Source: Bacillota bacterium (GTDB lineage Bacteria > Bacillota_I > Bacilli_A > RF39 > UBA660). Taken from it: a stretch of 64,000 bases of DNA. This document shows, in pieces, positions 1 through 64,000 of the stretch; the first letter of the stretch is position 1, and the number at the start of each line of letters is the position of its first letter. The position numbers and the translations under genes were made by a program. Below the pieces are notes generated by a model. The model was not told the DNA's origin. It worked only from the letters and a program-made list of their open reading frames with translations, and did not search any database. The DNA is taken from positions 31,110 to 95,109 of the forward strand of contig SVAL01000006.1 of NCBI GenBank assembly GCA_015059405.1. The letters are read 5' to 3'.

Positions 1-1321
1 TTAAGTAGATTAATAATCTTTCAAATCCCATACCGAAACCACTATGTACACATCCACCATATTTTCTTAAGTTAATGTACCATTCAATAGTTTCACGATC
101 TACTTCCATTTCTTCAATTCTCTTAATTAATTTGTCATAATCTTCTTCACGTTGTGAACCACCCATTAATTCACCAGCACCTGGTACTTCTAAATCAACT
201 GCGGCAACTGTCTTACCATCGGGATTTTGTTTCATATAATATGCCTTAATATCTTTAGGCCAATTTGTAATGAATACTGGTCCATTAAAGTGTTCAGTAA
301 TATATTTTTCATGTTCTTTAGCAATATCTTCTCCATATTCTGGATTAAATTCCCATTTAACATCAGCATTTTTTAAGATAGTAATTGCTTCTTCATGTGT
401 AATTCTTGTAAAATTAGAATTTACTAATTTTGTTAATTTGTCTAATAATCCTTTTTCTACAAAATTATCTAAGAATGTTAATTCATCTTGTGCTCTTTCT
501 AAAACATAATTAACAACATATTTTAACATTTCTTCTTCGATATCCATTAAGCCATTTAAATCACAGAAAGCTATTTCTGGTTCTATCATCCAGAATTCAT
601 TGGCATGTGTTTTAGTATTTGAATTTTCTGTTCTAAAAGTTGGACCAAAAGTATAAATCTTCTTATATGCTAAAGCAAATGCTTCACCATGTAATTGACC
701 ACTTCCAGTAACAAAAGCTTTTTGACCAAATAAGTCTTTAGTCATATCTGCTTTACCATCTTCATCTTTTTCTATATTATCAAAATCTAGTGTAGTTATT
801 TTAAACATTTGGTCTGATCCTTCACAGTCAGCACAAGTTATTAATGGTGTATGTACATATACATATCCATTATTTTGAAAGTATTCATGAATGGCCATTG
901 CGGCTAAACTTCTAATTCTAAATACTGCTTGGAATAGATTTGTTCTTGGACGTAGATATGCTTGTTCCCTTAAGAATTCTCTTGAATGTCTTTTTGGTTG
1001 AATTGGATAGTTTTCTGGAGAATCTCCTAATAATTCTAATGATTCAACTTGAAGTTCAAAAGGTTGTCCTTCTTTTGGACTTTCAATTAATGTTCCTGTA
1101 ACACTTACAGCACTACCTACTCTTATTTTTTGAATATCATCAAAGTTTGATAAATTGTTATCATATACTACTTGTAAAGTTTTAAAACAAGTACCATCTG
1201 AAAAATCAATAAATCCAAATTCCTTTTGTTTACGATGATTTCTAACCCATCCATCTACAGTTATTTGTTTGTTTAAATATTCACTAGTATTTTTATACAC
1301 TTTTATTAAATCCATTTTCAT
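1..1321 (-). CDS. asnS: Asparaginyl-tRNA synthetase, C-terminus truncated by window edge
   Basis: Reverse translation gives MKMDLIKVYKNTSEYLNKQITVDGWVRNHRKQKEFGFIDFSDG...RPRTNLFQAVFRIRSLAAMAIHEYF...FGPTFRTENSNTKTHANEFWMIEPE...HSGFGMGFERLL. Class II aaRS motifs of the AsnRS type. Absent from the ORF track because it is open at the window edge. Confidence 0.93.
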   Translation of the reverse strand, partial: MKMDLIKVYKNTSEYLNKQITVDGWVRNHRKQKEFGFIDFSDGTCFKTLQVVYDNNLSNFDDIQKIRVGSAVSVTGTLIESPKEGQPFELQVESLELLGDSPENYPIQPKRHSREFLREQAYLRPRTNLFQAVFRIRSLAAMAIHEYFQNNGYVYVHTPLITCADCEGSDQMFKITTLDFDNIEKDEDGKADMTKDLFGQKAFVTGSGQLHGEAFALAYKKIYTFGPTFRTENSNTKTHANEFWMIEPEIAFCDLNGLMDIEEEMLKYVVNYVLERAQDELTFLDNFVEKGLLDKLTKLVNSNFTRITHEEAITILKNADVKWEFNPEYGEDIAKEHEKYITEHFNGPVFITNWPKDIKAYYMKQNPDGKTVAAVDLEVPGAGELMGGSQREEDYDKLIKRIEEMEVDRETIEWYINLRKYGGCVHSGFGMGFERLLIYL

Positions 1322-1396
1322 AATATCACTCTTTCCCTATAAACATTATTTTATAATATTAAAAATATTCAGTCAATAAAGTACATAAAAAATAAG

Positions 1397-1424
1397 AAAA
1401 AGAATGATTAAAATCATTCTTTAT
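1397..1424 (-). terminator. Rho-independent terminator after the 300-aa gene
   Basis: AAAGAATGATT-TTAATCATTCTTTTT on the minus strand, just after the stop at 1431. Confidence 0.65.
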
Positions 1425-1430
1425 GCTTAA

Positions 1431-2333
1431 TTATTTTAATTTGTATGGATTAGAAGTGTCAAAGTTACCAGATGCTACAGCTTTATCGAAAATATTTTTT
1501 ACACGATTGAATCGGTCATTTTCTAACTTTATTCTTTCTTGTTCTGTAGTATAGTTTGCATTTTTATAGAAATTACCACTTAAATTAATTAATAATGAAT
1601 AATAGTCATTTGTAATTAAAGTATCTTTTTTGGTATAAAATAATTCATAATCAATGTATTCATTATTATTTTTGTAATCATCAAAGTGATTACTCATTAT
1701 TTCTAATGCTTTTACATTAATTTTATATACTTTTTCTTTGTCTGTTTTTGACATATTACCTAAATGAATTTGTTCAATATTTAAATCCGTATAAGTTAAT
1801 AATCTATCTCTTAGAGCCATATAGTCATTTATAAAACAAATATAATAGAAACTCTTATATCTTAGTTTTTGAATGATATCTCCTTCAGCACTAACAACAT
1901 ATTCATTAGTTACTACTTCAAAGTTATCTTTTATAGTTTTTTCTAATTTGTTAGCATATTGATCCAACTTTTTATCATATTCATCTAATCCTTTTAGATT
2001 AAATGTAAATCCAGTTCTAATATAAGAGTCTTTTCCATAATAAATATAATAGTTTTCTATATGCGAACCAACTATTTTTTCGAGGTCTTTTTTACTAACA
2101 TTTTCTTTAAAAATAGTATCGATTAATTCATTTATTTCTTTTTTTGTAACTTCTTCAGTTTGAATATCTTTTATAGGTTTATCTTTATCTTCTTCTCCTG
2201 GTTTATCACTGGGATTATCATGTGTTGGATTATCTTTTGGAGTTTCTTCTTTGTCGTTAATAATGAATACTACCCCTATCAATAAAACTAATACACCAAT
2301 TATTAATCCAATTAATCCTAATTTCTTATTCAT
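1431..2333 (-). CDS. Membrane-anchored extracytoplasmic protein of unknown function
   Basis: N-terminal TM segment followed by a charged/Pro-rich linker (NDKEETPKDNPTHDNPSDKPGEEDKDK) and a soluble domain. Confidence 0.6.
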   Translation of the reverse strand: MNKKLGLIGLIIGVLVLLIGVVFIINDKEETPKDNPTHDNPSDKPGEEDKDKPIKDIQTEEVTKKEINELIDTIFKENVSKKDLEKIVGSHIENYYIYYGKDSYIRTGFTFNLKGLDEYDKKLDQYANKLEKTIKDNFEVVTNEYVVSAEGDIIQKLRYKSFYYICFINDYMALRDRLLTYTDLNIEQIHLGNMSKTDKEKVYKINVKALEIMSNHFDDYKNNNEYIDYELFYTKKDTLITNDYYSLLINLSGNFYKNANYTTEQERIKLENDRFNRVKNIFDKAVASGNFDTSNPYKLK

Positions 2334-2348
2334 ATTATCACATTTAAC

Positions 2349-2376
2349 TAATCAAAGGGAATTTTCCCTTTGATTA
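2349..2376. other. Strong palindromic hairpin between the giant pilin gene and the 300-aa gene
   Basis: TAATCAAAGGGAA-TT-TTCCCTTTGATTA, near-perfect inverted repeat. Confidence 0.6.
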
Positions 2377-2388
2377 ATTCCTTTCTTT

Positions 2389-5300
2389 TTATCCACTATT
2401 AGAACCACAGTTTCCTACATTATTACATGCGGTTGCTGTCATAGAAGGTTTACCACTACGTGCAAATCCAAACTCTGTTGTACTAAAGAATGCACACCCT
2501 AGAGTTATTCCAGATGATGCTTTTGGTGCACCATAATTATGAGTTCCAGTACCAACTCCCGAAATAGAAACTACTAAAGTTGAACCCGATTCTCTAAATC
2601 CCGAAGAAGTGTTTGAAATTGTAAATGTCCATTTATTATCCAACCATGAATATGCTGAACCTGACGGGCACTTAACATTTGATGCAACATGTCCATTAAA
2701 TGTAACAGTTGGTGTACCAGTGTCTATATTTTCAACTGTAAATCCACATTTGCGTGTTGCACCATTACTTCCCGTAATTGTTAATTCTTTATATCCTGAA
2801 CTTGTATATGTGTTACCAACTGCAGTACACGCTGTTCCATTTGGGTTTGTACATCCCACAGAAACATATTTAGATTTAGTCCATCCGCCAGTATGTCCAC
2901 TAATTGTTCCACATGTTGGAGCTATTGCTGTCCAACTTGCTGTTACTGTTCTATTTCCTCCTACTGTTGTTGAAGCAGTTACTTGTGTAGAACCATCATA
3001 CCAACCATTAAATGTGTAGTTAGCTCTTGTAGGAGTACATAGTGTTCCCCAAGTACTACCATAATTTGCAGTTTTTGATGAACATCCGCTTCCATTATTA
3101 TTATTATATGTAAGAGTATATGTATTAACATTATATATAGCATATAATGTAATAGATTTATCTCCACCAGTTAAATCACTCTTATAAGTTGTCGCTGCAT
3201 ATGATGTATCTTGACCATATGTCGTTCCTGTACCACTAGAATTCGTATTCCATCCAACAAATGAATATCCTGTTTTATATAATCCAAATGTTGAAGCATT
3301 ATATGGATCACTAGATGAACCATAATTAATTGTTTGATAGAATCTAGATCCTCCACTATATACATTATTACTACTTAAAGAGTAAGAACTTGAACTTATT
3401 GATGCACCATTAGCATTGTAGTAAATATATAATTTATTTATTCGCCATTGAGCATACAATGTTGTACCTGCTGTAAATTTACCACTTGATGAATAACTTG
3501 TACCAGATCCATCTGCTTTAGTATTCCATCCAGTGAATGTATATCCGGTTTTAGTAAATCCGTTTGAATTTAATGTACAACTAGCATTATATAAACATTG
3601 TTGTGCAGCTGTAGATCCACCTGTATTACCATTACCATTAAATGATACTGATACTTTACCAATTCTTGTAACTGTTACGTTACATGTATTTGTCCATCCA
3701 GCAGCATCTTTTACAAATCCATAATATGTTCTTCCAGATACGTCTGATGTAATTGTATCTGTTGAAACGCTATTATATGTAGTTGAATTTGTTGTAGACA
3801 TACCATAGTAAGAATGTCCAGATGGTGTCATTTTAATGTTAACTGTTGAGTAGAAAATACCTCCAGAGTTATCACCGGTTGCTTCTATTTTACATGATGG
3901 TGGTGTTGTATCTCTTTTTACAGTCTTACTACATGAATTAGTATTACCTGCATTATCTTTTACAAATCCGTAATATGTTGCACCACTAGTTTCCCAGTTA
4001 ATTGTTTGAGAAGTTGAACTATTGTAGGTTGCTGAATTACTTGAGTTTATACCGAAACTAGCAATATCACTAGTTGCATCACTTCTATTTAAAGTTAAAA
4101 CAACATTTGATTTATACCAACTATTATCTCCAAGGGTTCCTGTTGCGCTAAAGCTACATGATGGAGCAGTTGAATCTTTTTTAATTTTTGTTTGACACTT
4201 AGCTGTATTACCAGCGCTATCTTTAATATATCCGTAATATGTTGTTTCTCCCATATCATCACTTATGGTTTTCTCATATGACACACTAGTATCATAAGTT
4301 GCACTTGTTGATTTTGTTATACCAGTTTTTACTATTTCACTACCTGAATTAGTAACTCCTAATGTTAGTTTTACATTAGAGGTATACCAGCTATTATTTC
4401 CAACTGTACCACTTGGTGTTAATGTACAACTTGGAGCTTGTTTATCAATTCTAATCATTGATGAACTAATATTACAGTTACCTGCTTGGTCACAAATTCT
4501 TATATATACTAATTGATTTTTATCTTCACTAAATTCTAATGTTGTGAATGGTGAAACATTATATGAGTTTGCATATTTTGTCCAACTAGATTGATTCCAA
4601 CTATAATACCAATCTGCTAATCCTGAATATGCATCACTTGAACTTACTTTTAACTTAAAGCTTTGATTTGTCCAATTTCCATTATATGGATGTTCTATTG
4701 TTGGAACTGCTGGTTTAGAAGCGTCACGTTTAAATGTTTCAGATCTTGTATAAGTATTTCCTGCATCATCTTTAGCAAAACAATGATAAGTTTGAGAATT
4801 AGTATCTGTTGTTAGCTGTGTTGTTTTTTTACCATTGTAATTTACTGTTGATGAAGTTGTTAATCCATAACTATTTACCGCACTTCCACCTAAATCCATA
4901 GGATTCATTGTGATAGTTACATCACTTACAAACCAATTATTACTTCCTACAGTTCCTGTTGGAGTTATTGTACACATTGGTTTAACAGTATCTTTCTTAA
5001 CTGTTAATTGGCATGAACCAATATTTCCAGCTTTATCTTTTACATGACCATAATATATTTGACCATTTGTTTCATCTTCTTGTACTTTTGATGTTGCTTT
5101 ATTAAATGTTGCAGTTTTATTTGTAGTTAAATCATATGTAAGCACATCACTTGTTGCATCGCTTTTTGAACCAAAGCTAACTGTTACATTTGAGGTAAAC
5201 CAACCATTACTTCCAGCTGTACCACTTGGTGATAAGCTACATGTTGGTTTTGTTGCATCACGTTTAACTGTAATTTGACATTTACCAGTTAACCCAGCAT

Positions 5301-8300
5301 CATCTTTTACATATCCATAATATGTTTTACTTTTTGTATCTGATGATAAAGTCAACTCTTTAGTTCCACTATAACTAGGAGTTGTTGAAGTTGATAAGTT
5401 ATATGATGTTGCATCATCTGGTACAATTGTAAATTTAACATTTGATGTATACCAATCACTTAATCCTTTAGTACCTGATGGTGTAATTGTACATGTTGGT
5501 TCGGAAACATCTCTTTTTACTGTTACCTTACATGTATTTGTCCATCCTGCATTATCTTTTACATATCCATAATATGTAATACCATCTGTATCATCTTTTA
5601 ATATAACTTCTGTTGTTTCATTATATGTTGCTACTTCATTTCTTGTTAAGTCATAAGAATGTACTTTACTTGTATCATCATCTCTAGATATTGTTACTTT
5701 TACATCTGATATATACCAACTATTTGTACCTAATGTTCCAGTAGGAGTTAATGTACATGTTGGTTTTACAACGTCTTTCTTTACTGTAATATCACAAGTT
5801 CCAGTATTACCAGCATTATCTTTTACATATCCATAATACTTTTGACCTGTTGTATCTACAGTTTGTGTTTTACTTGATGTTTTTGCATATGTAGCACTTG
5901 ATGAAGTAGTTAAATCATAACTATGTACATCACTCAAATTATCTTTAGGCGTTAGAGTTAATGCTACATTACTTTTATACCAATTATCATTTCCTTTTGT
6001 TCCACTTGGAGTAATAGAACATGTTGGTTTTGTTGCATCTCTTTTTATAGTTTTTGTACATGTATTAGTATGACCTGCATCATCTTTTACAAATCCATAA
6101 TAAGTTATTGTTGCAACATCACTTGTTAATGATAGAGCACTATTACCACCATAACTTGCTGAATTTGTTGTTTTTAAATCATATCCTTTAACAGTACTTG
6201 TATCATCATTAGTGGTCATATTAAGAGCTACATTTGATGTATACCAACTATTACTTCCCATAGTACCTGTTGGTGTTATAGTACATGTTGGTTTTGTTGT
6301 ATCTCTTTTTACGGTTACGCTACAACTATTAACATGACCTGCATAGTCTTTTACGTATCCATAATATGTTTTTGTTTTTACATCCGTTGCTAAAGTATCG
6401 GTTGTTTTTGTTTTGTTATATGATGCAGTTGAAGAGTTAGTTAAATCATATGAAATAACATCACTTGTTGCATCACTTGTTGTTAAAGTTATACCAACGT
6501 TTGTTGTATACCAATCATTATTTCCTTTTGTACCACTTGGTGTTACAGTACATGATGGTTTTTTAGTATCTCTTTTTATTGTAATTTCACATTTATTTGT
6601 AAGACCAGCATTATCCTTTACATATGCATAATACTTTTGTCCAGTTGTATCTTTTGTTAAACTCATAGTTGTATTTTTACTATAAGTTACATTTGAACTT
6701 GTAGTTAAATCATACGAATTTACTTTACTTGTTGAATCTGATGTTGTTAATTTAATAGATACATCTCCTATATACCAACTGTTTGTACCTTGTGTACCTG
6801 TTGGTGTTATTTTACAAGATGGTATAGTTGTATCTCTTTTTACTGTAACTTGGCATGTTGCATTGTTTCCTGCTGTATCTTTTACAAATCCATAATATGT
6901 TTTACTAGTTATATCGGATTTTAAATATAGAGTTTTTGTTCCATTATAAGTAGTTGCTGATTCCTCTGACAACCCATAACCATTTACTTCACTACCATTA
7001 TCTTGAATATCAAGTGTTAATGTAACATTTGATGTAAACCAGTCATTTGTCCCAATTGTACCTGTTGGAACTACATCACAAGTTGGTTCTGTTTTATCAA
7101 TTCTTATCCATGTTGAACTAGTAGAACAGTGACCTGCTTTATCACAAACTCTAATATAAGCTAAGCTTTCTCTTTCTTTTGAGAAAGGAGATGTAATATA
7201 TGTTTCTTTTTCATAAGAATCATAGTCACCTTTATCGTATTTAGTCCATTCTGATTGATCGTAACTATAATACCAATAATCAATACCAGCTGTATTATCC
7301 TTAGAATTAACAGTTAAACTAAAACTTTTATTAGTCCATTCACCTTTAGTTGGATTTTCAATAGTTGGTACTGTTGGTTTAACTGTATCTCTTTTTACCT
7401 TAGTACCACAATTATTTATGTTTCCAGCATTATCTTTAACATATCCATAATAATCAATACCAGTTGTATCTGTTGTTAAACTCTTACTAGATACTTTATT
7501 GTAAGATGCTGTTGATGAATTTGTTAAGTCATATACGCTTACTTTACTTGTTGCATCTGTTGCTGCTAGTGAAATACTAACATTTGATGTGTACCAACCA
7601 TTATCTCCTTTAGTACCAGTTGGCGTTACTGTACAAGTTGGAGCTGTTGCATCTCTTTTAATATTAATTGAACATTTTCCAGTATTACCAGCATTATCTT
7701 TAACATATCCATAATAATCAACACCGGTTGTATCATCTTTTAATGATGATGATGCAGCTTTATTATATGTTGCTGTTGTTGATCTAGATAAATCATAACT
7801 AAGAACTTTACTTGTTGCATCATCTGTTGATAAAGCTATTGCAACATCTGAAGTATACCAATTGTTATCTCCAATTGTACCAGTTGGGTTGATACTACAA
7901 CTTGGTGCTGTTGCATCTCTTTTTACTGTAATATCACAAATATTGGTATTACCAGCTTTATCTACTACATGTCCATAATATGTCTTATTTGTTGAATCAG
8001 TACTTAATACTGATGTTGCTCTATTATTAAATGTTTGTGTTTTAGAATCAGTAATATCAAATTTACCAACACCACTTAAAACGTCAGTTTTTGTATCAAA
8101 GTTAAATGTTACATCAGATGTATACCAATTATCTAGTCCAATAGTACCAGATTTATTTAAAGTACACTCTGGTTTATGAGCATCTACTTTAATACTATAG
8201 TAATCTCCAGAATCACCTTTTTTACTACGATCATTTACGACTCTAAACTTTATTTCTTTATCAAAATCATTTTTTACTGTCCATGTACAACTTTTCTTAT

Positions 8301-9276
8301 CTGAACTTACTGTACAATTTGTTTCTATCCATTTTTTTCTAACTTCATCATAGTATTCAATATCTTTTAATGCTATAGCATCTATTACTTCTTTAACATC
8401 ATTTTTAGAATATGATATTTTTACTACCAAGTTGCTTGCCCATTCATCAGAACCATTACTATATACATCATTTTTCTTTTTTCCACTATAGATATTATCT
8501 ACACCATATTTCATCTCAATTTCTGGTTGATTATGTTTATAAATAACAGCTTGTTTTTGTAATGTTTCCCCACTTGGTAAAATATATCTTAAATTAATAA
8601 CTGTATTAACGTTTTGTCCAACTAATTCCCCAATATTTTGTGGATATAAAGCATCATTTTCATCATCACTTTCTTTTTTTGCTAAAACTTCACCATCGTT
8701 ATTTTTCTTAACAACATCATAAGTAAGTCTTAATTCATCACGAATGCTTTCTTCATTAGTACCATAATACACGTATAATTTTTTACCAACATCTTCTCTT
8801 AGTTCATACTCAATATTATTGTCATTCATCCATGCTGTATCACAATAATTATTTTTTTGACCAGTTGTATCAGTTGCATATTCATCTTGGCTACATTTTA
8901 AACAAGTTGTATAGTCATATTGCTTTTCACCAGTTTTTACAACTACTACATAACTATATGAAGTATCTGTACTATCACACTTTTTACCAAGATAGTCTTT
9001 TACTTCATCAATATACCCTTCTTTTTCAAGATCACTAACTTTAATCACTTTAGAATGAAATAGTTTTGTTGGTTTACTATATCTTCTATCAGTTACATAG
9101 TCTTTACTTGCTGAAACAACACTATTTTCTAACTTTTTATAATAATTAAGTCTAAAGTTAATTAATTGCTTATTAATAGCAGGTACTGCTATTAATATTA
9201 GTATTGCTAGAATTACTATTGCAGCAATAATTTCAACTAATGTATAACCTTTCTTATTTTTTAATTTTTTAAACAT
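2389..9276 (-). CDS. Giant type IV prepilin-like repeat adhesin (17 Ig-like repeats plus InlB-type B-repeats)
   Basis: Better start at 9276 (MFKKLKNKKGYTLVEIIAAIVILAILILIAVPAINKQ, with GGCGGTG upstream) than the tracked 9354. KKGYTLVE prepilin motif; 17 ~88-aa repeats (PSCxxTPTGTxGxNxWYTSNVxxxL...YYGYVKDNAGNTxxCxxTVKRDxxxP); GYTFTGWNTKADGSGTSY...LYAQW B-repeats near the C-terminus. Confidence 0.85.
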   Translation of the reverse strand: MFKKLKNKKGYTLVEIIAAIVILAILILIAVPAINKQLINFRLNYYKKLENSVVSASKDYVTDRRYSKPTKLFHSKVIKVSDLEKEGYIDEVKDYLGKKCDSTDTSYSYVVVVKTGEKQYDYTTCLKCSQDEYATDTTGQKNNYCDTAWMNDNNIEYELREDVGKKLYVYYGTNEESIRDELRLTYDVVKKNNDGEVLAKKESDDENDALYPQNIGELVGQNVNTVINLRYILPSGETLQKQAVIYKHNQPEIEMKYGVDNIYSGKKKNDVYSNGSDEWASNLVVKISYSKNDVKEVIDAIALKDIEYYDEVRKKWIETNCTVSSDKKSCTWTVKNDFDKEIKFRVVNDRSKKGDSGDYYSIKVDAHKPECTLNKSGTIGLDNWYTSDVTFNFDTKTDVLSGVGKFDITDSKTQTFNNRATSVLSTDSTNKTYYGHVVDKAGNTNICDITVKRDATAPSCSINPTGTIGDNNWYTSDVAIALSTDDATSKVLSYDLSRSTTATYNKAASSSLKDDTTGVDYYGYVKDNAGNTGKCSINIKRDATAPTCTVTPTGTKGDNGWYTSNVSISLAATDATSKVSVYDLTNSSTASYNKVSSKSLTTDTTGIDYYGYVKDNAGNINNCGTKVKRDTVKPTVPTIENPTKGEWTNKSFSLTVNSKDNTAGIDYWYYSYDQSEWTKYDKGDYDSYEKETYITSPFSKERESLAYIRVCDKAGHCSTSSTWIRIDKTEPTCDVVPTGTIGTNDWFTSNVTLTLDIQDNGSEVNGYGLSEESATTYNGTKTLYLKSDITSKTYYGFVKDTAGNNATCQVTVKRDTTIPSCKITPTGTQGTNSWYIGDVSIKLTTSDSTSKVNSYDLTTSSNVTYSKNTTMSLTKDTTGQKYYAYVKDNAGLTNKCEITIKRDTKKPSCTVTPSGTKGNNDWYTTNVGITLTTSDATSDVISYDLTNSSTASYNKTKTTDTLATDVKTKTYYGYVKDYAGHVNSCSVTVKRDTTKPTCTITPTGTMGSNSWYTSNVALNMTTNDDTSTVKGYDLKTTNSASYGGNSALSLTSDVATITYYGFVKDDAGHTNTCTKTIKRDATKPTCSITPSGTKGNDNWYKSNVALTLTPKDNLSDVHSYDLTTSSSATYAKTSSKTQTVDTTGQKYYGYVKDNAGNTGTCDITVKKDVVKPTCTLTPTGTLGTNSWYISDVKVTISRDDDTSKVHSYDLTRNEVATYNETTEVILKDDTDGITYYGYVKDNAGWTNTCKVTVKRDVSEPTCTITPSGTKGLSDWYTSNVKFTIVPDDATSYNLSTSTTPSYSGTKELTLSSDTKSKTYYGYVKDDAGLTGKCQITVKRDATKPTCSLSPSGTAGSNGWFTSNVTVSFGSKSDATSDVLTYDLTTNKTATFNKATSKVQEDETNGQIYYGHVKDKAGNIGSCQLTVKKDTVKPMCTITPTGTVGSNNWFVSDVTITMNPMDLGGSAVNSYGLTTSSTVNYNGKKTTQLTTDTNSQTYHCFAKDDAGNTYTRSETFKRDASKPAVPTIEHPYNGNWTNQSFKLKVSSSDAYSGLADWYYSWNQSSWTKYANSYNVSPFTTLEFSEDKNQLVYIRICDQAGNCNISSSMIRIDKQAPSCTLTPSGTVGNNSWYTSNVKLTLGVTNSGSEIVKTGITKSTSATYDTSVSYEKTISDDMGETTYYGYIKDSAGNTAKCQTKIKKDSTAPSCSFSATGTLGDNSWYKSNVVLTLNRSDATSDIASFGINSSNSATYNSSTSQTINWETSGATYYGFVKDNAGNTNSCSKTVKRDTTPPSCKIEATGDNSGGIFYSTVNIKMTPSGHSYYGMSTTNSTTYNSVSTDTITSDVSGRTYYGFVKDAAGWTNTCNVTVTRIGKVSVSFNGNGNTGGSTAAQQCLYNASCTLNSNGFTKTGYTFTGWNTKADGSGTSYSSSGKFTAGTTLYAQWRINKLYIYYNANGASISSSSYSLSSNNVYSGGSRFYQTINYGSSSDPYNASTFGLYKTGYSFVGWNTNSSGTGTTYGQDTSYAATTYKSDLTGGDKSITLYAIYNVNTYTLTYNNNNGSGCSSKTANYGSTWGTLCTPTRANYTFNGWYDGSTQVTASTTVGGNRTVTASWTAIAPTCGTISGHTGGWTKSKYVSVGCTNPNGTACTAVGNTYTSSGYKELTITGSNGATRKCGFTVENIDTGTPTVTFNGHVASNVKCPSGSAYSWLDNKWTFTISNTSSGFRESGSTLVVSISGVGTGTHNYGAPKASSGITLGCAFFSTTEFGFARSGKPSMTATACNNVGNCGSNSG
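2960..3655 (-). repeat. About three InlB/Listeria-Bacteroides type B-repeats (encoded)
   Basis: GYTFTGWNTKADGSG...LYAQW; GYSFVGWNTNSSGTG...LYAIY; NYTFNGWYDGSTQ...ASW. Confidence 0.75.
3660..8172 (-). repeat. 17 tandem Ig-like repeats (~88 aa, ~265 bp each)
   Basis: Counted by eye from the translation; 15 of the main type and 2 of a variant type (PTVPTIENPTKGEWTNKSF..., PAVPTIEHPYNGNWTNQSF...). Confidence 0.85.
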
Positions 9277-9292
9277 ATGAGCACCGCCTATT

Positions 9293-10525
9293 CTACTCTT
9301 CTTCTGTTTTATTGTACATGTGATAAATATTAGTATTATTATATTTAAATTCATTATTTTCTACTAATATATCAACACCATACTTATCATATCTATATAG
9401 GTAATTATCAACAATGTAATAAATTCTTCCTTCTTCTACTTGAAGATTACTATAATTTTGATTTAATTCTAGTAATAAAACTCTTTTAGTTAAATCTTTT
9501 TTATATGTTTTATATACTTTATTACCAACTAAAGTATAATAATAATTTTTAGTTTCAAATATCTCATCATACTTATAATTTAATTCAATTGTCTTTTTAG
9601 TTTCATAAAACTTGATTCTATCTTTAGTAAAATCAGTTACACTTGCATCAACCCATTTACCATCTACATATTTTTTAAATCCCTTATCAACATCTCCCAA
9701 TACTTTATAAGTACCATTAGGATTAATTTCATACTCTGTTTTATAGGTTAAATCAAAGACATATAATTTATTATCAATAACTCCAATATTATATAATTTG
9801 TTTGATAATGGATTATCAAAATAAATTATTTCTTGTTGTAATTTAATACTATCTACTAATAAATATTTAGGAGTTGGTTTACCATATTCTGTAATTGGTA
9901 CTAAGAAAAAGTTATCTATAAATACTCCTAGTTCATTTTTATAAACATCTTGATTTGAAAAACTATAATCTTCAAAAATTCCTTGATTGAATACTGTTAC
10001 TTTTTTGTATTGATATAAACTTAAATATTCATTAGAATAAAAGTTATTTGTATAAAAATGAACTTCTTTATCACTTGTTTTATTAGTATTATCTGTTTTA
10101 TAAGAATCTTCTTGTTTAAGTTTTACTAAAAATTCACTAATATCAACTCTTTTATTAACATAGTCATATGAATATACTTCTTTGCCATCACTACAAAATA
10201 TTTCTAATTCTTTTTTATCTTTAGTTACCGGATGAATACAAAGATAATTATCTTTTTCATAAAATTTTATATCTTTTATTATTCTTTTTTGTTTATTATA
10301 ATTATTTTCAATATAATAATAAAATTCTTTTTTATCTTGATTGATTGTGATGTAGTATCCATCATCTTTTTCGTGTTTACGATATTCTTCTTCTATTTCA
10401 AATTCTTTATCTTTTGATAATATCTTATATTCTACCTCATGACTTTGTTCAAAGAAGATGATTACAAATTGATATATAAGAACAAAAATTAAAAATATTA
10501 ACGCAAACGAGAATGCTCTTTTCAT
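9293..10525 (-). CDS. Membrane-anchored protein of unknown function
   Basis: Single N-terminal TM (FALIFLIFVLIYQFVIIFF), then a Tyr/Lys-rich domain; lies directly upstream of the giant pilin gene. Confidence 0.55.
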   Translation of the reverse strand: MKRAFSFALIFLIFVLIYQFVIIFFEQSHEVEYKILSKDKEFEIEEEYRKHEKDDGYYITINQDKKEFYYYIENNYNKQKRIIKDIKFYEKDNYLCIHPVTKDKKELEIFCSDGKEVYSYDYVNKRVDISEFLVKLKQEDSYKTDNTNKTSDKEVHFYTNNFYSNEYLSLYQYKKVTVFNQGIFEDYSFSNQDVYKNELGVFIDNFFLVPITEYGKPTPKYLLVDSIKLQQEIIYFDNPLSNKLYNIGVIDNKLYVFDLTYKTEYEINPNGTYKVLGDVDKGFKKYVDGKWVDASVTDFTKDRIKFYETKKTIELNYKYDEIFETKNYYYTLVGNKVYKTYKKDLTKRVLLLELNQNYSNLQVEEGRIYYIVDNYLYRYDKYGVDILVENNEFKYNNTNIYHMYNKTEEE

Positions 10526-10535
10526 ATGTCACCTA

Positions 10536-11036
10536 CTATTTAATTATTTCATATTTTTTTAATACTTTTTTTATTTCATTACCATTTAAATAATCATTAC
10601 TATCACTTATTATTTTTCCATTTTCAATTATAACTAAATGTGGATAATAAGTTTTATTAAAAATATCAGATGAATTAGTAAGTACTTCTTTTTCTGAATC
10701 AACTAATTCTAAAATATTGATATATTCAATAATTAAACTATATTCTTTAGCTATTTTATCTAATTCTTGTAACTCTTTATAACATGATTTTTCTTCATTG
10801 CTACAAAAGAAGATAATTGATGTCCCATTAAAACTAAGTGATGCTTGATATTCACCAATACCGATTACTGATATATTTGTAAATTCAGTACTGTTAAATG
10901 TATAAATATCATTATTATTTTTTTGATTTGTTTTTAAAGATAAGGCTATTATAATTAGTAATATTATAACAATTACAACGATAAAAATTATATTGTTTTG
11001 TTGTTGTTGTTTTTGTTTTTTTGTACTACTCTTCAT
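10536..11036 (-). CDS. Membrane-anchored thioredoxin-like protein
   Basis: TM anchor, then a thioredoxin-like pattern (FNGTSIIFFCSNEEKSCYKELQELDKIAKEY...NKTYYPHLVIIENGKII). Start moved to 11036. Confidence 0.5.
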   Translation of the reverse strand: MKSSTKKQKQQQQNNIIFIVVIVIILLIIIALSLKTNQKNNNDIYTFNSTEFTNISVIGIGEYQASLSFNGTSIIFFCSNEEKSCYKELQELDKIAKEYSLIIEYINILELVDSEKEVLTNSSDIFNKTYYPHLVIIENGKIISDSNDYLNGNEIKKVLKKYEIIK

Positions 11037-11125
11037 ATCCTCACCTACTATAAATAAGTATAACATATTTTTTTATCATTTACTACAATATTAGTTAGTA
11101 ATTTCTTTATTTTTTTGCAATAAAA

Positions 11126-11146
11126 AAAGCCTATATTAGGCTTAAT
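11126..11146 (-). terminator. Terminator downstream of the VirD4-like gene
   Basis: AAGCCTAATATAGGCTTTTTTTATT on the minus strand at the VirD4 stop codon. Confidence 0.65.
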
Positions 11147-13361
11147 CTTCAAAGAAATCATCAAAGAATTGATTTTCATCAACATCATCAAGAGAAATAG
11201 TTGGTTTATCTGGTGCAGATGAAACAGTATTTTGTGTTGTTTGTCTGTTATTAGGTAAAATTGTTTCTCTTGTTTTTTCTTCAATCTTATCCATTTTTTT
11301 ATCAGCTTTTTCAAGTGGATTTGAAGGATAATTTCCTCTAATAATATCGTTAACTTTATTTTCAATACTTTCAGTTGAAATGATTGAATCACTACTACTT
11401 GTAGTTTTTTCAGGTTTAACTGGTTTTTCAACTTCGGCATTCTTCGCTTTTTCTTCTTTTTCTATTTCAGCAATCTTAGCATCTATTTTTCTAACCAAAT
11501 CATCAATATCTACAGATTGACTACTGTTTGTTGGTGGTGCACTCTTAGGTGCTGATGTTGGCGACCCAAATGGTGATGGTGGCATTAATCCACTTCCTCC
11601 ACCCATTGGTGCTGGTGCTGGTGATGAATTATTATCCATCATCATTTCTCTAATTTTTTGTTGTCTTTTTTCTTTTACAAATTCACGAACGTCAAATACT
11701 TGAACTGGTCGTTTTTCACGTTCAGGATATTCAACTTTTGGATATTGTTGATCTCCCCAATCTATTTTAAAGTTTGGTGTAAATGATGTTTTAAATGGTT
11801 GCATACGCATACGTAAAACAATTTGGTCAAATTGTTTCATTCTTTGTAAATCAGAAACAGTCGCTAATGGTGTTGATGCTGTCTTATCATCTTTCTTAGA
11901 TTTAACTTCACCACAAAGTTTACTAATTTCTTCTAGAGCGGCTAACTCAGTTGAAATTAAGTATACAATGTTACCACAGTTACCTTTAATTGTTTCAGCA
12001 TTTTCTTTACCATAAACTTGTGTTAATTGGGCAAAGTTTTGGATAATCATTGTAAAACGGACTTGTCTTGAACGAGCAGCAGTAATCATTGTTGTAACAT
12101 CTTTTAATGGTGGCATGTTTGCAAACTCATCAAGTAAGAAGTTTGTACGACAAGGTAATTTACCACCATGTGCTTGAGCAACGTCAATTAATGTTTCGTA
12201 ACATTGTTTAATAAAGATTGTTGCTAAAGAGTGGTATGTTTTCTTTTCATCTTGAATGATAATAAATACCGCAGTTGGTCTTTCACCTATTGTTCTTAAA
12301 TCAAAATCGCTATAACTTAACATTTCTGATAAGTTTTCACGTGATGAAAATAATTTTACTTTTTGTTTGAATACTGAAATAATTGATCCTTTTGTTTCAT
12401 TTGGTGCCATGATAGTACCACTTGCATTAATATAAGCTGGTGAATTAGGATCTTTTAAATTAAAATATTCTTTTACATATGTAGAACCACCACATTTTTC
12501 TTCACCTACTGTAGTAGTTAAACTAATACTATTGATATTGATTTTTTCTTCTGGTGCATCTTCAAATAACCCTAACGCTAACCCAGAGAAATAGTCAGCT
12601 GATGTTTTTTCCCAGAATGGATCTGAGTTACCACTGTTTTCTTCATATAGAATATTTAAAGCAAGGTCGTCTAGTAATTCGATAGCTTTATCTTTGTTAC
12701 CACCTGTATATAATTGATATGGTAGAGTCATTGGATTCCAAGCATTACCCTTTTGTGGGTTACGGAAATTTAATACAATTAAATCATATCCTTTAGCTTT
12801 TAATAATCCCCCTGTTCCTTCATAAAGTTCACCTTTAGGGTCAGTTAGAATCATTGATTCACCCTTTTTAGCTAATATTTGAATAGATGGTAGAATTGTA
12901 CTTTGTGTTTTACCTGAACCAGTTGCCCCAATAACTAAGTTATGATATTCTCCATTATCTACCCATAACTTACCATTTTTACTGATTAAAGGAATACCTG
13001 CATATTCACTAGTAGCTGCTTTTGGATCAACTTCCTTTAAAACAGCTTTCATTTCTTTATCTTTAGCCCATCTACTATATCCTTTATCTTTCTTTCCAAC
13101 AGAGAATCCTACTCCTTCTTCTCTATCAAAGAAATATGAACTAACGCTAACAAATAATGCGATTAAAGCAACTATAAAAAATATAATTGTTGTACCAAAA
13201 TATTCTGGTGTAAATGCTAAAAATGGATTAATTGTAAACCCTTCTCCACTAGCTAAATTAGAAATATTTACTACACCTAATGCTATTACCAATAAAAGGA
13301 AAACAGCAAAAATTATAAATATTAATACGTCTTGTGCATCTGCTCTAAACTTTAATTTCAT
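11142..13361 (-). CDS. VirD4/TraG-family type IV coupling ATPase
   Basis: Walker A VIGATGSGKTQS; MILTDPKGELYE; FLLDEFANMPP; MITAARSRQVRFTMIIQNFAQL. Start moved to 13361. Confidence 0.9.
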   Translation of the reverse strand: MKLKFRADAQDVLIFIIFAVFLLLVIALGVVNISNLASGEGFTINPFLAFTPEYFGTTIIFFIVALIALFVSVSSYFFDREEGVGFSVGKKDKGYSRWAKDKEMKAVLKEVDPKAATSEYAGIPLISKNGKLWVDNGEYHNLVIGATGSGKTQSTILPSIQILAKKGESMILTDPKGELYEGTGGLLKAKGYDLIVLNFRNPQKGNAWNPMTLPYQLYTGGNKDKAIELLDDLALNILYEENSGNSDPFWEKTSADYFSGLALGLFEDAPEEKININSISLTTTVGEEKCGGSTYVKEYFNLKDPNSPAYINASGTIMAPNETKGSIISVFKQKVKLFSSRENLSEMLSYSDFDLRTIGERPTAVFIIIQDEKKTYHSLATIFIKQCYETLIDVAQAHGGKLPCRTNFLLDEFANMPPLKDVTTMITAARSRQVRFTMIIQNFAQLTQVYGKENAETIKGNCGNIVYLISTELAALEEISKLCGEVKSKKDDKTASTPLATVSDLQRMKQFDQIVLRMRMQPFKTSFTPNFKIDWGDQQYPKVEYPEREKRPVQVFDVREFVKEKRQQKIREMMMDNNSSPAPAPMGGGSGLMPPSPFGSPTSAPKSAPPTNSSQSVDIDDLVRKIDAKIAEIEKEEKAKNAEVEKPVKPEKTTSSSDSIISTESIENKVNDIIRGNYPSNPLEKADKKMDKIEEKTRETILPNNRQTTQNTVSSAPDKPTISLDDVDENQFFDDFFED

Positions 13362-13428
13362 ATGACGCCCTTCTTTCATTAACAAATTCAATATTATTAT
13401 AACAAATTTATTTTAAATTTCAATAAAA

Positions 13429-13920
13429 TTATAATGCAATATTAACCTCATACTGCATTGCAGCATAGACTCTAAATACAAATACTTTACCTTTAGTGTC
13501 CGCTACTTTATATACCATGCATTTATTTTTTGTATCTTCATAACTACTATAACTCTTATAACTGTAAGAATAATAGTCTTTTAGAAGTTTTTCTCTTAAA
13601 TTTAAAAATTCATCTTTAGAAACGTTATCATTATATAACATTTCATAAGCTTCATCTGGAAAATTAACAATCATACTTTTGTAATCATTATAATACATAG
13701 TAGCTATTTCTTCACCAGATACATTTTTAATTGCATACTTATTTGTTTCACTTAATTCATTAGTTAAGTCAAATGCTTTTACATTTTCACTTGTTACTGC
13801 TTCTAAGTTTTTATTAACATTATTAGAATTATAAGTAAAAATTCCAAAAGCCACAAATATAATAACAGCAGTTACCATAAAAACTATTCTAATTTTATTA
13901 TTTTCTTTCATCTTTTTCAC
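13429..13920 (-). CDS. Small single-TM protein in the T4SS locus
   Basis: N-terminal TM followed by a ~130-aa extracytoplasmic region. Confidence 0.5.
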   Translation of the reverse strand: MKKMKENNKIRIVFMVTAVIIFVAFGIFTYNSNNVNKNLEAVTSENVKAFDLTNELSETNKYAIKNVSGEEIATMYYNDYKSMIVNFPDEAYEMLYNDNVSKDEFLNLREKLLKDYYSYSYKSYSSYEDTKNKCMVYKVADTKGKVFVFRVYAAMQYEVNIAL

Positions 13921-14446
13921 CTATCTTACTAATATAGTCTTTTTCTTCTAAAGGTGCGATTGCAAAAGCAATAGTATTTTCATTAATAGTAACTTTATAA
14001 TATACATCTCTTATGTATCTATCAACTAAAGAATTATAATTTGTTTCAAGTAATTTAGCTTTAACATAATAAATATAAATATTATTGTATGTTCTTACTT
14101 GATATACTTCTCTAACATTAATAATGAAATTAGATTCAAATGTATCTATTTTATCTAAAACATTTTCAGAATCTATTTTATTTTCCTTAACATAAATCTT
14201 ATCAAGCATTAATAATAATTCTTCTTTTTCTTCATATTTTATACTTGTATTATACTTATTTAAAGCTGATGTTATTGTTAAATATCTATTAGAATCATCT
14301 AGTATTATAACACTATTATCAATATAGTTTTTATTATCAACTTTATTATTTTTTCTTTCTATATTTACAACAATAACAATAGTTACTATAACTATTAAGC
14401 ATAAAAGTATATAAATTGGTTTTGTTAAAGCTTCATCTTTTTTCAT
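13898..14446 (-). CDS. Small single-TM protein in the T4SS locus (possible VirB8-like)
   Basis: N-terminal TM and small soluble domain; overlaps the next gene by 23 nt. VirB8-like is only a positional guess. Confidence 0.4.
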   Translation of the reverse strand: MKKDEALTKPIYILLCLIVIVTIVIVVNIERKNNKVDNKNYIDNSVIILDDSNRYLTITSALNKYNTSIKYEEKEELLLMLDKIYVKENKIDSENVLDKIDTFESNFIINVREVYQVRTYNNIYIYYVKAKLLETNYNSLVDRYIRDVYYKVTINENTIAFAIAPLEEKDYISKIGEKDERK

Positions 14447-14457
14447 AAATTCCCTTT

Positions 14458-16659
14458 CTATACCCCAAAGATTTCTTGTCTTAACTTAACTTTTTCTTGT
14501 AATTGCCAAGCAGTATAATCATTTTGTTCACATGTTGTTGTTTTAGAAGCTGATGGACAATTATCATAATTTTTACATGTTGATATACTTGCACAATATC
14601 CAGAACCATAAATAATATCTAGATATACACATCCACCTAATCCCCAACTTCCAGGATTATATCTATAGTTACCAATCCAAGAATAAACTGATTGCATACC
14701 TGTTAATGTCCCAGGAAGTCCATGACCTGCGGGATCACAACCAGCGCTTGAACGTTCATTATAACGTGATGTAATTGATGATGCATAAGAACCTCCATCT
14801 AAATAACTATTTATTGTTTTAGCATATGATTTTATACCTGCTTCCATACTCGTTAACTGAGGACCATCACTACATCCTTTACCATTTGGAATACCTATTC
14901 CCCAAAAGTTATATAAACCAGCACATTTATTCCAATTTTGTTCAGTTCCTGCTGTTACTACAACAAGTTCTGGATTAACATTATTTTCAATTGATATATC
15001 ATAAACTAGTCCTGCTTGAGAACTAAAATTATTACAGAAACCACTTTTTCCTGTTTTAGCACAATATAGTTCCATACTTGCAATAAATTCACCTCTACTA
15101 AGAGTTGGTGTTGTTAATGAAAATTCATTACCACCAGCACGAGGATTAGACTTATCTATTTTGCTTTCAGGATTAATTGCGCTTTTCTTTGGATCACTAT
15201 AATCCCCTCCTGTATGCATTTCAATACGTACCATTTTCATTGAGTTTTCAGGATTTGTTCCCATCTTACCTATTACTTGACCTTGGTAAACATTATCACC
15301 TTTTTTTACAGTAGTTGAATTTGGTTCTAGAAAAGCATATACAACAATAATACCATCTGAGTAATTTTCTACTACTACATAACTTCCTCTACCAGTATCT
15401 TCTAAATTTGAATCTTTACCTAAATCTCTAACCTCTATTACTTTTCCACCTTTAGTAGAAATAATATTTACATCTTCTTCATTACTAGTAATATCTAAAA
15501 ACGGATGATCACTAGAGAATTTAGTTACTACATTTGAATCTGCTGGTTCTCTATTGGCAAGTAATACTCCATTACTTTCAATTGTTTCACTACTACCAAT
15601 TGGCCACCAAAATTCACTACCATTTAATCTAGCTGTTGCTTTGTTATTTGTGTCATATTTCTTCAATGTTTCAGCATATGAATAAATATGATTTAACATT
15701 TGAGCAGCTTTTTTCTCATAATCTTCACCAGATAACCCCTTAAAATATTCTGGATAATATTCTTTTAAGAACCCTTCATCAATTAAATTCCAGTAAAAGA
15801 CACTACCACTATTTTCATCATCTATTTTTCCTTGTTCTATAGACAAATCATAAGTAGTCTCATCACTTCCATTACAATTATAATTTTTTTCTCTTGAAAT
15901 TTCAGTTGTCCAAAAATTTAAAATATTAACTGAGTCATCATTACTAGCAATTTTTCTTTTACTACTACTATCATGACTACATTTTGTATTAGTTTGAATT
16001 TGATATTTTGCTAAGGTTTCAACCATAACACTCATTTTACTTCTATTTTCATATTCTTCAATAATATCAAATATACCACTTGTTGTATCATCTTTATAGT
16101 AAGTTTCATCCTTATAAGATGTTAAAATTGAAACTATTAAGTGCTTATTTATTTTTACTCCATACTTTGCTTGATACTTAAGAGTAATACTATCTATTTC
16201 AGAATACATTTGTTTATACTTTTCTGAATAATTTTGATTTTGATAGTTTAAAGTATCTGCATTTTTTAGTAAGAAAATAGATGCTATTATTAAAATTAGG
16301 AAAAAGAATGCTCCTCCACCTATAGCAAGCATTATCCATTTATTTTTACCAAAAAATTTAACTGTATTATAGATACCAGCAACTGTTTTGTCAGAACTCG
16401 CATCTCCAATACTTGAAAAATCTAATTCATCATCTTCTTCACTTATTTCTGGTTTAGTTAAACTACTACTTTTTTTATCAACTTCATTTACTTTATTATT
16501 AATTGGTTGATTGTTTTTACCTTTATTTATTATTGCTTTTCCTACTTTAGGATTAGGATTTCTATGAACATTTTTAGTTAAGGCTTTTCTTTGTCTTACC
16601 GATTCACCTATTGATTCTAATGAACTTTGTTCTTCTTCATTTTCGTATTCATCGTTCAT
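14458..16659 (-). CDS. T4SS-associated bidomain cell-wall hydrolase (LytM/M23-like plus glucosaminidase-like)
   Basis: Cytosolic N-terminus, TM, LytM-like region (GRGSYVVVENYSDGIIVVYAFLEPNSTTVKKGDNVYQGQVIGKMG), then a glucosaminidase-like region (NNVNPELVVVTAGTEQNWNKCAGLYNFWGIG). RBS GGAGG before ATG at 16659. Confidence 0.65.
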   Translation of the reverse strand: MNDEYENEEEQSSLESIGESVRQRKALTKNVHRNPNPKVGKAIINKGKNNQPINNKVNEVDKKSSSLTKPEISEEDDELDFSSIGDASSDKTVAGIYNTVKFFGKNKWIMLAIGGGAFFFLILIIASIFLLKNADTLNYQNQNYSEKYKQMYSEIDSITLKYQAKYGVKINKHLIVSILTSYKDETYYKDDTTSGIFDIIEEYENRSKMSVMVETLAKYQIQTNTKCSHDSSSKRKIASNDDSVNILNFWTTEISREKNYNCNGSDETTYDLSIEQGKIDDENSGSVFYWNLIDEGFLKEYYPEYFKGLSGEDYEKKAAQMLNHIYSYAETLKKYDTNNKATARLNGSEFWWPIGSSETIESNGVLLANREPADSNVVTKFSSDHPFLDITSNEEDVNIISTKGGKVIEVRDLGKDSNLEDTGRGSYVVVENYSDGIIVVYAFLEPNSTTVKKGDNVYQGQVIGKMGTNPENSMKMVRIEMHTGGDYSDPKKSAINPESKIDKSNPRAGGNEFSLTTPTLSRGEFIASMELYCAKTGKSGFCNNFSSQAGLVYDISIENNVNPELVVVTAGTEQNWNKCAGLYNFWGIGIPNGKGCSDGPQLTSMEAGIKSYAKTINSYLDGGSYASSITSRYNERSSAGCDPAGHGLPGTLTGMQSVYSWIGNYRYNPGSWGLGGCVYLDIIYGSGYCASISTCKNYDNCPSASKTTTCEQNDYTAWQLQEKVKLRQEIFGV

Positions 16660-16698
16660 AGTTTCACCTCCACTACACATATACATAAATTATACCAT

Positions 16699-16733
16699 TA
16701 AAAAAGTGATTTTAAAATCATAAAATCACTTTT
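16699..16733 (-). terminator. Terminator between the VirB4-like and hydrolase genes
   Basis: AAAAGTGATTTTATGATTTTAAAATCACTTTTTT on the minus strand. Confidence 0.6.
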
Positions 16734-16743
16734 ATATATACTT

Positions 16744-18540
16744 TTATAGTCCTCCACCACTACCGAAAGACGCTAGTTCTTCTGGAGTTAAGATTACATT
16801 AATTCTCATACGTCTGTTACCACAAACGAATAAGGCTTCACCTTGACTATATCCTTTAATACTTTCTTTTTCATTATCATTTAAGTCAATTAACTTAGAT
16901 AAGTCTTCTGCAGCTTGTTTCTTTAATCCCATTACTAAATAGTAAGAAGCATTATCGAAAATTGCTTTACCTTGCATGATTACGTGAGGTGCAGCAAAGT
17001 CACTTGGTTGTTGTGTAATGATAATAGTACCAGTGTTATACTTACGAGCACGACGTTGTACTTGTGCTAAGAAGTCAGCACCTAATGTATTAGCGTCTCC
17101 TAATAATACGTGCGCTTCATCGATCATAAATACTGTATCTACTTCTCTATTTAAACATAGACCCCATGCATACTTTAAGATATTGAAGAATAAGGCATTC
17201 TTAATATTTTGTTCTGCATTCATTAATTCTTTAATATTAAATGTAATAAAATCACTATTATGTGTAATTGTTGTTTTACCATCGAAATAGAATCTTAAAT
17301 CATTTGTTAAAGGTCTAATCTTTAATTCTAGTTTTTCCATAGTATCTCTTTCATGAGTATGTTCAGGCATTGCTAAAATTTTACTTTTAATAGTTGCATA
17401 AACATCAGAGAATGTTGGATAATCACTAGCTGTAAAATTATAGAAATCTTTATCAAAATCAATTCCAAAACGTTTATATGTATCTTGTACAATTTCACTA
17501 AATACTGTTAAAGTATCTTCTTCCATAGACGGATCATAATACTTCATAAATGCTTTTAAGAATTGTAGTGTACGAGTAAGTACTGTATATCCCAATCCTT
17601 GTTTAATTTCATCTTCATCAGCATCGATAACGATTTGTAGAGGGTTAATCATACCAAATTCTCCACCCTTACCTAAATCAAGTGTATCTCCACCAAATGT
17701 CTTAGTCATTTCTTCAAGTTCGTTTTCTGGGTCGATTGCTACAATTTGACATCCATTACGAATATGATTTCTAAGAAGTAGTTTTGCAGCTGTTGATTTA
17801 CCTGAACCTGAAGTACCAAGTAAAATTAAGTTAGCATTATTTCTATTATTTTCTTTTTTAATTTTATATAAGAATTGGTTAAATAATATAACCCCACCAG
17901 AGAAGTCTACCCCTAATAAAGTAGATAATCCTGGGTCTTTAATACTATCAAAGATAAATGGATACATTGCTGCTATAGTTACAGATGGTATTGGAGTTCC
18001 AACACGATCTTCTATGTCTTGTTTTGGGAAAATTGGTAGCATTGATTTTAATACCTTTTCTTGTTCAAAACGTAGAGAAACAGCTTTTAATTCCATTGCT
18101 TCTAAGTAATTCTTAACATTAACTTTCTTAAGTTCTAGATCTTCTTTTGTATCTGCTGTAATCATAATGTGCATTTGAAAGTCAAAGATTCTAGCTTGAC
18201 TTCCTGCTAACATTGATACAAAGTATTCTAATGATTCATAGTCAAGTCTAATTCTTTCTTGAACAGTACGATCACGTTCTTCTTGATATCTAGTTTTTAA
18301 ATCAGCAATTTGCTTATTTAACATTTTTGAAATTGTTGAAAATGGTACTGGTATATGTTTTATAACAATTTTGATACCAGACATTGTTGTTAGTGTTGAA
18401 AGGTAACCTGGTGCAATAAATTTAGGATATGAAATAACTGTCATAACAGTAGCATATTTATCGCTAATAAAGAAATCACTTGGTTTAAATTCCAATCCTT
18501 TTGGAGCTATTTGTGATTTAAAATTCATTGTCCCACTCAT
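16744..18540 (-). CDS. VirB4/TraE-family T4SS ATPase
   Basis: Walker A LLGTSGSGKSTAAKLLL; MIDEAHVLLGD; TGTIIITQQPSDF. Confidence 0.88.
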   Translation of the reverse strand: MSGTMNFKSQIAPKGLEFKPSDFFISDKYATVMTVISYPKFIAPGYLSTLTTMSGIKIVIKHIPVPFSTISKMLNKQIADLKTRYQEERDRTVQERIRLDYESLEYFVSMLAGSQARIFDFQMHIMITADTKEDLELKKVNVKNYLEAMELKAVSLRFEQEKVLKSMLPIFPKQDIEDRVGTPIPSVTIAAMYPFIFDSIKDPGLSTLLGVDFSGGVILFNQFLYKIKKENNRNNANLILLGTSGSGKSTAAKLLLRNHIRNGCQIVAIDPENELEEMTKTFGGDTLDLGKGGEFGMINPLQIVIDADEDEIKQGLGYTVLTRTLQFLKAFMKYYDPSMEEDTLTVFSEIVQDTYKRFGIDFDKDFYNFTASDYPTFSDVYATIKSKILAMPEHTHERDTMEKLELKIRPLTNDLRFYFDGKTTITHNSDFITFNIKELMNAEQNIKNALFFNILKYAWGLCLNREVDTVFMIDEAHVLLGDANTLGADFLAQVQRRARKYNTGTIIITQQPSDFAAPHVIMQGKAIFDNASYYLVMGLKKQAAEDLSKLIDLNDNEKESIKGYSQGEALFVCGNRRMRINVILTPEELASFGSGGGL

Positions 18541-19100
18541 AGTGCCACCACCGTTCCGAATTCTGTTGTACTTCCACCATTTAAGAAGTTATCAAGAATA
18601 ATTCTTAAGTCTTCATTACTAGTTTGACTTGCAGTTAAACCACAAGATGATAATGAGTTAATTAAGTTTCTAATTCTTTTTTGAATTCTATCTAAATCAT
18701 TATCTTTAAATAAAATATAGTATTCTGTATCAACTACATTATTATTCATAAAACTATTACCTTTTTGAATATCTTCAGTAATTAATTTTCTTACTGCAGT
18801 TGATTGTGTTTGGTTATACAAAAGTTGAAGTTGAGACATATAAACAGAAATATCTACAGGTCTATCTGCAACCACTAACCAAAATTCGAAATCTATTTGA
18901 TTGTAAAAATTCTTTAAGTTATTTATAATCCCCATTTGTGAATCAGCATCCAAAATGAAGATGTTTCTTGGAGTAATTTTAACTCCTGTTACTTTTTGAT
19001 TATTATTAAGGATAATCATACCATTATTGATTCCTTGTACTGGAACCCAATCTTCACAACTTTTATTACTGTTGTTTGTTGTTTTCTTCGACATATTCAT
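18537..19100 (-). CDS. VirB4 N-terminal-domain-like / TraC-like protein
   Basis: Resembles the N-terminal domain of Gram-positive VirB4-type proteins (VPVQGINNGMIILNNNQKVTGVKITPRNIFILDADSQMGIINNLKNFYNQIDFEFWLVV); 4-nt overlap with the ATPase gene. Confidence 0.55.
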   Translation of the reverse strand: MNMSKKTTNNSNKSCEDWVPVQGINNGMIILNNNQKVTGVKITPRNIFILDADSQMGIINNLKNFYNQIDFEFWLVVADRPVDISVYMSQLQLLYNQTQSTAVRKLITEDIQKGNSFMNNNVVDTEYYILFKDNDLDRIQKRIRNLINSLSSCGLTASQTSNEDLRIILDNFLNGGSTTEFGTVVAL

Positions 19101-19401
19101 TACACCAACCTTTCCATCTGAATGTCTTTTGATTTACAAAATAAAATCTATAACAATTTTGTAGGAATACTAACACATTATGATAATGCGGAACAGGGAT
19201 AACTAAGAATCCAGTAATTAAAACTGGTAACATAGTTAATACCGCAACTGCTATTTGTGTCATATATGATTGAAATATAAGCAATAATAATAATGTTGTT
19301 CCAGCACCTATTCCAAATAGCGCGAAATCAAAAGGCCTAAATAATCCCATAATTAATTTACCTTTATTGGCATTGGCAGGGATTAAATAATTATTTTCCA
19401 C
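19066..19401 (-). CDS. PrgI/VirB3-like T4SS protein
   Basis: ~110 aa, two TM helices, YLIPANANKGKLIMGLFRPFDFALFGIGAG...IPVPHYHNVLVFLQNCYRF; sits directly before the VirB4 genes. Confidence 0.65.
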   Translation of the reverse strand: MENNYLIPANANKGKLIMGLFRPFDFALFGIGAGTTLLLLLIFQSYMTQIAVAVLTMLPVLITGFLVIPVPHYHNVLVFLQNCYRFYFVNQKTFRWKGWCNEYVEENNKQQ

Positions 19402-19431
19402 TATATATCACCCTTTCTTTTTATTCTTTCA

Positions 19432-21198
19432 TTATGATTTATTAGGATCGAATCCACCATTACTTGCTGTTTTTCTAGTTCTATCATCTCTTCTTTGAGC
19501 TATAGTTCTACCACCTGCGGCAGCTGAAACACTGTCACTAACATATGTAGAAGCTGATGAAACAGTAGATGATACTTTTTTAGTAGCACGGTGAACACTT
19601 CCATTTTGGTATCTTTGGTAAGCGCTTTCGTCTTGACCATAAGCTTTTTCGTATGCGTCTTTTCCTTTGTTGTAATTTCTTTCTTTGTTACCACTAATAG
19701 TAACTTTATCTTGCCAATCAGCATATGCAGCTTGACGTCTTGCATCGTAATCTGCTTGACCTTCCCCAGCAGCAGGACCACGAGAAATAAGATCTCTGTA
19801 ATTCCATTCTGCTTCTGTTGCATCTGCTTGAGCAGCTAACCAACTTGCTTGAGCAGCATCGATATTTGCTTTTGTTAAGTTTAGACGAGCAGCTTGTTGC
19901 TTCATTTGAGCCTTAGAAGCTTTAGATTGAAGCCCAGCAAGAATTCCGCTCTTAGCGTTCTTATCACCAAGTCTAGCTTGAATAGCTGCATCTCCACCTG
20001 TTTGCCAAGCATTTGAACCTTTTCCACTTGCAGCACCTTGATATCCAGCAGACATACCAGCAACACCACCAGTGATTGCTCCACGAAGTCCGCGTCCAGA
20101 AATAGCACCAGATACAGCACCAGCACCAAATCCAGCAAGACCTCCTGCAAGATTTCCAAGGAAACTTCCATCTTTATTATCCTTAAGTCCAAGAATAGTT
20201 CTGATGAACTTAGGAGCTTGTTTAGCAAACATTAATAAACCTATAATTAAAAATACTCTTAAATACATTAATCTTACTGGTGATACGTTTGCTGCACCAG
20301 CTTGACCATAATTTACGAATAAATTATTGTTTTGTAATTCTGATATAAAGAATAATACTAAATATATTAAACCTAACTTTATAAATATATCTATAAATGT
20401 CTTTCCTAATTCTTTCATCCAACTTTGGAAAGCACCATCTTTTTGACTTTTTGGATCAATATAACTCATGATTGGAATTGGAGCTATCATTTCTAATACT
20501 AACATTTTAAATAAACGAATAGCTAAATCAATAGTAATCCCAATCAATAATACTAATACTACAATACCAACAACTGTTGATAATAAGAATCTATATTCAT
20601 AACTATATCCACCTGTTGTACCAAGTATTGGTATTGTTTGACCTTCTCCAGCATTGACATTTTGAACAAAATCAGCTAAAGAAGTAATTTCCGTTGAACC
20701 ATCAATTGCAGCATAATTATTATTTTCATCGTAATAAGGATGAAAGAATGCCTGCATTAATGATACAGCCATATCATTAGATGTTGTTGTTACAGTTGAA
20801 CTAATTGTTGATGCTGGTTGATTAAGCAACATCTTTGGAATCATTGGCAAAAATGCTGTTTGTGCTCTATATAAAAGCGAGAACACTGTTGGTAATATGA
20901 TTAAAAAACCAAGCATTGTTAAAGTTCTAGTAATTAATTTAGATGCTCCCTTATCTTTATCAGTCATCGAGTCTGGATTAACCATGTATTGAATTAATGA
21001 TGCTGATATTTTAAAAAGCATAAATATACCTAATATTATATAAATTTTATCTCTAACATCTTCTACTAAATCGACATTAGTACGTAATTCTGCAATATCA
21101 AATATCCCCTGCGTTACCCATTCAATAGATGAATAGATAAAGTAGTCTATCGAACAAAACAAATCACGAATAAAATCGTTAAAAAAGTTTCTAGTCAC
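19432..21198 (-). CDS. VirB6/TrbL-like multi-TM T4SS channel protein with long Ala/Gly/Lys-rich C-terminus
   Basis: Multiple TM helices, EMIAPIPIMSYIDPKSQKDGAFQSWMKELGKTFIDIFIKLGLIYLV motif, low-complexity tail. Confidence 0.72.
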   Translation of the reverse strand: MTRNFFNDFIRDLFCSIDYFIYSSIEWVTQGIFDIAELRTNVDLVEDVRDKIYIILGIFMLFKISASLIQYMVNPDSMTDKDKGASKLITRTLTMLGFLIILPTVFSLLYRAQTAFLPMIPKMLLNQPASTISSTVTTTSNDMAVSLMQAFFHPYYDENNNYAAIDGSTEITSLADFVQNVNAGEGQTIPILGTTGGYSYEYRFLLSTVVGIVVLVLLIGITIDLAIRLFKMLVLEMIAPIPIMSYIDPKSQKDGAFQSWMKELGKTFIDIFIKLGLIYLVLFFISELQNNNLFVNYGQAGAANVSPVRLMYLRVFLIIGLLMFAKQAPKFIRTILGLKDNKDGSFLGNLAGGLAGFGAGAVSGAISGRGLRGAITGGVAGMSAGYQGAASGKGSNAWQTGGDAAIQARLGDKNAKSGILAGLQSKASKAQMKQQAARLNLTKANIDAAQASWLAAQADATEAEWNYRDLISRGPAAGEGQADYDARRQAAYADWQDKVTISGNKERNYNKGKDAYEKAYGQDESAYQRYQNGSVHRATKKVSSTVSSASTYVSDSVSAAAGGRTIAQRRDDRTRKTASNGGFDPNKS

Positions 21199-21235
21199 GA
21201 TTATTCACTTCCTTATTTTTTAAACCAATATTTTA

Positions 21236-21673
21236 TTAATTTCCTGGTGTTTCCCCCTCAGGGTTTTCTCCTGGATCTGGAGTTGGAGTCGAATTACCAG
21301 ATGCAATACCACAAGTTGGATCATCTACTAAATTTAAACTATCTTTCACTGGTTCTAATCCTAAAACAAATCTAACTAATAGTGGCACAAAGAAAAATGC
21401 TGCTGCCGCTATAAATCTCTTTACAATTCTTCCACCAGCTTTTTTAGATATGCTCTCATCTTGTGATGTTACTATTGACATTAAATCCCCTGAACATAAA
21501 ACAATTAATAGAATTGGAACTATTATTGTTACATATCCTAAAAATTCTCTAATCAAATCGTATGCTTCTGGTGTAAATATAGCATTACAATTCGCTGCAA
21601 ATACGATATTAACACTTAAAAACATACTAATTACTAAACTTAAAACTATCTTTTTTATACTATTTTTTACCAT
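21236..21673 (-). CDS. VirB2/TrbC-like T4SS pilin candidate 1
   Basis: Signal peptide (SLVISMFLSVNIVFAANC), two TM helices separated by a basic loop (SKKAGGRIVKRFIAAAAFFFVPLLVRFVLG). RBS GGAGG before ATG at 21673. Confidence 0.55.
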   Translation of the reverse strand: MVKNSIKKIVLSLVISMFLSVNIVFAANCNAIFTPEAYDLIREFLGYVTIIVPILLIVLCSGDLMSIVTSQDESISKKAGGRIVKRFIAAAAFFFVPLLVRFVLGLEPVKDSLNLVDDPTCGIASGNSTPTPDPGENPEGETPGN

Positions 21674-21763
21674 ATTTTCCTCCAAAAAGACAATATATCA
21701 CGATAATTATATCAAAAAAAAAATAATAGTAAAAGATATTTTACCATTATTTTTATTTTTTCT

Positions 21764-22885
21764 TTATTTTATGATATAAGGATCAGTAATTGTTCCGCTT
21801 CCTTTATCGTATTTTACTCTACTTGATAAGTAGAAAACATATTTATAAGTACCAGATCTATTAACATTTTCTGACATTAGAATTCCATTTGCGATATATG
21901 CAGTATATGTATTTTCAGTTGTTGGAGTCATTGTCCAAACAGATCCATCAACCATTAGATAGTTATAATTTCCACATGAACCATCAGTTGTTTTAATACA
22001 TTTATCTGATAAGCTTGCATTTAAAAAATCAAATACAGGAATTAAACTATAAATTTGTCCAGACATAACTTTACTACATTCAGCGCTACCATCTTTTGAT
22101 GTATCATCAGCACTTCTAGGTCCTATACAAACATCTTTCTTTACTACTTTTTGTTTAATGATACTATCAGCAGGTAATTGTTGATACAATAATTCAAGAT
22201 CATCTTTTGCTCTACTAAAACTATAGTCACTAATACCTACAGCAGTTTGTGTATCTTCATTATATCTATTGTCATAAATGCCTCTACTTCTTGTATTAGC
22301 AGTAACAATAGTTAAATCATTATTTCCATCGATTTTAACAATTCTATATAAATCATCACCTATTTTAACATAATTGTTTACTACTTCACCACGATAAATA
22401 TAACCTTCCATCAAATCATTTTCAATTTGTGAATCAGTTTCTGCCATCTTATATAATCCACTACCACTTGTTACTACATTTTCTAATAATTTATCAGCAA
22501 AGAATTGTGTTTTGTAGTTTTTTCCACAGTCTAGTGATGAAACATAATCATATCCAGTTGCAGTTTTACCAACTATAACTTTTCCACTACAAGTAACTCC
22601 TTCATCAGTGTATTCAGATAAATCTTTTATATAACCACCAGAAACTAATGCAGATGCTTCAATTTGAACTTCGTCACCAATGGCTTTAGGTAGTTTATCA
22701 CTATTATCATTACAATAACTTTCTGCAGCTTTAGCTAACTTATTTTCAATTTTTTCATAAGAAATACTTCCACCTGTAGTTAATGCAACTACTATTACAG
22801 CAATAATTATTATTAAGATTACACCTATTATTAGACCCATCATAGTAATTATTTTTTTATCTACTTTTTTTATACTTTCTAACAT
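21764..22885 (-). CDS. Membrane-anchored surface protein with pilin-head-like region
   Basis: N-terminal TM, then YEKIENKLAKAAESYCNDN...ALVSGGYIKDL...CSGKVIVGKTATGYDYVSSLDC, resembling the head region of the giant pilin. Confidence 0.5.
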   Translation of the reverse strand: MLESIKKVDKKIITMMGLIIGVILIIIIAVIVVALTTGGSISYEKIENKLAKAAESYCNDNSDKLPKAIGDEVQIEASALVSGGYIKDLSEYTDEGVTCSGKVIVGKTATGYDYVSSLDCGKNYKTQFFADKLLENVVTSGSGLYKMAETDSQIENDLMEGYIYRGEVVNNYVKIGDDLYRIVKIDGNNDLTIVTANTRSRGIYDNRYNEDTQTAVGISDYSFSRAKDDLELLYQQLPADSIIKQKVVKKDVCIGPRSADDTSKDGSAECSKVMSGQIYSLIPVFDFLNASLSDKCIKTTDGSCGNYNYLMVDGSVWTMTPTTENTYTAYIANGILMSENVNRSGTYKYVFYLSSRVKYDKGSGTITDPYIIK

Positions 22886-22934
22886 TTTAACACCTCATAA
22901 TAATTATAATATATGCAAATAAAAATAACAATAA

Positions 22935-22958
22935 AAAAAAGAATGTTTCCATTCTTTT
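22935..22958 (-). terminator. Terminator downstream of VirB2-like gene 2
   Basis: AAAAGAATGGAAACATTCTTTTTTTTATT on the minus strand. Confidence 0.65.
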
Positions 22959-23257
22959 TATGCTTGATCCCAACAAGCCATCCAACTTGCAGAATTTCCT
23001 TGTGCTCCAGAACTTGTAACTAAGTTCATAACTAATTTTACAAGTAGAACTATGAAGAAAATTGCAACTGCAGCAATAGCTCTTTTAATTAATTTACTAG
23101 TAGCTTGTTTGATTTCTTTATCATCACTTGATAATACAGCTTTCCCTAAGTCAACAGACCCCATAATAATTAATCCAATAGGTATTAAGAATTGAATTAT
23201 ATTGAAGATAGCTTTTACAAATCTAATTACTGGTAAAATTTCTGTCATTGTACACAT
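22958..23257 (-). CDS. VirB2/TrbC-like T4SS pilin candidate 2
   Basis: Two TM helices with basic loop (DLGKAVLSSDDKEIKQATSKLIKRAIAAVAIFFIVLLVKLVMNLV), paralogous in layout to 21236-21673. Confidence 0.55.
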   Translation of the reverse strand: MCTMTEILPVIRFVKAIFNIIQFLIPIGLIIMGSVDLGKAVLSSDDKEIKQATSKLIKRAIAAVAIFFIVLLVKLVMNLVTSSGAQGNSASWMACWDQA

Positions 23258-23334
23258 AATATAGTTTCCTCCTCACTTCTATATATCTAACTATACGACA
23301 TTACATTCTACTTTGTCAATATTTTTATGTAAAA

Positions 23335-24378
23335 TTAATGTCCAAACATACCACCAAATCCACCGCTTTTTCCACCATTCTGATTTGATTGAATAATGCC
23401 TAGTCTATTTAATAATCCAGTAAGAACCTGTGATCTACTACGATCATTAAATGGTCTAATAGCAGTAAATATTTTCAATCCTGTTTCACTAGCGAATTCA
23501 GTAATTTCATCATTAGATATCATACTTTTATTTATAATGATATTTTTTCCTTTTAATTTTTCAAAGATATTTCTATCTCTTTTTGCAATTTTATTAATTT
23601 TAATAATAGATGGTTCTATCAAATAATATATTTCATTACATACAGCTTCATCCATATCATTTAAATCTACTAATACTAAATCATAATTATAGGATTTAGA
23701 TAATTCAGATAAGAATTCTGCTTTATTGATAGATACTAATGATTTATCATTAAAATATACAAAATCTCTTTTTCCTACTTCGATTGCTTTTACACTTTTA
23801 CCGTGAAAATTTTCTAATTCTTTTTTCATAGTTACAACTAAAGTAGTTGCTCCTGCACTATCTGTACAGTTTTTAAATCCTATTACTCTTACTCTTTGAA
23901 TACTTTGAACTTGTTGTTGTTGTGGTTGTTGCTGTACATTATTACCACCAGCAGGTGCTTGTGGTATAGCTGGTACTGGGCCAACCGGCATAACAGGTTC
24001 TAATTGATGCATATGAGCTACATCTTTATAAGTATTAGGATTATTTATTAAGTATTCTACACCTTCTAAGTTGGTTGTAAAATTATAAAATCCCATTGAA
24101 ATTAATTTAGATAAATATGAATTGGTAGAAAAGTTTCCATCAGTTGGCAATAAAAGAATTATTTTTTCTACTGGTAATCCAATAGATAATTTTTGAATAT
24201 TAGCTATATTTTCATATTCCTTAATTGCTGTTAAATCTAGAATCATTCTACCAAAAAAGAAATTGGAAAAAGTTCCAATTATTTCTTCTGCTTCAAATTC
24301 TCCACGTAACGTTTTTATTATTTCAACACTTAAACCAGCTAGAAGAGTTTCTTGTTTATTTGTTATTAATACATTCAT
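23335..24378 (-). CDS. TadZ/CpaE-like protein with degenerate P-loop
   Basis: Receiver-like N-terminal region, PQ-rich linker, then MinD/CpaE-like domain (VRVIGFKNCTDSAGATTLVVTMKKELE...DLVLVDLNDMDEAVC). Confidence 0.55.
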   Translation of the reverse strand: MNVLITNKQETLLAGLSVEIIKTLRGEFEAEEIIGTFSNFFFGRMILDLTAIKEYENIANIQKLSIGLPVEKIILLLPTDGNFSTNSYLSKLISMGFYNFTTNLEGVEYLINNPNTYKDVAHMHQLEPVMPVGPVPAIPQAPAGGNNVQQQPQQQQVQSIQRVRVIGFKNCTDSAGATTLVVTMKKELENFHGKSVKAIEVGKRDFVYFNDKSLVSINKAEFLSELSKSYNYDLVLVDLNDMDEAVCNEIYYLIEPSIIKINKIAKRDRNIFEKLKGKNIIINKSMISNDEITEFASETGLKIFTAIRPFNDRSRSQVLTGLLNRLGIIQSNQNGGKSGGFGGMFGH

Positions 24379-24379
24379 A

Positions 24380-24814
24380 CTACCCTCCTACCGTTAATTC
24401 ATAAGAATTATCACTAAGGCCTTTACCATTTTCATAGCATTTTTTTATACCTTCAACATTATCAGAGACATTTCTTATGCCACTTGTTTCTCCGGCTACT
24501 GGTATTTGGATAGGATTTGATACTAACGGTAAATCAAAATTAATGTATAACATTAGTGAAAAATATTTTGTATCTTTTCCTTCTGTATAACAAGCATGAA
24601 TTTTTCCTGTATACCCTATTTCTGTTGCTTTTTCTCTTAAACTACGTACTCCTCCTTCTTTAAAACCTTCTTCTGCTTCGATATAGGTTATTAAAGTGTT
24701 TTTAGCACGGAATACACGACCATAGTTAATTACAACAGCCATGAAAAATATATATACAATTAGGAAAACCAATACTATTTGCATTAACATTGTTCCACCA
24801 ATCGCCTCACGCAT
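24380..24814 (-). CDS. TadE-like pseudopilin candidate
   Basis: N-terminal TM (MLMQIVLVFLIVYIFFMAVVINYGRVFRAKNTLITYIEAEEGF) and small soluble domain, located between TadZ-like and Flp-like genes. Confidence 0.5.
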   Translation of the reverse strand: MREAIGGTMLMQIVLVFLIVYIFFMAVVINYGRVFRAKNTLITYIEAEEGFKEGGVRSLREKATEIGYTGKIHACYTEGKDTKYFSLMLYINFDLPLVSNPIQIPVAGETSGIRNVSDNVEGIKKCYENGKGLSDNSYELTVGG

Positions 24815-24848
24815 AAACCAACACCTCTTTTTATGTTACAATTATTTA

Positions 24849-25022
24849 CTAATTATTTAGTTTTCCATCTGCTGCATCTTGAGCAGTTTCATTTGTAGTT
24901 CCCCATGTATCTTGGATTGTTTCCATTATTTGTGGTACAAATAAAGTTACTACACCTAGGATTAAACCAATAGCAATAACTGTAATTAAAGTCATATTTA
25001 ATTCACCACTTGCTTCTTTCAT
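24849..25022 (-). CDS. Flp-type pilin candidate (57 aa), not in ORF track
   Basis: MKEASGELNMTLITVIAIGLILGVVTLFVPQIMETIQDTWGTTNETAQDAADGKLNN*, hydrophobic helix then polar tail; GGAGG RBS upstream; sits between TadE-like and TadC genes. Confidence 0.65.
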   Translation of the reverse strand: MKEASGELNMTLITVIAIGLILGVVTLFVPQIMETIQDTWGTTNETAQDAADGKLNN

Positions 25023-25095
25023 TATATATAACCTCCTTCCATTATATTTTAATTATAGCAATATGTTTTTATTTTATCAATATTCTTGACACAAT

Positions 25096-25875
25096 TTACC
25101 CCATCATTAACAACATTGCAAATACTAGGATAATCATTGTTCCTCCACCAGTAACTACTAACATTATCATAGTTTTCTTTTCCATTACTGATAGTCTTTG
25201 TTTATATTTATCTTCACGTGCTTTATTTTGTAATGAAGATACTGACTTAGAAAACATTGTCAATTGTTGATATTTATTTTCTTGTGCTCCAAGTCCTAAA
25301 CGATATAATAAACGCATCATTCTCATTGAATCTCTTACAGGATATTGATTAGCAAAATCCATATAAGGTTGAATTGATGAGTCTCCATTATTTATTTTTT
25401 CAACCATTACTCTTAATCCTGGTTTAAATATTTCAGGAGCATCTTCTATTGATCTTGCTAGTGCTACTGGAACTGTATAGTTTTGACATAATATTTCTAA
25501 TCCTTTTAAGTAGTATGGTAACATTTGGTCTATTTTAGACATATATCTTTTATAATAAGATCTCAAATTTGTATAATATGATTTATATATTACGTATATT
25601 AGTACCATAAAGAATACTAAATTTATAAAAGAAAATTTTGTAACTAATAGTAATAAAATAATCATTGCAAAGATAAAAGTCTCTTTGATTCTTTTTCTAA
25701 ATAGTTCATCTGGATCTTTTTTATCTCCATATCTTGCTGATACATAAAAGTCCCAGTCTTTTTCTTTTAACATCTTTATATAAATATCATTTTCTTCTAA
25801 GAATTGATTTGTATCTACTGTTTTAGTATAGATAAGAGCAAATGCTACTAAACAGGCCATTATTAGTATTTCCAT
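25096..25875 (-). CDS. TadC-like type II secretion F-domain protein
   Basis: Multi-TM; position after TadB; MLPYYLKGLEILCQNYTVPVALARSIEDAPEIFKPGL. Confidence 0.65.
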   Translation of the reverse strand: MEILIMACLVAFALIYTKTVDTNQFLEENDIYIKMLKEKDWDFYVSARYGDKKDPDELFRKRIKETFIFAMIILLLLVTKFSFINLVFFMVLIYVIYKSYYTNLRSYYKRYMSKIDQMLPYYLKGLEILCQNYTVPVALARSIEDAPEIFKPGLRVMVEKINNGDSSIQPYMDFANQYPVRDSMRMMRLLYRLGLGAQENKYQQLTMFSKSVSSLQNKAREDKYKQRLSVMEKKTMIMLVVTGGGTMIILVFAMLLMMG

Positions 25876-26768
25876 TATTCAGCACCTACATTCTCGTTAT
25901 AATATTTTTCTCCAGATATAAGAAAATAACTATTTAAAATTACTATAGCGTGTAATGCAACTAGTACAATTGGATTTTTTAATAATTCTCTATATGTTTC
26001 TACCTGTAACATATATTGAATTAACATTACTAGTAAATAAAGCATTAAACCATAAGATATAAATTGTCTATGGAAATTAGAACGGTCCATTCTATCACGA
26101 TATACACCTTCTACTAAAGTATCGATATCTTGTAACATGTTTTCAAGGACATCTCCTGAGTCTCTTGAACCTTCTTTAGTAATTTGTAAGAATAATTGGT
26201 GCATATTTCTTGTCATATAGAAATCATATCTTTCATTCATATATTCAATAGATTCATCAACAACACCATTTTGATATGCCATATCAATCATTATTTTAAC
26301 ATCTGATAAAACAGGATCTTGTAAAACTCCTGATGAATATACACCTTCTAGAGCTTTAACAAAACTTTGTGTTGTTTGGAATTCCATAATTGTATTTGTA
26401 GTATAAACTTGTACTTGTTCAAAGATAAATTCACTATATATACGTTTACATCTTAAATAATGTAAATATGGAACCATACTAATTGCTGCTACTACATATA
26501 TTATTGATACTAAAAAGTTATAGAAATATAGGTAAGATATTATGAATGCGCCTCCACCAAATAAAGCAAGTTGAATTGCATGATCTTTTGGTGTGTAGTC
26601 TTGTCCTAAATCTTTTACTTTTTCTTTAATAGTTTTAAATGAGTAAGGAGCCCATCTATCATATACAACATTAGCACCATCTATAACGAATTTATATAAA
26701 GAGTCACCTTTTTTAATATAATATAAAGTCGCAAATAGAACTAGGAACAATATAATGACTAATTCCAT
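25875..26768 (-). CDS. TadB-like type II secretion F-domain protein
   Basis: Multi-TM; TNTIMEFQTTQSFVKALEGVYSSGVLQDPVLSDVKIMIDMAYQNGVVDESIEYM...EGSRDSGDVLENMLQDID. Confidence 0.68.
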   Translation of the reverse strand: MELVIILFLVLFATLYYIKKGDSLYKFVIDGANVVYDRWAPYSFKTIKEKVKDLGQDYTPKDHAIQLALFGGGAFIISYLYFYNFLVSIIYVVAAISMVPYLHYLRCKRIYSEFIFEQVQVYTTNTIMEFQTTQSFVKALEGVYSSGVLQDPVLSDVKIMIDMAYQNGVVDESIEYMNERYDFYMTRNMHQLFLQITKEGSRDSGDVLENMLQDIDTLVEGVYRDRMDRSNFHRQFISYGLMLYLLVMLIQYMLQVETYRELLKNPIVLVALHAIVILNSYFLISGEKYYNENVGAE

Positions 26769-26788
26769 ATACTCACCAACCTTTCTTT

Positions 26789-28645
26789 TTATTGAATATT
26801 TGTAATATTAATTGGAGTAAATTCAGTAGGTACTCCACTACCTTCAGTTGTATCAGTAGTTGTTTGAGGAGCAACAGGAGGTGCAATAAAACTACTTGTA
26901 TCAATAACTGGTTCGTTATTAATTGGTTGTTCTAAACTTACACTAGGTAGTCCTTCTACTACTGGAGCAGTTACAGTCGGAGGTGTAATTACTTGTGGTT
27001 CAATTACTGGAGTTACAGTAACTGGCGCTTGTACAGCAGGCTGTTCTACTGTTAATTGTTCAACAGGTTTAACTTCTTCTGTTACAGTAGGTTGTACTAC
27101 TACTTGTTGAGTTTCTACTGGAGTAGGTGCAACTGGAGCTTCTACTACTTTTACTGTTTCAACAACTGGTTGCACTTCAACTGGTGCAACATTTTCTACT
27201 GGTTTTATTTCTTCTACTGTAGTAGTTACAACTGGTGTTTCAACTACTGGAGTAGCTTCTTCTTTTACTTCTGTTTTTTCTTCAATGTTTGTATTTTCTA
27301 CATGTTCATCGCTATAACTTTGAGCTTTTTCTAAATCACCATTAGCTTCTCTTATATTAGTCATATCTATTCCTTGACCTTCTAAGTAATTTAATAAGTG
27401 TTCACTAATTGGTTTATATGTTACATCTCCTTTAATTGTTTTTTGATAAATAGTATTTGAAATACATTCATTATTATCATTAACATAGAATTCTGTAACT
27501 TCCCCTATTTCACGTACAAATCTTCCTTGTTTAGGATCGAAACGTCCACGTAAATATACCCCTAATTGTACATAACGATATATTGTATTTAAGAATTGTT
27601 CTACATCAATATTTGATTCTAATAAACTGTATAAACGATATGGAATATTAGCTGCTTTATCAGCATGGATTGTTGATAAGATAAAGTGCCCAGAAGATAT
27701 AGAGTTACGAACAGCAGTTACTGCTTCAGCACTACGTACTTCTGATAATAATATCCATATTGGGTTTTGTCTCATACATGTAACTAACACATCAGAATAA
27801 GATGCAATGTTATTAGTCTTCATCGCAACAATATCACGATGTGGATAAATTCTATCCAAGTGAAGTTCTAATGTATCTTCAACTGTTACAATCTTTTCAT
27901 TTTCAAAAGTGTGACTAGCTAAGTATTTTAAGAATTCTGTTTTACCTGAACCAGTTTCCCCACACATAATGATATTACAATGTCCTTGTACAGCTTTTAT
28001 TAGGAAATCATGTATACTTAAAGATACATAATTTTCTTTCATTAATTTATCTTTTTCTAGACGAATTTTTGCAGGTGTTTTACGAAAAACTACTGCAATA
28101 CCATTTCTAGCAATTGAATCATGAATAAAGTTCATACGAAGTTCAGCTGATTCTGAGTCTAGGAATGGATGAGCCATATTAAAGGTTTTACCCATTACGT
28201 TAGAACATTGGAAAGCAATCTTTTCAATTAATGCATCATTAATATCATCTGAATCAACTCTATAGACACCTTTACTTAAAGTCTTTAACCAAAGTTGGCC
28301 ACCATTACTATAAGATATATCAGTTACATCATCATCTTCTAAATATTTTTTTAATGGACCAAAATCCATACTTGAAAAAATACTATCATTTTTACGACGA
28401 TTTGCTTCTTCATCAGCTCGTAGTTCTTTAATCATATCTAAATCTTCAAAATTCATTTCATTATTGGCATTTAAAGATTTATTTTCTTCTACAGAAACAT
28501 TTGAACTTTCAGGAACACTAGTAGTATTATCCTGAAGTTCAATATTATTTTTTTCAACAGGAACAGAAGCGGCAACAACATTATTTGTTGCTACTTCTGC
28601 ATTTCCTCCTATTCCCATTCCATTTAAATTCATTGTTTCATTCAT
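26789..28645 (-). CDS. CpaF/TadA secretion ATPase with ~180-aa Pro/Val/Thr/Glu-rich tail
   Basis: Walker A IIMCGETGSGKTEFLKYLA, Walker B/His region WILLSEVRSAEAVTAVRNSISSGHFILSTIHADKAANIPYRL. Confidence 0.88.
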   Translation of the reverse strand: MNETMNLNGMGIGGNAEVATNNVVAASVPVEKNNIELQDNTTSVPESSNVSVEENKSLNANNEMNFEDLDMIKELRADEEANRRKNDSIFSSMDFGPLKKYLEDDDVTDISYSNGGQLWLKTLSKGVYRVDSDDINDALIEKIAFQCSNVMGKTFNMAHPFLDSESAELRMNFIHDSIARNGIAVVFRKTPAKIRLEKDKLMKENYVSLSIHDFLIKAVQGHCNIIMCGETGSGKTEFLKYLASHTFENEKIVTVEDTLELHLDRIYPHRDIVAMKTNNIASYSDVLVTCMRQNPIWILLSEVRSAEAVTAVRNSISSGHFILSTIHADKAANIPYRLYSLLESNIDVEQFLNTIYRYVQLGVYLRGRFDPKQGRFVREIGEVTEFYVNDNNECISNTIYQKTIKGDVTYKPISEHLLNYLEGQGIDMTNIREANGDLEKAQSYSDEHVENTNIEEKTEVKEEATPVVETPVVTTTVEEIKPVENVAPVEVQPVVETVKVVEAPVAPTPVETQQVVVQPTVTEEVKPVEQLTVEQPAVQAPVTVTPVIEPQVITPPTVTAPVVEGLPSVSLEQPINNEPVIDTSSFIAPPVAPQTTTDTTEGSGVPTEFTPINITNIQ

Positions 28646-28647
28646 AA

Positions 28648-29523
28648 TTATCCACCATTTGTTCCATTATTTGGATCTTCATTTGTATTATTATTTTCTT
28701 CGTCACTTTCATTATTATTGTTTCCGTTACTTTCTAAAATTTGTTCAAAACGGATACTTTCACTATCTATATAGTCTGTAATTTCAGCACTTGTAATTAC
28801 TTTTTCAGCACCTTCTTCGATAGTTTTTTCACTTACTGATGTTGGTACTGGGAATACATTAATTCCTAGTTGTGCTGCAGATACTAAGTAACTATGTTGT
28901 TCTTCTGTTACTGCAAACATTACATAAGCAGGAACTCTCATTTCATCACTATTTTCAAATACATTTAATCCATCTGATGTTTTAACAGCTAATACTTTGA
29001 TATTTTTAATAAATTTACCAACTCTAGCTTTACCATATTGGTCTGTATCTTTTACATATAAATCAATATATCCACCAGGTACAATAGCATTTACATAACT
29101 TGTTGACATATTAACAGTTAAGTAATGTAATACTTCACCATCTTTTACATCATATACAGCTGAATCTGGTAAATCTGATTTTTTTACTACTGCTTTTTTA
29201 TAGAATAAACTTCCTTCTGGGATCATAGTATTAATATTTGTATAATAATCAATTAAATCTGATTTTTTTGTAATTATGTTATCTCCCATTTCTTCTAATG
29301 CTGCTGTTGCAACATTCATATATCCAATCATTTCTTCTGTAATTTTCATACGTGGTTGAATTGTAACCTTAGCATATGGAATTGATACAGGTTCTACTGC
29401 TGATTGAATTCTCATTGTGTAACCTACATATAAAACAATTATACCGATAATTGCACATATAATAGTTACTGTGTTTCTGTTACTTAAAAACTTTTTTACT
29501 TTTATTGAAGTACTATTCATCAA
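28648..29523 (-). CDS. CpaB/RcpC-like SAF-domain pilus assembly protein
   Basis: TM, then IPYAKVTIQPRMKITEEMIGYMNV...IPEGSLFYKKAVVKKSDL...YLTVNMSTSYVNAIVPGGYIDLYV. Confidence 0.72.
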   Translation of the reverse strand: MMNSTSIKVKKFLSNRNTVTIICAIIGIIVLYVGYTMRIQSAVEPVSIPYAKVTIQPRMKITEEMIGYMNVATAALEEMGDNIITKKSDLIDYYTNINTMIPEGSLFYKKAVVKKSDLPDSAVYDVKDGEVLHYLTVNMSTSYVNAIVPGGYIDLYVKDTDQYGKARVGKFIKNIKVLAVKTSDGLNVFENSDEMRVPAYVMFAVTEEQHSYLVSAAQLGINVFPVPTSVSEKTIEEGAEKVITSAEITDYIDSESIRFEQILESNGNNNNESDEENNNTNEDPNNGTNGG

Positions 29524-29536
29524 TAATCACCCTTTC

Positions 29537-30040
29537 TTAATCTTCACTTTCTAAAATTGCATTTAATACGTTAACAACATCTGCTGTTTCTGTTTCATAA
29601 TCAAATGTTTTTTCTTTTTTTCCTAATAATTTGGCAAACCAACTTAAACTTTCATTTGTACTTATAGTTACTGTTACTTTAGGAGGACATTCATCAATAT
29701 CATTAAAAGATATTTTATATGTTTTATTACGATCTGCATTTTCAGCAAAATGTCTAATAAAGCTTTCAACAAATCTTTCTTTAACGATTCTTATTACTTC
29801 TGTTTGTCCTTCAATACAATGCATTGATTCTGGATCTGTATCTGGTGTTACGCCATCATATCCAATACCTAAACGATATGCAGTAACATCAACAGAATCA
29901 GTTAATGCTGACTTTGTAACTTCTTTTAACAAATAATAATCTTGTTCATTATTTAAGGTAATGTTACCAAATAAATTAATTAGTAATAGGCCCAATATTC
30001 CTAAAAACAGGAATAAATATCCCCACACTGCTGTTTTCAT
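29537..30040 (-). CDS. Single-TM pseudopilin-like protein, copy B
   Basis: Paralogue of the 34358-34861 product (YLFLFLGILGLLLINLFGNITLNNEQDYYLLKEVTKSALTDSVD; DPESMHC; RIVKERFVE; DIDECPPKVTVTI). Confidence 0.6.
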   Translation of the reverse strand: MKTAVWGYLFLFLGILGLLLINLFGNITLNNEQDYYLLKEVTKSALTDSVDVTAYRLGIGYDGVTPDTDPESMHCIEGQTEVIRIVKERFVESFIRHFAENADRNKTYKISFNDIDECPPKVTVTISTNESLSWFAKLLGKKEKTFDYETETADVVNVLNAILESED

Positions 30041-30043
30041 ATT

Positions 30044-33031
30044 TTAACCTCCTGTTTTAGATCCTTCGATATAGGTGAAATAAGTTGAAAATCCTCCTTC
30101 TTCTATATCGTCTACATGGATAAATTTACTTTTATATTTTCCTGTATCTTTTTTACTTGCTCTTATAAAATCTCCATAAGCATCATTACCTTCTGAAATA
30201 TACTTTTTAGTATGTTTCTTAATAGCATTAATTCTTTTTGAATCTAATACTATTTCATATTCTGGTCCGCTACTATTAGTCGATGGAGTATTATCTTCTG
30301 TATCATTAGTGATATATTCTTCATACCCTATCCAGTTATAATGAGCTTCTCTATCAGGAAAAGGATTATTTAGTGATATCGTCCTATAATAATATTTTAA
30401 ACCATTACTTCCGCAACTGCAATCATTAATACAGTTTCCTATCGTTTTATATCCATCTACTTGATAGTTTACTTTACAGTATTGTCTGATTGCTTTTATA
30501 TCAGAACATGTATATAAACTTTTACAAGTATTTTTACCAGGTGGATTTGTACAATCTGTATAACAGTCATTATAACTTGAATAACCTTTTCTATCTTTTT
30601 GCCAGTTATTTTCACAATAATTTTTAATTTTACTATATTCTGTTGGTTTATATAGATCTGTACATGTTTTATTTTCATCTGTTGGGAAATTAATTACACA
30701 ATAGTTTTTATTATTTCCTACTTTAACCATTCCCCAAATTGTTATTTTTGTATTATTACTAATAGTTTTTGCATTCATATACATCCATTTATTACTTGTT
30801 GAATCTTTTATATAATACTCTGCATTTGGATTATTAATTGGTTTTAATTTAATAGTTTTTGTATTATTAGAATTTTCTATTACTTCAAAATTACAAGCAT
30901 TTGGAGTAATTGTTACTTCCTTTTTACAATAAGCATAGTTTGTACCATCAGTAACAGTACCATATATAATTTGATCATCATTATATCTTATAGTATTTCT
31001 ATAAATAGTTTTTGTTTGAAGATTATTAAAAACATCGCCTTTTTCTTTAATAGTATCTCCTAAGTTATAAGTGATCTTTTTACTTTTATCACCATTTACT
31101 GCGTATAAAGTGAAAACTATATCTTCATTATTTATTAATATATTACCAGTTTGACCACTTTTAGTTTCTACAGTTATATAACATGATAATTTATTATCCG
31201 CTACTTTATAATTACATTTATTAGTTGTATCCATACCAGCTATACTATGAGTCACTTTAGTTTCAGTAGCATTAGTAGTACTATCAGCATAGATACCAGT
31301 AAAGTATTTGTTATATGGTCCTAAGCCATTTTCACATGTTGAACCTTCTTTTACTGATACATTGTCTTTAGCTGAGATACAAACTCCAGGTAAATTATAT
31401 AAAGTACCATTACTAGAGTCAGTAATATAAGTTTTAACACTTAGTGTTTTAGCAATATTTTTATGGAAAGATGTTACATTTTTATTAGTATAAATTGATG
31501 TTACATCATCACTACCACGATAATATTCATTTTCTTTTTTTAATGTTTTAGTAGTAGTAGAACTATCTCCATTGGTTTTTTCATTTATTTTTATAGAGAT
31601 ATTAGCATTTGAAGATTTATAAACATAACTACTTAGACTTAATCTATTAAAATTATTTATTGCTTCTATATAATTATTTCTTTCAGCATTTGTATAACTT
31701 GCTGCATAATTATATTTCCAACTTTCTGTATCAAAAGTAATTGTACAAGTTTTATTTCCATATAACTTTACTTGATATTCAAAACCAGTACCTGGCATTA
31801 TAGTTGTTGGTAAAGTTGTTGGATAAATAGTTGTTGAGGATGTTGTACACTCTACTTTATATGAGAAATTCTCACTATTTATTATTTGACAAGATTCTTT
31901 ACTAGATGTTGTTTTTGATGAACATGTTGTATCGTTTCCATTAACGCTATTAGTATTACCACAACTTAATTTATTGTAAGTATAACCACAAGTATTAGTA
32001 ATACAATTAGCTTTACCATTGCTATCTTTAATATTAGATAGACTTGAACAATAATTTTCTGCACATTTTAATAAAGCATCACCTTTTAAATTATTACATA
32101 CACCTTTACAACCAATGTTTCCATTTTGTCCTATCCAGAAAACCATTACTCCATATGGATAGTTAGATACTTTATAAGCATTATCTTTTTTTAATTGATC
32201 TTTATGACTTAGGATGCTAGATGTTGTTTTTACAATAGATGTATTACTTTCTTGTGCTAAGAAATTATAGTAATCATATCTTCCATCTTTAGCTCCTGGA
32301 TATTTTTTTGATGAATTAGTTTGATTATACATACCATTATATAAATATCCTAGGAATGTTACTCTTCCTTGTGATTCCCATAAATTCCAATCATAATCTC
32401 CTGTATATACATCTATATCTTTTAAAATGGTCATATATTCATAACCAGTTGCATATGTATAAAACTGACCAACTCTACTATGAAAAAATGCAGTTGGTTC
32501 GGCAACGATATAGTATTGTGATAATTCCGCTTGAGTTACATTTATACCAAACATCTTTTTTATACCATTTATAGTTGATGTTGCGTTATCTCCATAATAT
32601 TTTAAGATTTCGTTAGCAAAAGTAGAACTCCATGTAGTATCTTCATCTATTGTTGATAAACCATAATTATTAATATCAACTGCGCCAACTTTATAATATC
32701 CAAAATCCATTGTTTGATTTAATTTTGTATAATTATATCTTCCATATTTATTTTTTGTTGTATTTACTTTACTAGGATATGCACTCGGTTGATTAACTAA
32801 ATCAATAGATTTTTTAAATACTAGATTTTTTCCATCATATTTATATAGACTTAATCTTACCCCAAGTCCATTACTTGCATAAGTCCATGAACACTCATCA
32901 CATCCACTTGCTGGTGGTGTTGGTGCACCTCCTGGAGTTACTTCTACTTTTGCATTTACTACTTTAGTTTGAATAATAAAAAGCATCAGTATCAAGATTA
33001 AACATATTATATTTTTATTTTTTCTCTTCAT
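30044..33031 (-). CDS. Cys-rich secreted protein, copy B
   Basis: Signal peptide; CDECSWTYASNGLGVRLSLYKYDGKN...; C-terminal YYYRTISLNNPFPDREAHYNWIGYEEYIT; parallels the 1041-aa protein. Confidence 0.65.
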   Translation of the reverse strand: MKRKNKNIICLILILMLFIIQTKVVNAKVEVTPGGAPTPPASGCDECSWTYASNGLGVRLSLYKYDGKNLVFKKSIDLVNQPSAYPSKVNTTKNKYGRYNYTKLNQTMDFGYYKVGAVDINNYGLSTIDEDTTWSSTFANEILKYYGDNATSTINGIKKMFGINVTQAELSQYYIVAEPTAFFHSRVGQFYTYATGYEYMTILKDIDVYTGDYDWNLWESQGRVTFLGYLYNGMYNQTNSSKKYPGAKDGRYDYYNFLAQESNTSIVKTTSSILSHKDQLKKDNAYKVSNYPYGVMVFWIGQNGNIGCKGVCNNLKGDALLKCAENYCSSLSNIKDSNGKANCITNTCGYTYNKLSCGNTNSVNGNDTTCSSKTTSSKESCQIINSENFSYKVECTTSSTTIYPTTLPTTIMPGTGFEYQVKLYGNKTCTITFDTESWKYNYAASYTNAERNNYIEAINNFNRLSLSSYVYKSSNANISIKINEKTNGDSSTTTKTLKKENEYYRGSDDVTSIYTNKNVTSFHKNIAKTLSVKTYITDSSNGTLYNLPGVCISAKDNVSVKEGSTCENGLGPYNKYFTGIYADSTTNATETKVTHSIAGMDTTNKCNYKVADNKLSCYITVETKSGQTGNILINNEDIVFTLYAVNGDKSKKITYNLGDTIKEKGDVFNNLQTKTIYRNTIRYNDDQIIYGTVTDGTNYAYCKKEVTITPNACNFEVIENSNNTKTIKLKPINNPNAEYYIKDSTSNKWMYMNAKTISNNTKITIWGMVKVGNNKNYCVINFPTDENKTCTDLYKPTEYSKIKNYCENNWQKDRKGYSSYNDCYTDCTNPPGKNTCKSLYTCSDIKAIRQYCKVNYQVDGYKTIGNCINDCSCGSNGLKYYYRTISLNNPFPDREAHYNWIGYEEYITNDTEDNTPSTNSSGPEYEIVLDSKRINAIKKHTKKYISEGNDAYGDFIRASKKDTGKYKSKFIHVDDIEEGGFSTYFTYIEGSKTGG

Positions 33032-33040
33032 ACTTTTCCC

Positions 33041-33751
33041 TCATTTTCTTTTTTTAGGTATATTTAGTTTTACTCTTTTCTTAGAATTTATATAACTTCT
33101 ACTTAATAGATAAACCATTATTAAAATAATTATTACGATTACAAATTGTACTATTTTATTAGTAAAGAATTCATAGAAAAAATTCTTTTCTTCTACTTTT
33201 TTTTCTGGATCAATATTTTTTATTTCACCTTTTTTATATTTATCTATTTGTTCAAGGAACCATTCTTTACTTTCAATTTTTCCAGAATAATTTCTTTTAC
33301 ATAAATAGAATTCTTCTATTCCTTCACATTCTTCAAATGTAGAATAATCATTGTAATAATCAAAATCAACTTTAAGTGTAACTAGTAATTGATCAGAACA
33401 ATCTCCATCATAAGCACCATATATTTTAAATGTAATTCTATCTCCAGGTTTATACACACCAAAAACAGAATCATTATTATATGATCCTTCATATTCAAAA
33501 CGATTATTATTTGAATCAACTATATATACATTTTTAGAAAAATTAGTAATATTAACGTTATAAAAATATTCATGCATTGGATTATAATCATCATCGAAAT
33601 ATGGAATTATTTCAATATTCTTAGCTTCTTTTACTAATTTATTTTTTTGTGTATTAGTACATGTTGATGCTTCTACTTTTATAGTTGATAAAAAGATAAT
33701 AATTAATGTAAAAATTATTATTTTATATTTTTTTAATACACTAGTTTTCAT
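33041..33751 (-). CDS. Secreted, C-terminally TM-anchored protein, copy B
   Basis: Signal peptide, domain with CEGIEEFYLCKRNYSGKIESKEWFLEQIDKYKKG, C-terminal TM plus basic tail. GAGGG RBS before ATG 33751. Confidence 0.65.
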   Translation of the reverse strand: MKTSVLKKYKIIIFTLIIIFLSTIKVEASTCTNTQKNKLVKEAKNIEIIPYFDDDYNPMHEYFYNVNITNFSKNVYIVDSNNNRFEYEGSYNNDSVFGVYKPGDRITFKIYGAYDGDCSDQLLVTLKVDFDYYNDYSTFEECEGIEEFYLCKRNYSGKIESKEWFLEQIDKYKKGEIKNIDPEKKVEEKNFFYEFFTNKIVQFVIVIIILIMVYLLSRSYINSKKRVKLNIPKKRK

Positions 33752-33863
33752 AGTACAACACCCTCTATTATATACTACTAGTAGTATACAATAATTATGG
33801 TCAAAAAACAATCTTTTATTGTTTTATTTTTTGATTTATGCTAATATACTTTTGAGGTGTATT

Positions 33864-34313
33864 ATGAAGAAGACAATTAAATTTTTAAGTCTTTTTCTTG
33901 TATTAGTTTGTTTAGTTGTAGGATGTGGAAAAGACGAAAAGAAACCAGAAGAAGAAACAAAAGATACTTCTTACTTAACAGAAATTACATTTAGTGAACT
34001 AAAAACAAAGCTTGATAATAAAGAAGATATCATTTTAGAAATAGTTCAAACTGGATGTTCTAACTGTACAGTATTTTCTCCTAGATTTGAATCTGTACTT
34101 AATGAATATAAGATTCAAGCTTATAGTTTAAATATTTCTTATTTAGATGAAGAAGGAGATAAGTGGTTAAATTTATATGGAGTAGATGGTACTCCTACTG
34201 TTATTTTCTTTGAAAAAGGTGAAGAAACTAGTACATTAAAAAGAATAGTTGGTAGTCAAACTAGAGAAAAAATTGTTTCTAAGTTAACTGCTAATGGTTA
34301 TATTGAAAAATAA
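33864..34313 (+). CDS. Thioredoxin-like lipoprotein, opposite orientation within the locus
   Basis: Lipobox LVCLVVGC; QTGCSNCTVFSPRFESVLNEYK...YGVDGTPTVIFFEKGEE (CxxC motif and cis-Pro). Start moved to 33864 (GAGG RBS). Confidence 0.78.
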   Translation: MKKTIKFLSLFLVLVCLVVGCGKDEKKPEEETKDTSYLTEITFSELKTKLDNKEDIILEIVQTGCSNCTVFSPRFESVLNEYKIQAYSLNISYLDEEGDKWLNLYGVDGTPTVIFFEKGEETSTLKRIVGSQTREKIVSKLTANGYIEK

Positions 34314-34324
34314 TATATAAAATA

Positions 34325-34356
34325 AAAAGAATATTCATTTTAGAATATTCTTTTTT
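34325..34356. terminator. Bidirectional terminator between convergent genes
   Basis: AAAAAGAATATTC-ATTTTA-GAATATTCTTTTTT. Confidence 0.7.
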
Positions 34357-34357
34357 A

Positions 34358-34861
34358 TTATTCAAACGGATCTTCTGATTCAAGAATACCACTTATAACA
34401 TTAGTTATATCAACATCATGTGCTTGTTGCTTTTTATCAGAACCAAGTAATCTTTCAATTGAACTATAACTACGTTTAGATATAACAGTTACTGTTACTT
34501 TTGGTGGGCATTCATCAATATCATTAAAGATAATTTCATAATCACTACTTATATTAACACTTTGAGCAAATTTTAATAAAAATAATTCAACGAATCTTTC
34601 TTTAATAATTCTAATTGTTCCTGGAACACCAGAAGTACAATGCATAGATTCTGGATCAGTTAATTGAGTAATACCATCATAACCTACTCCATATTCATAT
34701 GCATATTCATCTACAGCATCTAACATTGCAGATTTTGTTACTTCTTTTAATGAATAATAGTTTTGTTCATCATTAATTGTAATTTCTCCAAACATATTAA
34801 CAAGGAATAAACCAAATAATCCTAATACTAGAAATAAATATCCCCAAATTGATGAATTCAT
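34358..34861 (-). CDS. Single-TM pseudopilin-like protein, copy A
   Basis: Paralogue of 29537-30040; ATGA overlap with the 1041-aa gene supports start at 34861. Confidence 0.6.
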   Translation of the reverse strand: MNSSIWGYLFLVLGLFGLFLVNMFGEITINDEQNYYSLKEVTKSAMLDAVDEYAYEYGVGYDGITQLTDPESMHCTSGVPGTIRIIKERFVELFLLKFAQSVNISSDYEIIFNDIDECPPKVTVTVISKRSYSSIERLLGSDKKQQAHDVDITNVISGILESEDPFE

Positions 34862-37800
34862 CGAGTATAGCACCCACTTCCTACGATTTTATCGTCTTTA
34901 TTAGTTTTTACATTAGATGTTGCAATTATTCCCAATTCATCTTTAAAATAATCATGAATTATATAACTACAATAAACATCTGCTTTAGCATTTCCTACTC
35001 TATTTTTAGTAGCATCTTCATAAGTATTTTTAGCATTTTTAGATTCTTTATAATCTGTATATGTTAAATTTAAATCTTTATTTTTTTTGATTTCTTTAAT
35101 ATCTTCTGATGTTAAGACAAAACGATATTCATATTCACTACTACGACCATCAGTACTATCATAATATTTTTTAGTTGCATCACTACTTTCAGTAATATGC
35201 TCTACTTTACTAAACCAGTTAGCACCAGGCGCTCTTCCTTCAACATTATCACCATCTGGGAATGGTCTATTTAAATTGATAGTACGATAAACGTAATCTC
35301 TTCCGTTTCTTTCATCATCAGAACAACTTCCATTTTCACAACGACAAGTTTTCTTACAAATTAAATACTCATCTTTAGTAATGTAATTGTTTTTATATTT
35401 TTCTTCACATTCATCCATACAACAATTATATATACATCCTACTGCACCATTACAACTTGTACGACAACATCCATATGTACAAGTTAATCTTTTTTCTCCT
35501 GTTGCATAGTTTTTATTACAGTCATCTAAACAACTTCCTTCATTACATGAATTAGTTGTTTTACTAAAATCTTCACAACCATCACATTCTTGTGGACAAT
35601 ATTTCATACGACATACAACATTATTTCCACAATATGAATCACAACTACAATAGTTTTTAAAACATGTTTGATACTCAGTTTGTGTCATTTGTGAACCTGG
35701 TTTATTATATTCTTCAATACAATTCTTACTACATAGAGTTGATGATTTAAACTCATATCCACACTTTAATTCAAATGAGAATTGTCCACATGATCCCATA
35801 CCACTTACAACTATATTAAGATTATTATGTTCGGTTACTGAATTATACGTATCTAAACTTACATTTTTATTTAAAGGATCAAATACCCATGTGTGTTTAA
35901 TTTCTAAAGGTGAATTTAAAATTTCATTGCACACTTTAATGTTGTTTCTACACACAACACTATCCCCTAATTTGTTAACTCCTGTATAACTAGATGGTAA
36001 TGAATAATATACTTTTTCTGTATATGTAGATTTACCTGTTGATAAATTAACAATTGCAGTAGCGGGATTACCATTATTATCTAAACAAGATACATTTTTT
36101 GTAAAATAATTTATAGTATATCCTTTTTTAGCTTCTAATTCACAATATTTTTCTTGGTATGAAGAATTATTCGCAATACAATATACTGGTTCTAAAGTAA
36201 CTGTTTCTGTTTTTGATGTAGTTCCTTGTTGATTACTATATTGTACTTTTACAGTATTTGTTAGTGCATCATTAGTTGGTTGATCTTTATCTTTTACATC
36301 TTTTAGTTTTTGTTCAGCAGCTGGTTTAATTCCTTCTAATTCTTTAATAACTTTTTCTAAAGTTGCTTTACCTTCAGTTGCTATTTTTAGACTCTCTTTA
36401 TATTTTTCTATTTCAGCTTTTGCCTTCGATTTATTATAATCTGTACTCCATGTTTCTTCTGTTGTTTTATAATAAATTTGACAAACCTTTTTATACTCCA
36501 TTGTATATCCCAAATATAAATTTGAAGTTTGAGCTGGTGTTACATAAACATTAGCTCTTGATGGTAAATTACTAAATGTAACTTTTTCATCACATTCAAT
36601 TTTATAATAAGATAAAATAACTGATTTAGATAAATTTCTTACATTAACTTTACCAGTTGTTTTGTTAACTGATACAACTTGGCTTTCTAATGTATAATTT
36701 TTATTATCAACATCATCATAACAAATTTTACTAGTTAAATCTTTTTTAGTAGTATTACTTCCATTTGCAGCACAATAATTTCCAGTTGATTTAATATCAC
36801 TAGTTTTTAATGTAGAGTTATAACATACATTTAACACTTCACGATCACATCCAGGAGAATCATAAACTGTATCTTTACAAGTTAATATACATTCTTCAAC
36901 ATGTTCTGCTGGATAGATTGATGTACAAAAGTTTTGAGCACATTGATCTAATGCATCATCTCCAGCATCAGCACAATATGTTGCACAAGTTCTTGGATTC
37001 TCTTCTGGTGGTAAAACATCTCCTAACCATAGTACAGTTATACCATATGAATAGTCATCAACATCATAGTTACTAGTTATATTACTTCTATCTACTGCAC
37101 CGTCTGAAGACTTAATAAGTGCATTTTTATTTGCATAATGATTAACAAAATTGTTAGGATCATAACTGCCTATTTCATTAAATATTTTAAATTCGTTTGT
37201 CTTTACAAACATGGCATTATATATTTGACCAGTTACCATTCCACCTAATGATCCCCAGAATGTTAAAACACCCTTAGCAATCTCATCTTCAGAAAGGCCT
37301 GCTGCAGTTAATTCACTAACACTATATGTATAATAACTATCATTTAACTTATCGCGTCTACTTAAATATTCATATCCTGTTGCATAAAATTTAATATCTC
37401 TTTTTCTATTACGCGCAATTAAAGTTGGTTCTACAACAAGATAATAATTAGAATACTCTGCTAAGTTCATCTTGTGACCAAACATTGCTTCAATATTAGT
37501 TTGAATTGTTGCTTTATCATTACCTAAATATGTAGATAATCTATTAATAAATGTTGGCCCCCATGGTGTTGAATCATCTAATTCATAAGTCTTCCCACCA
37601 TTATATGGTGCTATTGACTTAAGTGTTATTTTTTCAGCACTACTTTTAAAACTTACATTACTGGATGAGCCATATTCTAATCTACTTTTTCTTGCTGTTG
37701 TTGTTACAACCCAACTAGTGTAATCAGATGCTCTATTTATAAGATCTAATGATCCATAATATGTTTTTGTTCCATTTTTATATTTGTATAAACTTATTCT

Positions 37801-37983
37801 TACACCTGAATCTTCATCCCCATTATATACCCATGAACAACGAGGACACGAATTACCAGTACTAGGTGGTTTATAACCACCAGTAGAACTATTGAATGCC
37901 GCATTTGCTACTCCTGGTAAAAGTAGGATACACATGCAAATAAATACTATTATTTTATTTTTTAAATTCTTCATATATCTCAT
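34858..37983 (-). CDS. Cys-rich secreted protein, copy A
   Basis: Signal peptide; CPRCSWVYNGDEDSGVRISLYKYKNGTK; dense Cys cluster (CSKNCIEEYNKPGSQ...CSCDSYCGNNVVCRMKYCPQECDGC...CRTSCNGAVGCIYNCCMDECEEKY). Confidence 0.68.
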   Translation of the reverse strand: MRYMKNLKNKIIVFICMCILLLPGVANAAFNSSTGGYKPPSTGNSCPRCSWVYNGDEDSGVRISLYKYKNGTKTYYGSLDLINRASDYTSWVVTTTARKSRLEYGSSSNVSFKSSAEKITLKSIAPYNGGKTYELDDSTPWGPTFINRLSTYLGNDKATIQTNIEAMFGHKMNLAEYSNYYLVVEPTLIARNRKRDIKFYATGYEYLSRRDKLNDSYYTYSVSELTAAGLSEDEIAKGVLTFWGSLGGMVTGQIYNAMFVKTNEFKIFNEIGSYDPNNFVNHYANKNALIKSSDGAVDRSNITSNYDVDDYSYGITVLWLGDVLPPEENPRTCATYCADAGDDALDQCAQNFCTSIYPAEHVEECILTCKDTVYDSPGCDREVLNVCYNSTLKTSDIKSTGNYCAANGSNTTKKDLTSKICYDDVDNKNYTLESQVVSVNKTTGKVNVRNLSKSVILSYYKIECDEKVTFSNLPSRANVYVTPAQTSNLYLGYTMEYKKVCQIYYKTTEETWSTDYNKSKAKAEIEKYKESLKIATEGKATLEKVIKELEGIKPAAEQKLKDVKDKDQPTNDALTNTVKVQYSNQQGTTSKTETVTLEPVYCIANNSSYQEKYCELEAKKGYTINYFTKNVSCLDNNGNPATAIVNLSTGKSTYTEKVYYSLPSSYTGVNKLGDSVVCRNNIKVCNEILNSPLEIKHTWVFDPLNKNVSLDTYNSVTEHNNLNIVVSGMGSCGQFSFELKCGYEFKSSTLCSKNCIEEYNKPGSQMTQTEYQTCFKNYCSCDSYCGNNVVCRMKYCPQECDGCEDFSKTTNSCNEGSCLDDCNKNYATGEKRLTCTYGCCRTSCNGAVGCIYNCCMDECEEKYKNNYITKDEYLICKKTCRCENGSCSDDERNGRDYVYRTINLNRPFPDGDNVEGRAPGANWFSKVEHITESSDATKKYYDSTDGRSSEYEYRFVLTSEDIKEIKKNKDLNLTYTDYKESKNAKNTYEDATKNRVGNAKADVYCSYIIHDYFKDELGIIATSNVKTNKDDKIVGSGCYTR

Positions 37984-37986
37984 CCT

Positions 37987-38682
37987 TTACTTCAAATCCA
38001 AATTTACTTTAATTTTATTTTTGTTTGTTTTTATACTTCTAATTACAATTACAATGATTAATAGAATTACTACAATGGCAATTACAATAATATATGGATT
38101 TTCTGATAAATATTTTGTAATTTCATCAATTATGTTTGTTTCTTTTTCTGGTTCTTCTTGTTTTTCTAAACTTGCTTTATATTTTTTTATTTGTTCTTCA
38201 AACCAAGCTTCAGATTCTATTTTTCCTGAATATGTTCTTTGGCATAAAGCATACTCTTCTATTCCTTCACATAATGGTGATAGATAATAATCATTGTAAT
38301 GTGGAAAAGTTACACGAATAGTAGCCATTAATGTATAAGCACAAGTTTGTTTATAAGCACCATATACCTTAAAAGTAATTACACTACCAGGAGCATAATT
38401 TCCATATTTTTTTTCTGATGTATGACCCGGTGTCATTTGATATATAGTACCTTTAGAATCTTCTATATAAAACTTATTACTCCAGTTATTAAAACTAATA
38501 GTGTAATAGTGCTCATGGATTGGACTTTCTTCACTATCTAGATTAGCAATTATTTCAATTGCTTGAGCTTCTTGTTTTAATGCCTTTTTCTCTTCTGTAG
38601 TACAACTTGCTGCTTCTACTTCTATCTTAAAAAAAGATATTACTAAAATTAATATAATTATTAAAAGATTTTTCTTTTTCAT
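37987..38682 (-). CDS. Secreted, C-terminally TM-anchored protein, copy A
   Basis: Signal peptide, CEGIEEYALCQRTYSGKIESEAWFEEQIKKYKAS, C-terminal TM; AGGAG RBS before ATG 38682. Confidence 0.65.
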   Translation of the reverse strand: MKKKNLLIIILILVISFFKIEVEAASCTTEEKKALKQEAQAIEIIANLDSEESPIHEHYYTISFNNWSNKFYIEDSKGTIYQMTPGHTSEKKYGNYAPGSVITFKVYGAYKQTCAYTLMATIRVTFPHYNDYYLSPLCEGIEEYALCQRTYSGKIESEAWFEEQIKKYKASLEKQEEPEKETNIIDEITKYLSENPYIIVIAIVVILLIIVIVIRSIKTNKNKIKVNLDLK

Positions 38683-38754
38683 AAGCTTCTCTCCTATTCT
38701 TATTACTAATATAATTATAATTTTTTTAGTAAGTATTTTCAAGAAAAAAGAGTA

Positions 38755-39738
38755 TTATTTCTTAATAATACTCTTAACCTTATTAACTATATTATTCTTT
38801 TTTTCTTTTTCTTTCTTTCCTTTTCCTTCTACAAACAAATTATCTAAATTTTTCTTAGGAAGTAATATTTTAAATTCTTTTATCATTTCTATAGTGTATT
38901 TTTTATTTTTTTCTTCTAATTCTTCTCCATCTATACACCATTTATCTGTTTCTTTAGCAAATTCTATTTCTAATTTATCTGTTTTATAGAAATAAAAACC
39001 AGGTACTTTAGTAATATCACTAGTTGCTAGATATAATAAACTTTTAATAACATCTTTTCTTCTATTTAAATTACAGAATAATACTTCAAACTTACCATCA
39101 TTTAAATATACATTATTATAAAAATTATTAATACCTGCGATATGGTTAGCATTAGATACTAAGATAAATGAGAAAAGACCTTTATACTCTTCTCCATTAA
39201 CACGATATGTTAATTCATGTAATCTTGTTGTTGAAAAGAATTCCTTTACACCGTCTTTTAAATAAGCTAATCTACCTAGATTTTTCTTTGATATTCTACT
39301 TGTTTCAAATGGAATAGTCATAAATTTTCCAAAACCAGATACATATACAAATGGTTTTTTATTTACAGTACAAATATCTATATTTCGTTCTTCTCCATTT
39401 AATAATTTTTTTAAATTATCAATAATATCACTACCATATCCAAACATAGCACCAATATCATTAGTAGTACCAAGAGGAATATGAGATAATAATAATCTTT
39501 TTTCTCTTCTTAAGTTACCAGTTACTGCTTCATTAAAAGTACCATCTCCACCAATACTTATAACTAAATCACATTCTGGTAGTTCTTCTACTATTTTCTT
39601 TATATGACCTTTATATTTTGAAAATATTACTTCTGGATCATAATCATGTTCTAAAAGAATATCTACATATGCTGCTAAAAAATTTGTTTTAACTTTTCTT
39701 CCACTATGTGGATTATATATAATAGTACACTTTTTCAC
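38755..39738 (-). CDS. Diacylglycerol/lipid kinase (DagK/YegS family)
   Basis: IYNPHSGRK; ECDLVISIGGDGTFNEAVTGNL; LPLGTTND-like HIPLGTTNDIGAMFGYG. Confidence 0.85.
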   Translation of the reverse strand: MKKCTIIYNPHSGRKVKTNFLAAYVDILLEHDYDPEVIFSKYKGHIKKIVEELPECDLVISIGGDGTFNEAVTGNLRREKRLLLSHIPLGTTNDIGAMFGYGSDIIDNLKKLLNGEERNIDICTVNKKPFVYVSGFGKFMTIPFETSRISKKNLGRLAYLKDGVKEFFSTTRLHELTYRVNGEEYKGLFSFILVSNANHIAGINNFYNNVYLNDGKFEVLFCNLNRRKDVIKSLLYLATSDITKVPGFYFYKTDKLEIEFAKETDKWCIDGEELEEKNKKYTIEMIKEFKILLPKKNLDNLFVEGKGKKEKEKKNNIVNKVKSIIKK

Positions 39739-39796
39739 AATTCAACCTTCTTTACTAACTGATTTTATAATAACACATTTTAAATAAAAAGTATAT

Positions 39797-40423
39797 TTAT
39801 TCATCTTTTATATTTATACCAAATCCTCTTATAAGTAGTGTTGCTTGATAAGAGTTTACATAACAACCTCTTAAATCATTGGTATTAACTAATATTCCTT
39901 CGATTGTTGATGTAGATAAATCAACATCTTTTAATTTTGTTTTAAATAATTCACTATTTTCTAAGTCACAACTATTAAATTCTAGTTTATTATGATTTAC
40001 CTCGATAAAAGTACTATCTTTTAATTTAGTATTATTAAACTCTACTTCTTTTATTCTAGAATTATTAAAATTACTATAGTTCATAAGACAATTATGAAAC
40101 AATAAGTTTTGAAGAGATGTAGAAACAAATTTAGCTCCAATTAACTTACAGTCATTAAACTCACATCTAAGAATTAGTCTTTCACTTAAATCTATGTTAG
40201 ATAAATCACATTTATTAAATATACAATCAATAAAATCAACTTTTTCAACCTTAACCTTAGAAAAATCTACTTTTTCAAAGATGCAACTATTAAATTCTAT
40301 TCCTTTAATATTTTCTTTTATTTCATAATTAGATATTCTTATATATTCAACATTTTCTTCTATATCAATAGTATCTTTTTCTTCAATATATTTCATATTT
40401 ATTTTAGGTTTAGTGTTTTTCAT
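39797..40423 (-). CDS. Pentapeptide-repeat-like protein
   Basis: Degenerate A(N/D)LxX quintets (DFIDCIFNKCDLSNIDLSERLILRCEFNDCKLIGAKFVSTSLQNLLFHNC). Confidence 0.65.
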   Translation of the reverse strand: MKNTKPKINMKYIEEKDTIDIEENVEYIRISNYEIKENIKGIEFNSCIFEKVDFSKVKVEKVDFIDCIFNKCDLSNIDLSERLILRCEFNDCKLIGAKFVSTSLQNLLFHNCLMNYSNFNNSRIKEVEFNNTKLKDSTFIEVNHNKLEFNSCDLENSELFKTKLKDVDLSTSTIEGILVNTNDLRGCYVNSYQATLLIRGFGINIKDE

Positions 40424-40487
40424 TATATCACCAAATTAATTATATCAAATATATATTTTTTTTAAATAAAAAAGAGACCTTTAGTCT

Positions 40488-40916
40488 CTATTTCTTTTGT
40501 AGTATCTTTTCTACTTCTTGATCATCAATTTTTATTTCTGAGTTTATAAAAGTACGATTATTAATATATTTTATATATCTTCTTATTTTATTTCTTAAAT
40601 TAAGTTGTTCTTCACCATAAGTTACACTATTTATATATCTAGTTACTGAAAATATAACTTTTAGTGGATAATTTTCATTTTCCCTATGTGGAAATGTTTC
40701 ATCATCTAAACTTGTTAAAATACCATTTAAAGCTTCATATTTACTACATTTTGTTAATGGTTTATCTGATAACAATATACTTACTAGGGCTTCTTCTATT
40801 GTTGAAGAATCACAAAATCCTCTTGAACCACGCATATTATATAATTTTATTGCATTTTTCTCAATGAACTCTGATTTTTCTTTGATGATTTTTTCTATGC
40901 CATTTAAGTTAGCCAT
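40488..40916 (-). CDS. Hypothetical protein
   Basis: Intact ORF with terminator downstream (AGAGACCTTTAGTCTCT). Confidence 0.4.
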   Translation of the reverse strand: MANLNGIEKIIKEKSEFIEKNAIKLYNMRGSRGFCDSSTIEEALVSILLSDKPLTKCSKYEALNGILTSLDDETFPHRENENYPLKVIFSVTRYINSVTYGEEQLNLRNKIRRYIKYINNRTFINSEIKIDDQEVEKILQKK

Positions 40917-40986
40917 GGTTTTTCTCCCCCTTAACCGGATTGTATTCTATCATAGCAAATAAAAAAAGCAACTTTAGAAAGTGCTT

Positions 40987-42354
40987 TTAATTTTCTCTTA
41001 ATTCTAAATATGTTATAAATCCTAATAATATTTCTTTATAGTAAGTAGGAATATTTCTATTTTTTAATACAAGAGCCTTTGATGTTTTAAATAACTCATC
41101 CATTTTTTTAATTGCATAGTCTCTAGCTCCACTTTTTTCAAAAATTTCTCTTACTTTTGATAAGTCTTGGTCTGTTAATTCTTCTTTTCCATAATATTTT
41201 CTTAATTCTTCTTTATAGTCTGTATTATTTACAACATAAGAATAAAGCAAAGTTTGTTTAAATTCACTTATATCTGATGTATTACTTTTTCCAATATTTT
41301 TAATACTACCATATATACCAAGAATATCATCTTTTATTTGGAATGCTGTTCCAAGTGGAGAAAGTGTTTTAACCATTGATTCTACTACTCTATCTGAGTT
41401 TCCACCTAATATCATACCTAGAGAACAAGGTCCAACTATTGTATACCACGATGTCTTCAAGTCATAGATTTCCATTATATCTTTTTCTAAGCATTTGTTC
41501 TTAGAATAGTATTGTTCATTAAATGGTAGAACAACATCTATCAATTCTCCTTTACCAGTATTAATAACAATATCATTATAATATTTTAATACTCTTGGTA
41601 AATTAGGATTACTCATATAACTTTCTACTATCATATTATTAGCAATGAAAAAACCAATATCTCCTGCGCATATACCAATAGAAGCTGATGTATTTTTCTT
41701 TCTTTCATCAAAATTATTATCTTTTAAATCATACTTATCAAACTTTTCTTCATATTTCTTATGAATAGTCTTTTTACCACGTCTTAATTCAGCATTATCA
41801 ATTACATCATCATGGATTAATATTGATGTTTGGAAAGTTTCATATGCTGCTGCTAGAGGTAAATATGAATTATCATCTTTCTTAGTCGCAATAAAGTATC
41901 CTAAAGCTATTAAAAGGGCTCTTAAATATTTTCCATTTGAATTCATAAAAACAAATTTACTCATCGCATCTTTTACCAAAACATTATCTTTTTTATTTAC
42001 AAAAGTTTTATTCCATTTTGACATTTCTTTTTCTATCTTTTTAACTTCATTTTGATAGAAAAAATAGAATGATGTTAAATTTTTATATTCTAAAAGAGTT
42101 TCGTAACTAGTATTCTTTGTACCTATTATCATAATATTTAGATTTGGATTAAATTTCTTTTCTTTTTTTATAAAGTCATAATAATCTGTTATGTCATTAC
42201 ATATAGTAACTTTGCACTTTTGATTCCAAATACTAAATAAATCCCCAACATTACTACTATCTACATCATTGACAATAATTACATAGTCGAGTTTTTTTGC
42301 TAGTTCACTATCGTATTTTATTTCACTACAACCTTTTTTAGGGATTAATATCAT
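40987..42354 (-). CDS. Polyprenyl synthetase-family protein with N-terminal extension
   Basis: HDDVIDNAELRRGKKTIH and FQIKDDILGIYG Asp-rich motifs; ~120-aa unrelated N-terminal part. Confidence 0.82.
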   Translation of the reverse strand: MILIPKKGCSEIKYDSELAKKLDYVIIVNDVDSSNVGDLFSIWNQKCKVTICNDITDYYDFIKKEKKFNPNLNIMIIGTKNTSYETLLEYKNLTSFYFFYQNEVKKIEKEMSKWNKTFVNKKDNVLVKDAMSKFVFMNSNGKYLRALLIALGYFIATKKDDNSYLPLAAAYETFQTSILIHDDVIDNAELRRGKKTIHKKYEEKFDKYDLKDNNFDERKKNTSASIGICAGDIGFFIANNMIVESYMSNPNLPRVLKYYNDIVINTGKGELIDVVLPFNEQYYSKNKCLEKDIMEIYDLKTSWYTIVGPCSLGMILGGNSDRVVESMVKTLSPLGTAFQIKDDILGIYGSIKNIGKSNTSDISEFKQTLLYSYVVNNTDYKEELRKYYGKEELTDQDLSKVREIFEKSGARDYAIKKMDELFKTSKALVLKNRNIPTYYKEILLGFITYLELREN

Positions 42355-42472
42355 TTAAAACAACTCCTTAACGCGTTAATATGATTGTATCATTTTTTAT
42401 ATATAGAAGTAAATTATAAAAACTAATTTATTTAATTTATTTTTTATTTAAAAAGACTCTTAATAAAAGAGT

Positions 42473-43267
42473 CTATTTTGATATTTTTACAAGGATTGGA
42501 TAATGATCACTAAATTTATCTAAATATTTATCTGTTAATACTTCTACTTGTTCTATATTCCATGTTTGGGGAATAAAAATATGATCGATTGGCATCTTGT
42601 CTTTTTGATGCTTCCATGTAATATGTTCATTTGGTACCCACTTATAGCCAATAGATTCTAATTTATCAATAAATAGTTTAAACCTTGGCATAGCAAGAGT
42701 CATATTAAAGTCCCCTGTTAGAATAACTGGATATTTAGATTTTTTTATTATATTTATAATATGATTCATTTGTCTGATTTGAATAATACTCATTTTATGA
42801 TCAAGATGTGTATTTATAAAATTTATTTTTCCAAAATTAGGAACCTCTACTAATGCTATAGTTGCAACTCTTGGTCTAAGTGAACCTACTTTAATACTTT
42901 TCCATAAATCTTTAGGATTTTTTGGTATCCATGGTAAAGTAACTGTTTTATTTTTTAAGACCAGATGCTTTGAAATAATACTAGCAGTTTCATTAAATTT
43001 ATCAAATATTTCTAATTTTTTTACTAGACGAGAACTACCAAAACGAAAATTACCATAAATTTTATAATTTGGTTTAATTGTTTCTTTGATTCGATCAATA
43101 AAATCTCTAACTAATTCTTGTGTTCCTAAAATATCAACACTATTTTCAATCAAAAAACGATTTAATAATTGTGCATTATCATTTCCCTTTTCATCTAGAC
43201 CATCATAATCAGTTATTTTATATTTATTTTGTATATTCATAGTTCCAATAATAATAAAATCTTTCAT
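42473..43267 (-). CDS. Endonuclease/exonuclease/phosphatase-family protein
   Basis: GTQEL; INTHLDHKM; PVILTGDFNM; SDHYPILV. Confidence 0.8.
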   Translation of the reverse strand: MKDFIIIGTMNIQNKYKITDYDGLDEKGNDNAQLLNRFLIENSVDILGTQELVRDFIDRIKETIKPNYKIYGNFRFGSSRLVKKLEIFDKFNETASIISKHLVLKNKTVTLPWIPKNPKDLWKSIKVGSLRPRVATIALVEVPNFGKINFINTHLDHKMSIIQIRQMNHIINIIKKSKYPVILTGDFNMTLAMPRFKLFIDKLESIGYKWVPNEHITWKHQKDKMPIDHIFIPQTWNIEQVEVLTDKYLDKFSDHYPILVKISK

Positions 43268-43367
43268 AACATCATCCTTTATTTAATTATATCATTTTAA
43301 TAAAAGATATTGATACTTTTTTATTTTGACAATAAAAAAACTCGAGTTACTCGAGTTTAAAATCATA

Positions 43368-43443
43368 TGGTGGAGCATAGCGGGATCGAACCGCTGACCT
43401 CCACGGTGCAAACGTGGCGCTCTCCCAGCTGAGCTAATGCCCC
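43368..43443 (-). tRNA. tRNA-Ala (TGC)
   Basis: Minus strand GGGGCATTAGCTCAGCTGGGAGAGCGCCACGTTTGCACCGTGGAGGTCAGCGGTTCGATCCCGCTATGCTCCACCA; complete cloverleaf and encoded CCA. Confidence 0.97.
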
Positions 43444-43523
43444 AGTTGTTCATCAACTGACAAATAAAAGTATATTATATCAATTGATTTTTGTCAACAA
43501 CATTTTTTATTTTTTTTAAGTTT

Positions 43524-44033
43524 TTAATCTTTTATTATAAAATCCTTATCTTTATGCGGTTCTTCTCTTAGTAAATCACGATAGTCTTGTTGTCTTAGCA
43601 CCTCAAAAAGCACTATTGCAGCGCAATTAGATAGATTAAGACTTCTTACATTATCTGTCATTGGAATTCTCATACACCTATCTAAATCACTTCTTAAAAT
43701 TTCTTTTGGAATACCTGTTGATTCTTTTCCAAAAATTAAGTATATTTCTTCTTCTTTATTAGAATAATCAAAACTACTATGTGGTTTATGGCCATATCTA
43801 GTAAAGAAATAATATGTACCTTTGTTTTTTTCTTTAAATTCATCCCAATTCTTATACACAGTATATTCTAATTTATCTATGTAATTTACACCACTTCTTT
43901 TAATACTACTCTCATCTAATTTAAATCCTAATGGTTCAATTAAATGTAATTTAGTATTTGTTGCTACACAAGTACGCATGATGTTACCTGTATTACCAGG
44001 TATCTCGGGTTCATATAATACAATATTTATCAT
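43524..44033 (-). CDS. trmL: tRNA (cytidine/uridine-2'-O-)-methyltransferase TrmL (SpoU family)
   Basis: MINIVLYEPEIPGNTGNIMRTCVATNTKLHLIEPLGF; IPMTDNVRSLNLSNCAAIVLFEVLRQ. Confidence 0.9.
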   Translation of the reverse strand: MINIVLYEPEIPGNTGNIMRTCVATNTKLHLIEPLGFKLDESSIKRSGVNYIDKLEYTVYKNWDEFKEKNKGTYYFFTRYGHKPHSSFDYSNKEEEIYLIFGKESTGIPKEILRSDLDRCMRIPMTDNVRSLNLSNCAAIVLFEVLRQQDYRDLLREEPHKDKDFIIKD

Positions 44034-44614
44034 TAATTATCGCCTTCTAGTTCGTATTGGTCAAATATTTGAGCAATATCTCCAATATTTAATTCTTGTC
44101 TATTTGTTTTTGAAACATAAGCATCTATTTTACCATCTAAGAATAATACTAGTGCTGGATAGTTTGTTAAAACTTCTCCTTCTAAATACTTTTTACTAAA
44201 ATCTGTAAAGAAAGCATCTTTATCTTCAATAGAACTTATATTTAAATAAACTACTTTATTAGCAAGATTTCTTTCTTTAATAACTTCTTTTAAATCCTTT
44301 GCTACTTCTCTAGAATTTTCATCTTCACTTACTTCAATATATATAACAGCATCAGGATTAGCAGTTATATAGTGATCTAATTCATCATGAGTTATTTCCA
44401 TTAATGTATCTTTTAATACCGGAATACTTAATTGATAATTTTGATATGAGATATACCAAAATCTTAGTAAAAAGACTAATGCTAAAGTTGCTAAGAAAAT
44501 AGCCCCTAATATTATATAGTTCTTTGGTTTTATTTTTCTTACTTCTTCTTTTACTTCTTTCTTAACTTCTTTTTTTGTTTCTTTTTGATTTGTTGTTTTC
44601 TTTTTTGTTGCCAT
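44033..44614 (-). CDS. Membrane-anchored thioredoxin-fold-like protein lacking CxxC
   Basis: TM; AVIYIEVSEDENSREVAKDLKEVIKERNLANKVVYLNISS...YPALVLFLDGKIDAYV. Confidence 0.5.
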   Translation of the reverse strand: MATKKKTTNQKETKKEVKKEVKEEVRKIKPKNYIILGAIFLATLALVFLLRFWYISYQNYQLSIPVLKDTLMEITHDELDHYITANPDAVIYIEVSEDENSREVAKDLKEVIKERNLANKVVYLNISSIEDKDAFFTDFSKKYLEGEVLTNYPALVLFLDGKIDAYVSKTNRQELNIGDIAQIFDQYELEGDN

Positions 44615-44671
44615 ATCATCACCACTTTCTATCTATATGTCCATTATAACAAATAAAAAGAAAAAAAGAAA

Positions 44672-46480
44672 TTACTTTTTAGCATCGAATTTCTTTCTTG
44701 TTTCTGTATTTAATATTCTTTTTCTTAATCTGATGAATGAAGGTGTAACTTCAACTAATTCATCTGAATTTATATAATCTAGTGCATATTCCAAAGAGAT
44801 TGGTCTTGGACGTTTTAACACTACAGTATGGTCACTTCCAGATGCTCTTACGTTTGTTAAATTCTTACCACGTACAGCGTTAACAGCAAGATCGTTTTCT
44901 CTTGAATGTTCACCAACGATCATTCCTTCATATACTTCAACACCTGGTTCAACAAACATTACACCACGATCTTCTAAAGCACCTAAAGCATATGCTGTTG
45001 TTTTACCATTTTCCATAGAAACTAGTACTCCTAATTTTCTTTCACCAATTTCTACACTTGCCATTTCACGATATTCTTTAAATGTATGGTTAATAATTCC
45101 ATATCCCTTTGTCATAGTCATAAAATCAGTTGTAAAACCAATTAATCCACGAGATGGAATTGTATATAAAAGTCTTGTTTGACCATTTAAAGATGTCATG
45201 TTATCCATATTAGCACCACGAAGTCCTAATTGTTCAATAATTGTACCTACACTCTCATCAGGACATTCAATTTGTAATTCTTCATATGGTTCATATTTTT
45301 TACCATTTTCTTCTTTTACAATAACTGCTGGTTTTGAAACTTCAAGTTCATATCCTTCTCTTCTCATATTTTCAATTAAAATACTTAAATGAAGTTCACC
45401 GCGCCCTGAAACTATCCAACTTTCACTATCGTTAGGAGCAACTTTTAAACTAACATCTCTTTGTGTTTCTTTCATTAATCTTTCTTCGATTTTTCTTGCT
45501 GTTAAAAGAGTACCATCTTTTCCACAGAATGGAGATGAGTTAGTACCAATTGTCATTTGTAATGTTGGTTCATCTATGTGTAATTTAGGTAGTGGTTTAT
45601 CTTTTCCAACTTCACATAATGTTTCACCTACTGAAATATCAGGAAGCCCGGCTACAGCACAAATATCTCCTGCTACTGCTTCTTCTATTTCAATTCTTTT
45701 TAACCCAATATATCCAAATAGTTTTTGAACACGGAATTGTTTAGTGGTTCCATCAAGTCTATGACAAGTTACCATTTGTCCTACTTTAATCTTACCATTA
45801 TGAACTCTACCTACTCCAATTCTTCCTACATAATCATTATAGTCAAGTAATGCTGGTTGAAATTGCAAATCTTCTTCTTCACTACCAGCTGGTGCAGGAA
45901 TTTCTGAAATAATTAAATCTAATAATTCTTTAAATCCTGGAGTTTGTGTTGATAAATCATCACTTAAACTACAAGTTCCATTAATTGCAGATGCATATAC
46001 TACTGGGAATTCTAATTGATCATCATCAGCACCTAGTTCAATAAATAAATCTAATACTTCATCAACAACTTCTGCACATCTTGCACTTTCTTTATCTACC
46101 TTATTAATTACAACAATAGGTTTTGCTTTTGCTGCTAAGGCTTTCTTTAGTACAAATCTTGTTTGAGGCATAGTTCCTTCATAAGCATCAACTACAAGAA
46201 TAACTCCATCTACCATATTCATAATTCTTTCTACTTCTCCACCAAAATCTGCATGTCCTGGAGTATCTAAAATATTAATACGATAGTCATTATAATTAAT
46301 AGCTGTAGTTTTAGCTAAAATTGTAATTCCTCTTTCTCTTTCAATTTGATTCGAATCCATTGAAGCATTTGATAAATCTTCATTTTCTCTAAATGTTCCA
46401 CTTGATTTTAATATTTCATCAACCAAAGTTGTTTTACCATGGTCAACGTGTGCAATTATTGCTACATTTCTTTTTTTCAT
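44672..46480 (-). CDS. typA: GTP-binding protein TypA/BipA
   Basis: [65 protein letters not shown]. Start moved to 46480. Confidence 0.95.
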
Positions 46481-46598
46481 ATATACCACTTCTTCCATAA
46501 ACTTTTACAATTATACCACATTTTTTTATAATTACAATATTTTTTATTTATGTATGAATAACTTTTTTGTATTCATACCACTATATAATGGTGATATT

Positions 46599-48059
46599 AT
46601 GAAAGATAAATCTATATGGCTAGATGGTATAACTAGAAAAAAATTCCCTAAATTAGATAAAGATATTGACTGTGACATTTTAATTATTGGTGGTGGAATT
46701 ACTGGAGTTAGTACTGCTTATTTTTTAAAGGATTCAAACCAAAAGATAGTTTTAGTAGAAAGAAATAAGCTTTGTATGGGAACTACTGCTAAATCAACTG
46801 GAAAACTTACTTTTTTACAAGATGATATGATTAATAAAATTAAAAACATTTATGATGAGGATATTGCTTGTAGATATATTAAATCACAAAAAGATGCTAT
46901 TTCTCTTGCTAAAAAGATTATTGTTGATAATGATATAAAATGTAATTTTACTTCTGTTAATTCATATATATTTAACAATAAAGGAACTAACAGTTACAAA
47001 ATATTTGAAAATTATAATATTTATAAAAATAGTGCTTTAATAAAAATAAAAGATAATATTCCTATTAAAACAAAATGTTATAAATCTTTAGAAGTAAATG
47101 ATACCTTTGTATTTCATCCTGTTAAATTTGTTTTAGGTCTTAGTGAAATTATTTCTAAAAAGATTGATATTTATGAAAATACTAATGTTATGTATATGGA
47201 TTCTAAAGATAATTATTATCTTGTTAAAACTAAGAATGGAATTATTACTGCTAAAAAAGTAATTTTAGCTTGTCATTATCCTTTTTTTCTGTTTCCTTAT
47301 TTGTTTCCAATGAGAACAAGTTTAGAAAAATCATTTTTAGTTGCCAGTGAAATAGATAGCGTTAAATCTTTTTCTGCAATTAATATTGATAAAGAAGTAC
47401 TTTCAATTAGATATCACAAAGATAAGAAGAATTATTTAATAACTGTAAGTGAAAGTAATTCTTTGGATAAGAATATTGATAATCTAAAAAAGCGTGATAA
47501 TGCTATATGGAACATGCGAAGAAGATTTAGTCCTAACATTAAATATTGTTGGAGTAATTATGATATTATGACATGGGACTATATGCCACTTGTTGGTGAA
47601 ATAGATAAAAATTTATATATTGCTACTGGTTTTAATACTTGGGGTATGACTAATGGAATACTTTCTGGAAAAATAATTAGTGATTTAATATTAGAAAAGA
47701 ATAATCCATATACTACTTTATTTGATCCTAATCGTGACATTAAAAATATTCCTAGAATTATTAATTTTAATATTAAAAATGCTTCTTCTTTTATTTGTAC
47801 TAAATTAAATAAAGATAAAAAGTTTTATAGAAATAATGTCAAAATAGTAAAAGAAAATGGTACTTGGTATGGAATTTATATTGATGAAAATAAAAAAGAA
47901 CATAAAGTACTTAATATTTGTCCTCATATGAAATGTAATTTATCTTTTAATTATCAAACTAAGACTTGGGATTGTCCTTGTCATGGTTCTAGTTTTGATA
48001 TAGATGGTAATGTTATATATGGACCATCTACTTATAATATTAAAATTACTAAAAAATAG
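46599..48059 (+). CDS. FAD-dependent oxidoreductase with C-terminal Rieske domain
   Basis: CDILIIGGGITGVSTAYFL (Rossmann) and CPHMKCNLSFNYQTKTWDCPCHGSSFD (CxH...CxxH). Start at 46599 preferred over the tracked 46554. Confidence 0.83.
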   Translation: MKDKSIWLDGITRKKFPKLDKDIDCDILIIGGGITGVSTAYFLKDSNQKIVLVERNKLCMGTTAKSTGKLTFLQDDMINKIKNIYDEDIACRYIKSQKDAISLAKKIIVDNDIKCNFTSVNSYIFNNKGTNSYKIFENYNIYKNSALIKIKDNIPIKTKCYKSLEVNDTFVFHPVKFVLGLSEIISKKIDIYENTNVMYMDSKDNYYLVKTKNGIITAKKVILACHYPFFLFPYLFPMRTSLEKSFLVASEIDSVKSFSAINIDKEVLSIRYHKDKKNYLITVSESNSLDKNIDNLKKRDNAIWNMRRRFSPNIKYCWSNYDIMTWDYMPLVGEIDKNLYIATGFNTWGMTNGILSGKIISDLILEKNNPYTTLFDPNRDIKNIPRIINFNIKNASSFICTKLNKDKKFYRNNVKIVKENGTWYGIYIDENKKEHKVLNICPHMKCNLSFNYQTKTWDCPCHGSSFDIDGNVIYGPSTYNIKITKK

Positions 48060-48153
48060 TCTTTTTTTACGTCCTTAGAATATGTTTTATTATAAATAAA
48101 TTGACCTATATAAGTTAATAGAATATAATTAAATAAGTCTAGGAGGTATTGAA

Positions 48154-48666
48154 ATGACTGAGGCTTTAGTTGAGTTTTTTTTAAATATATTTGGAGGAAT
48201 CACCGGTTCCGAACTTGGTAAAAGTGTAACTGTTTTTATTGTTTCTATATTACCTATAATCGAATTAAGAGGTGGGATGATTGCCGCTGCTTTACTTAAA
48301 GTATCTTTAGTAAAAGGTTTTATTATCTGTTTTATAGGTAACATACTACCAGTTCCATTTATTATTTGGTTTATAAGAAAAATTTTAGATTGGATGAGAA
48401 ATGTTAAAGCATTTAGCAAAATTGTTAAATGGCTTGATAAAAAAGTTGTAGATAAAAAAGGTCAAATTGAAAAATTTGGTTTCTGGGGATTAGTTGCTTT
48501 TGTAGGAATTCCTCTACCTGGTACTGGTGCATGGACTGGTTCATTAATAGCTGCTATGCTTAATATGGATAAGAAAAAAGCATTTCTAGCTTGTACTATA
48601 GGAGTATTACTAGCAGGTGTTATAATGGCTATTTTCTCTTATGGAGTATTAGGATTAGTCTTTTAA
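48154..48666 (+). CDS. Small multidrug export-like (COG2426-type) membrane protein
   Basis: ILPIIELRGGMIAAALLKVSLVKGFIICFIGNILPVPFI; GIPLPGTGAWTGSLIAAML; GGAGG RBS. Confidence 0.75.
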   Translation: MTEALVEFFLNIFGGITGSELGKSVTVFIVSILPIIELRGGMIAAALLKVSLVKGFIICFIGNILPVPFIIWFIRKILDWMRNVKAFSKIVKWLDKKVVDKKGQIEKFGFWGLVAFVGIPLPGTGAWTGSLIAAMLNMDKKKAFLACTIGVLLAGVIMAIFSYGVLGLVF

Positions 48667-48708
48667 GTATTTGTAGGACTGAGGTTCTACATTTTTTCAA
48701 AAATATAT

Positions 48709-48740
48709 TGACATTTTAAAGATATGTATGTTATATTTTT
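48709..48740 (+). promoter_or_regulatory. Sigma-70-type promoter of tRNA-Gly copy 1
   Basis: TTGACA followed by ~TATATT with ~17-bp spacing, just upstream of the tRNA; similar arrangement at copy 2 (TTGACA at ~63623). Confidence 0.6.
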
Positions 48741-48754
48741 AAATGTCTACTGAT

Positions 48755-48828
48755 GCAGATGTAGTTTAATGGTAGAACCTCAGCCTTCCAAGCTGACTGC
48801 GTGGGTCCGATTCCCATCATCTGCTCCA
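48755..48828 (+). tRNA. tRNA-Gly (TCC), copy 1
   Basis: GCAGATGTAGTTTAATGGTAGAACCTCAGCCTTCCAAGCTGACTGCGTGGGTCCGATTCCCATCATCTGCTCCA; acceptor GCAGATG/CATCTGC. Confidence 0.96.
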
Positions 48829-48882
48829 TTTGAAAACAACTTACGAACCTATATGGTATCGTAAGTTTTTATTTTATCTTTT

Positions 48883-48911
48883 AATCGAACCCCACGTGAG
48901 TCGCTTGGAAG
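48883..48911 (-). pseudogene. Inverted tRNA-Gly 3'-half remnant (anticodon loop to T-loop)
   Basis: Reverse complement CTTCCAAGCGACTCACGTGGGGTTCGATT vs tRNA CTTCCAAGCTGACTGCGTGGGTCCGATT. Confidence 0.5.
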
Positions 48912-48959
48912 ATATATAAGTATACAATGTTCTCTTTCTAGAAAGGAGGACATTTTTTT

Positions 48960-49238
48960 ATGCTTGATTTTAAAACTATTGAAATATTAGAACCAAATAC
49001 TGAAATTCTAGAGATTATTAAAAGTTATTCTTATAAAACTAAAAAAGGAAAAATAAAACACTTGCTGAAAACAAATTTACAGTTTATTGAACCAACTGAG
49101 TACATAATTACACATCCTACTATGCTTACAATACTAGAATATAAAGTAAACGAGATTAGTAATAAAACATTCTATATTAAAGAACATAACGAAAAGTACA
49201 ATCTCAAAGAAATCAGACAAATTCTTACAAAAATTTAA
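48960..49238 (+). CDS. Small hypothetical protein at left end of the element
   Basis: 92-aa ORF with AAGGAGG RBS. Confidence 0.5.
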   Translation: MLDFKTIEILEPNTEILEIIKSYSYKTKKGKIKHLLKTNLQFIEPTEYIITHPTMLTILEYKVNEISNKTFYIKEHNEKYNLKEIRQILTKI

Positions 49239-49348
49239 GTTTATCCCCCTATAACTACTCTTTTAGTGCCAAATAAATGAGAGATATGCATTAAAAATTA
49301 ATTTTTTACCTTAACTTTTTTGATTTAAGTGGGGAAACAAGTGAGGAG

Positions 49349-51139
49349 ATGATTTTATTGAGATGTGGAATTTATGTAAGAGTTAGTACTGATGATCAAA
49401 GAGATAATGGTTATTCTATTGACTCACAACTTCGTATGATAAAAGAATATTGTGAGAAAAATGAATATGACATTATGGATGTATATAATGATGCTGGTCA
49501 TTCTGGAAAAGATTTAATGAGACCAGAAATGCAACGATTATTAAAAGATATTAAAGCTAAAAAGATTGATAAGTTGATTGCGATTAAAGTCGATAGACTT
49601 ACAAGAAATAATTATGATGGTTTTTGGTTACTAAATTATTGTGAAGAACATGATGTCAAAATTGAACTTATACTAGAGCCTTATGATGTATCTACTGCTA
49701 ATGGGGAGATGATATTTGGAATGAATTTAGTATTTGGTCAAAGAGAAAGAAAAGAAATTAGTGCTAGAACTAAGCGAGCAATGGAAGAAATGGCTTTAGA
49801 ACATATTCATCCTAGTAAAGCACCTTATGGATATATAAGAAATAAAGAAACTGGTTATTTAGAAGTTGAACCTATTGAAGCACAAGTTGTTAAGGAAATA
49901 TTTGAACTATGCAAACAAAGACATTCTACTAGAGGTATTGCTACTATTATGAAAGACAATAATGCTTATTTAAGTCAAGGTAAATGGAAAAGTGATAGAG
50001 TTTATAAAATACTTACTAATTCTATTTATATTGGTGTATTTGAATATGGAAAATATAGAAGAAAATCGCAAGACATTTTAAAAGTAAATAATTATTGTGA
50101 ACCTATTATTGATATTGAAACTTGGAATATTACAAGAAAAAATTTAGAGAAAAATAAACATCCTAATTATGGAGAACATATACATTTATTTACTGGAATA
50201 ATAAAATGTCCTGATTGTGGAAATATATTATCTTCTACTAATTCTTTTAAACATAGCGGTACTCCTAAACAAAAAACTTATTACCATTTAACTTGCAAAA
50301 ACTCTAATTGTAAGTCAAAAGGACTTCATTATAGTTCTGATAAAATTGAAAAAAGATTAGGAAGAATTTTAAATGAGTTAACAAGATATATGTATGAAAG
50401 TAAAAATGAAATCATAGTTTGTAATTCTAATAGGTCTAAAGAATTAAAAGATATTGATAAAGCTATTGATAAATTAAAACTGCAAGAAAAAAAATTAGTT
50501 GATTTATATTTAACTTCTAATTTGAATGTTGCTGCAATTAATCATAAAAATGAAATGATAAAAAAAGAAATTCAAAAACTAAATAATAAGAAAGATGCAT
50601 TAGATCCAGATAATGAATTTAAAGAATATACTCTTGAATTATCTAAAAAGCTAGATTGTGTTAAAGAAAATGATGAATACATATTTACTAATAATTTGGG
50701 ATTTTCATTTGTCTGGGATAGTTTAAATAGAAAAACTAAGAGAGATTTAATTCAAAGATTAATAGCTAGTTTAGAAATAGAAAGAGATAGAAATTACAAT
50801 ATTGAAATAAAAAATATTAGGTTTACCGATGAATTTATCTCTAAAAGTAATAAAGATTATCTAAAATATTTGAATGATATTTTAGAAGATAGCGAAATTG
50901 GAATTAAATATAAAGGACAAATTGATAAGAAAAAGTTAAAAGAATTATCTAATAAATATACAATAATTTCACTACAAAAATATGAAAATAATGAATATTC
51001 AGACAAAGAATTAAACATTTATTTAGAATTAATAAAAGAGCATTTTTACTATGATGGCATTATAAATTGTCCTTATATTGAAAATAATTTAGTTGTTGAC
51101 CAACTTTTATTAATACCCAAAGGAAAGGAAATGATCTAA
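49349..51139 (+). CDS. Large serine recombinase
   Basis: CGIYVRVSTDDQRDNGYSIDSQL; AIKVDRLTRNNYDGFWLL; recombinase domain APYGYIRNKETGYLEVEP; zinc ribbon IIKCPDCGNILSSTNSF; coiled coil. Confidence 0.93.
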   Translation: MILLRCGIYVRVSTDDQRDNGYSIDSQLRMIKEYCEKNEYDIMDVYNDAGHSGKDLMRPEMQRLLKDIKAKKIDKLIAIKVDRLTRNNYDGFWLLNYCEEHDVKIELILEPYDVSTANGEMIFGMNLVFGQRERKEISARTKRAMEEMALEHIHPSKAPYGYIRNKETGYLEVEPIEAQVVKEIFELCKQRHSTRGIATIMKDNNAYLSQGKWKSDRVYKILTNSIYIGVFEYGKYRRKSQDILKVNNYCEPIIDIETWNITRKNLEKNKHPNYGEHIHLFTGIIKCPDCGNILSSTNSFKHSGTPKQKTYYHLTCKNSNCKSKGLHYSSDKIEKRLGRILNELTRYMYESKNEIIVCNSNRSKELKDIDKAIDKLKLQEKKLVDLYLTSNLNVAAINHKNEMIKKEIQKLNNKKDALDPDNEFKEYTLELSKKLDCVKENDEYIFTNNLGFSFVWDSLNRKTKRDLIQRLIASLEIERDRNYNIEIKNIRFTDEFISKSNKDYLKYLNDILEDSEIGIKYKGQIDKKKLKELSNKYTIISLQKYENNEYSDKELNIYLELIKEHFYYDGIINCPYIENNLVVDQLLLIPKGKEMI

Positions 51140-51316
51140 ATGAAGGATAAAAATGATAAAGTTATTTGTGTTTATGATGAAAATAGAAAAGATGTTCAAG
51201 AAGTTATTCTTGAAGCATTTGAAAAATTTTTAAAAATAAAACTTAAAACCAATTCTTTTTCAGCAAGTAATAAGAAAGGAAGCAATAAAAATGACAATGA
51301 AATATTTAAAAATTAA
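51140..51316 (+). CDS. Small (58-aa) hypothetical protein abutting the recombinase stop, not in ORF track
   Basis: ATG directly follows recombinase TAA; MKDKNDKVICVYDENRKDVQEVILEAFEKFLKIKLKTNSFSASNKKGSNKNDNEIFKN*. Confidence 0.5.
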   Translation: MKDKNDKVICVYDENRKDVQEVILEAFEKFLKIKLKTNSFSASNKKGSNKNDNEIFKN

Positions 51317-51641
51317 TGGTTATGTTTTACCGAATTTAGTTACAAAAAATAGTAAAAGTAAAATAAATAAGTATGGATTATTAAGATTAGATTATCTAAA
51401 AACTCATAAAAAAGCATTATATGAAGTACTTCTTATGAAAGGTGAACTTACTAATCATCTTAATTTAATTAGTGAATTATGTGAAGAAAGATTAAATATT
51501 TTAATGAATAATTGTGTAAAAAATGATGAAAAACTATCTGAAAAAAATAAAAAGTTTAATCAATTAGAAGGGGTAAAACTCATGAGCAATTATAAAAATT
51601 GTGCTGAAGAAGTAATCTTTAAAGAATTAATTTATGTATAG
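51291..51641 (+). CDS. Small hypothetical protein of the mobile element
   Basis: 116-aa intact ORF overlapping the preceding small ORF. Confidence 0.45.
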   Translation: MTMKYLKINGYVLPNLVTKNSKSKINKYGLLRLDYLKTHKKALYEVLLMKGELTNHLNLISELCEERLNILMNNCVKNDEKLSEKNKKFNQLEGVKLMSNYKNCAEEVIFKELIYV

Positions 51642-51740
51642 CGTGTGAGTACACTTTGCATTTTTGGTATTAGCCAGCACTGCAAGTTTACTCCCGCCAC
51701 TTGCGAAACTGTGGGAATTATCCCAAACCCTAAAAAAGAA
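51642..51740 (+). other. Candidate origin of transfer (oriT)-like region
   Basis: GC-richer than surroundings; imperfect inverted repeat GAGTACACTTTGCA...TGCAAGTTTACTC (51647-51660/51681-51693), CCAC...GTGG (51697-51714), TGGGAATTATCCCA (51712-51725), directly before a RHH gene. Confidence 0.6.
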
Positions 51741-51745
51741 AGGAG

Positions 51746-52051
51746 ATGATAACTATTAGAGTAAGAAATATAAAGCTAAATGTTTTTCTTAATGAAGAAG
51801 AACAAAAACTATTAAAAGAAAAATCTAATAAAGCCAGATTAACACAATCTGACTTTATTAGAAATTTAATTATTGAATATGATAATACTAATTTGCCTAA
51901 TGTTGATATAGAAAATATTAATAACGTAATTTCATCAACTATTGATGATTTAAATAAACTGCGTGATACAATGTATAGACTGAGATATTATCAATTGGTT
52001 GAATTTATAGATAGTATAATCGGTGAGCTATACAAGAACTATCAAAAGTAA
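51746..52051 (+). CDS. Ribbon-helix-helix/MobC-like protein
   Basis: IKLNVFLNEEEQKLLKEKSNKARLTQSDFIRNLIIEY; downstream of oriT-like DNA. Confidence 0.68.
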   Translation: MITIRVRNIKLNVFLNEEEQKLLKEKSNKARLTQSDFIRNLIIEYDNTNLPNVDIENINNVISSTIDDLNKLRDTMYRLRYYQLVEFIDSIIGELYKNYQK

Positions 52052-52082
52052 AAGAACAGATTTTTTTCTGTTCTTTTCGTTA
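52052..52082. terminator. Bidirectional terminator
   Basis: AAAGAACAGATTTTTTTCTGTTCTTTT between convergent genes. Confidence 0.65.
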
Positions 52083-52907
52083 ATTTATTAAAGTAAATTT
52101 GTAATCACAATTATTTGAATTATAAATATGTACAGAACTATCTATTGATACAGTATTATTCTTTGATGTTGTTGTAAATTTAAGCATTTCTTTTGAATTG
52201 TATGCTGTTCCATAATTTCCGTTTTGATAACCTTCTCTATAATCAATCCATAAAAAGCATATATTTTCATTCATGTTAGTTGCTTCAACTTTATATTTTC
52301 CATCTGGCAAATAATAAAAAATAACATTCTTTTTTTCAAATTCCATATATTTGCCATATTCACCAATTTCATTATATTTTATGGTATATACAGTTTCTTT
52401 GGGTTCTTCTTTAATTGCTTCTTTTTCACTTTCGTCGCTACTGGTTTCATTATCAACAGAATCATCTTTAATAGGTACATTTTCTTCTTTATCAACAACA
52501 TTTGATTGGGAACCATTATCTTCTGTTTCTACATTTTCGACTGGAGTACAAATTATCCATACGAATAGTATTAATATTGGTAATACAATTCTAGCAATTT
52601 TTATATATTTTTCATCAATTTGACTAAACTTATCTTCTATTAAAGTATAGAAAACCTTAAATAAACTTAATCCAAATAATATAGCGAATATACTGGATAC
52701 AATATCTTCAGTAAATGATGATAGATATACTAATATTAGTAACCCACCAACACCATATAAAAATCCATTCCATATTTTACTAGCAAGGCCACCAATATCT
52801 CCAGGAGTTCTAACTGCTTTCATTTTTTCATCATAAGGTGTTCCACATTTTGGACAATATATGTAATCATCCTTGTATTCTTTTTTACATTTTCTACATA
52901 TCTTCAT
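52080..52907 (-). CDS. Zinc-ribbon membrane protein
   Basis: CRKCKKEYKDDYIYCPKCGTPY, TM helices, Ser/Glu-rich linker, C-terminal soluble domain. Confidence 0.6.
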   Translation of the reverse strand: MKICRKCKKEYKDDYIYCPKCGTPYDEKMKAVRTPGDIGGLASKIWNGFLYGVGGLLILVYLSSFTEDIVSSIFAILFGLSLFKVFYTLIEDKFSQIDEKYIKIARIVLPILILFVWIICTPVENVETEDNGSQSNVVDKEENVPIKDDSVDNETSSDESEKEAIKEEPKETVYTIKYNEIGEYGKYMEFEKKNVIFYYLPDGKYKVEATNMNENICFLWIDYREGYQNGNYGTAYNSKEMLKFTTTSKNNTVSIDSSVHIYNSNNCDYKFTLIN

Positions 52908-52916
52908 AGAAACCTC

Positions 52917-53744
52917 CTATTTAAAATAACTTTCTGGAATATCATAATTTGGTTTATCTTTTATAGTTTCTTGCAACTCTTTAGCAGCCGCTTCAATTTG
53001 TGGATTATAGTTCAAGACTGTTTGTTCTTCTTCTGGCTTTAAAAATGATTTTGGAACCGGAGTTGAAGATAAAACTCTTAATTGATCTACAATCATTTGT
53101 GCAGTATTAACAGAGTTATTATAAGCCGAACTTGATTGGTCAATTGTTTTTGATAATATCACTATTTCAGTATTAAAGCCTTTAATGTTTACATTAACAC
53201 CTATATGATGACAGGTTGGTATTTCGTCTGAGGTAGTTACTTGATTATTATTTCCTTTTGTAGTTGTTTTTCCTAATGCAGAACCACCAACAACTGCTCC
53301 AACTGGACCTAATATTAACCCACCAGCAACCGCACCACCTAATGATGCATGCTTTTTAGATTTTTGATTATTAGTACCTGTTGTGTTTGTCACTGTTCTA
53401 AATCCATCATTTTTAACCATTTCTGCACCTTTAATATCAGAAAAAGGATAAGTAGTTCCATTAATTGAAACAATTCCTTCAGTTAAATTATAAGTAAAAT
53501 TATTACCTATTGATTTCCATCTACTCGTAGCTATTCTATTAATTTCATTTTGTTTTGCTTTTTCAAGTTGAGCTAACTTGTTTTGAGCATTTTTGACTTT
53601 GGTATTATATTCTTTGTCTCTGTCTTTATGAATTTTTTTATCTACTTTTTCTAAATACTTTATAAACTTGGCTTGATTAATTCCACAATAACCGCAAAAA
53701 ATATCATCATCATCAATCTTTTTTTGACATTTTACACACTTCAT
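52917..53744 (-). CDS. Zinc-ribbon protein with glycine-rich hydrophobic segment
   Basis: CVKCQKKIDDDDIFCGYCG; coiled coil; GGAVAGGLILGPVGAVVGGSALG. Confidence 0.6.
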   Translation of the reverse strand: MKCVKCQKKIDDDDIFCGYCGINQAKFIKYLEKVDKKIHKDRDKEYNTKVKNAQNKLAQLEKAKQNEINRIATSRWKSIGNNFTYNLTEGIVSINGTTYPFSDIKGAEMVKNDGFRTVTNTTGTNNQKSKKHASLGGAVAGGLILGPVGAVVGGSALGKTTTKGNNNQVTTSDEIPTCHHIGVNVNIKGFNTEIVILSKTIDQSSSAYNNSVNTAQMIVDQLRVLSSTPVPKSFLKPEEEQTVLNYNPQIEAAAKELQETIKDKPNYDIPESYFK

Positions 53745-53855
53745 AAACTCACTCCTTAATTATTTAAATTATATCATATATTATAAAAATTAATATACAA
53801 ATTAGGACAAAAAGTTTACTTATTTATTTTTTTCATTGTGGGACAATAATTATAG

Positions 53856-54119
53856 GTGATGCAAATGATTGATAAATACAAGAAATATAATCCTGAATTC
53901 AAAGCAATTATTTGTAATAATATTAAAAACTTTCGTAAAGAAAAAGGAATGAGATTAATGGATTTGGCTGAAATTTTAGATATCTCTCCTGAATATTTAA
54001 AAAGAATAGAATCTCCAAATGATGAAAAAAAGAGTTGCTCATTATCCTTACTTTATAAAATATCAATAATTCTTGACAAAAAACTTGATGATTTTTTAAT
54101 AGACAATAGAAATAGCTAA
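53856..54119 (+). CDS. XRE-family HTH regulator
   Basis: NIKNFRKEKGMRLMDLAEILDISPEYLKRIESPNDEKKSCSLSLLYKISIILDKKLDDFL. Confidence 0.78.
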   Translation: MMQMIDKYKKYNPEFKAIICNNIKNFRKEKGMRLMDLAEILDISPEYLKRIESPNDEKKSCSLSLLYKISIILDKKLDDFLIDNRNS

Positions 54120-54134
54120 CGCTATTTTTTTTTG
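54108..54134 (+). terminator. Terminator between the HTH gene and the STAND gene
   Basis: AATAGC-TAAC-GCTATTTTTTTTTG. Confidence 0.6.
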
Positions 54135-54198
54135 TTTTCATTGAATAGACTAAAAAAATTCTATATAATAATAAACAAATTGTATAAGGAGGTATAAT

Positions 54199-57100
54199 AT
54201 GTCTAAATTTATAGAAATACAAAGTTCAATTTTAAGTCTGGGACCTGGAGAATATCAACGTCTTTGTTCTACATATGCCATTCAAAAATACAATCTTAAT
54301 AACATGCATGATATAGGCAGTAAAGAAGGTACTAATAAAACAACAATTGGAATTCCAGATTCATATTCAGTTGATGCTAATGGTAAATATATATTACTAA
54401 TGTATGGTACAGTTGAAAAAAAATCAGTTCCAAAGTTAACAACAGATATTATAGATGCTGCAAACGGCAAAAAGACAGGACTAATAAAAAAGCAAATAAA
54501 AGAAATCATATGTTTTCATACTAACACAAATATAAAGCCAGGAGAATATAATAAATTGGTTAATTTAATCCCAGATATTAAAATTACTTTAATTGATATT
54601 GACTCTTTAGCACATGATATAGATGAAAACTATCATAATATTGCAAATGATTATTTAAACATTCCTATAGATACAAATCAAATTAGTGATATAAATACAT
54701 TTATTGAGCGTTATGATAAGAATTCCATAAACTCCCCGTTAAATATTGATTTTGTATATAGAAAAGATAAAGATACAATTTACAAAAGTGCATTAGATTC
54801 AAAAATGACAATAGTTACTGGAAAACCAGGTACTGGGAAAACAAAAATATCTTTAGAAGTTCTAAAAGAACTTGAAAAAAATGAAAACTATTCTTCACTA
54901 TGTATTAGAATAAATGGATTAGAACTCTACAACGATCTCAAGACGGCCATAAAAAATGATAAAAATTATATTATATTTTTTGATGATATTAATAATCTTA
55001 ATGGATTAATGTCTGTGGTTGATTTAATTGTAACCAATAAAAATGAAAATATTAAAATATTAGCAACAGTTAGAGATTATTTGTTAGATGAAGTATTAAA
55101 AAAACTTAATTTACTAATAGAGCCGAGTGTATGCATCTTAAATAAAATGAGTGATTCGGAAATTATTAATATTTTAGAAAATACATATAATGTCAAAAAT
55201 AAAGAATGGCAACAAAAAATTCTAAAGATATCTAATGGTAATCCACGATTAGCAATAATGAGTTTTATTTCAGTTAGAGATGGAAAAATAGACTCTCTAA
55301 ATAGTGTTTATGATATTTTTAAAAATTATTATGATAATGTAATTAATTATAAAAAACTATCTGTTTATGAAATAAAAGTTCTGTTTTATATAGCTTTGTT
55401 ATCACCAATTAGTACATCAAACGAAATTGTAAGTAATTATCTAAAAGAATTGGAAATATTTGATACAGAAACATTAAAAAAATTAAGAGATATGGAATTA
55501 ATTGATTATTTTAATGATGATGCTTTAAAAATATGTGATCAAAATTTTTCTAATTATTTAGTATATAAGTATTTGATAATAGATAAGACTATTAATATTT
55601 CGAATTTATTAAAACAAGTATACCCTAATTTTATTAACAAATTTATAAATGTTATAAATATGATTAATGAACAATTTTATGATGAAAAAACGATTAATTA
55701 TATAACACAAGAGATAGATACTGTTTGGAATGAAGAACCATATAATAGTGACTGGAAATTTGTAGATTATTTCCATAATGTTAATGTATCAAAAGCATTA
55801 CTTAAAATAAAAAAGAAAATTGAAAGTTATGCTAAAGAAGAAATGCCTGAGAAAATAAAATATGAAAACAATGTATATTTAAGTGATAATTTATTAAGTT
55901 TAATATCTGATTTCAAAGATACTGAATACTTAAAATTATCTTTTGAATTATTATTATCATATCTTGAAAAAAGACCTAGTTTATATAATGAAATATGTAA
56001 AAGTATAAAGGATTATTGGCTAATAACAAATCCATATCCAGATTTTTTGTTAGAAACAGAAATTATTAACATATTGTTTTCAAAGTATAAAACAACAAAC
56101 ATAATTAAAATGAGAGAAATATATAGAATTTTATTAGAACAATCTTTATTATATTGTTTAGAATTAGAGTTTCATATTAGCAAACAAGGAAATACTCCAA
56201 GAACTATTAATTTCATTACAATAAAATTACAAGATAATGATAAAGTTTTCTCATTTAGAAAACACCTATATGATATAGTATTTCAATTGTGCAATGAAGA
56301 TGAAACTAATTATAATATATTATTAAATGAGTTAATTTGGTTCTACGATGAAGATCAAAAAGCAATATTGGAAAATGATATAAAATATTTAGACGAAAAG
56401 TTTTTTGTAACATGGGATAATATATCAATAATACAAGGTAAAATACTATTTTTACTAAAAGAAAAATGTCAAAAGTTTAATATAGAACCACCAACTTCAT
56501 TAGAAAAATATAAAGAATGTTCAGAGTTTCTAATAATTAATATGTTCGAGAAATATGATTATGATGAAAAAAACGATGAATTATTGTGCTACTTAGAAAA
56601 TAAGAGTCAAGATTGCTATAACACGATATTTCTAATACTTAAAAAGGTTGAAGAACATAATATAAATGTTGATAGTTGGAAAATGCATAATTCATTAGAC
56701 CTATTATTTAAACAAGTATTAGAAAAAGATACAACTTTATTTGAAGAAATATTTATTTTATATTTAGAATCAGATTGCCCTTTTACAAATGGGTTGTTCT
56801 TTATTAGAAATCTTGTAGATAAAAATATACTAGAAAAAACATTAGACAATATAATAAAAAGCAGTACATCTAAAAAATACTATTTATTATCCTGTATACT
56901 AAATAATTATTATGATGAAAAATATATACTAGTAGTAAAAGATTTTATAAAAAATCAAAAAACTATGAATAAATATACTTTATCAATTGAAGCTATTTTT
57001 GAATACTCTAAATATAATGAAGATTTATTAGAAAACTACACTAAAGACATACTAACTGAAAATGATTTTGGACTATATTCTAGTTTTACAAATTCATTTG

Positions 57101-57816
57101 TTGATAAAGAATTTGTTGAAACTATATACAATGCTTTTGATAATAAAAAAACACTTGAAGAATTATATTTAAAATCTATAAAATGTCATAGCGATTACAA
57201 TGGGAATATGGGATTTTTATTATGTATAAATAATTACGATTTTCTAAATAAAATACTTGAAACCAAATCATATGATCATACTGGAAAAATAAGAAATATT
57301 GTAAAAAACATATGGAAACATGCTAAATATAAAGACATTATCTCATATAATTATGATAAAATAATTGAGTCTAATTTCGGATATTTACGATTACATACGT
57401 TATTCGATTTTGATAATGAAGAAAATATAAAACAGAATCAATTAGAATGGTTTAAAGAGAAAATATTAGAAATTAAAGAAGATAAAGATAAAATTTATTA
57501 TGTATTTTATGTAATTGGTGAAAAAGAAAATTGTTTAAAAAAAGAATTAATTCTTTTTCTATTAGATAACACAAGTAATATTGAAATATTTAAACAAATA
57601 AGTTTCTTTTCGCATTCGGAATCATGGAGCGGAAGCAGAATTCCAAATATCGAACGAAAAATTGAATTTATTCAATCAATATTAAGTGAGATAAAAGCCA
57701 AAAGTGATTTGATATACATGGAACATATAGATTATTTAAATGAAAGAATAAAGCGTTATAAAAAAGAAATTAAAAGAACTCAAATAGAAGAATACATAGA
57801 TGATTTTCTTAATTAA
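54199..57816 (+). CDS. STAND-type NTPase, Avs-like candidate (nuclease-like N-terminus, NTPase, C-terminal helical repeat sensor)
   Basis: N-terminal LGPGEYQRLCSTYAIQKYNLNNMHDIGSKEGTNKTTIGIPDSYSVDANGKYILLMYGT; Walker A TGKPGTGKTKIS; Walker B YIIFFDDINNL; long helical C-terminus ending SHSESWSGSRIPNIERKIEFIQSI. Confidence 0.7.
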   Translation: MSKFIEIQSSILSLGPGEYQRLCSTYAIQKYNLNNMHDIGSKEGTNKTTIGIPDSYSVDANGKYILLMYGTVEKKSVPKLTTDIIDAANGKKTGLIKKQIKEIICFHTNTNIKPGEYNKLVNLIPDIKITLIDIDSLAHDIDENYHNIANDYLNIPIDTNQISDINTFIERYDKNSINSPLNIDFVYRKDKDTIYKSALDSKMTIVTGKPGTGKTKISLEVLKELEKNENYSSLCIRINGLELYNDLKTAIKNDKNYIIFFDDINNLNGLMSVVDLIVTNKNENIKILATVRDYLLDEVLKKLNLLIEPSVCILNKMSDSEIINILENTYNVKNKEWQQKILKISNGNPRLAIMSFISVRDGKIDSLNSVYDIFKNYYDNVINYKKLSVYEIKVLFYIALLSPISTSNEIVSNYLKELEIFDTETLKKLRDMELIDYFNDDALKICDQNFSNYLVYKYLIIDKTINISNLLKQVYPNFINKFINVINMINEQFYDEKTINYITQEIDTVWNEEPYNSDWKFVDYFHNVNVSKALLKIKKKIESYAKEEMPEKIKYENNVYLSDNLLSLISDFKDTEYLKLSFELLLSYLEKRPSLYNEICKSIKDYWLITNPYPDFLLETEIINILFSKYKTTNIIKMREIYRILLEQSLLYCLELEFHISKQGNTPRTINFITIKLQDNDKVFSFRKHLYDIVFQLCNEDETNYNILLNELIWFYDEDQKAILENDIKYLDEKFFVTWDNISIIQGKILFLLKEKCQKFNIEPPTSLEKYKECSEFLIINMFEKYDYDEKNDELLCYLENKSQDCYNTIFLILKKVEEHNINVDSWKMHNSLDLLFKQVLEKDTTLFEEIFILYLESDCPFTNGLFFIRNLVDKNILEKTLDNIIKSSTSKKYYLLSCILNNYYDEKYILVVKDFIKNQKTMNKYTLSIEAIFEYSKYNEDLLENYTKDILTENDFGLYSSFTNSFVDKEFVETIYNAFDNKKTLEELYLKSIKCHSDYNGNMGFLLCINNYDFLNKILETKSYDHTGKIRNIVKNIWKHAKYKDIISYNYDKIIESNFGYLRLHTLFDFDNEENIKQNQLEWFKEKILEIKEDKDKIYYVFYVIGEKENCLKKELILFLLDNTSNIEIFKQISFFSHSESWSGSRIPNIERKIEFIQSILSEIKAKSDLIYMEHIDYLNERIKRYKKEIKRTQIEEYIDDFLN

Positions 57817-57857
57817 GAATTAATATTAATTTAAAAAGATAATTTGTTATACTTCCA

Positions 57858-57886
57858 TTGAAAAAATATAAAAATTCATATATAAT
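57858..57886 (+). promoter_or_regulatory. Sigma-70-type promoter candidate downstream of the STAND gene
   Basis: TTGAAA-17 bp-TATAAT. Confidence 0.55.
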
Positions 57887-57892
57887 GGTTAT

Positions 57893-57975
57893 AGAAAGAG
57901 AACAAGTTCGTAAGCTGTAGTTTAACTGCTCCATATGAATTTAAAGAACTTAGTAAAAGCTGAGTTCTTTTTTTT
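57893..57975 (+). ncRNA. Candidate ~83-nt small RNA ending in an intrinsic terminator
   Basis: Follows the promoter above and ends AAGAACTTAG-TAAAAG-CTGAGTTCTTTTTTTT. The 3' part is antisense to the end of the 57922-58737 ORF. Confidence 0.4.
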
Positions 57976-58737
57976 ATATTCCACGGAGTCAGCTTGTTTA
58001 TTTTCAAAACATTTATTTCTTTCGCACATAATAATTATAATGTCATCAAATAAACTATACCATTTTACTTGTACATATTCTCGACATTTTTCATATTTGG
58101 GATTATATTTTAAATTTTTATCCCAATTTTGCAAAAATAAACCTCTAACATGAACCCCAGTGGATTCAATTTTTTTATTACATAAATATTTTAATATTTC
58201 TTCTTTTGTTGCCCAAATAAAATCATTTGCAACACCTAACACAATGGCGTCTACTGTTACTCGATAATTTACATCTGTTTGCATCAGAAATCTTTTTATC
58301 AATATTTCATGTATTTTTTCTAATTCTTTATTTATTTCTTTTATTTCTTCTTGATGGTCCTTCTTGTATTCTTCAGAACTCATTCTAATAACTCCTGTAT
58401 TATTAGCAGTTCCATCTGAATATAAATACTTTAATAATTTTTCAGATTCCTTAAAACTATTTCTTTTTAAATAATTTATGAATTTGTCGTTTTTTTCTAA
58501 ATGCACTGAATTCTTCGACCCACTTTTTATGCTTAGTCCCTTTTTTCTTCCCTTTACAATAACAACAACATCTACTTTAGCATGCTTTTCATACTTATAA
58601 GCAGTTATTAAATCTTTTTTTTTGATTTTTGGATATAATGTCTGAATTAATTCTTGTAACAATAAATTAATCTCACAAAATTTTTTACCATTTAAATTAT
58701 TAATAAATACAAGTTCTGTTAAATATCCGTTTCTCAT
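57922..58737 (-). CDS. Putative restriction-endonuclease-like (PD-(D/E)XK-type) protein
   Basis: TELVFINNLNG...KYEKHAKVDVVVIVKGRKKGLSIKSGSKNSVHLE suggests a D...(S/E)xK core. Confidence 0.45.
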   Translation of the reverse strand: MRNGYLTELVFINNLNGKKFCEINLLLQELIQTLYPKIKKKDLITAYKYEKHAKVDVVVIVKGRKKGLSIKSGSKNSVHLEKNDKFINYLKRNSFKESEKLLKYLYSDGTANNTGVIRMSSEEYKKDHQEEIKEINKELEKIHEILIKRFLMQTDVNYRVTVDAIVLGVANDFIWATKEEILKYLCNKKIESTGVHVRGLFLQNWDKNLKYNPKYEKCREYVQVKWYSLFDDIIIIMCERNKCFENKQADSVEYKKKNSAFTKFFKFIWSS

Positions 58738-58801
58738 CTTATCACCAATATTATTATTATTTGTTAACGAAAAAATTCCCTATAAAACAAGATGATTATT
58801 A

Positions 58802-59251
58802 TCATCTTGTTTTTCTATACTCTTCTTCTGGTATTGAATAATAGTAATAGTCTTTATCATCTCTTATTAATTTAAATCCATTATATACAATACTTGTTAT
58901 AGCGGCTACATTTATTCTTTTTGTTTGTATTTCTACTTCTAAACTATTATCTAAAATAATTTCTTTTAAAATACCTAATGCCTCTGTACCATATCCTTTA
59001 CCACGATGTTTTTTTAAAACACCCATATCAATTTCATTTATATTTGTTCTTGGATTATTTACAATCATAACAAACCCAATACTTTTTCCATCTTTTTCAA
59101 TTAATGCTGAATAACAAGAGTTTGCAAGTCTACTTCTAACTATCCTTTCTTGAGCAAATGTATTTTTTAAATCTTCATCTTGATTAATTATATCAATTAC
59201 TTTTATTTCTTCGTTAAAGTCTAATTTTCTTAATCTTACATTTTTTTCCAT
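58802..59251 (-). CDS. GNAT-family acetyltransferase
   Basis: IGFVMIVNNPRTNINEIDMGVLKKHRGKGYGTEALGILKEIILDN. Confidence 0.83.
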   Translation of the reverse strand: MEKNVRLRKLDFNEEIKVIDIINQDEDLKNTFAQERIVRSRLANSCYSALIEKDGKSIGFVMIVNNPRTNINEIDMGVLKKHRGKGYGTEALGILKEIILDNSLEVEIQTKRINVAAITSIVYNGFKLIRDDKDYYYYSIPEEEYRKTR

Positions 59252-59292
59252 ATATTCTACTCCTAATTTAATTATATTATGTTTGAAACATT

Positions 59293-60279
59293 TTATTTGT
59301 TTTTTATTTTTACTTTATAAGTATTGTCATCTTCAGGTATTAACGCGATTATATCCTGTGATGATATACTTCCTTGATGTTCTATCTCACCCTCATTATG
59401 TTGTATAATAGTTTCTACCGTTAAATTCAAATTGTTTTTTCTATATAACATTTCAAAAACTGAACTAGGATTTTTCAAACTATTATTATCAATCATAAGA
59501 ATTACTTTTTCTAGTGAAGACTCTTTTTTTTCTTCTGAAAACCTTTTAATAAAATCTAAAATATAGAACAATTCCTCTTCAGTAATTTGAATGTCGTTTT
59601 TGGAAATAGCAGCAAGTATTTTACTAATCTTTTTTTCTTCATCATTTTCAAGTGGTTCATAATACCCAGTAAATGCACAAAAGATATCATCTAATAATAA
59701 ACCAGAAAATTCACCAGATTCACCATAAGTATCTAAAATATATCCTAAATCTGATGAAAGATAAATTGTATTAAATCTTTCTTTAGTAAATCCATATCCA
59801 CCTGGTACGTTAATTAGTGAAGGTAATGCAAAAATATGATTAGAATTATCTTTGTTTCTTTCTTTTATACACTTATATACAAGATCTAGGTCTAAACAAC
59901 TTTGATATACATCACATTTATATTTATCATTTAACGTAAGAAGACCAGCATTTAGTATTTGACTAATATTAGATTTTCTAGTTATATGAAATAAAAATCC
60001 ATCTCTTATAAAATTCTTATATAGTTCTTTTTGTATTTCCTCTTTGGTTAATCCTTTTACTTCTTCTAAATAACGATATGGTAGTTTTTCAGAATATCTA
60101 TGATTAATAAAATATTCAAAGTTATCAAAATCACGAGTTGATATTAGGAAATAAAGGGCTTTTTCTAAAAATAATCGTGCGTGTTTATATGAACGTTTAT
60201 TTATGTATATTAATTCTTCTTTAAAATTATCACTTTCAATTGATTCTTTTAATCTTTGGTAGAACTCTAATTTTTCCAT
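59293..60279 (-). CDS. Putative ADP-ribosyltransferase-fold protein
   Basis: GFLFHITRKSNISQILNAGLLTLNDKY ... NTIYLSSDLGYILDTYG resembles ART-fold H...Y/S patterns. Confidence 0.4.
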   Translation of the reverse strand: MEKLEFYQRLKESIESDNFKEELIYINKRSYKHARLFLEKALYFLISTRDFDNFEYFINHRYSEKLPYRYLEEVKGLTKEEIQKELYKNFIRDGFLFHITRKSNISQILNAGLLTLNDKYKCDVYQSCLDLDLVYKCIKERNKDNSNHIFALPSLINVPGGYGFTKERFNTIYLSSDLGYILDTYGESGEFSGLLLDDIFCAFTGYYEPLENDEEKKISKILAAISKNDIQITEEELFYILDFIKRFSEEKKESSLEKVILMIDNNSLKNPSSVFEMLYRKNNLNLTVETIIQHNEGEIEHQGSISSQDIIALIPEDDNTYKVKIKNK

Positions 60280-60356
60280 AATATCACCTCCAAGTATTTA
60301 TTATTATAATTAATAACTTTATTTAGTCAAATAAAAAAATGTAGATAAATCTACAT

Positions 60357-61325
60357 TTATACTTTAGGATGGTTTCTTTTTTCTAAAGTTACTTCTTTCA
60401 TAGTTTCTAAATTATTTCTAAATAGTGGCATAATCCATCCTTGTTCTTTTGGTGTTAGTACACTGGTTGCTACTTTTTCTGTTCTAGATAAAATACTTTC
60501 TTGATTATCAACTATAGGATTAATAATATCACTTACATATTCTGGATAGTTATCTAGTAAACAGATAATCATTTGTTTTCTATCAATTAAACATCCATTT
60601 AAATTGTAATAGTTTTCTGGGATACCAGGTATATGAATTGTTGAATTATCAAATAATGTTGAAAATCTTGTTTCTTGGGTTTTAGTATTACGAATAATTC
60701 CATAATTACTATTATTACGATCAGCCTGATTGATTAATAAATCAAAAACAATCATTTTAAAATAATCTTTTTTGATTTGTTCTTTTTCATTTTCATTAAT
60801 ATTTGTATAATCCAAAGATAAGGGAAACATGTTAATAGCTAGCATGATATCTTTTTCATCTTCTAAAACAGGTCTTACTTCTGGTTGTCCATTACTATGA
60901 TAGAAAGTTTGTCCTGTTCTTTTTCGCATTTCTATTACTTGATTATATAAAATTTCTATTTCTGGATTTTTATTTTTTACAATAGCATTTGTTACTTCAG
61001 AAAACATTACTAGGTTTTCATTTTCTTTAGCTACATTCTTACTAATAATACCAATAGCATTATCATCTGTATCATAAACCTTTAAAGTTTCTGCGATATC
61101 AAAATCTAAAATATGTTTACCAACTATTGATAGAAAAAATTCTAAATCATCTAGCATACCACTAGTATTTAAAGAACTATTTTTGTAAAAACCGGTTTCA
61201 CTCCCAAAATAAGATACTTTTTGTGTTTCATTTTTTCCTACGCCTACATTTCCAACTATTTCCATAGACGTAGTTTTATTTTCACATGTTTCTTCATTTA
61301 AATAATACTTTAATTTTACATCCAT
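60357..61325 (-). CDS. HipA/CtkA-like kinase-fold protein
   Basis: DYFKMIVFDLLINQADRNNSNYGII (DRxxxNxG loop) and RFSTLFDNS (metal-binding Asp). Confidence 0.55.
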   Translation of the reverse strand: MDVKLKYYLNEETCENKTTSMEIVGNVGVGKNETQKVSYFGSETGFYKNSSLNTSGMLDDLEFFLSIVGKHILDFDIAETLKVYDTDDNAIGIISKNVAKENENLVMFSEVTNAIVKNKNPEIEILYNQVIEMRKRTGQTFYHSNGQPEVRPVLEDEKDIMLAINMFPLSLDYTNINENEKEQIKKDYFKMIVFDLLINQADRNNSNYGIIRNTKTQETRFSTLFDNSTIHIPGIPENYYNLNGCLIDRKQMIICLLDNYPEYVSDIINPIVDNQESILSRTEKVATSVLTPKEQGWIMPLFRNNLETMKEVTLEKRNHPKV

Positions 61326-61338
61326 AATTATCACCTAT

Positions 61339-62328
61339 TTATTTTATATAGCATGGTGGTTGAAGAATCTTTACTAATCGTTTTTCTGCTTCTTCAATCG
61401 AGCAATCAGTTAATTTTGTTGCTCCCGAGAATTGATTTCCTCCACCTGATAGTTCTTGCATTACTGCACCTACATCTACTTTTTCTTTAGAGCGAGCGCT
61501 TATTGAAATAGTATCATTACCTATATTACCAATTGCAAAAGCAGCATCCACTTTATACTTTAATAAATAATCAGCTACTTTAGCTAGTTCTTCCTTGGTA
61601 TATTCTATTTCAGGATCTGCACATACTGTTGCAATACTATAAGTAGCAATTTTTGCTCTACTTACTAATTCTTGTACTCTTCTATCACTAACAAAGTCTT
61701 CTGTAAATAAATCTGTTACACGATTCATACTGGCTCCAAATTCTAATAGTCGTGCTACCATTCTCATTGTTTCAGAAGATGTATTTTTTGTTAGTTTATT
61801 TGTATCTAAATAAATTCCTGCAAGCAGATAGTTTGCTACTTCTGGAGTTGGTTTTATTTTATACATACATAGTAGTTTTGAAACTATTTCTGATGCACTA
61901 GATACATTTGGATCTATATATGTTTCACTTGCCTTAACAGTGGCATCATCCATATTATGGTGATCTATTATAATAATTTTTTCTGGATTAGTTAATTCAT
62001 CTTTTAAACTAACTAAATAACTTTTATTTACGTCCGTTAAAACAAATAAATCTTCTTCATTTCTTGATTGTAAATATTTTTCTCTATTAAGTATAGAAAA
62101 GTCTGCCTTTGCCGCTTCTATTACTAACTGAACTCCTGGATCTATTTGATGAAAAGGATCATCTACAACTATTGAAGATGGTTTCTTCATTCTTCGTGCT
62201 ATTAATGATAAACCAATAGCTGAACCTATAGCGTCAAAATCTATTCCAGTATGTGGAACAATTACTACATTATTTGCTTCTAGTATTTTTTGTTCCATAT
62301 TTACTCTTAAATTTTTTATTTCTTCCAT
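61339..62328 (-). CDS. DHH/DHHA1-family phosphoesterase
   Basis: VIVPHTGIDFDAIGSAIGLSLIARRM; IIIDHHNMDD; SGGGNQFSGATKL. Confidence 0.85.
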   Translation of the reverse strand: MEEIKNLRVNMEQKILEANNVVIVPHTGIDFDAIGSAIGLSLIARRMKKPSSIVVDDPFHQIDPGVQLVIEAAKADFSILNREKYLQSRNEEDLFVLTDVNKSYLVSLKDELTNPEKIIIIDHHNMDDATVKASETYIDPNVSSASEIVSKLLCMYKIKPTPEVANYLLAGIYLDTNKLTKNTSSETMRMVARLLEFGASMNRVTDLFTEDFVSDRRVQELVSRAKIATYSIATVCADPEIEYTKEELAKVADYLLKYKVDAAFAIGNIGNDTISISARSKEKVDVGAVMQELSGGGNQFSGATKLTDCSIEEAEKRLVKILQPPCYIK

Positions 62329-62345
62329 TTTATCTCCACCCTGAA

Positions 62346-63137
62346 TTAATTATTTAAGTTATTTAAATACTTTTTAATTATAGTTACTATTTCTTCATGA
62401 GTAATATAATTACTTATTATAGCACCATTTATGCTTTTGTCATAGCGTTGTTCATTACCAAATAAATCAGTAACTTTTCCGCCTGCTTCTTCAACTATGA
62501 TTTTTACTGCTGCTATATCACAGTTTTTATGTTCTGTCCCTGGAAATATTGAAAAGCAAAACTCTCCTGATGCAACACACATAGAAGCTCGAATTACACT
62601 TCCTAAATCTACTAGCCAAGTTTTTTGACCTAATTCTTTGATAGCATCATGTATATCATACTCGGCTGTTGGCCATACATCAAAGTTAGCAAAGTTTCTT
62701 TTTCCATCTAATATATTATTATTTACATGAATTAATTCATTGTTTTTGTATGCTCCTTCACCTTTAATAGCAGTGTATATGTTATTAGTAAAAGGATCCA
62801 AAACAACCCCAACTTCAGGTTTGCCATCTATTACCAGTGCAAGTGAAAACACTGCTGTTGGTATGTGCCTAGAATACATTGCTGTACCATCTACAGGATC
62901 ACATACCCATACATATTTGCTTTCTCCAAATTGTTCTTCTTCACCATCTACTGAATGATCTGGATACTTTTCTTTTACCTTTTCTATTAAATAACTATTA
63001 ATCTCTTTATCTGCTTTAGTTACGATTGTATTATCTTCTTTATATGTAGAACCATTATCTTCATAAAAATATTTAAGCATTATTTCTTTTGCTTTAAGAG
63101 CTATATCTTTAGCAAATTCTAAATATTCTTTATTCAT
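62346..63137 (-). CDS. Inositol monophosphatase-family protein
   Basis: VDGEEEQFGESKYVWVCDPVDGTAMYSRHIP; HKNCDIAAVKIIVEEAGGKVTDLFG. Start moved to 63137. Confidence 0.88.
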   Translation of the reverse strand: MNKEYLEFAKDIALKAKEIMLKYFYEDNGSTYKEDNTIVTKADKEINSYLIEKVKEKYPDHSVDGEEEQFGESKYVWVCDPVDGTAMYSRHIPTAVFSLALVIDGKPEVGVVLDPFTNNIYTAIKGEGAYKNNELIHVNNNILDGKRNFANFDVWPTAEYDIHDAIKELGQKTWLVDLGSVIRASMCVASGEFCFSIFPGTEHKNCDIAAVKIIVEEAGGKVTDLFGNEQRYDKSINGAIISNYITHEEIVTIIKKYLNNLNN

Positions 63138-63144
63138 ATATTCA

Positions 63145-63534
63145 CTACCCTTCATAGTTCCATAAACTTAATTTGCCGTTTATTTCTATTGGAGATATTT
63201 TTTCTATATTTTCTAATTTAAAACCATAACCATCCCAATTACTATCTTTGTTTATTACACCATAATATACTTTATCATCTTTTTTTTGTAGTTCTTCTTT
63301 TAGTGTATCATCTACATAAACACAGTCAGTAATTGTTGCTTTAGCTATAATGCATCCACTAGGGTATTCTAAATTTAAATATTTAAATCTTTCCATTGCT
63401 TTTTTATCAACACCCTTACCAGCATGAATTAATATTTCACCACGATATGAAGTCTTCCAAGTACGAAATTCATATTCTTTTAATCCTTCAGCAATAAGTG
63501 TTGCAAATGGTTGTTTGATTGTAATAACCTTCAT
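63145..63534 (-). CDS. ASCH-domain protein
   Basis: ITIKQPFATLIAEGLKEYEFRTWKTSYRGEILIHAGKG. Confidence 0.85.
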   Translation of the reverse strand: MKVITIKQPFATLIAEGLKEYEFRTWKTSYRGEILIHAGKGVDKKAMERFKYLNLEYPSGCIIAKATITDCVYVDDTLKEELQKKDDKVYYGVINKDSNWDGYGFKLENIEKISPIEINGKLSLWNYEG

Positions 63535-63669
63535 AATACCCTCTCCAATATATATAATATTATATCATATTTATTATTTTTGCAAAATTAAGACTGAGGT
63601 TCTACATTTTTTCCAAAAAGTGTTGACAATTCAAGTATGTATATGTTATATTTGTAAATGTCTACTGAT

Positions 63670-63743
63670 GCAGATGTAGTTTAATGGTAGAACCTCAGCC
63701 TTCCAAGCTGACTGCGTGGGTCCGATTCCCATCATCTGCTCCA
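63670..63743 (+). tRNA. tRNA-Gly (TCC), copy 2
   Basis: 74-nt sequence identical to 48755-48828. Confidence 0.96.
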
Positions 63744-63780
63744 TTGAAGAATCTGTTCGGAAAATCCGAACTTGATATAT

Positions 63781-63808
63781 AAATCTATTCGAAAGAATAG
63801 ATTTTTTT
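63781..63808 (+). terminator. Terminator downstream of tRNA-Gly copy 2
   Basis: AAATCTATTC-GAAA-GAATAGATTTTTTT. Confidence 0.7.
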
Positions 63809-63851
63809 GTGTTTATAAATCATCCATCCAAAAAGAAAGGATGGTGAAATA

Positions 63852-64000
63852 ATGAGACATTTTAATATCTAGTGCAGATAAACAAAAAATTGAAAGCTAT
63901 ATTGATAAAATCGATGAAGTTAATGAAGAATATCGTAATATAAAAGAATTATCTTCTTCTTTAAATAGTTTAAGTCAAACAATAAAAGAAGATAAAGAAA
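63852..64000 (+). pseudogene. Frameshifted/edge-truncated ORF
   Basis: ATG at 63852 with RBS reads MRHFNI*. A +1-shifted frame stays open to the window end (ISSADKQKIESYIDKIDEVNEEYRNIKELSSSLNSLSQTIKEDKE). Confidence 0.45.

Follow-up and report, generated by a model that had tools for sequence, protein, structure and literature searches.

The window, i.e., the whole stretch of 64,000 nucleotides that was analyzed, contains two diverged copies of a three-gene module, A-B-C, next to an operon for a Tad-like machine with T4SS-like genes, and sequence comparisons and trees indicate that module 1 is a recombinant of two lineages. The chances that A-B-C is an exchangeable surface cassette of this chromosomal machine, most likely a tip/adhesin complex, are in our judgment about even. 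The features are listed in Table 1.

Table 1. Genes and predicted transcription signals of the two modules and of the machine operon in the window.
Feature	Coordinates	Strand	Properties
Putative sigma-A-like promoter of module 1	38714-38742	-	TTGAAA-17-TATAAT, 11/12; precedes A1
A1	37987-38682	-	signal peptide, Ig-like beta-sandwich ectodomain, C-terminal TM segment, short basic tail; type-2 lineage
B1	34858-37983	-	exported, 1041 aa, 50 Cys; residues 1 to ~404 type 2, ~416-1041 type 1
C1	34358-34861	-	DUF5411 (PF17424), E 1.3e-34; N-terminal TM segment; type 1
Predicted bidirectional hairpin terminator	34324-34355	.	perfect 13-bp stem, T tracts on both strands; between C1 and the convergent thioredoxin-fold gene
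Thioredoxin-fold lipoprotein gene	33864-34313	+	between the modules; PF00085 E 3e-9; CSNC active site; lipobox
A2	33041-33751	-	A paralogue, module 2
B2	30044-33031	-	exported, 995 aa, 31 Cys; type 2
C2	29537-30040	-	DUF5411, E 7.7e-37; type 2
RcpC/CpaB-like	28648-29523	-	PF16976 30.2 bits, cut-off 28.8
CpaF/TadA ATPase	26789-28645	-	T2SSE E 2.6e-26
Two membrane proteins, TadB/TadC position	25875-26768, 25096-25875	-	assigned from position and size
Flp-like 57-aa protein	24849-25022	-	Flp1_like E 0.01, below cut-off
TadE-like protein	24380-24814	-	TadE E 0.12, below cut-off
CpaE-position protein, two T4SS_pilin-like, VirB6/TrbL_4, PrgI/TcpE-like, VirB4 (two ORFs), M23 peptidase, VirD4 (CD1115 family)	11142-24378	-	

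The earlier note had described two modules of secreted proteins with the same gene order, and all six ORFs were indeed open at the coordinates that it gave. The signatures that it cited were also found, namely C(E)GIEE..LC.R.YSGKIES, CSW.Y..GVR.SLYKY, YRTI.LN.PFPD, DPESMHC and DIDECPPKVTVT. BLASTP revealed 46% identity between A1 and A2 over 162 aa of the ectodomain (E 6e-52), and 56% between C1 and C2 across the full 167 aa (E 1e-57). The paralogy of B1 and B2 held for the N-terminal 341 aa (32%, E 5e-36) and for a C-terminal block with YRTI.LN.PFPD (E 7e-10), but not for the middle (~400-770), which showed no detectable likeness because B1 is a mosaic. The similarity was thus not confined to signal peptides and TM segments, as the exported parts were alike too. 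On the DNA level it was clear for C alone (70% over 300 bp, spacing 4821 bp), and, therefore, the duplication is old. The genes are spaced as in an operon, with A-B gaps of 3 and 9 bp, 3 bp between B2 and C2, and a 4 bp overlap of C1 and B1. No further copies of C or B were found in the window's own genome assembly, which is 79% complete. The thioredoxin-fold lipoprotein gene on the + strand between the modules had gone unmentioned in the earlier note.

Both C proteins scored far above the PF17424 gathering cut-off of 30 bits (C1 119.5, C2 126.7). A and B matched no known family; RIFIN and other weak Pfam matches for A were below the cut-offs and were disregarded. The AlphaFold model of an A2 homologue (pLDDT 82) has a beta-sandwich ectodomain, for which the structure search gave no significant match and none better than E 0.04. 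For B the pLDDT was 45, so that no confident model of the fold was available, and no adhesin family was matched. The C-terminal domain of B is present in 61 B proteins and the window-type N-terminus only in 7, with weak alignments of B across genera. A motif that recalls thioester adhesins, YC[ILVMF][DS]P, lies close to the N-terminus in many B proteins of other genera (loci L045-L058; residues ~60-95, 336 in L046). A thioester domain was considered for B and rejected, because neither B nor its relatives had a Pfam or PDB match and the motif is absent from the window's B. Signal peptides, lipobox and TM segments were assigned by inspection of the sequence and of the structure model rather than by a predictor program. 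A membrane protein downstream of VirD4 (10536-11066) matched the thioredoxin profile, without a CxxC motif.

A leader of the type M-K/R-E/D-A/S/T was found in 19 of 53 C proteins versus 2 of 343 other proteins, a comparison with related rows and, thus, an overstated P value. In these 19 proteins it resembles the leaders of the Flp-like and TadE-like proteins of the same operon, which have MKEA.G / MREA.GG in common. The C leaders of the window itself, MKTAVWG and MNSSIWG, are without the E. A kinship of C with TadE was not supported, as a profile comparison of C with the TadE-like protein showed no similarity. In three relatives C is fused to an M15 D-Ala-D-Ala peptidase with SH3 or fn3 (L051:4149-5879, L054:4246-5949, L065:6829-8448). 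Because of the pilin-like leader and the peptidase C-terminus of some relatives, C is expected to lie at the wall and to face outward.

The mosaic structure of module 1 is an addition to the earlier note. B1 matched the type-2 B of L033, a locus of the same genus, at residues 4-403 (30%, E 1e-36) plus a short C-terminal piece, and the type-1 B of L033 only at 416-1038 (32%, E 8e-78). In the trees, A1 (99/98) and the B1 N-terminus (100/100) fell into the type-2 clade, and the B1 body (100/100) and C1 (100/99) into the type-1 clade. By these comparisons module 1 is a recombinant, with A1 and about 400 N-terminal residues of B1 from type 2 and the rest of B1 and C1 from type 1. The second B of L040 has an N-terminus that groups with L033 type 1 and a body that groups with its own paralogue (both 100/100), which by the same kind of evidence is a second, independent swap of the B N-terminus. 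The simplest reading of these sequences is that the N-terminal half of B is the exchangeable part. A specific co-evolution of A with the B N-terminus was also considered, but the partial correlation of 0.33 (P 0.0008) dropped to 0.10 without module 1 of the window, and A followed the B body equally well, so that this idea was abandoned.

In the genus of the window, C was present in 8 of 9 genomes: two tandem copies in the genomes of the window and of L033, two separate copies in one genome, and a single copy in five. Several members have only the type-1 module at the operon. Outside the genus, L034-L036 have only the type-2 module, adjoining CpaB (L036 is cut off upstream). In L037, degraded remnants of B2 (35 aa at 54%, E 8e-9) and C2 (pieces at E 9e-7) lie between the thioredoxin-fold gene and CpaB. 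From these remnants and the distribution of the modules it follows that the two-module state existed earlier and that module 2 decayed at least in L037.

The probable separate transcription of module 1 likewise goes beyond the earlier note. A hairpin with another stem sequence is found at the place of the predicted terminator also in L033, L037-L039, L041 and L042. Promoter-like elements similar to that of A1 precede A in L033 and L037, and TTGTTT-17-TATACT was read by eye before A2 in the window, L033 and L034. The number of promoter matches was not above chance, with 73 found versus about 90 expected in shuffles of this AT-rich DNA, and the argument is therefore based on position and on recurrence in relatives. 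With a promoter and a terminator of its own, module 1 is probably its own transcript, and module 2 probably heads the machine operon. A palindrome, TATACTACTAGTAGTATA, at about 33770-33795 overlaps the putative -10 region of A2, and related palindromic stretches occur in L034 and L035. Repeats that could drive phase variation were sought between the modules; none of those found was inverted, and the tandem ones were all short.

Several gene names of the machine are assigned from sub-threshold scores and position, and the proteins at the TadB/TadC positions had no T2SSF match in Pfam. Above the cut-offs were the T4SS parts VirB4 (AAA_10, P-loop_TraG), VirB6 (TrbL_4) and VirD4 (NF045973). The ORFs at 13429-14446, in which VirB8 was sought, had no match, and the scanned ORFs of the window included no recognisable relaxase. 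The locus showed no gene for a prepilin peptidase, and the genome has one A24 peptidase, at another site. At the far end of the locus, a protein of 2321 aa (2389-9354) begins with a prepilin-type sequence (N_methyl) and contains many repeats that look Ig-like, as well as Flg_new (Listeria-Bacteroides) repeats. In the literature searched, no description was found of Tad-type genes together with T4SS-like genes (VirB6, VirB4, VirD4, M23 peptidase) in one operon. A VirB4 homologue was present in 124 of 146 genomes of the family, mostly with 65-92% identity, and in many genomes the VirB4-C distance was typically 9-15 kb where both were on one contig. This spread, identity and distance suggest vertical inheritance of a chromosomal locus and speak against a mobile element. 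G010, considered as a genome with A-B-C but no machine, was set aside, since the stretch downstream consists of N.

A search of 395 genomes of the class gave DUF5411 above the cut-off in 47, every one a member of the window's own family. Of the 146 genomes of this family, 120 had C and 98 had A. A and C co-occurred: 93 of the 98 A-positive genomes were also C-positive (Fisher P 4e-8), an exception being G492, which was C-negative among the matches listed. Of 50 loci, C lies directly before RcpC/CpaB in 45 and follows B in 47, and the three genes A-B-C adjoin one another in 38, some of the missing cases being contig ends. The A and B ORFs overlap in 34 of 46 cases, and the B-C gap is below 30 bp in 48 of 50. 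The functional unit postulated in the earlier note is thus well supported by synteny, coupled ORFs and the co-occurrence of A and C, but it is not an absolute three-gene unit, as in other genomes A-B pairs have multiplied without C (L039, L042, L053) and A alone is duplicated (L059, L062). A survey for one versus two modules revealed one cassette, and mostly one C, in most family genomes, and extra A-B pairs or whole cassettes in several. The recurrent expansions were A-B-A-B-C, B-A-B-A-B-C, A-A-B-A-A-B-C and two whole A-B-C cassettes; in L043 the second cassette is at a remote site. The lineage of L060 and L073 has no recognised A and, in its place, a sortase and an Ig-like surface protein, i.e., a sortase-domain gene directly upstream of B (L060:8882-9658, L073:9449-10261) that follows a Bact_surface_Ig-like gene. 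Between the window and L033, identity was 82-86% for CpaF, TadB and TadC, 80% for C2, 59% for B2, 57% for A2, and about 30-32% for A1 and B1. The machine genes are thus conserved, C less so, and A and B least, and the exported proteins are among the fastest-diverging parts of the locus.

This divergence pattern, the counts of the B domains, the swaps and the sortase/Ig-like neighbors are the reasons why B is regarded as a candidate contact protein with a conserved docking end. It would be exported via Sec and displayed on the surface, with a variable, swappable N-terminal half, and its C-terminal ~120 residues would be conserved for docking. A would be its Ig-like, membrane-anchored partner, and C, which is bitopic and in many relatives starts with a pilin-like leader, might join B to the pilus or base and to the cell wall. 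The thioredoxin-like lipoprotein could form the many disulfides of B. The two diverged, separately transcribed modules might confer two alternative specificities on one machine, and the data suggest exchangeable adhesive ends.

Tip/adhesin cassettes are favored because of the contact-protein pattern of B, the C leader and the precedent of the Kil pilus. The earlier note had proposed alternative pilus subunits or tips. Tips are plausible, given the Tad-like operon, the pilin-like C leaders in many relatives and the published precedent, but by sequence A and B are not pilin subunits, as their N-termini are of the Sec type and not of the prepilin type. These Sec signals also count against tips, as do the missing E in the window's C leaders, the lack of a confident fold and an adhesin family for B and of a significant structure match for A, the dissimilar profiles of C and TadE, and the location of the prepilin peptidase outside the locus. 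A wider scheme is speculative and, as a whole, rather unlikely: in gut Bacilli, a vertically inherited hybrid of a Tad pilus motor with channel parts (VirB4/VirB6/VirD4) would bear exchangeable tips of three proteins each, and recombination would shuffle the B heads, so that a single cell could change its binding partner.

The main rival, somewhat less probable still, is a protein secretion system with B as secreted substrate and A and C as substrate-specific membrane partners, the two modules serving two substrates. The VirB4, VirD4, VirB6 and M23 genes of the operon agree with it, as does the secretion-related role given to a CpaF-PilC-DUF5411 operon by Miller et al. 2022 (PMC9523054), but the Sec signal peptide of B is an ordinary one, and its C-terminus is a conserved domain, not a recognisable effector domain. 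The fusion of C to a peptidase fits a basal role at the wall as well as a tip role, and together with the M23 peptidase in the operon it speaks for A-B-C as a basal or cell-wall part that lets a pilus or channel cross the peptidoglycan, with copies for different growth conditions. For structural base parts, neither the much faster evolution of A and B relative to the machine nor the swapping of the B N-terminus would be expected, and we regard this as improbable. Least probable is that a segmental duplication of the ordinary kind left one of the two modules redundant and heading for loss. Such a loss is seen in L037, and most family genomes have one C, but in the window and in L033 both modules are intact despite their deep divergence, a separate promoter and terminator have been retained, and several lineages show recurrent expansion.

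Should the tip idea prove wrong, the locus would still be a candidate for contact with the host or with neighbors, because it is present in most family genomes and its exported proteins diverge so fast. If the tip idea is true, a role would be found for DUF5411 and two unnamed protein families, and Tad-type and T4SS-type genes would be linked in one inherited operon.

Among known systems, the conjugation adhesins of Gram-positive bacteria, PrgB and TIE-pLS20 (PMC8092201), resemble the locus in that a secreted adhesin is encoded beside T4SS-like genes and in the thioester-like motif of some B relatives. The rejected thioester domain, the motif's absence from the window's B and the lack of a recognisable relaxase in the ORFs that were scanned set them apart. 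A secretion operon with CpaF, PilC/GspF-like, DUF5411 and an internalin-like protein has already been predicted by Miller et al. 2022 for the Clostridia genera Roseburia, Ruminococcus and Eubacterium (PMC9523054). The window has all of these parts except a detectable PilC domain, plus the Flg_new repeats in the 2321-aa protein, which may be the internalin-like protein. The accessible text of that paper makes no mention of A, B, a duplication of the module, mosaicism or a VirB4/VirD4 part, and the host here is a Bacilli family. The closest precedent for the tip reading is the Kil (Tad) pilus of Myxococcus xanthus, with four paralogous KilLMN three-gene tip clusters on one machine (PMC12075869). 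There, KilL, KilM and KilN all have pilin folds with alpha1N helices, the host is diderm and tip function is backed by genetics, whereas here only C is pilin-like, and that in relatives, A and B have Sec-type signal peptides, T4SS-like genes lie in the same operon of a Bacilli lineage, and tip function is what we infer. Common to both is one Tad machine with several paralogous three-gene clusters, and the Kil products are likewise diverged, surface-exposed and equipped with additional domains (PMC12075869). If the tip reading is correct, Tad-like tip exchange, so far shown in Myxococcus, would extend to monoderm bacteria of the gut, in a family that is widespread and uncultured.

What the first reader, a model, noticed from the sequence alone, without database searches (positions are those of the whole stretch)
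53856..57816. Candidate defence system: HTH regulator plus 1205-aa Avs-like STAND NTPase as cargo
The large protein has an N-terminal ~150-aa domain with a GIPDxY...GKYI...YGT pattern reminiscent of PD-(D/E)XK-type effectors, a STAND-like NTPase (GKPGTGKT, FFDDINNL) and a ~700-aa helical C-terminus with a distinctive terminal SWSGSRIP motif. Established knowledge: Avs/STAND proteins pair nuclease effectors, NTPase and TPR-like sensors to recognise phage proteins. The usual acidic residue preceding the catalytic Lys/Thr seems replaced (LLMYGT), so the effector may be atypical.
Basis: partly seen in the sequence, partly recalled or inferred. Interest (0 to 1): 0.75.

Follow-up and report, generated by a model that had tools for sequence, protein, structure and literature searches.

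The report
Mobile antiphage STAND protein, remodelled nuclease
A gut-type Firmicute carries, on a 9-kb mobile element plugged into a tRNA gene, a large NLR-like protein that most likely senses a phage protein and answers with a DNA-cutting domain whose usual catalytic residues have been lost or moved, while an unusual Asp/Lys/Asp set is kept in every relative.

Summary
In detail: an XRE-type HTH gene (53856-54119) and an intact 1205-aa protein (54199-57816). The large protein has a REase-fold N-terminus (about residues 1-155), an nSTAND3-type STAND NTPase (158-460) and an all-helical solenoid ending in a conserved SWSGSRIP cap. The closest solved structures to residues 1-500 are Avs4 and Avs5, then NLR-like proteins. 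About 16 divergent relatives (51% identity down to about 20%) occur in Bacillota, Leptospira plasmids, a betaproteobacterium and two prophages, often beside restriction-modification, SIR2-HerA, AbiD or PD-Lambda-4 genes. Both genes lie inside a 9.1-kb serine-recombinase element inserted at the 3' end of tRNA-Gly, shown by an empty site in a congener. In the effector domain D54, K79 and D83 are invariant in 20 of 20 sequences, whereas the motif-III acid is M, E, Q, V, N or A and the motif-III lysine is absent from all 20. This suggests a nuclease with relocated catalytic residues or, less likely, a non-catalytic domain. The HTH has its own terminator and was not found directly beside the relatives, so it is probably no core component. 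Verdict: an unnamed Avs-like family, a new variant of a known kind. Phage defence is inferred, not shown.

The parts
48755..48828 (+). tRNA-Gly(TCC), integration target
   Evidence: ARAGORN, Rfam tRNA
48821..48834 (.). left attachment core CTGCTCCATTTGAA (3' end of tRNA-Gly), attL of the mobile element
   Evidence: 14-nt repeat 13/14 identical to 57926-57939; empty site in congener G527 joins the tRNA directly to the sequence that follows 57926 here
48840..48848 (.). terminal inverted repeat CTTACGAAC near the left end of the element (partner GTTCGTAAG 57906-57914)
   Evidence: one exact copy of each in 48000-64000
49349..51139 (+). large serine recombinase, the presumed integrase of the element
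   Evidence: Pfam Resolvase 6e-33, Recombinase 5e-17; CcrB-like NCBIfam hit below cut-off
51291..51641 (+). TnpV transposon-associated protein
   Evidence: Pfam TnpV 5e-26
51746..52051 (+). NikA-like mobilisation protein (ribbon-helix-helix)
   Evidence: Pfam NikA-like 1.9e-8
53856..54119 (+). XRE/Cro-type HTH protein, probably a local regulator, not a conserved component
   Evidence: Pfam HTH_3 6e-7; no HTH gene directly beside the gene in the relatives' loci
54108..54129 (+). intrinsic terminator after the HTH gene (9-bp stem then T run)
   Evidence: RNA fold -7.4 kcal/mol, z -3.5
54141..54169 (+). promoter-like site TTGAAT-17-TATAAT upstream of the STAND gene
   Evidence: 10/12 consensus match; such matches are common in this AT-rich DNA
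54199..57816 (+). 1205-aa Avs-like STAND protein
54199..54663 (+). effector domain, residues 1-155, REase-like fold; invariant D54, K79, D83; motif III acid replaced by M68
54670..55578 (+). nSTAND3-type NTPase with helical/winged-helix extension, residues about 158-460; Walker A 208-215, Walker B 258-263, R292 in TVRDY
   Evidence: Pfam PF20720 1.9e-7; VIA Z 16.7 to EfAvs5, 17.2 to NLRC4
55579..57813 (+). helical solenoid, putative sensor, residues about 461-1205; least conserved part, with a conserved C-terminal cap SWSGSRIP (57622-57645)
   Evidence: AlphaFold2 pLDDT 83.6, all helices but one hairpin; identity gradient and cap alignment
57906..57914 (.). terminal inverted repeat GTTCGTAAG near the right end of the element
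57926..57939 (.). right attachment core CTGCTCCATATGAA, attR; followed by the displaced tRNA-Gly terminator 57943-57970

Best explanation
An Avs-like antiphage sensor carried as cargo on a 9.1-kb serine-recombinase element. The helical C-terminal solenoid binds a phage protein made during infection (inferred). Binding releases the nSTAND3-type NTPase, which takes up ATP and assembles several copies (inferred from Avs4, Avs5 and NLR structures). Clustering brings the N-terminal REase-fold domains together and switches on DNA cleavage, so the infected cell and the phage are both stopped (inferred). The REase-fold domain does not use the textbook motif: motif III has lost both its acid (M68) and its lysine. 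D54 on the second core strand, with K79 and D83 on the helix after the third strand, is the only charged set kept in all 20 sequences and is the most likely active site. This would combine the lysine migration known from COG4636 with the acid migration known from CCGG-family restriction enzymes. Shown: architecture, predicted fold, conservation, mobile context, defence neighbourhood. Inferred: phage sensing, oligomerisation, DNA cleavage.
For: Best Foldseek match of residues 1-500 in the whole PDB is Avs4 bound to phage portal (E 1e-14), next Avs5 (1e-10) and SAMD9. VIA: EfAvs5 Z 16.7 over 186 residues, NLRC4 17.2 over 310, Avs4 13.2 with the alignment running from model residue 3 to 500, effector included. 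Pfam nSTAND3 above cut-off here and in four of five full-length relatives scanned (up to 8.5e-14); nSTAND3 is the NTPase of Avs5 (PMC12931631). The predicted core beta(55-58)-beta(64-69)-alpha(76-87)-beta(100-107) puts D54 at strand 2 and K79/D83 on the following helix. D54, K79 and D83 are 20/20 invariant, including two standalone-domain proteins; position 68 is M9 E5 Q3 V1 N1 A1. Identity to the nearest relative by region: effector 67%, NTPase 54-56%, solenoid 44%, C-terminal cap 57%, as expected for a conserved effector with a fast-evolving sensor. Neighbours of relatives: SIR2-HerA, type I R-M, type II R-M, type IV REase, PD-Lambda-4_A, AbiD, GajB-like helicase; ten host genes as control gave one irrelevant weak hit. 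Two relatives lie in prophages next to terminase genes. Residue migration has precedent (PMC551604, PMC4652773).
Against: No sequence-level match of the N-terminal domain to any nuclease family. The effector domain was not folded and searched alone, and the AlphaFold model rests on 8 sequences with the loop 41-50 below pLDDT 50. No coordinates were available to measure whether K79 and D83 reach D54. Motif III acid and lysine are both gone here, which also fits a dead nuclease. Pfam nSTAND3 is permissive: the same search rings at low score in 14 control genomes and passes its cut-off in 7. Neighbour genes were chosen by eye, so the defence enrichment is not an unbiased statistic. No target and no phage assay.
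Confidence: 0.62

Rival explanations
1. Avs-like sensor whose REase-fold domain has lost catalysis and works as a non-catalytic module: it binds DNA or another protein, or forms the oligomer interface that recruits a separate killer.
For: Motif III acid replaced by M, V, N or A in 12 of 20 sequences and the motif lysine missing from all. Non-catalytic PD-(D/E)XK domains with new functions exist (RecC; PMC1185551).
Against: D54, K79 and D83 are kept in 20 of 20 while the rest of this domain diverges to about 40% identity or less; a domain released from catalysis would not be expected to keep a charged Asp-Lys-Asp set. The effector is the best conserved part of the protein. No conserved partner gene was seen beside it.
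Confidence: 0.18
2. The effector acts on a substrate other than double-stranded DNA, for example RNA or a modified or structured nucleic acid, through the altered active site; otherwise the system works as in the best explanation.
For: The REase fold supports varied phosphodiesterase chemistries (general knowledge), and the altered site with a conserved glycine-rich loop (G40, G44, T48, G51) departs from the textbook DNA-cutting motif.
Against: The nearest structural relative, Avs4, is described as a genome-cutting Avs (PMC12931631). No direct sign of RNA as substrate.
Confidence: 0.12
3. Not a defence protein but a STAND regulator or an element-maintenance (addiction) function of the mobile element.
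For: STAND proteins also act in transcription (MalT; PMC10427625, listed), and an HTH gene sits next to it here.
Against: No DNA-binding domain recognised in the protein; relatives sit on unrelated replicons (Leptospira plasmids, prophages, chromosomes) without this HTH or recombinase beside them but repeatedly with defence genes.
Confidence: 0.08

Closest known systems
Avs4 (AVAST type 4; PDB 8dgf, portal sensor with nuclease effector)
   Same: Best structural match of residues 1-500; N-terminal REase-fold domain, STAND NTPase, large helical C-terminus, single protein.
   Different: 13-15% identity in the structural alignment; not recognised by phmmer or by PADLOC and NCBIfam models; motif III residues lost; NTPase closer to the Avs5 type by Pfam and by VIA Z.
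Avs5 (AVAST type 5; PDB 9jap, 9nc9; SIR2-nSTAND3)
   Same: Same NTPase family, nSTAND3. Walker A, Walker B and the conserved Arg about 28-29 residues after Walker B (R292 here, Arg438 in PaAvs5-1) have similar spacing. VIA Z 16.7.
   Different: REase-fold effector instead of a SIR2 NADase; longer C-terminal region.
COG4636 PD-EXX-K nucleases and CCGG-family restriction enzymes (Cfr10I, NgoMIV, BsaWI)
   Same: REase folds whose catalytic Lys (COG4636) or second acid (CCGG family) has moved to a neighbouring helix; K79 and D83 lie on such a helix here.
   Different: Here both would have moved at once; no sequence homology; no STAND partner in those families.
NLR and SAMD9 proteins of animals
   Same: Fold of the NTPase module (NLRC4 Z 17.2, NOD2 16.8; SAMD9 among the top Foldseek hits).
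   Different: Different effectors and sensors; similarity of mechanism, not membership.

Membership tests
STAND NTPases (nSTAND3, PF20720) | P-loop NTPase of the STAND class matching the nSTAND3 profile above its cut-off | tested here: met
   31.4 bits against cut-off 27.2; relatives up to 52 bits. Caveat: the profile is permissive, so the fold evidence carries the claim.
STAND NTPases (nSTAND3, PF20720) | Walker A, Walker B and downstream Arg conserved | tested here: met
   GKPGTGKT 208-215, IIFFDD 258-263, TVRDY R292; invariant across relatives
Avs (AVAST) types 1-5 | match to a curated profile of a named Avs type | tested here: not met
   No Avs-named model in PADLOC-DB v2 at E<=1 or NCBIfam. 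No positive control was run to confirm which Avs types those libraries hold.
Avs (AVAST) types 1-5 | effector, STAND NTPase and repeat sensor in one polypeptide | tested here: met
   predicted architecture
Avs (AVAST) types 1-5 | activation by a phage protein leading to effector-dependent cell death | not testable with these tools
   needs phage and co-expression assays
Avs4 | N-terminal REase fold followed by the NTPase as in 8dgf | tested here: met
   Foldseek rank 1; VIA alignment spans model 3-500 on chain 2-520, rmsd 23.4, consistent with differently oriented domains
Avs4 | recognition of phage portal protein | not testable with these tools
   needs binding or co-expression assays
Avs5 | SIR2 NADase effector | tested here: not met
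   N-terminal domain is REase-like, no SIR2 hit in Pfam
Canonical PD-(D/E)XK nucleases | (D/E/Q)XK on core strand 3 | tested here: not met
   M68-Y-G here; the Lys is absent in all 20 sequences, the acid is E in 5 and Q in 3
PD-(D/E)XK superfamily (fold) | alpha-beta-beta-beta-alpha-beta core with Asp at strand 2 | tested here: inconclusive
   predicted secondary structure and the Avs4 alignment fit, but the domain was not folded and searched alone and strand 1 is short

The most novel reading that the evidence does not exclude
The family defines a new Avs-like type whose REase-fold effector is catalytically active through a doubly relocated site (D54 on strand 2, K79 and D83 on the next helix), with the motif-III carboxylate dispensable and lost more than once. 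None of the papers read here describes a layout that combines both migrations, in STAND effectors or elsewhere.
Probability: 0.35. Interest if true: 0.65.

Novelty: new variant of a known kind. Interest (0 to 1): 0.5.

Why it matters
It adds an unnamed, widely but thinly spread family to the bacterial NLR-like sensors: a full-length copy or fragment turned up in roughly 1-2% of Bacillota genomes sampled, and in Leptospira plasmids and prophages. The profiles of PADLOC and NCBIfam, and Pfam for the effector domain, miss it. It gives a direct test of how far the catalytic residues of a nuclease effector can move, since natural variants with E, Q, M, V, N and A at the motif-III acid are all at hand. 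Two copies sit beside terminase genes in prophages, which points to phage-versus-phage use.

Tried and rejected
Sequence search of the PDB with the protein or its profile gave only generic P-loop hits, not Avs. Two related-loci scans of viral contigs found nothing; a DNA pattern for KTTKGxPD found one true relative, the other 57 loci having no tblastn match. tblastn against phage records gave no match. Foldseek and VIA of the C-terminal half gave only generic HEAT/karyopherin solenoids with Z about 7-9, not meaningful; TPR motifs were not detected by Pfam. VIA's list for the N-terminal model is filled by the NTPase and shows no restriction enzyme; this says nothing about the effector fold. The viral structure library gave ATPases and one phage protein named NLR-like (A0A8S5V3T3, E 6e-9), not followed up. 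The idea that loss of the motif-III acid is one event was tested on an NTPase tree: M is not one clade and starred branches force at least two changes, but many forks are unresolved. The idea that the two tRNA-Gly copies (48755, 63670) bound one large island was rejected: the 157-nt repeat includes upstream DNA, and the empty-site comparison puts the right end at 57926-57939. Several literature searches returned irrelevant papers.

Full report
Observation. The window lies in a 1.54-Mb, low-GC genome bin; its nearest relative by this protein is a 'Mollicutes' MAG. The HTH ORF 53856-54119 and the 1205-aa ORF 54199-57816 exist as described. The STAND gene has a strong Shine-Dalgarno (AAGGAGG, 54186) and a promoter-like TTGAAT-17-TATAAT at 54141 (such matches are frequent in this AT-rich DNA), and is separated from the HTH gene by a 9-bp stem terminator. 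The two genes are therefore probably separate transcription units.

Mobile context. A congener genome (G527) carries the same small-export-protein gene, tRNA-Gly and tRNA terminator without the intervening DNA: there the tRNA 3' end runs straight into the sequence found here from 57926. In the window the 14-nt core CTGCTCCATTTGAA (48821) recurs as CTGCTCCATATGAA (57926), with a 9-bp inverted repeat CTTACGAAC/GTTCGTAAG just inside both ends. The element is thus about 9.1 kb and holds a large serine recombinase, TnpV, a NikA-like mobilisation protein, two zinc-ribbon proteins, the HTH gene and the STAND gene. The 271-aa ORF that begins at about 57922 on the other strand lies essentially outside it and has a homologous stretch in G527.

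Relatives. Full-length or partial relatives were found in Bacilli-like MAGs, Clostridia (Faecalicatena, Lachnospiraceae and others), Stenoxybacter (a betaproteobacterium), Leptospira plasmids and a viral contig. They are rare: about 1-2% of sampled Bacillota genomes, and in the sample from the phylum of Stenoxybacter only Stenoxybacter itself, the centre of that sample.

Domains. AlphaFold2 on eight natural sequences gave pLDDT 84.3 for residues 1-500 and 83.6 for 481-1205. VIA gives NLRC4 Z 17.2, NOD2 16.8, EfAvs5 16.7, and an Avs4 alignment covering model residues 3-500. The NTPase is nSTAND3 by Pfam, the NTPase family of Avs5 (PMC12931631), and its Walker A, Walker B and Arg spacing resembles that of PaAvs5-1. 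The Pfam profile alone is not specific; the fold match carries the claim. The C-terminal 745 residues are a helical solenoid with no specific structural match but a conserved terminal cap SWSGSxIP.

Effector active site. Predicted strands 55-58 and 64-69 and helix 76-87 fit the REase core with D54 entering strand 2. In 20 sequences D54, K79, D83, G40 and G44 are invariant. The motif-III acid position is M in 9, E in 5, Q in 3, and V, N and A in one each, and the motif-III lysine is never present, position 70 being T, G or S. E-bearing members therefore read PD-ExT-K, like the lysine-migrated COG4636 nucleases (PMC551604). In M-bearing members D83 stands 13 residues after the lysine position, close to the KX12-13E spacing of CCGG-family enzymes, where the acid has moved to this helix (PMC4652773). 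I infer a D54-K79-D83 site. The domain in isolation is not recognised by Pfam, even as the standalone 320-aa protein of L119.

Defence setting. Genes beside relatives include SIR2-HerA (L124), a type IV REase (L125), a type II R-M set of two methyltransferases and a REase (L128), HsdS, HsdM and HsdR of a type I R-M (L130), PD-Lambda-4_A (L019), a DUF262/HEC-06-like protein (L022), AbiD and a kinase-like protein (L024), and a GajB-like helicase (L025). Ten host genes scanned as a control gave one irrelevant weak hit. L052 lies in a prophage between the HNH/terminase genes and a transcriptional regulator, with portal, protease and capsid genes alongside; L128 is next to a terminase small subunit and has an anti-repressor nearby. 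Neighbours were picked by eye, so this is evidence of association, not a measured enrichment.

Conclusion. The protein works, most likely, like an Avs: phage-protein sensor, NTP-driven assembly, nuclease effector. It is not a member of a named Avs type by the profiles tested. The unusual point is the remodelled active site, which is conserved in a way that argues against decay. Novelty: new variant of a known kind.

Noticed in passing
48755-48834 and 57926-57939: A large serine recombinase element inserted at the 3' end of a tRNA gene, a site class more typical of tyrosine integrases (general knowledge); the tRNA terminator is displaced to the far end. The attR flank also carries TGTAGTTTAA, a piece of the tRNA 5' end, as if from a shortened tRNA copy.
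   Followed up: partly
63589-63745 and 48674-48830: A 157-nt, 92% identical repeat comprising tRNA-Gly and upstream DNA, 14.9 kb apart on the same strand.
   Followed up: partly
57922-58737 (-): 271-aa ORF just outside the element matches a PADLOC type II restriction enzyme model (5.7e-14); no methyltransferase was recognised nearby; a homologous stretch lies at tRNA-Gly in G527.
   Followed up: partly
60357-61334 (-) and 59293-60279 (-): Two further unusual ORFs next to the tRNA-Gly site: one matches candidate defence model PDC-M03A (1.6e-13), the other has no family; the spot may be a defence hotspot.
   Followed up: no
52080-53744 (-): Two adjacent 275-aa zinc-ribbon proteins of unknown function inside the element, one with a glycine-rich stretch, one with hydrophobic, membrane-like segments.
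   Followed up: no
L119:1477-2436 and L120: The effector domain occurs as a standalone protein of about 320 aa with Q at the motif-III acid, without STAND; in L120 the gene upstream has a PDFVL...FLQMK pattern that could be another PD-(D/E)XK protein.
   Followed up: no
L019:9881-13672: On a Leptospira plasmid the relative is followed directly by a full-length PD-Lambda-4_A protein (E 2e-273).
   Followed up: partly
L002, L017, L117/L122: Several relatives carry an in-frame stop or are split into two frames, which could be decay of a costly gene or assembly error.
   Followed up: no
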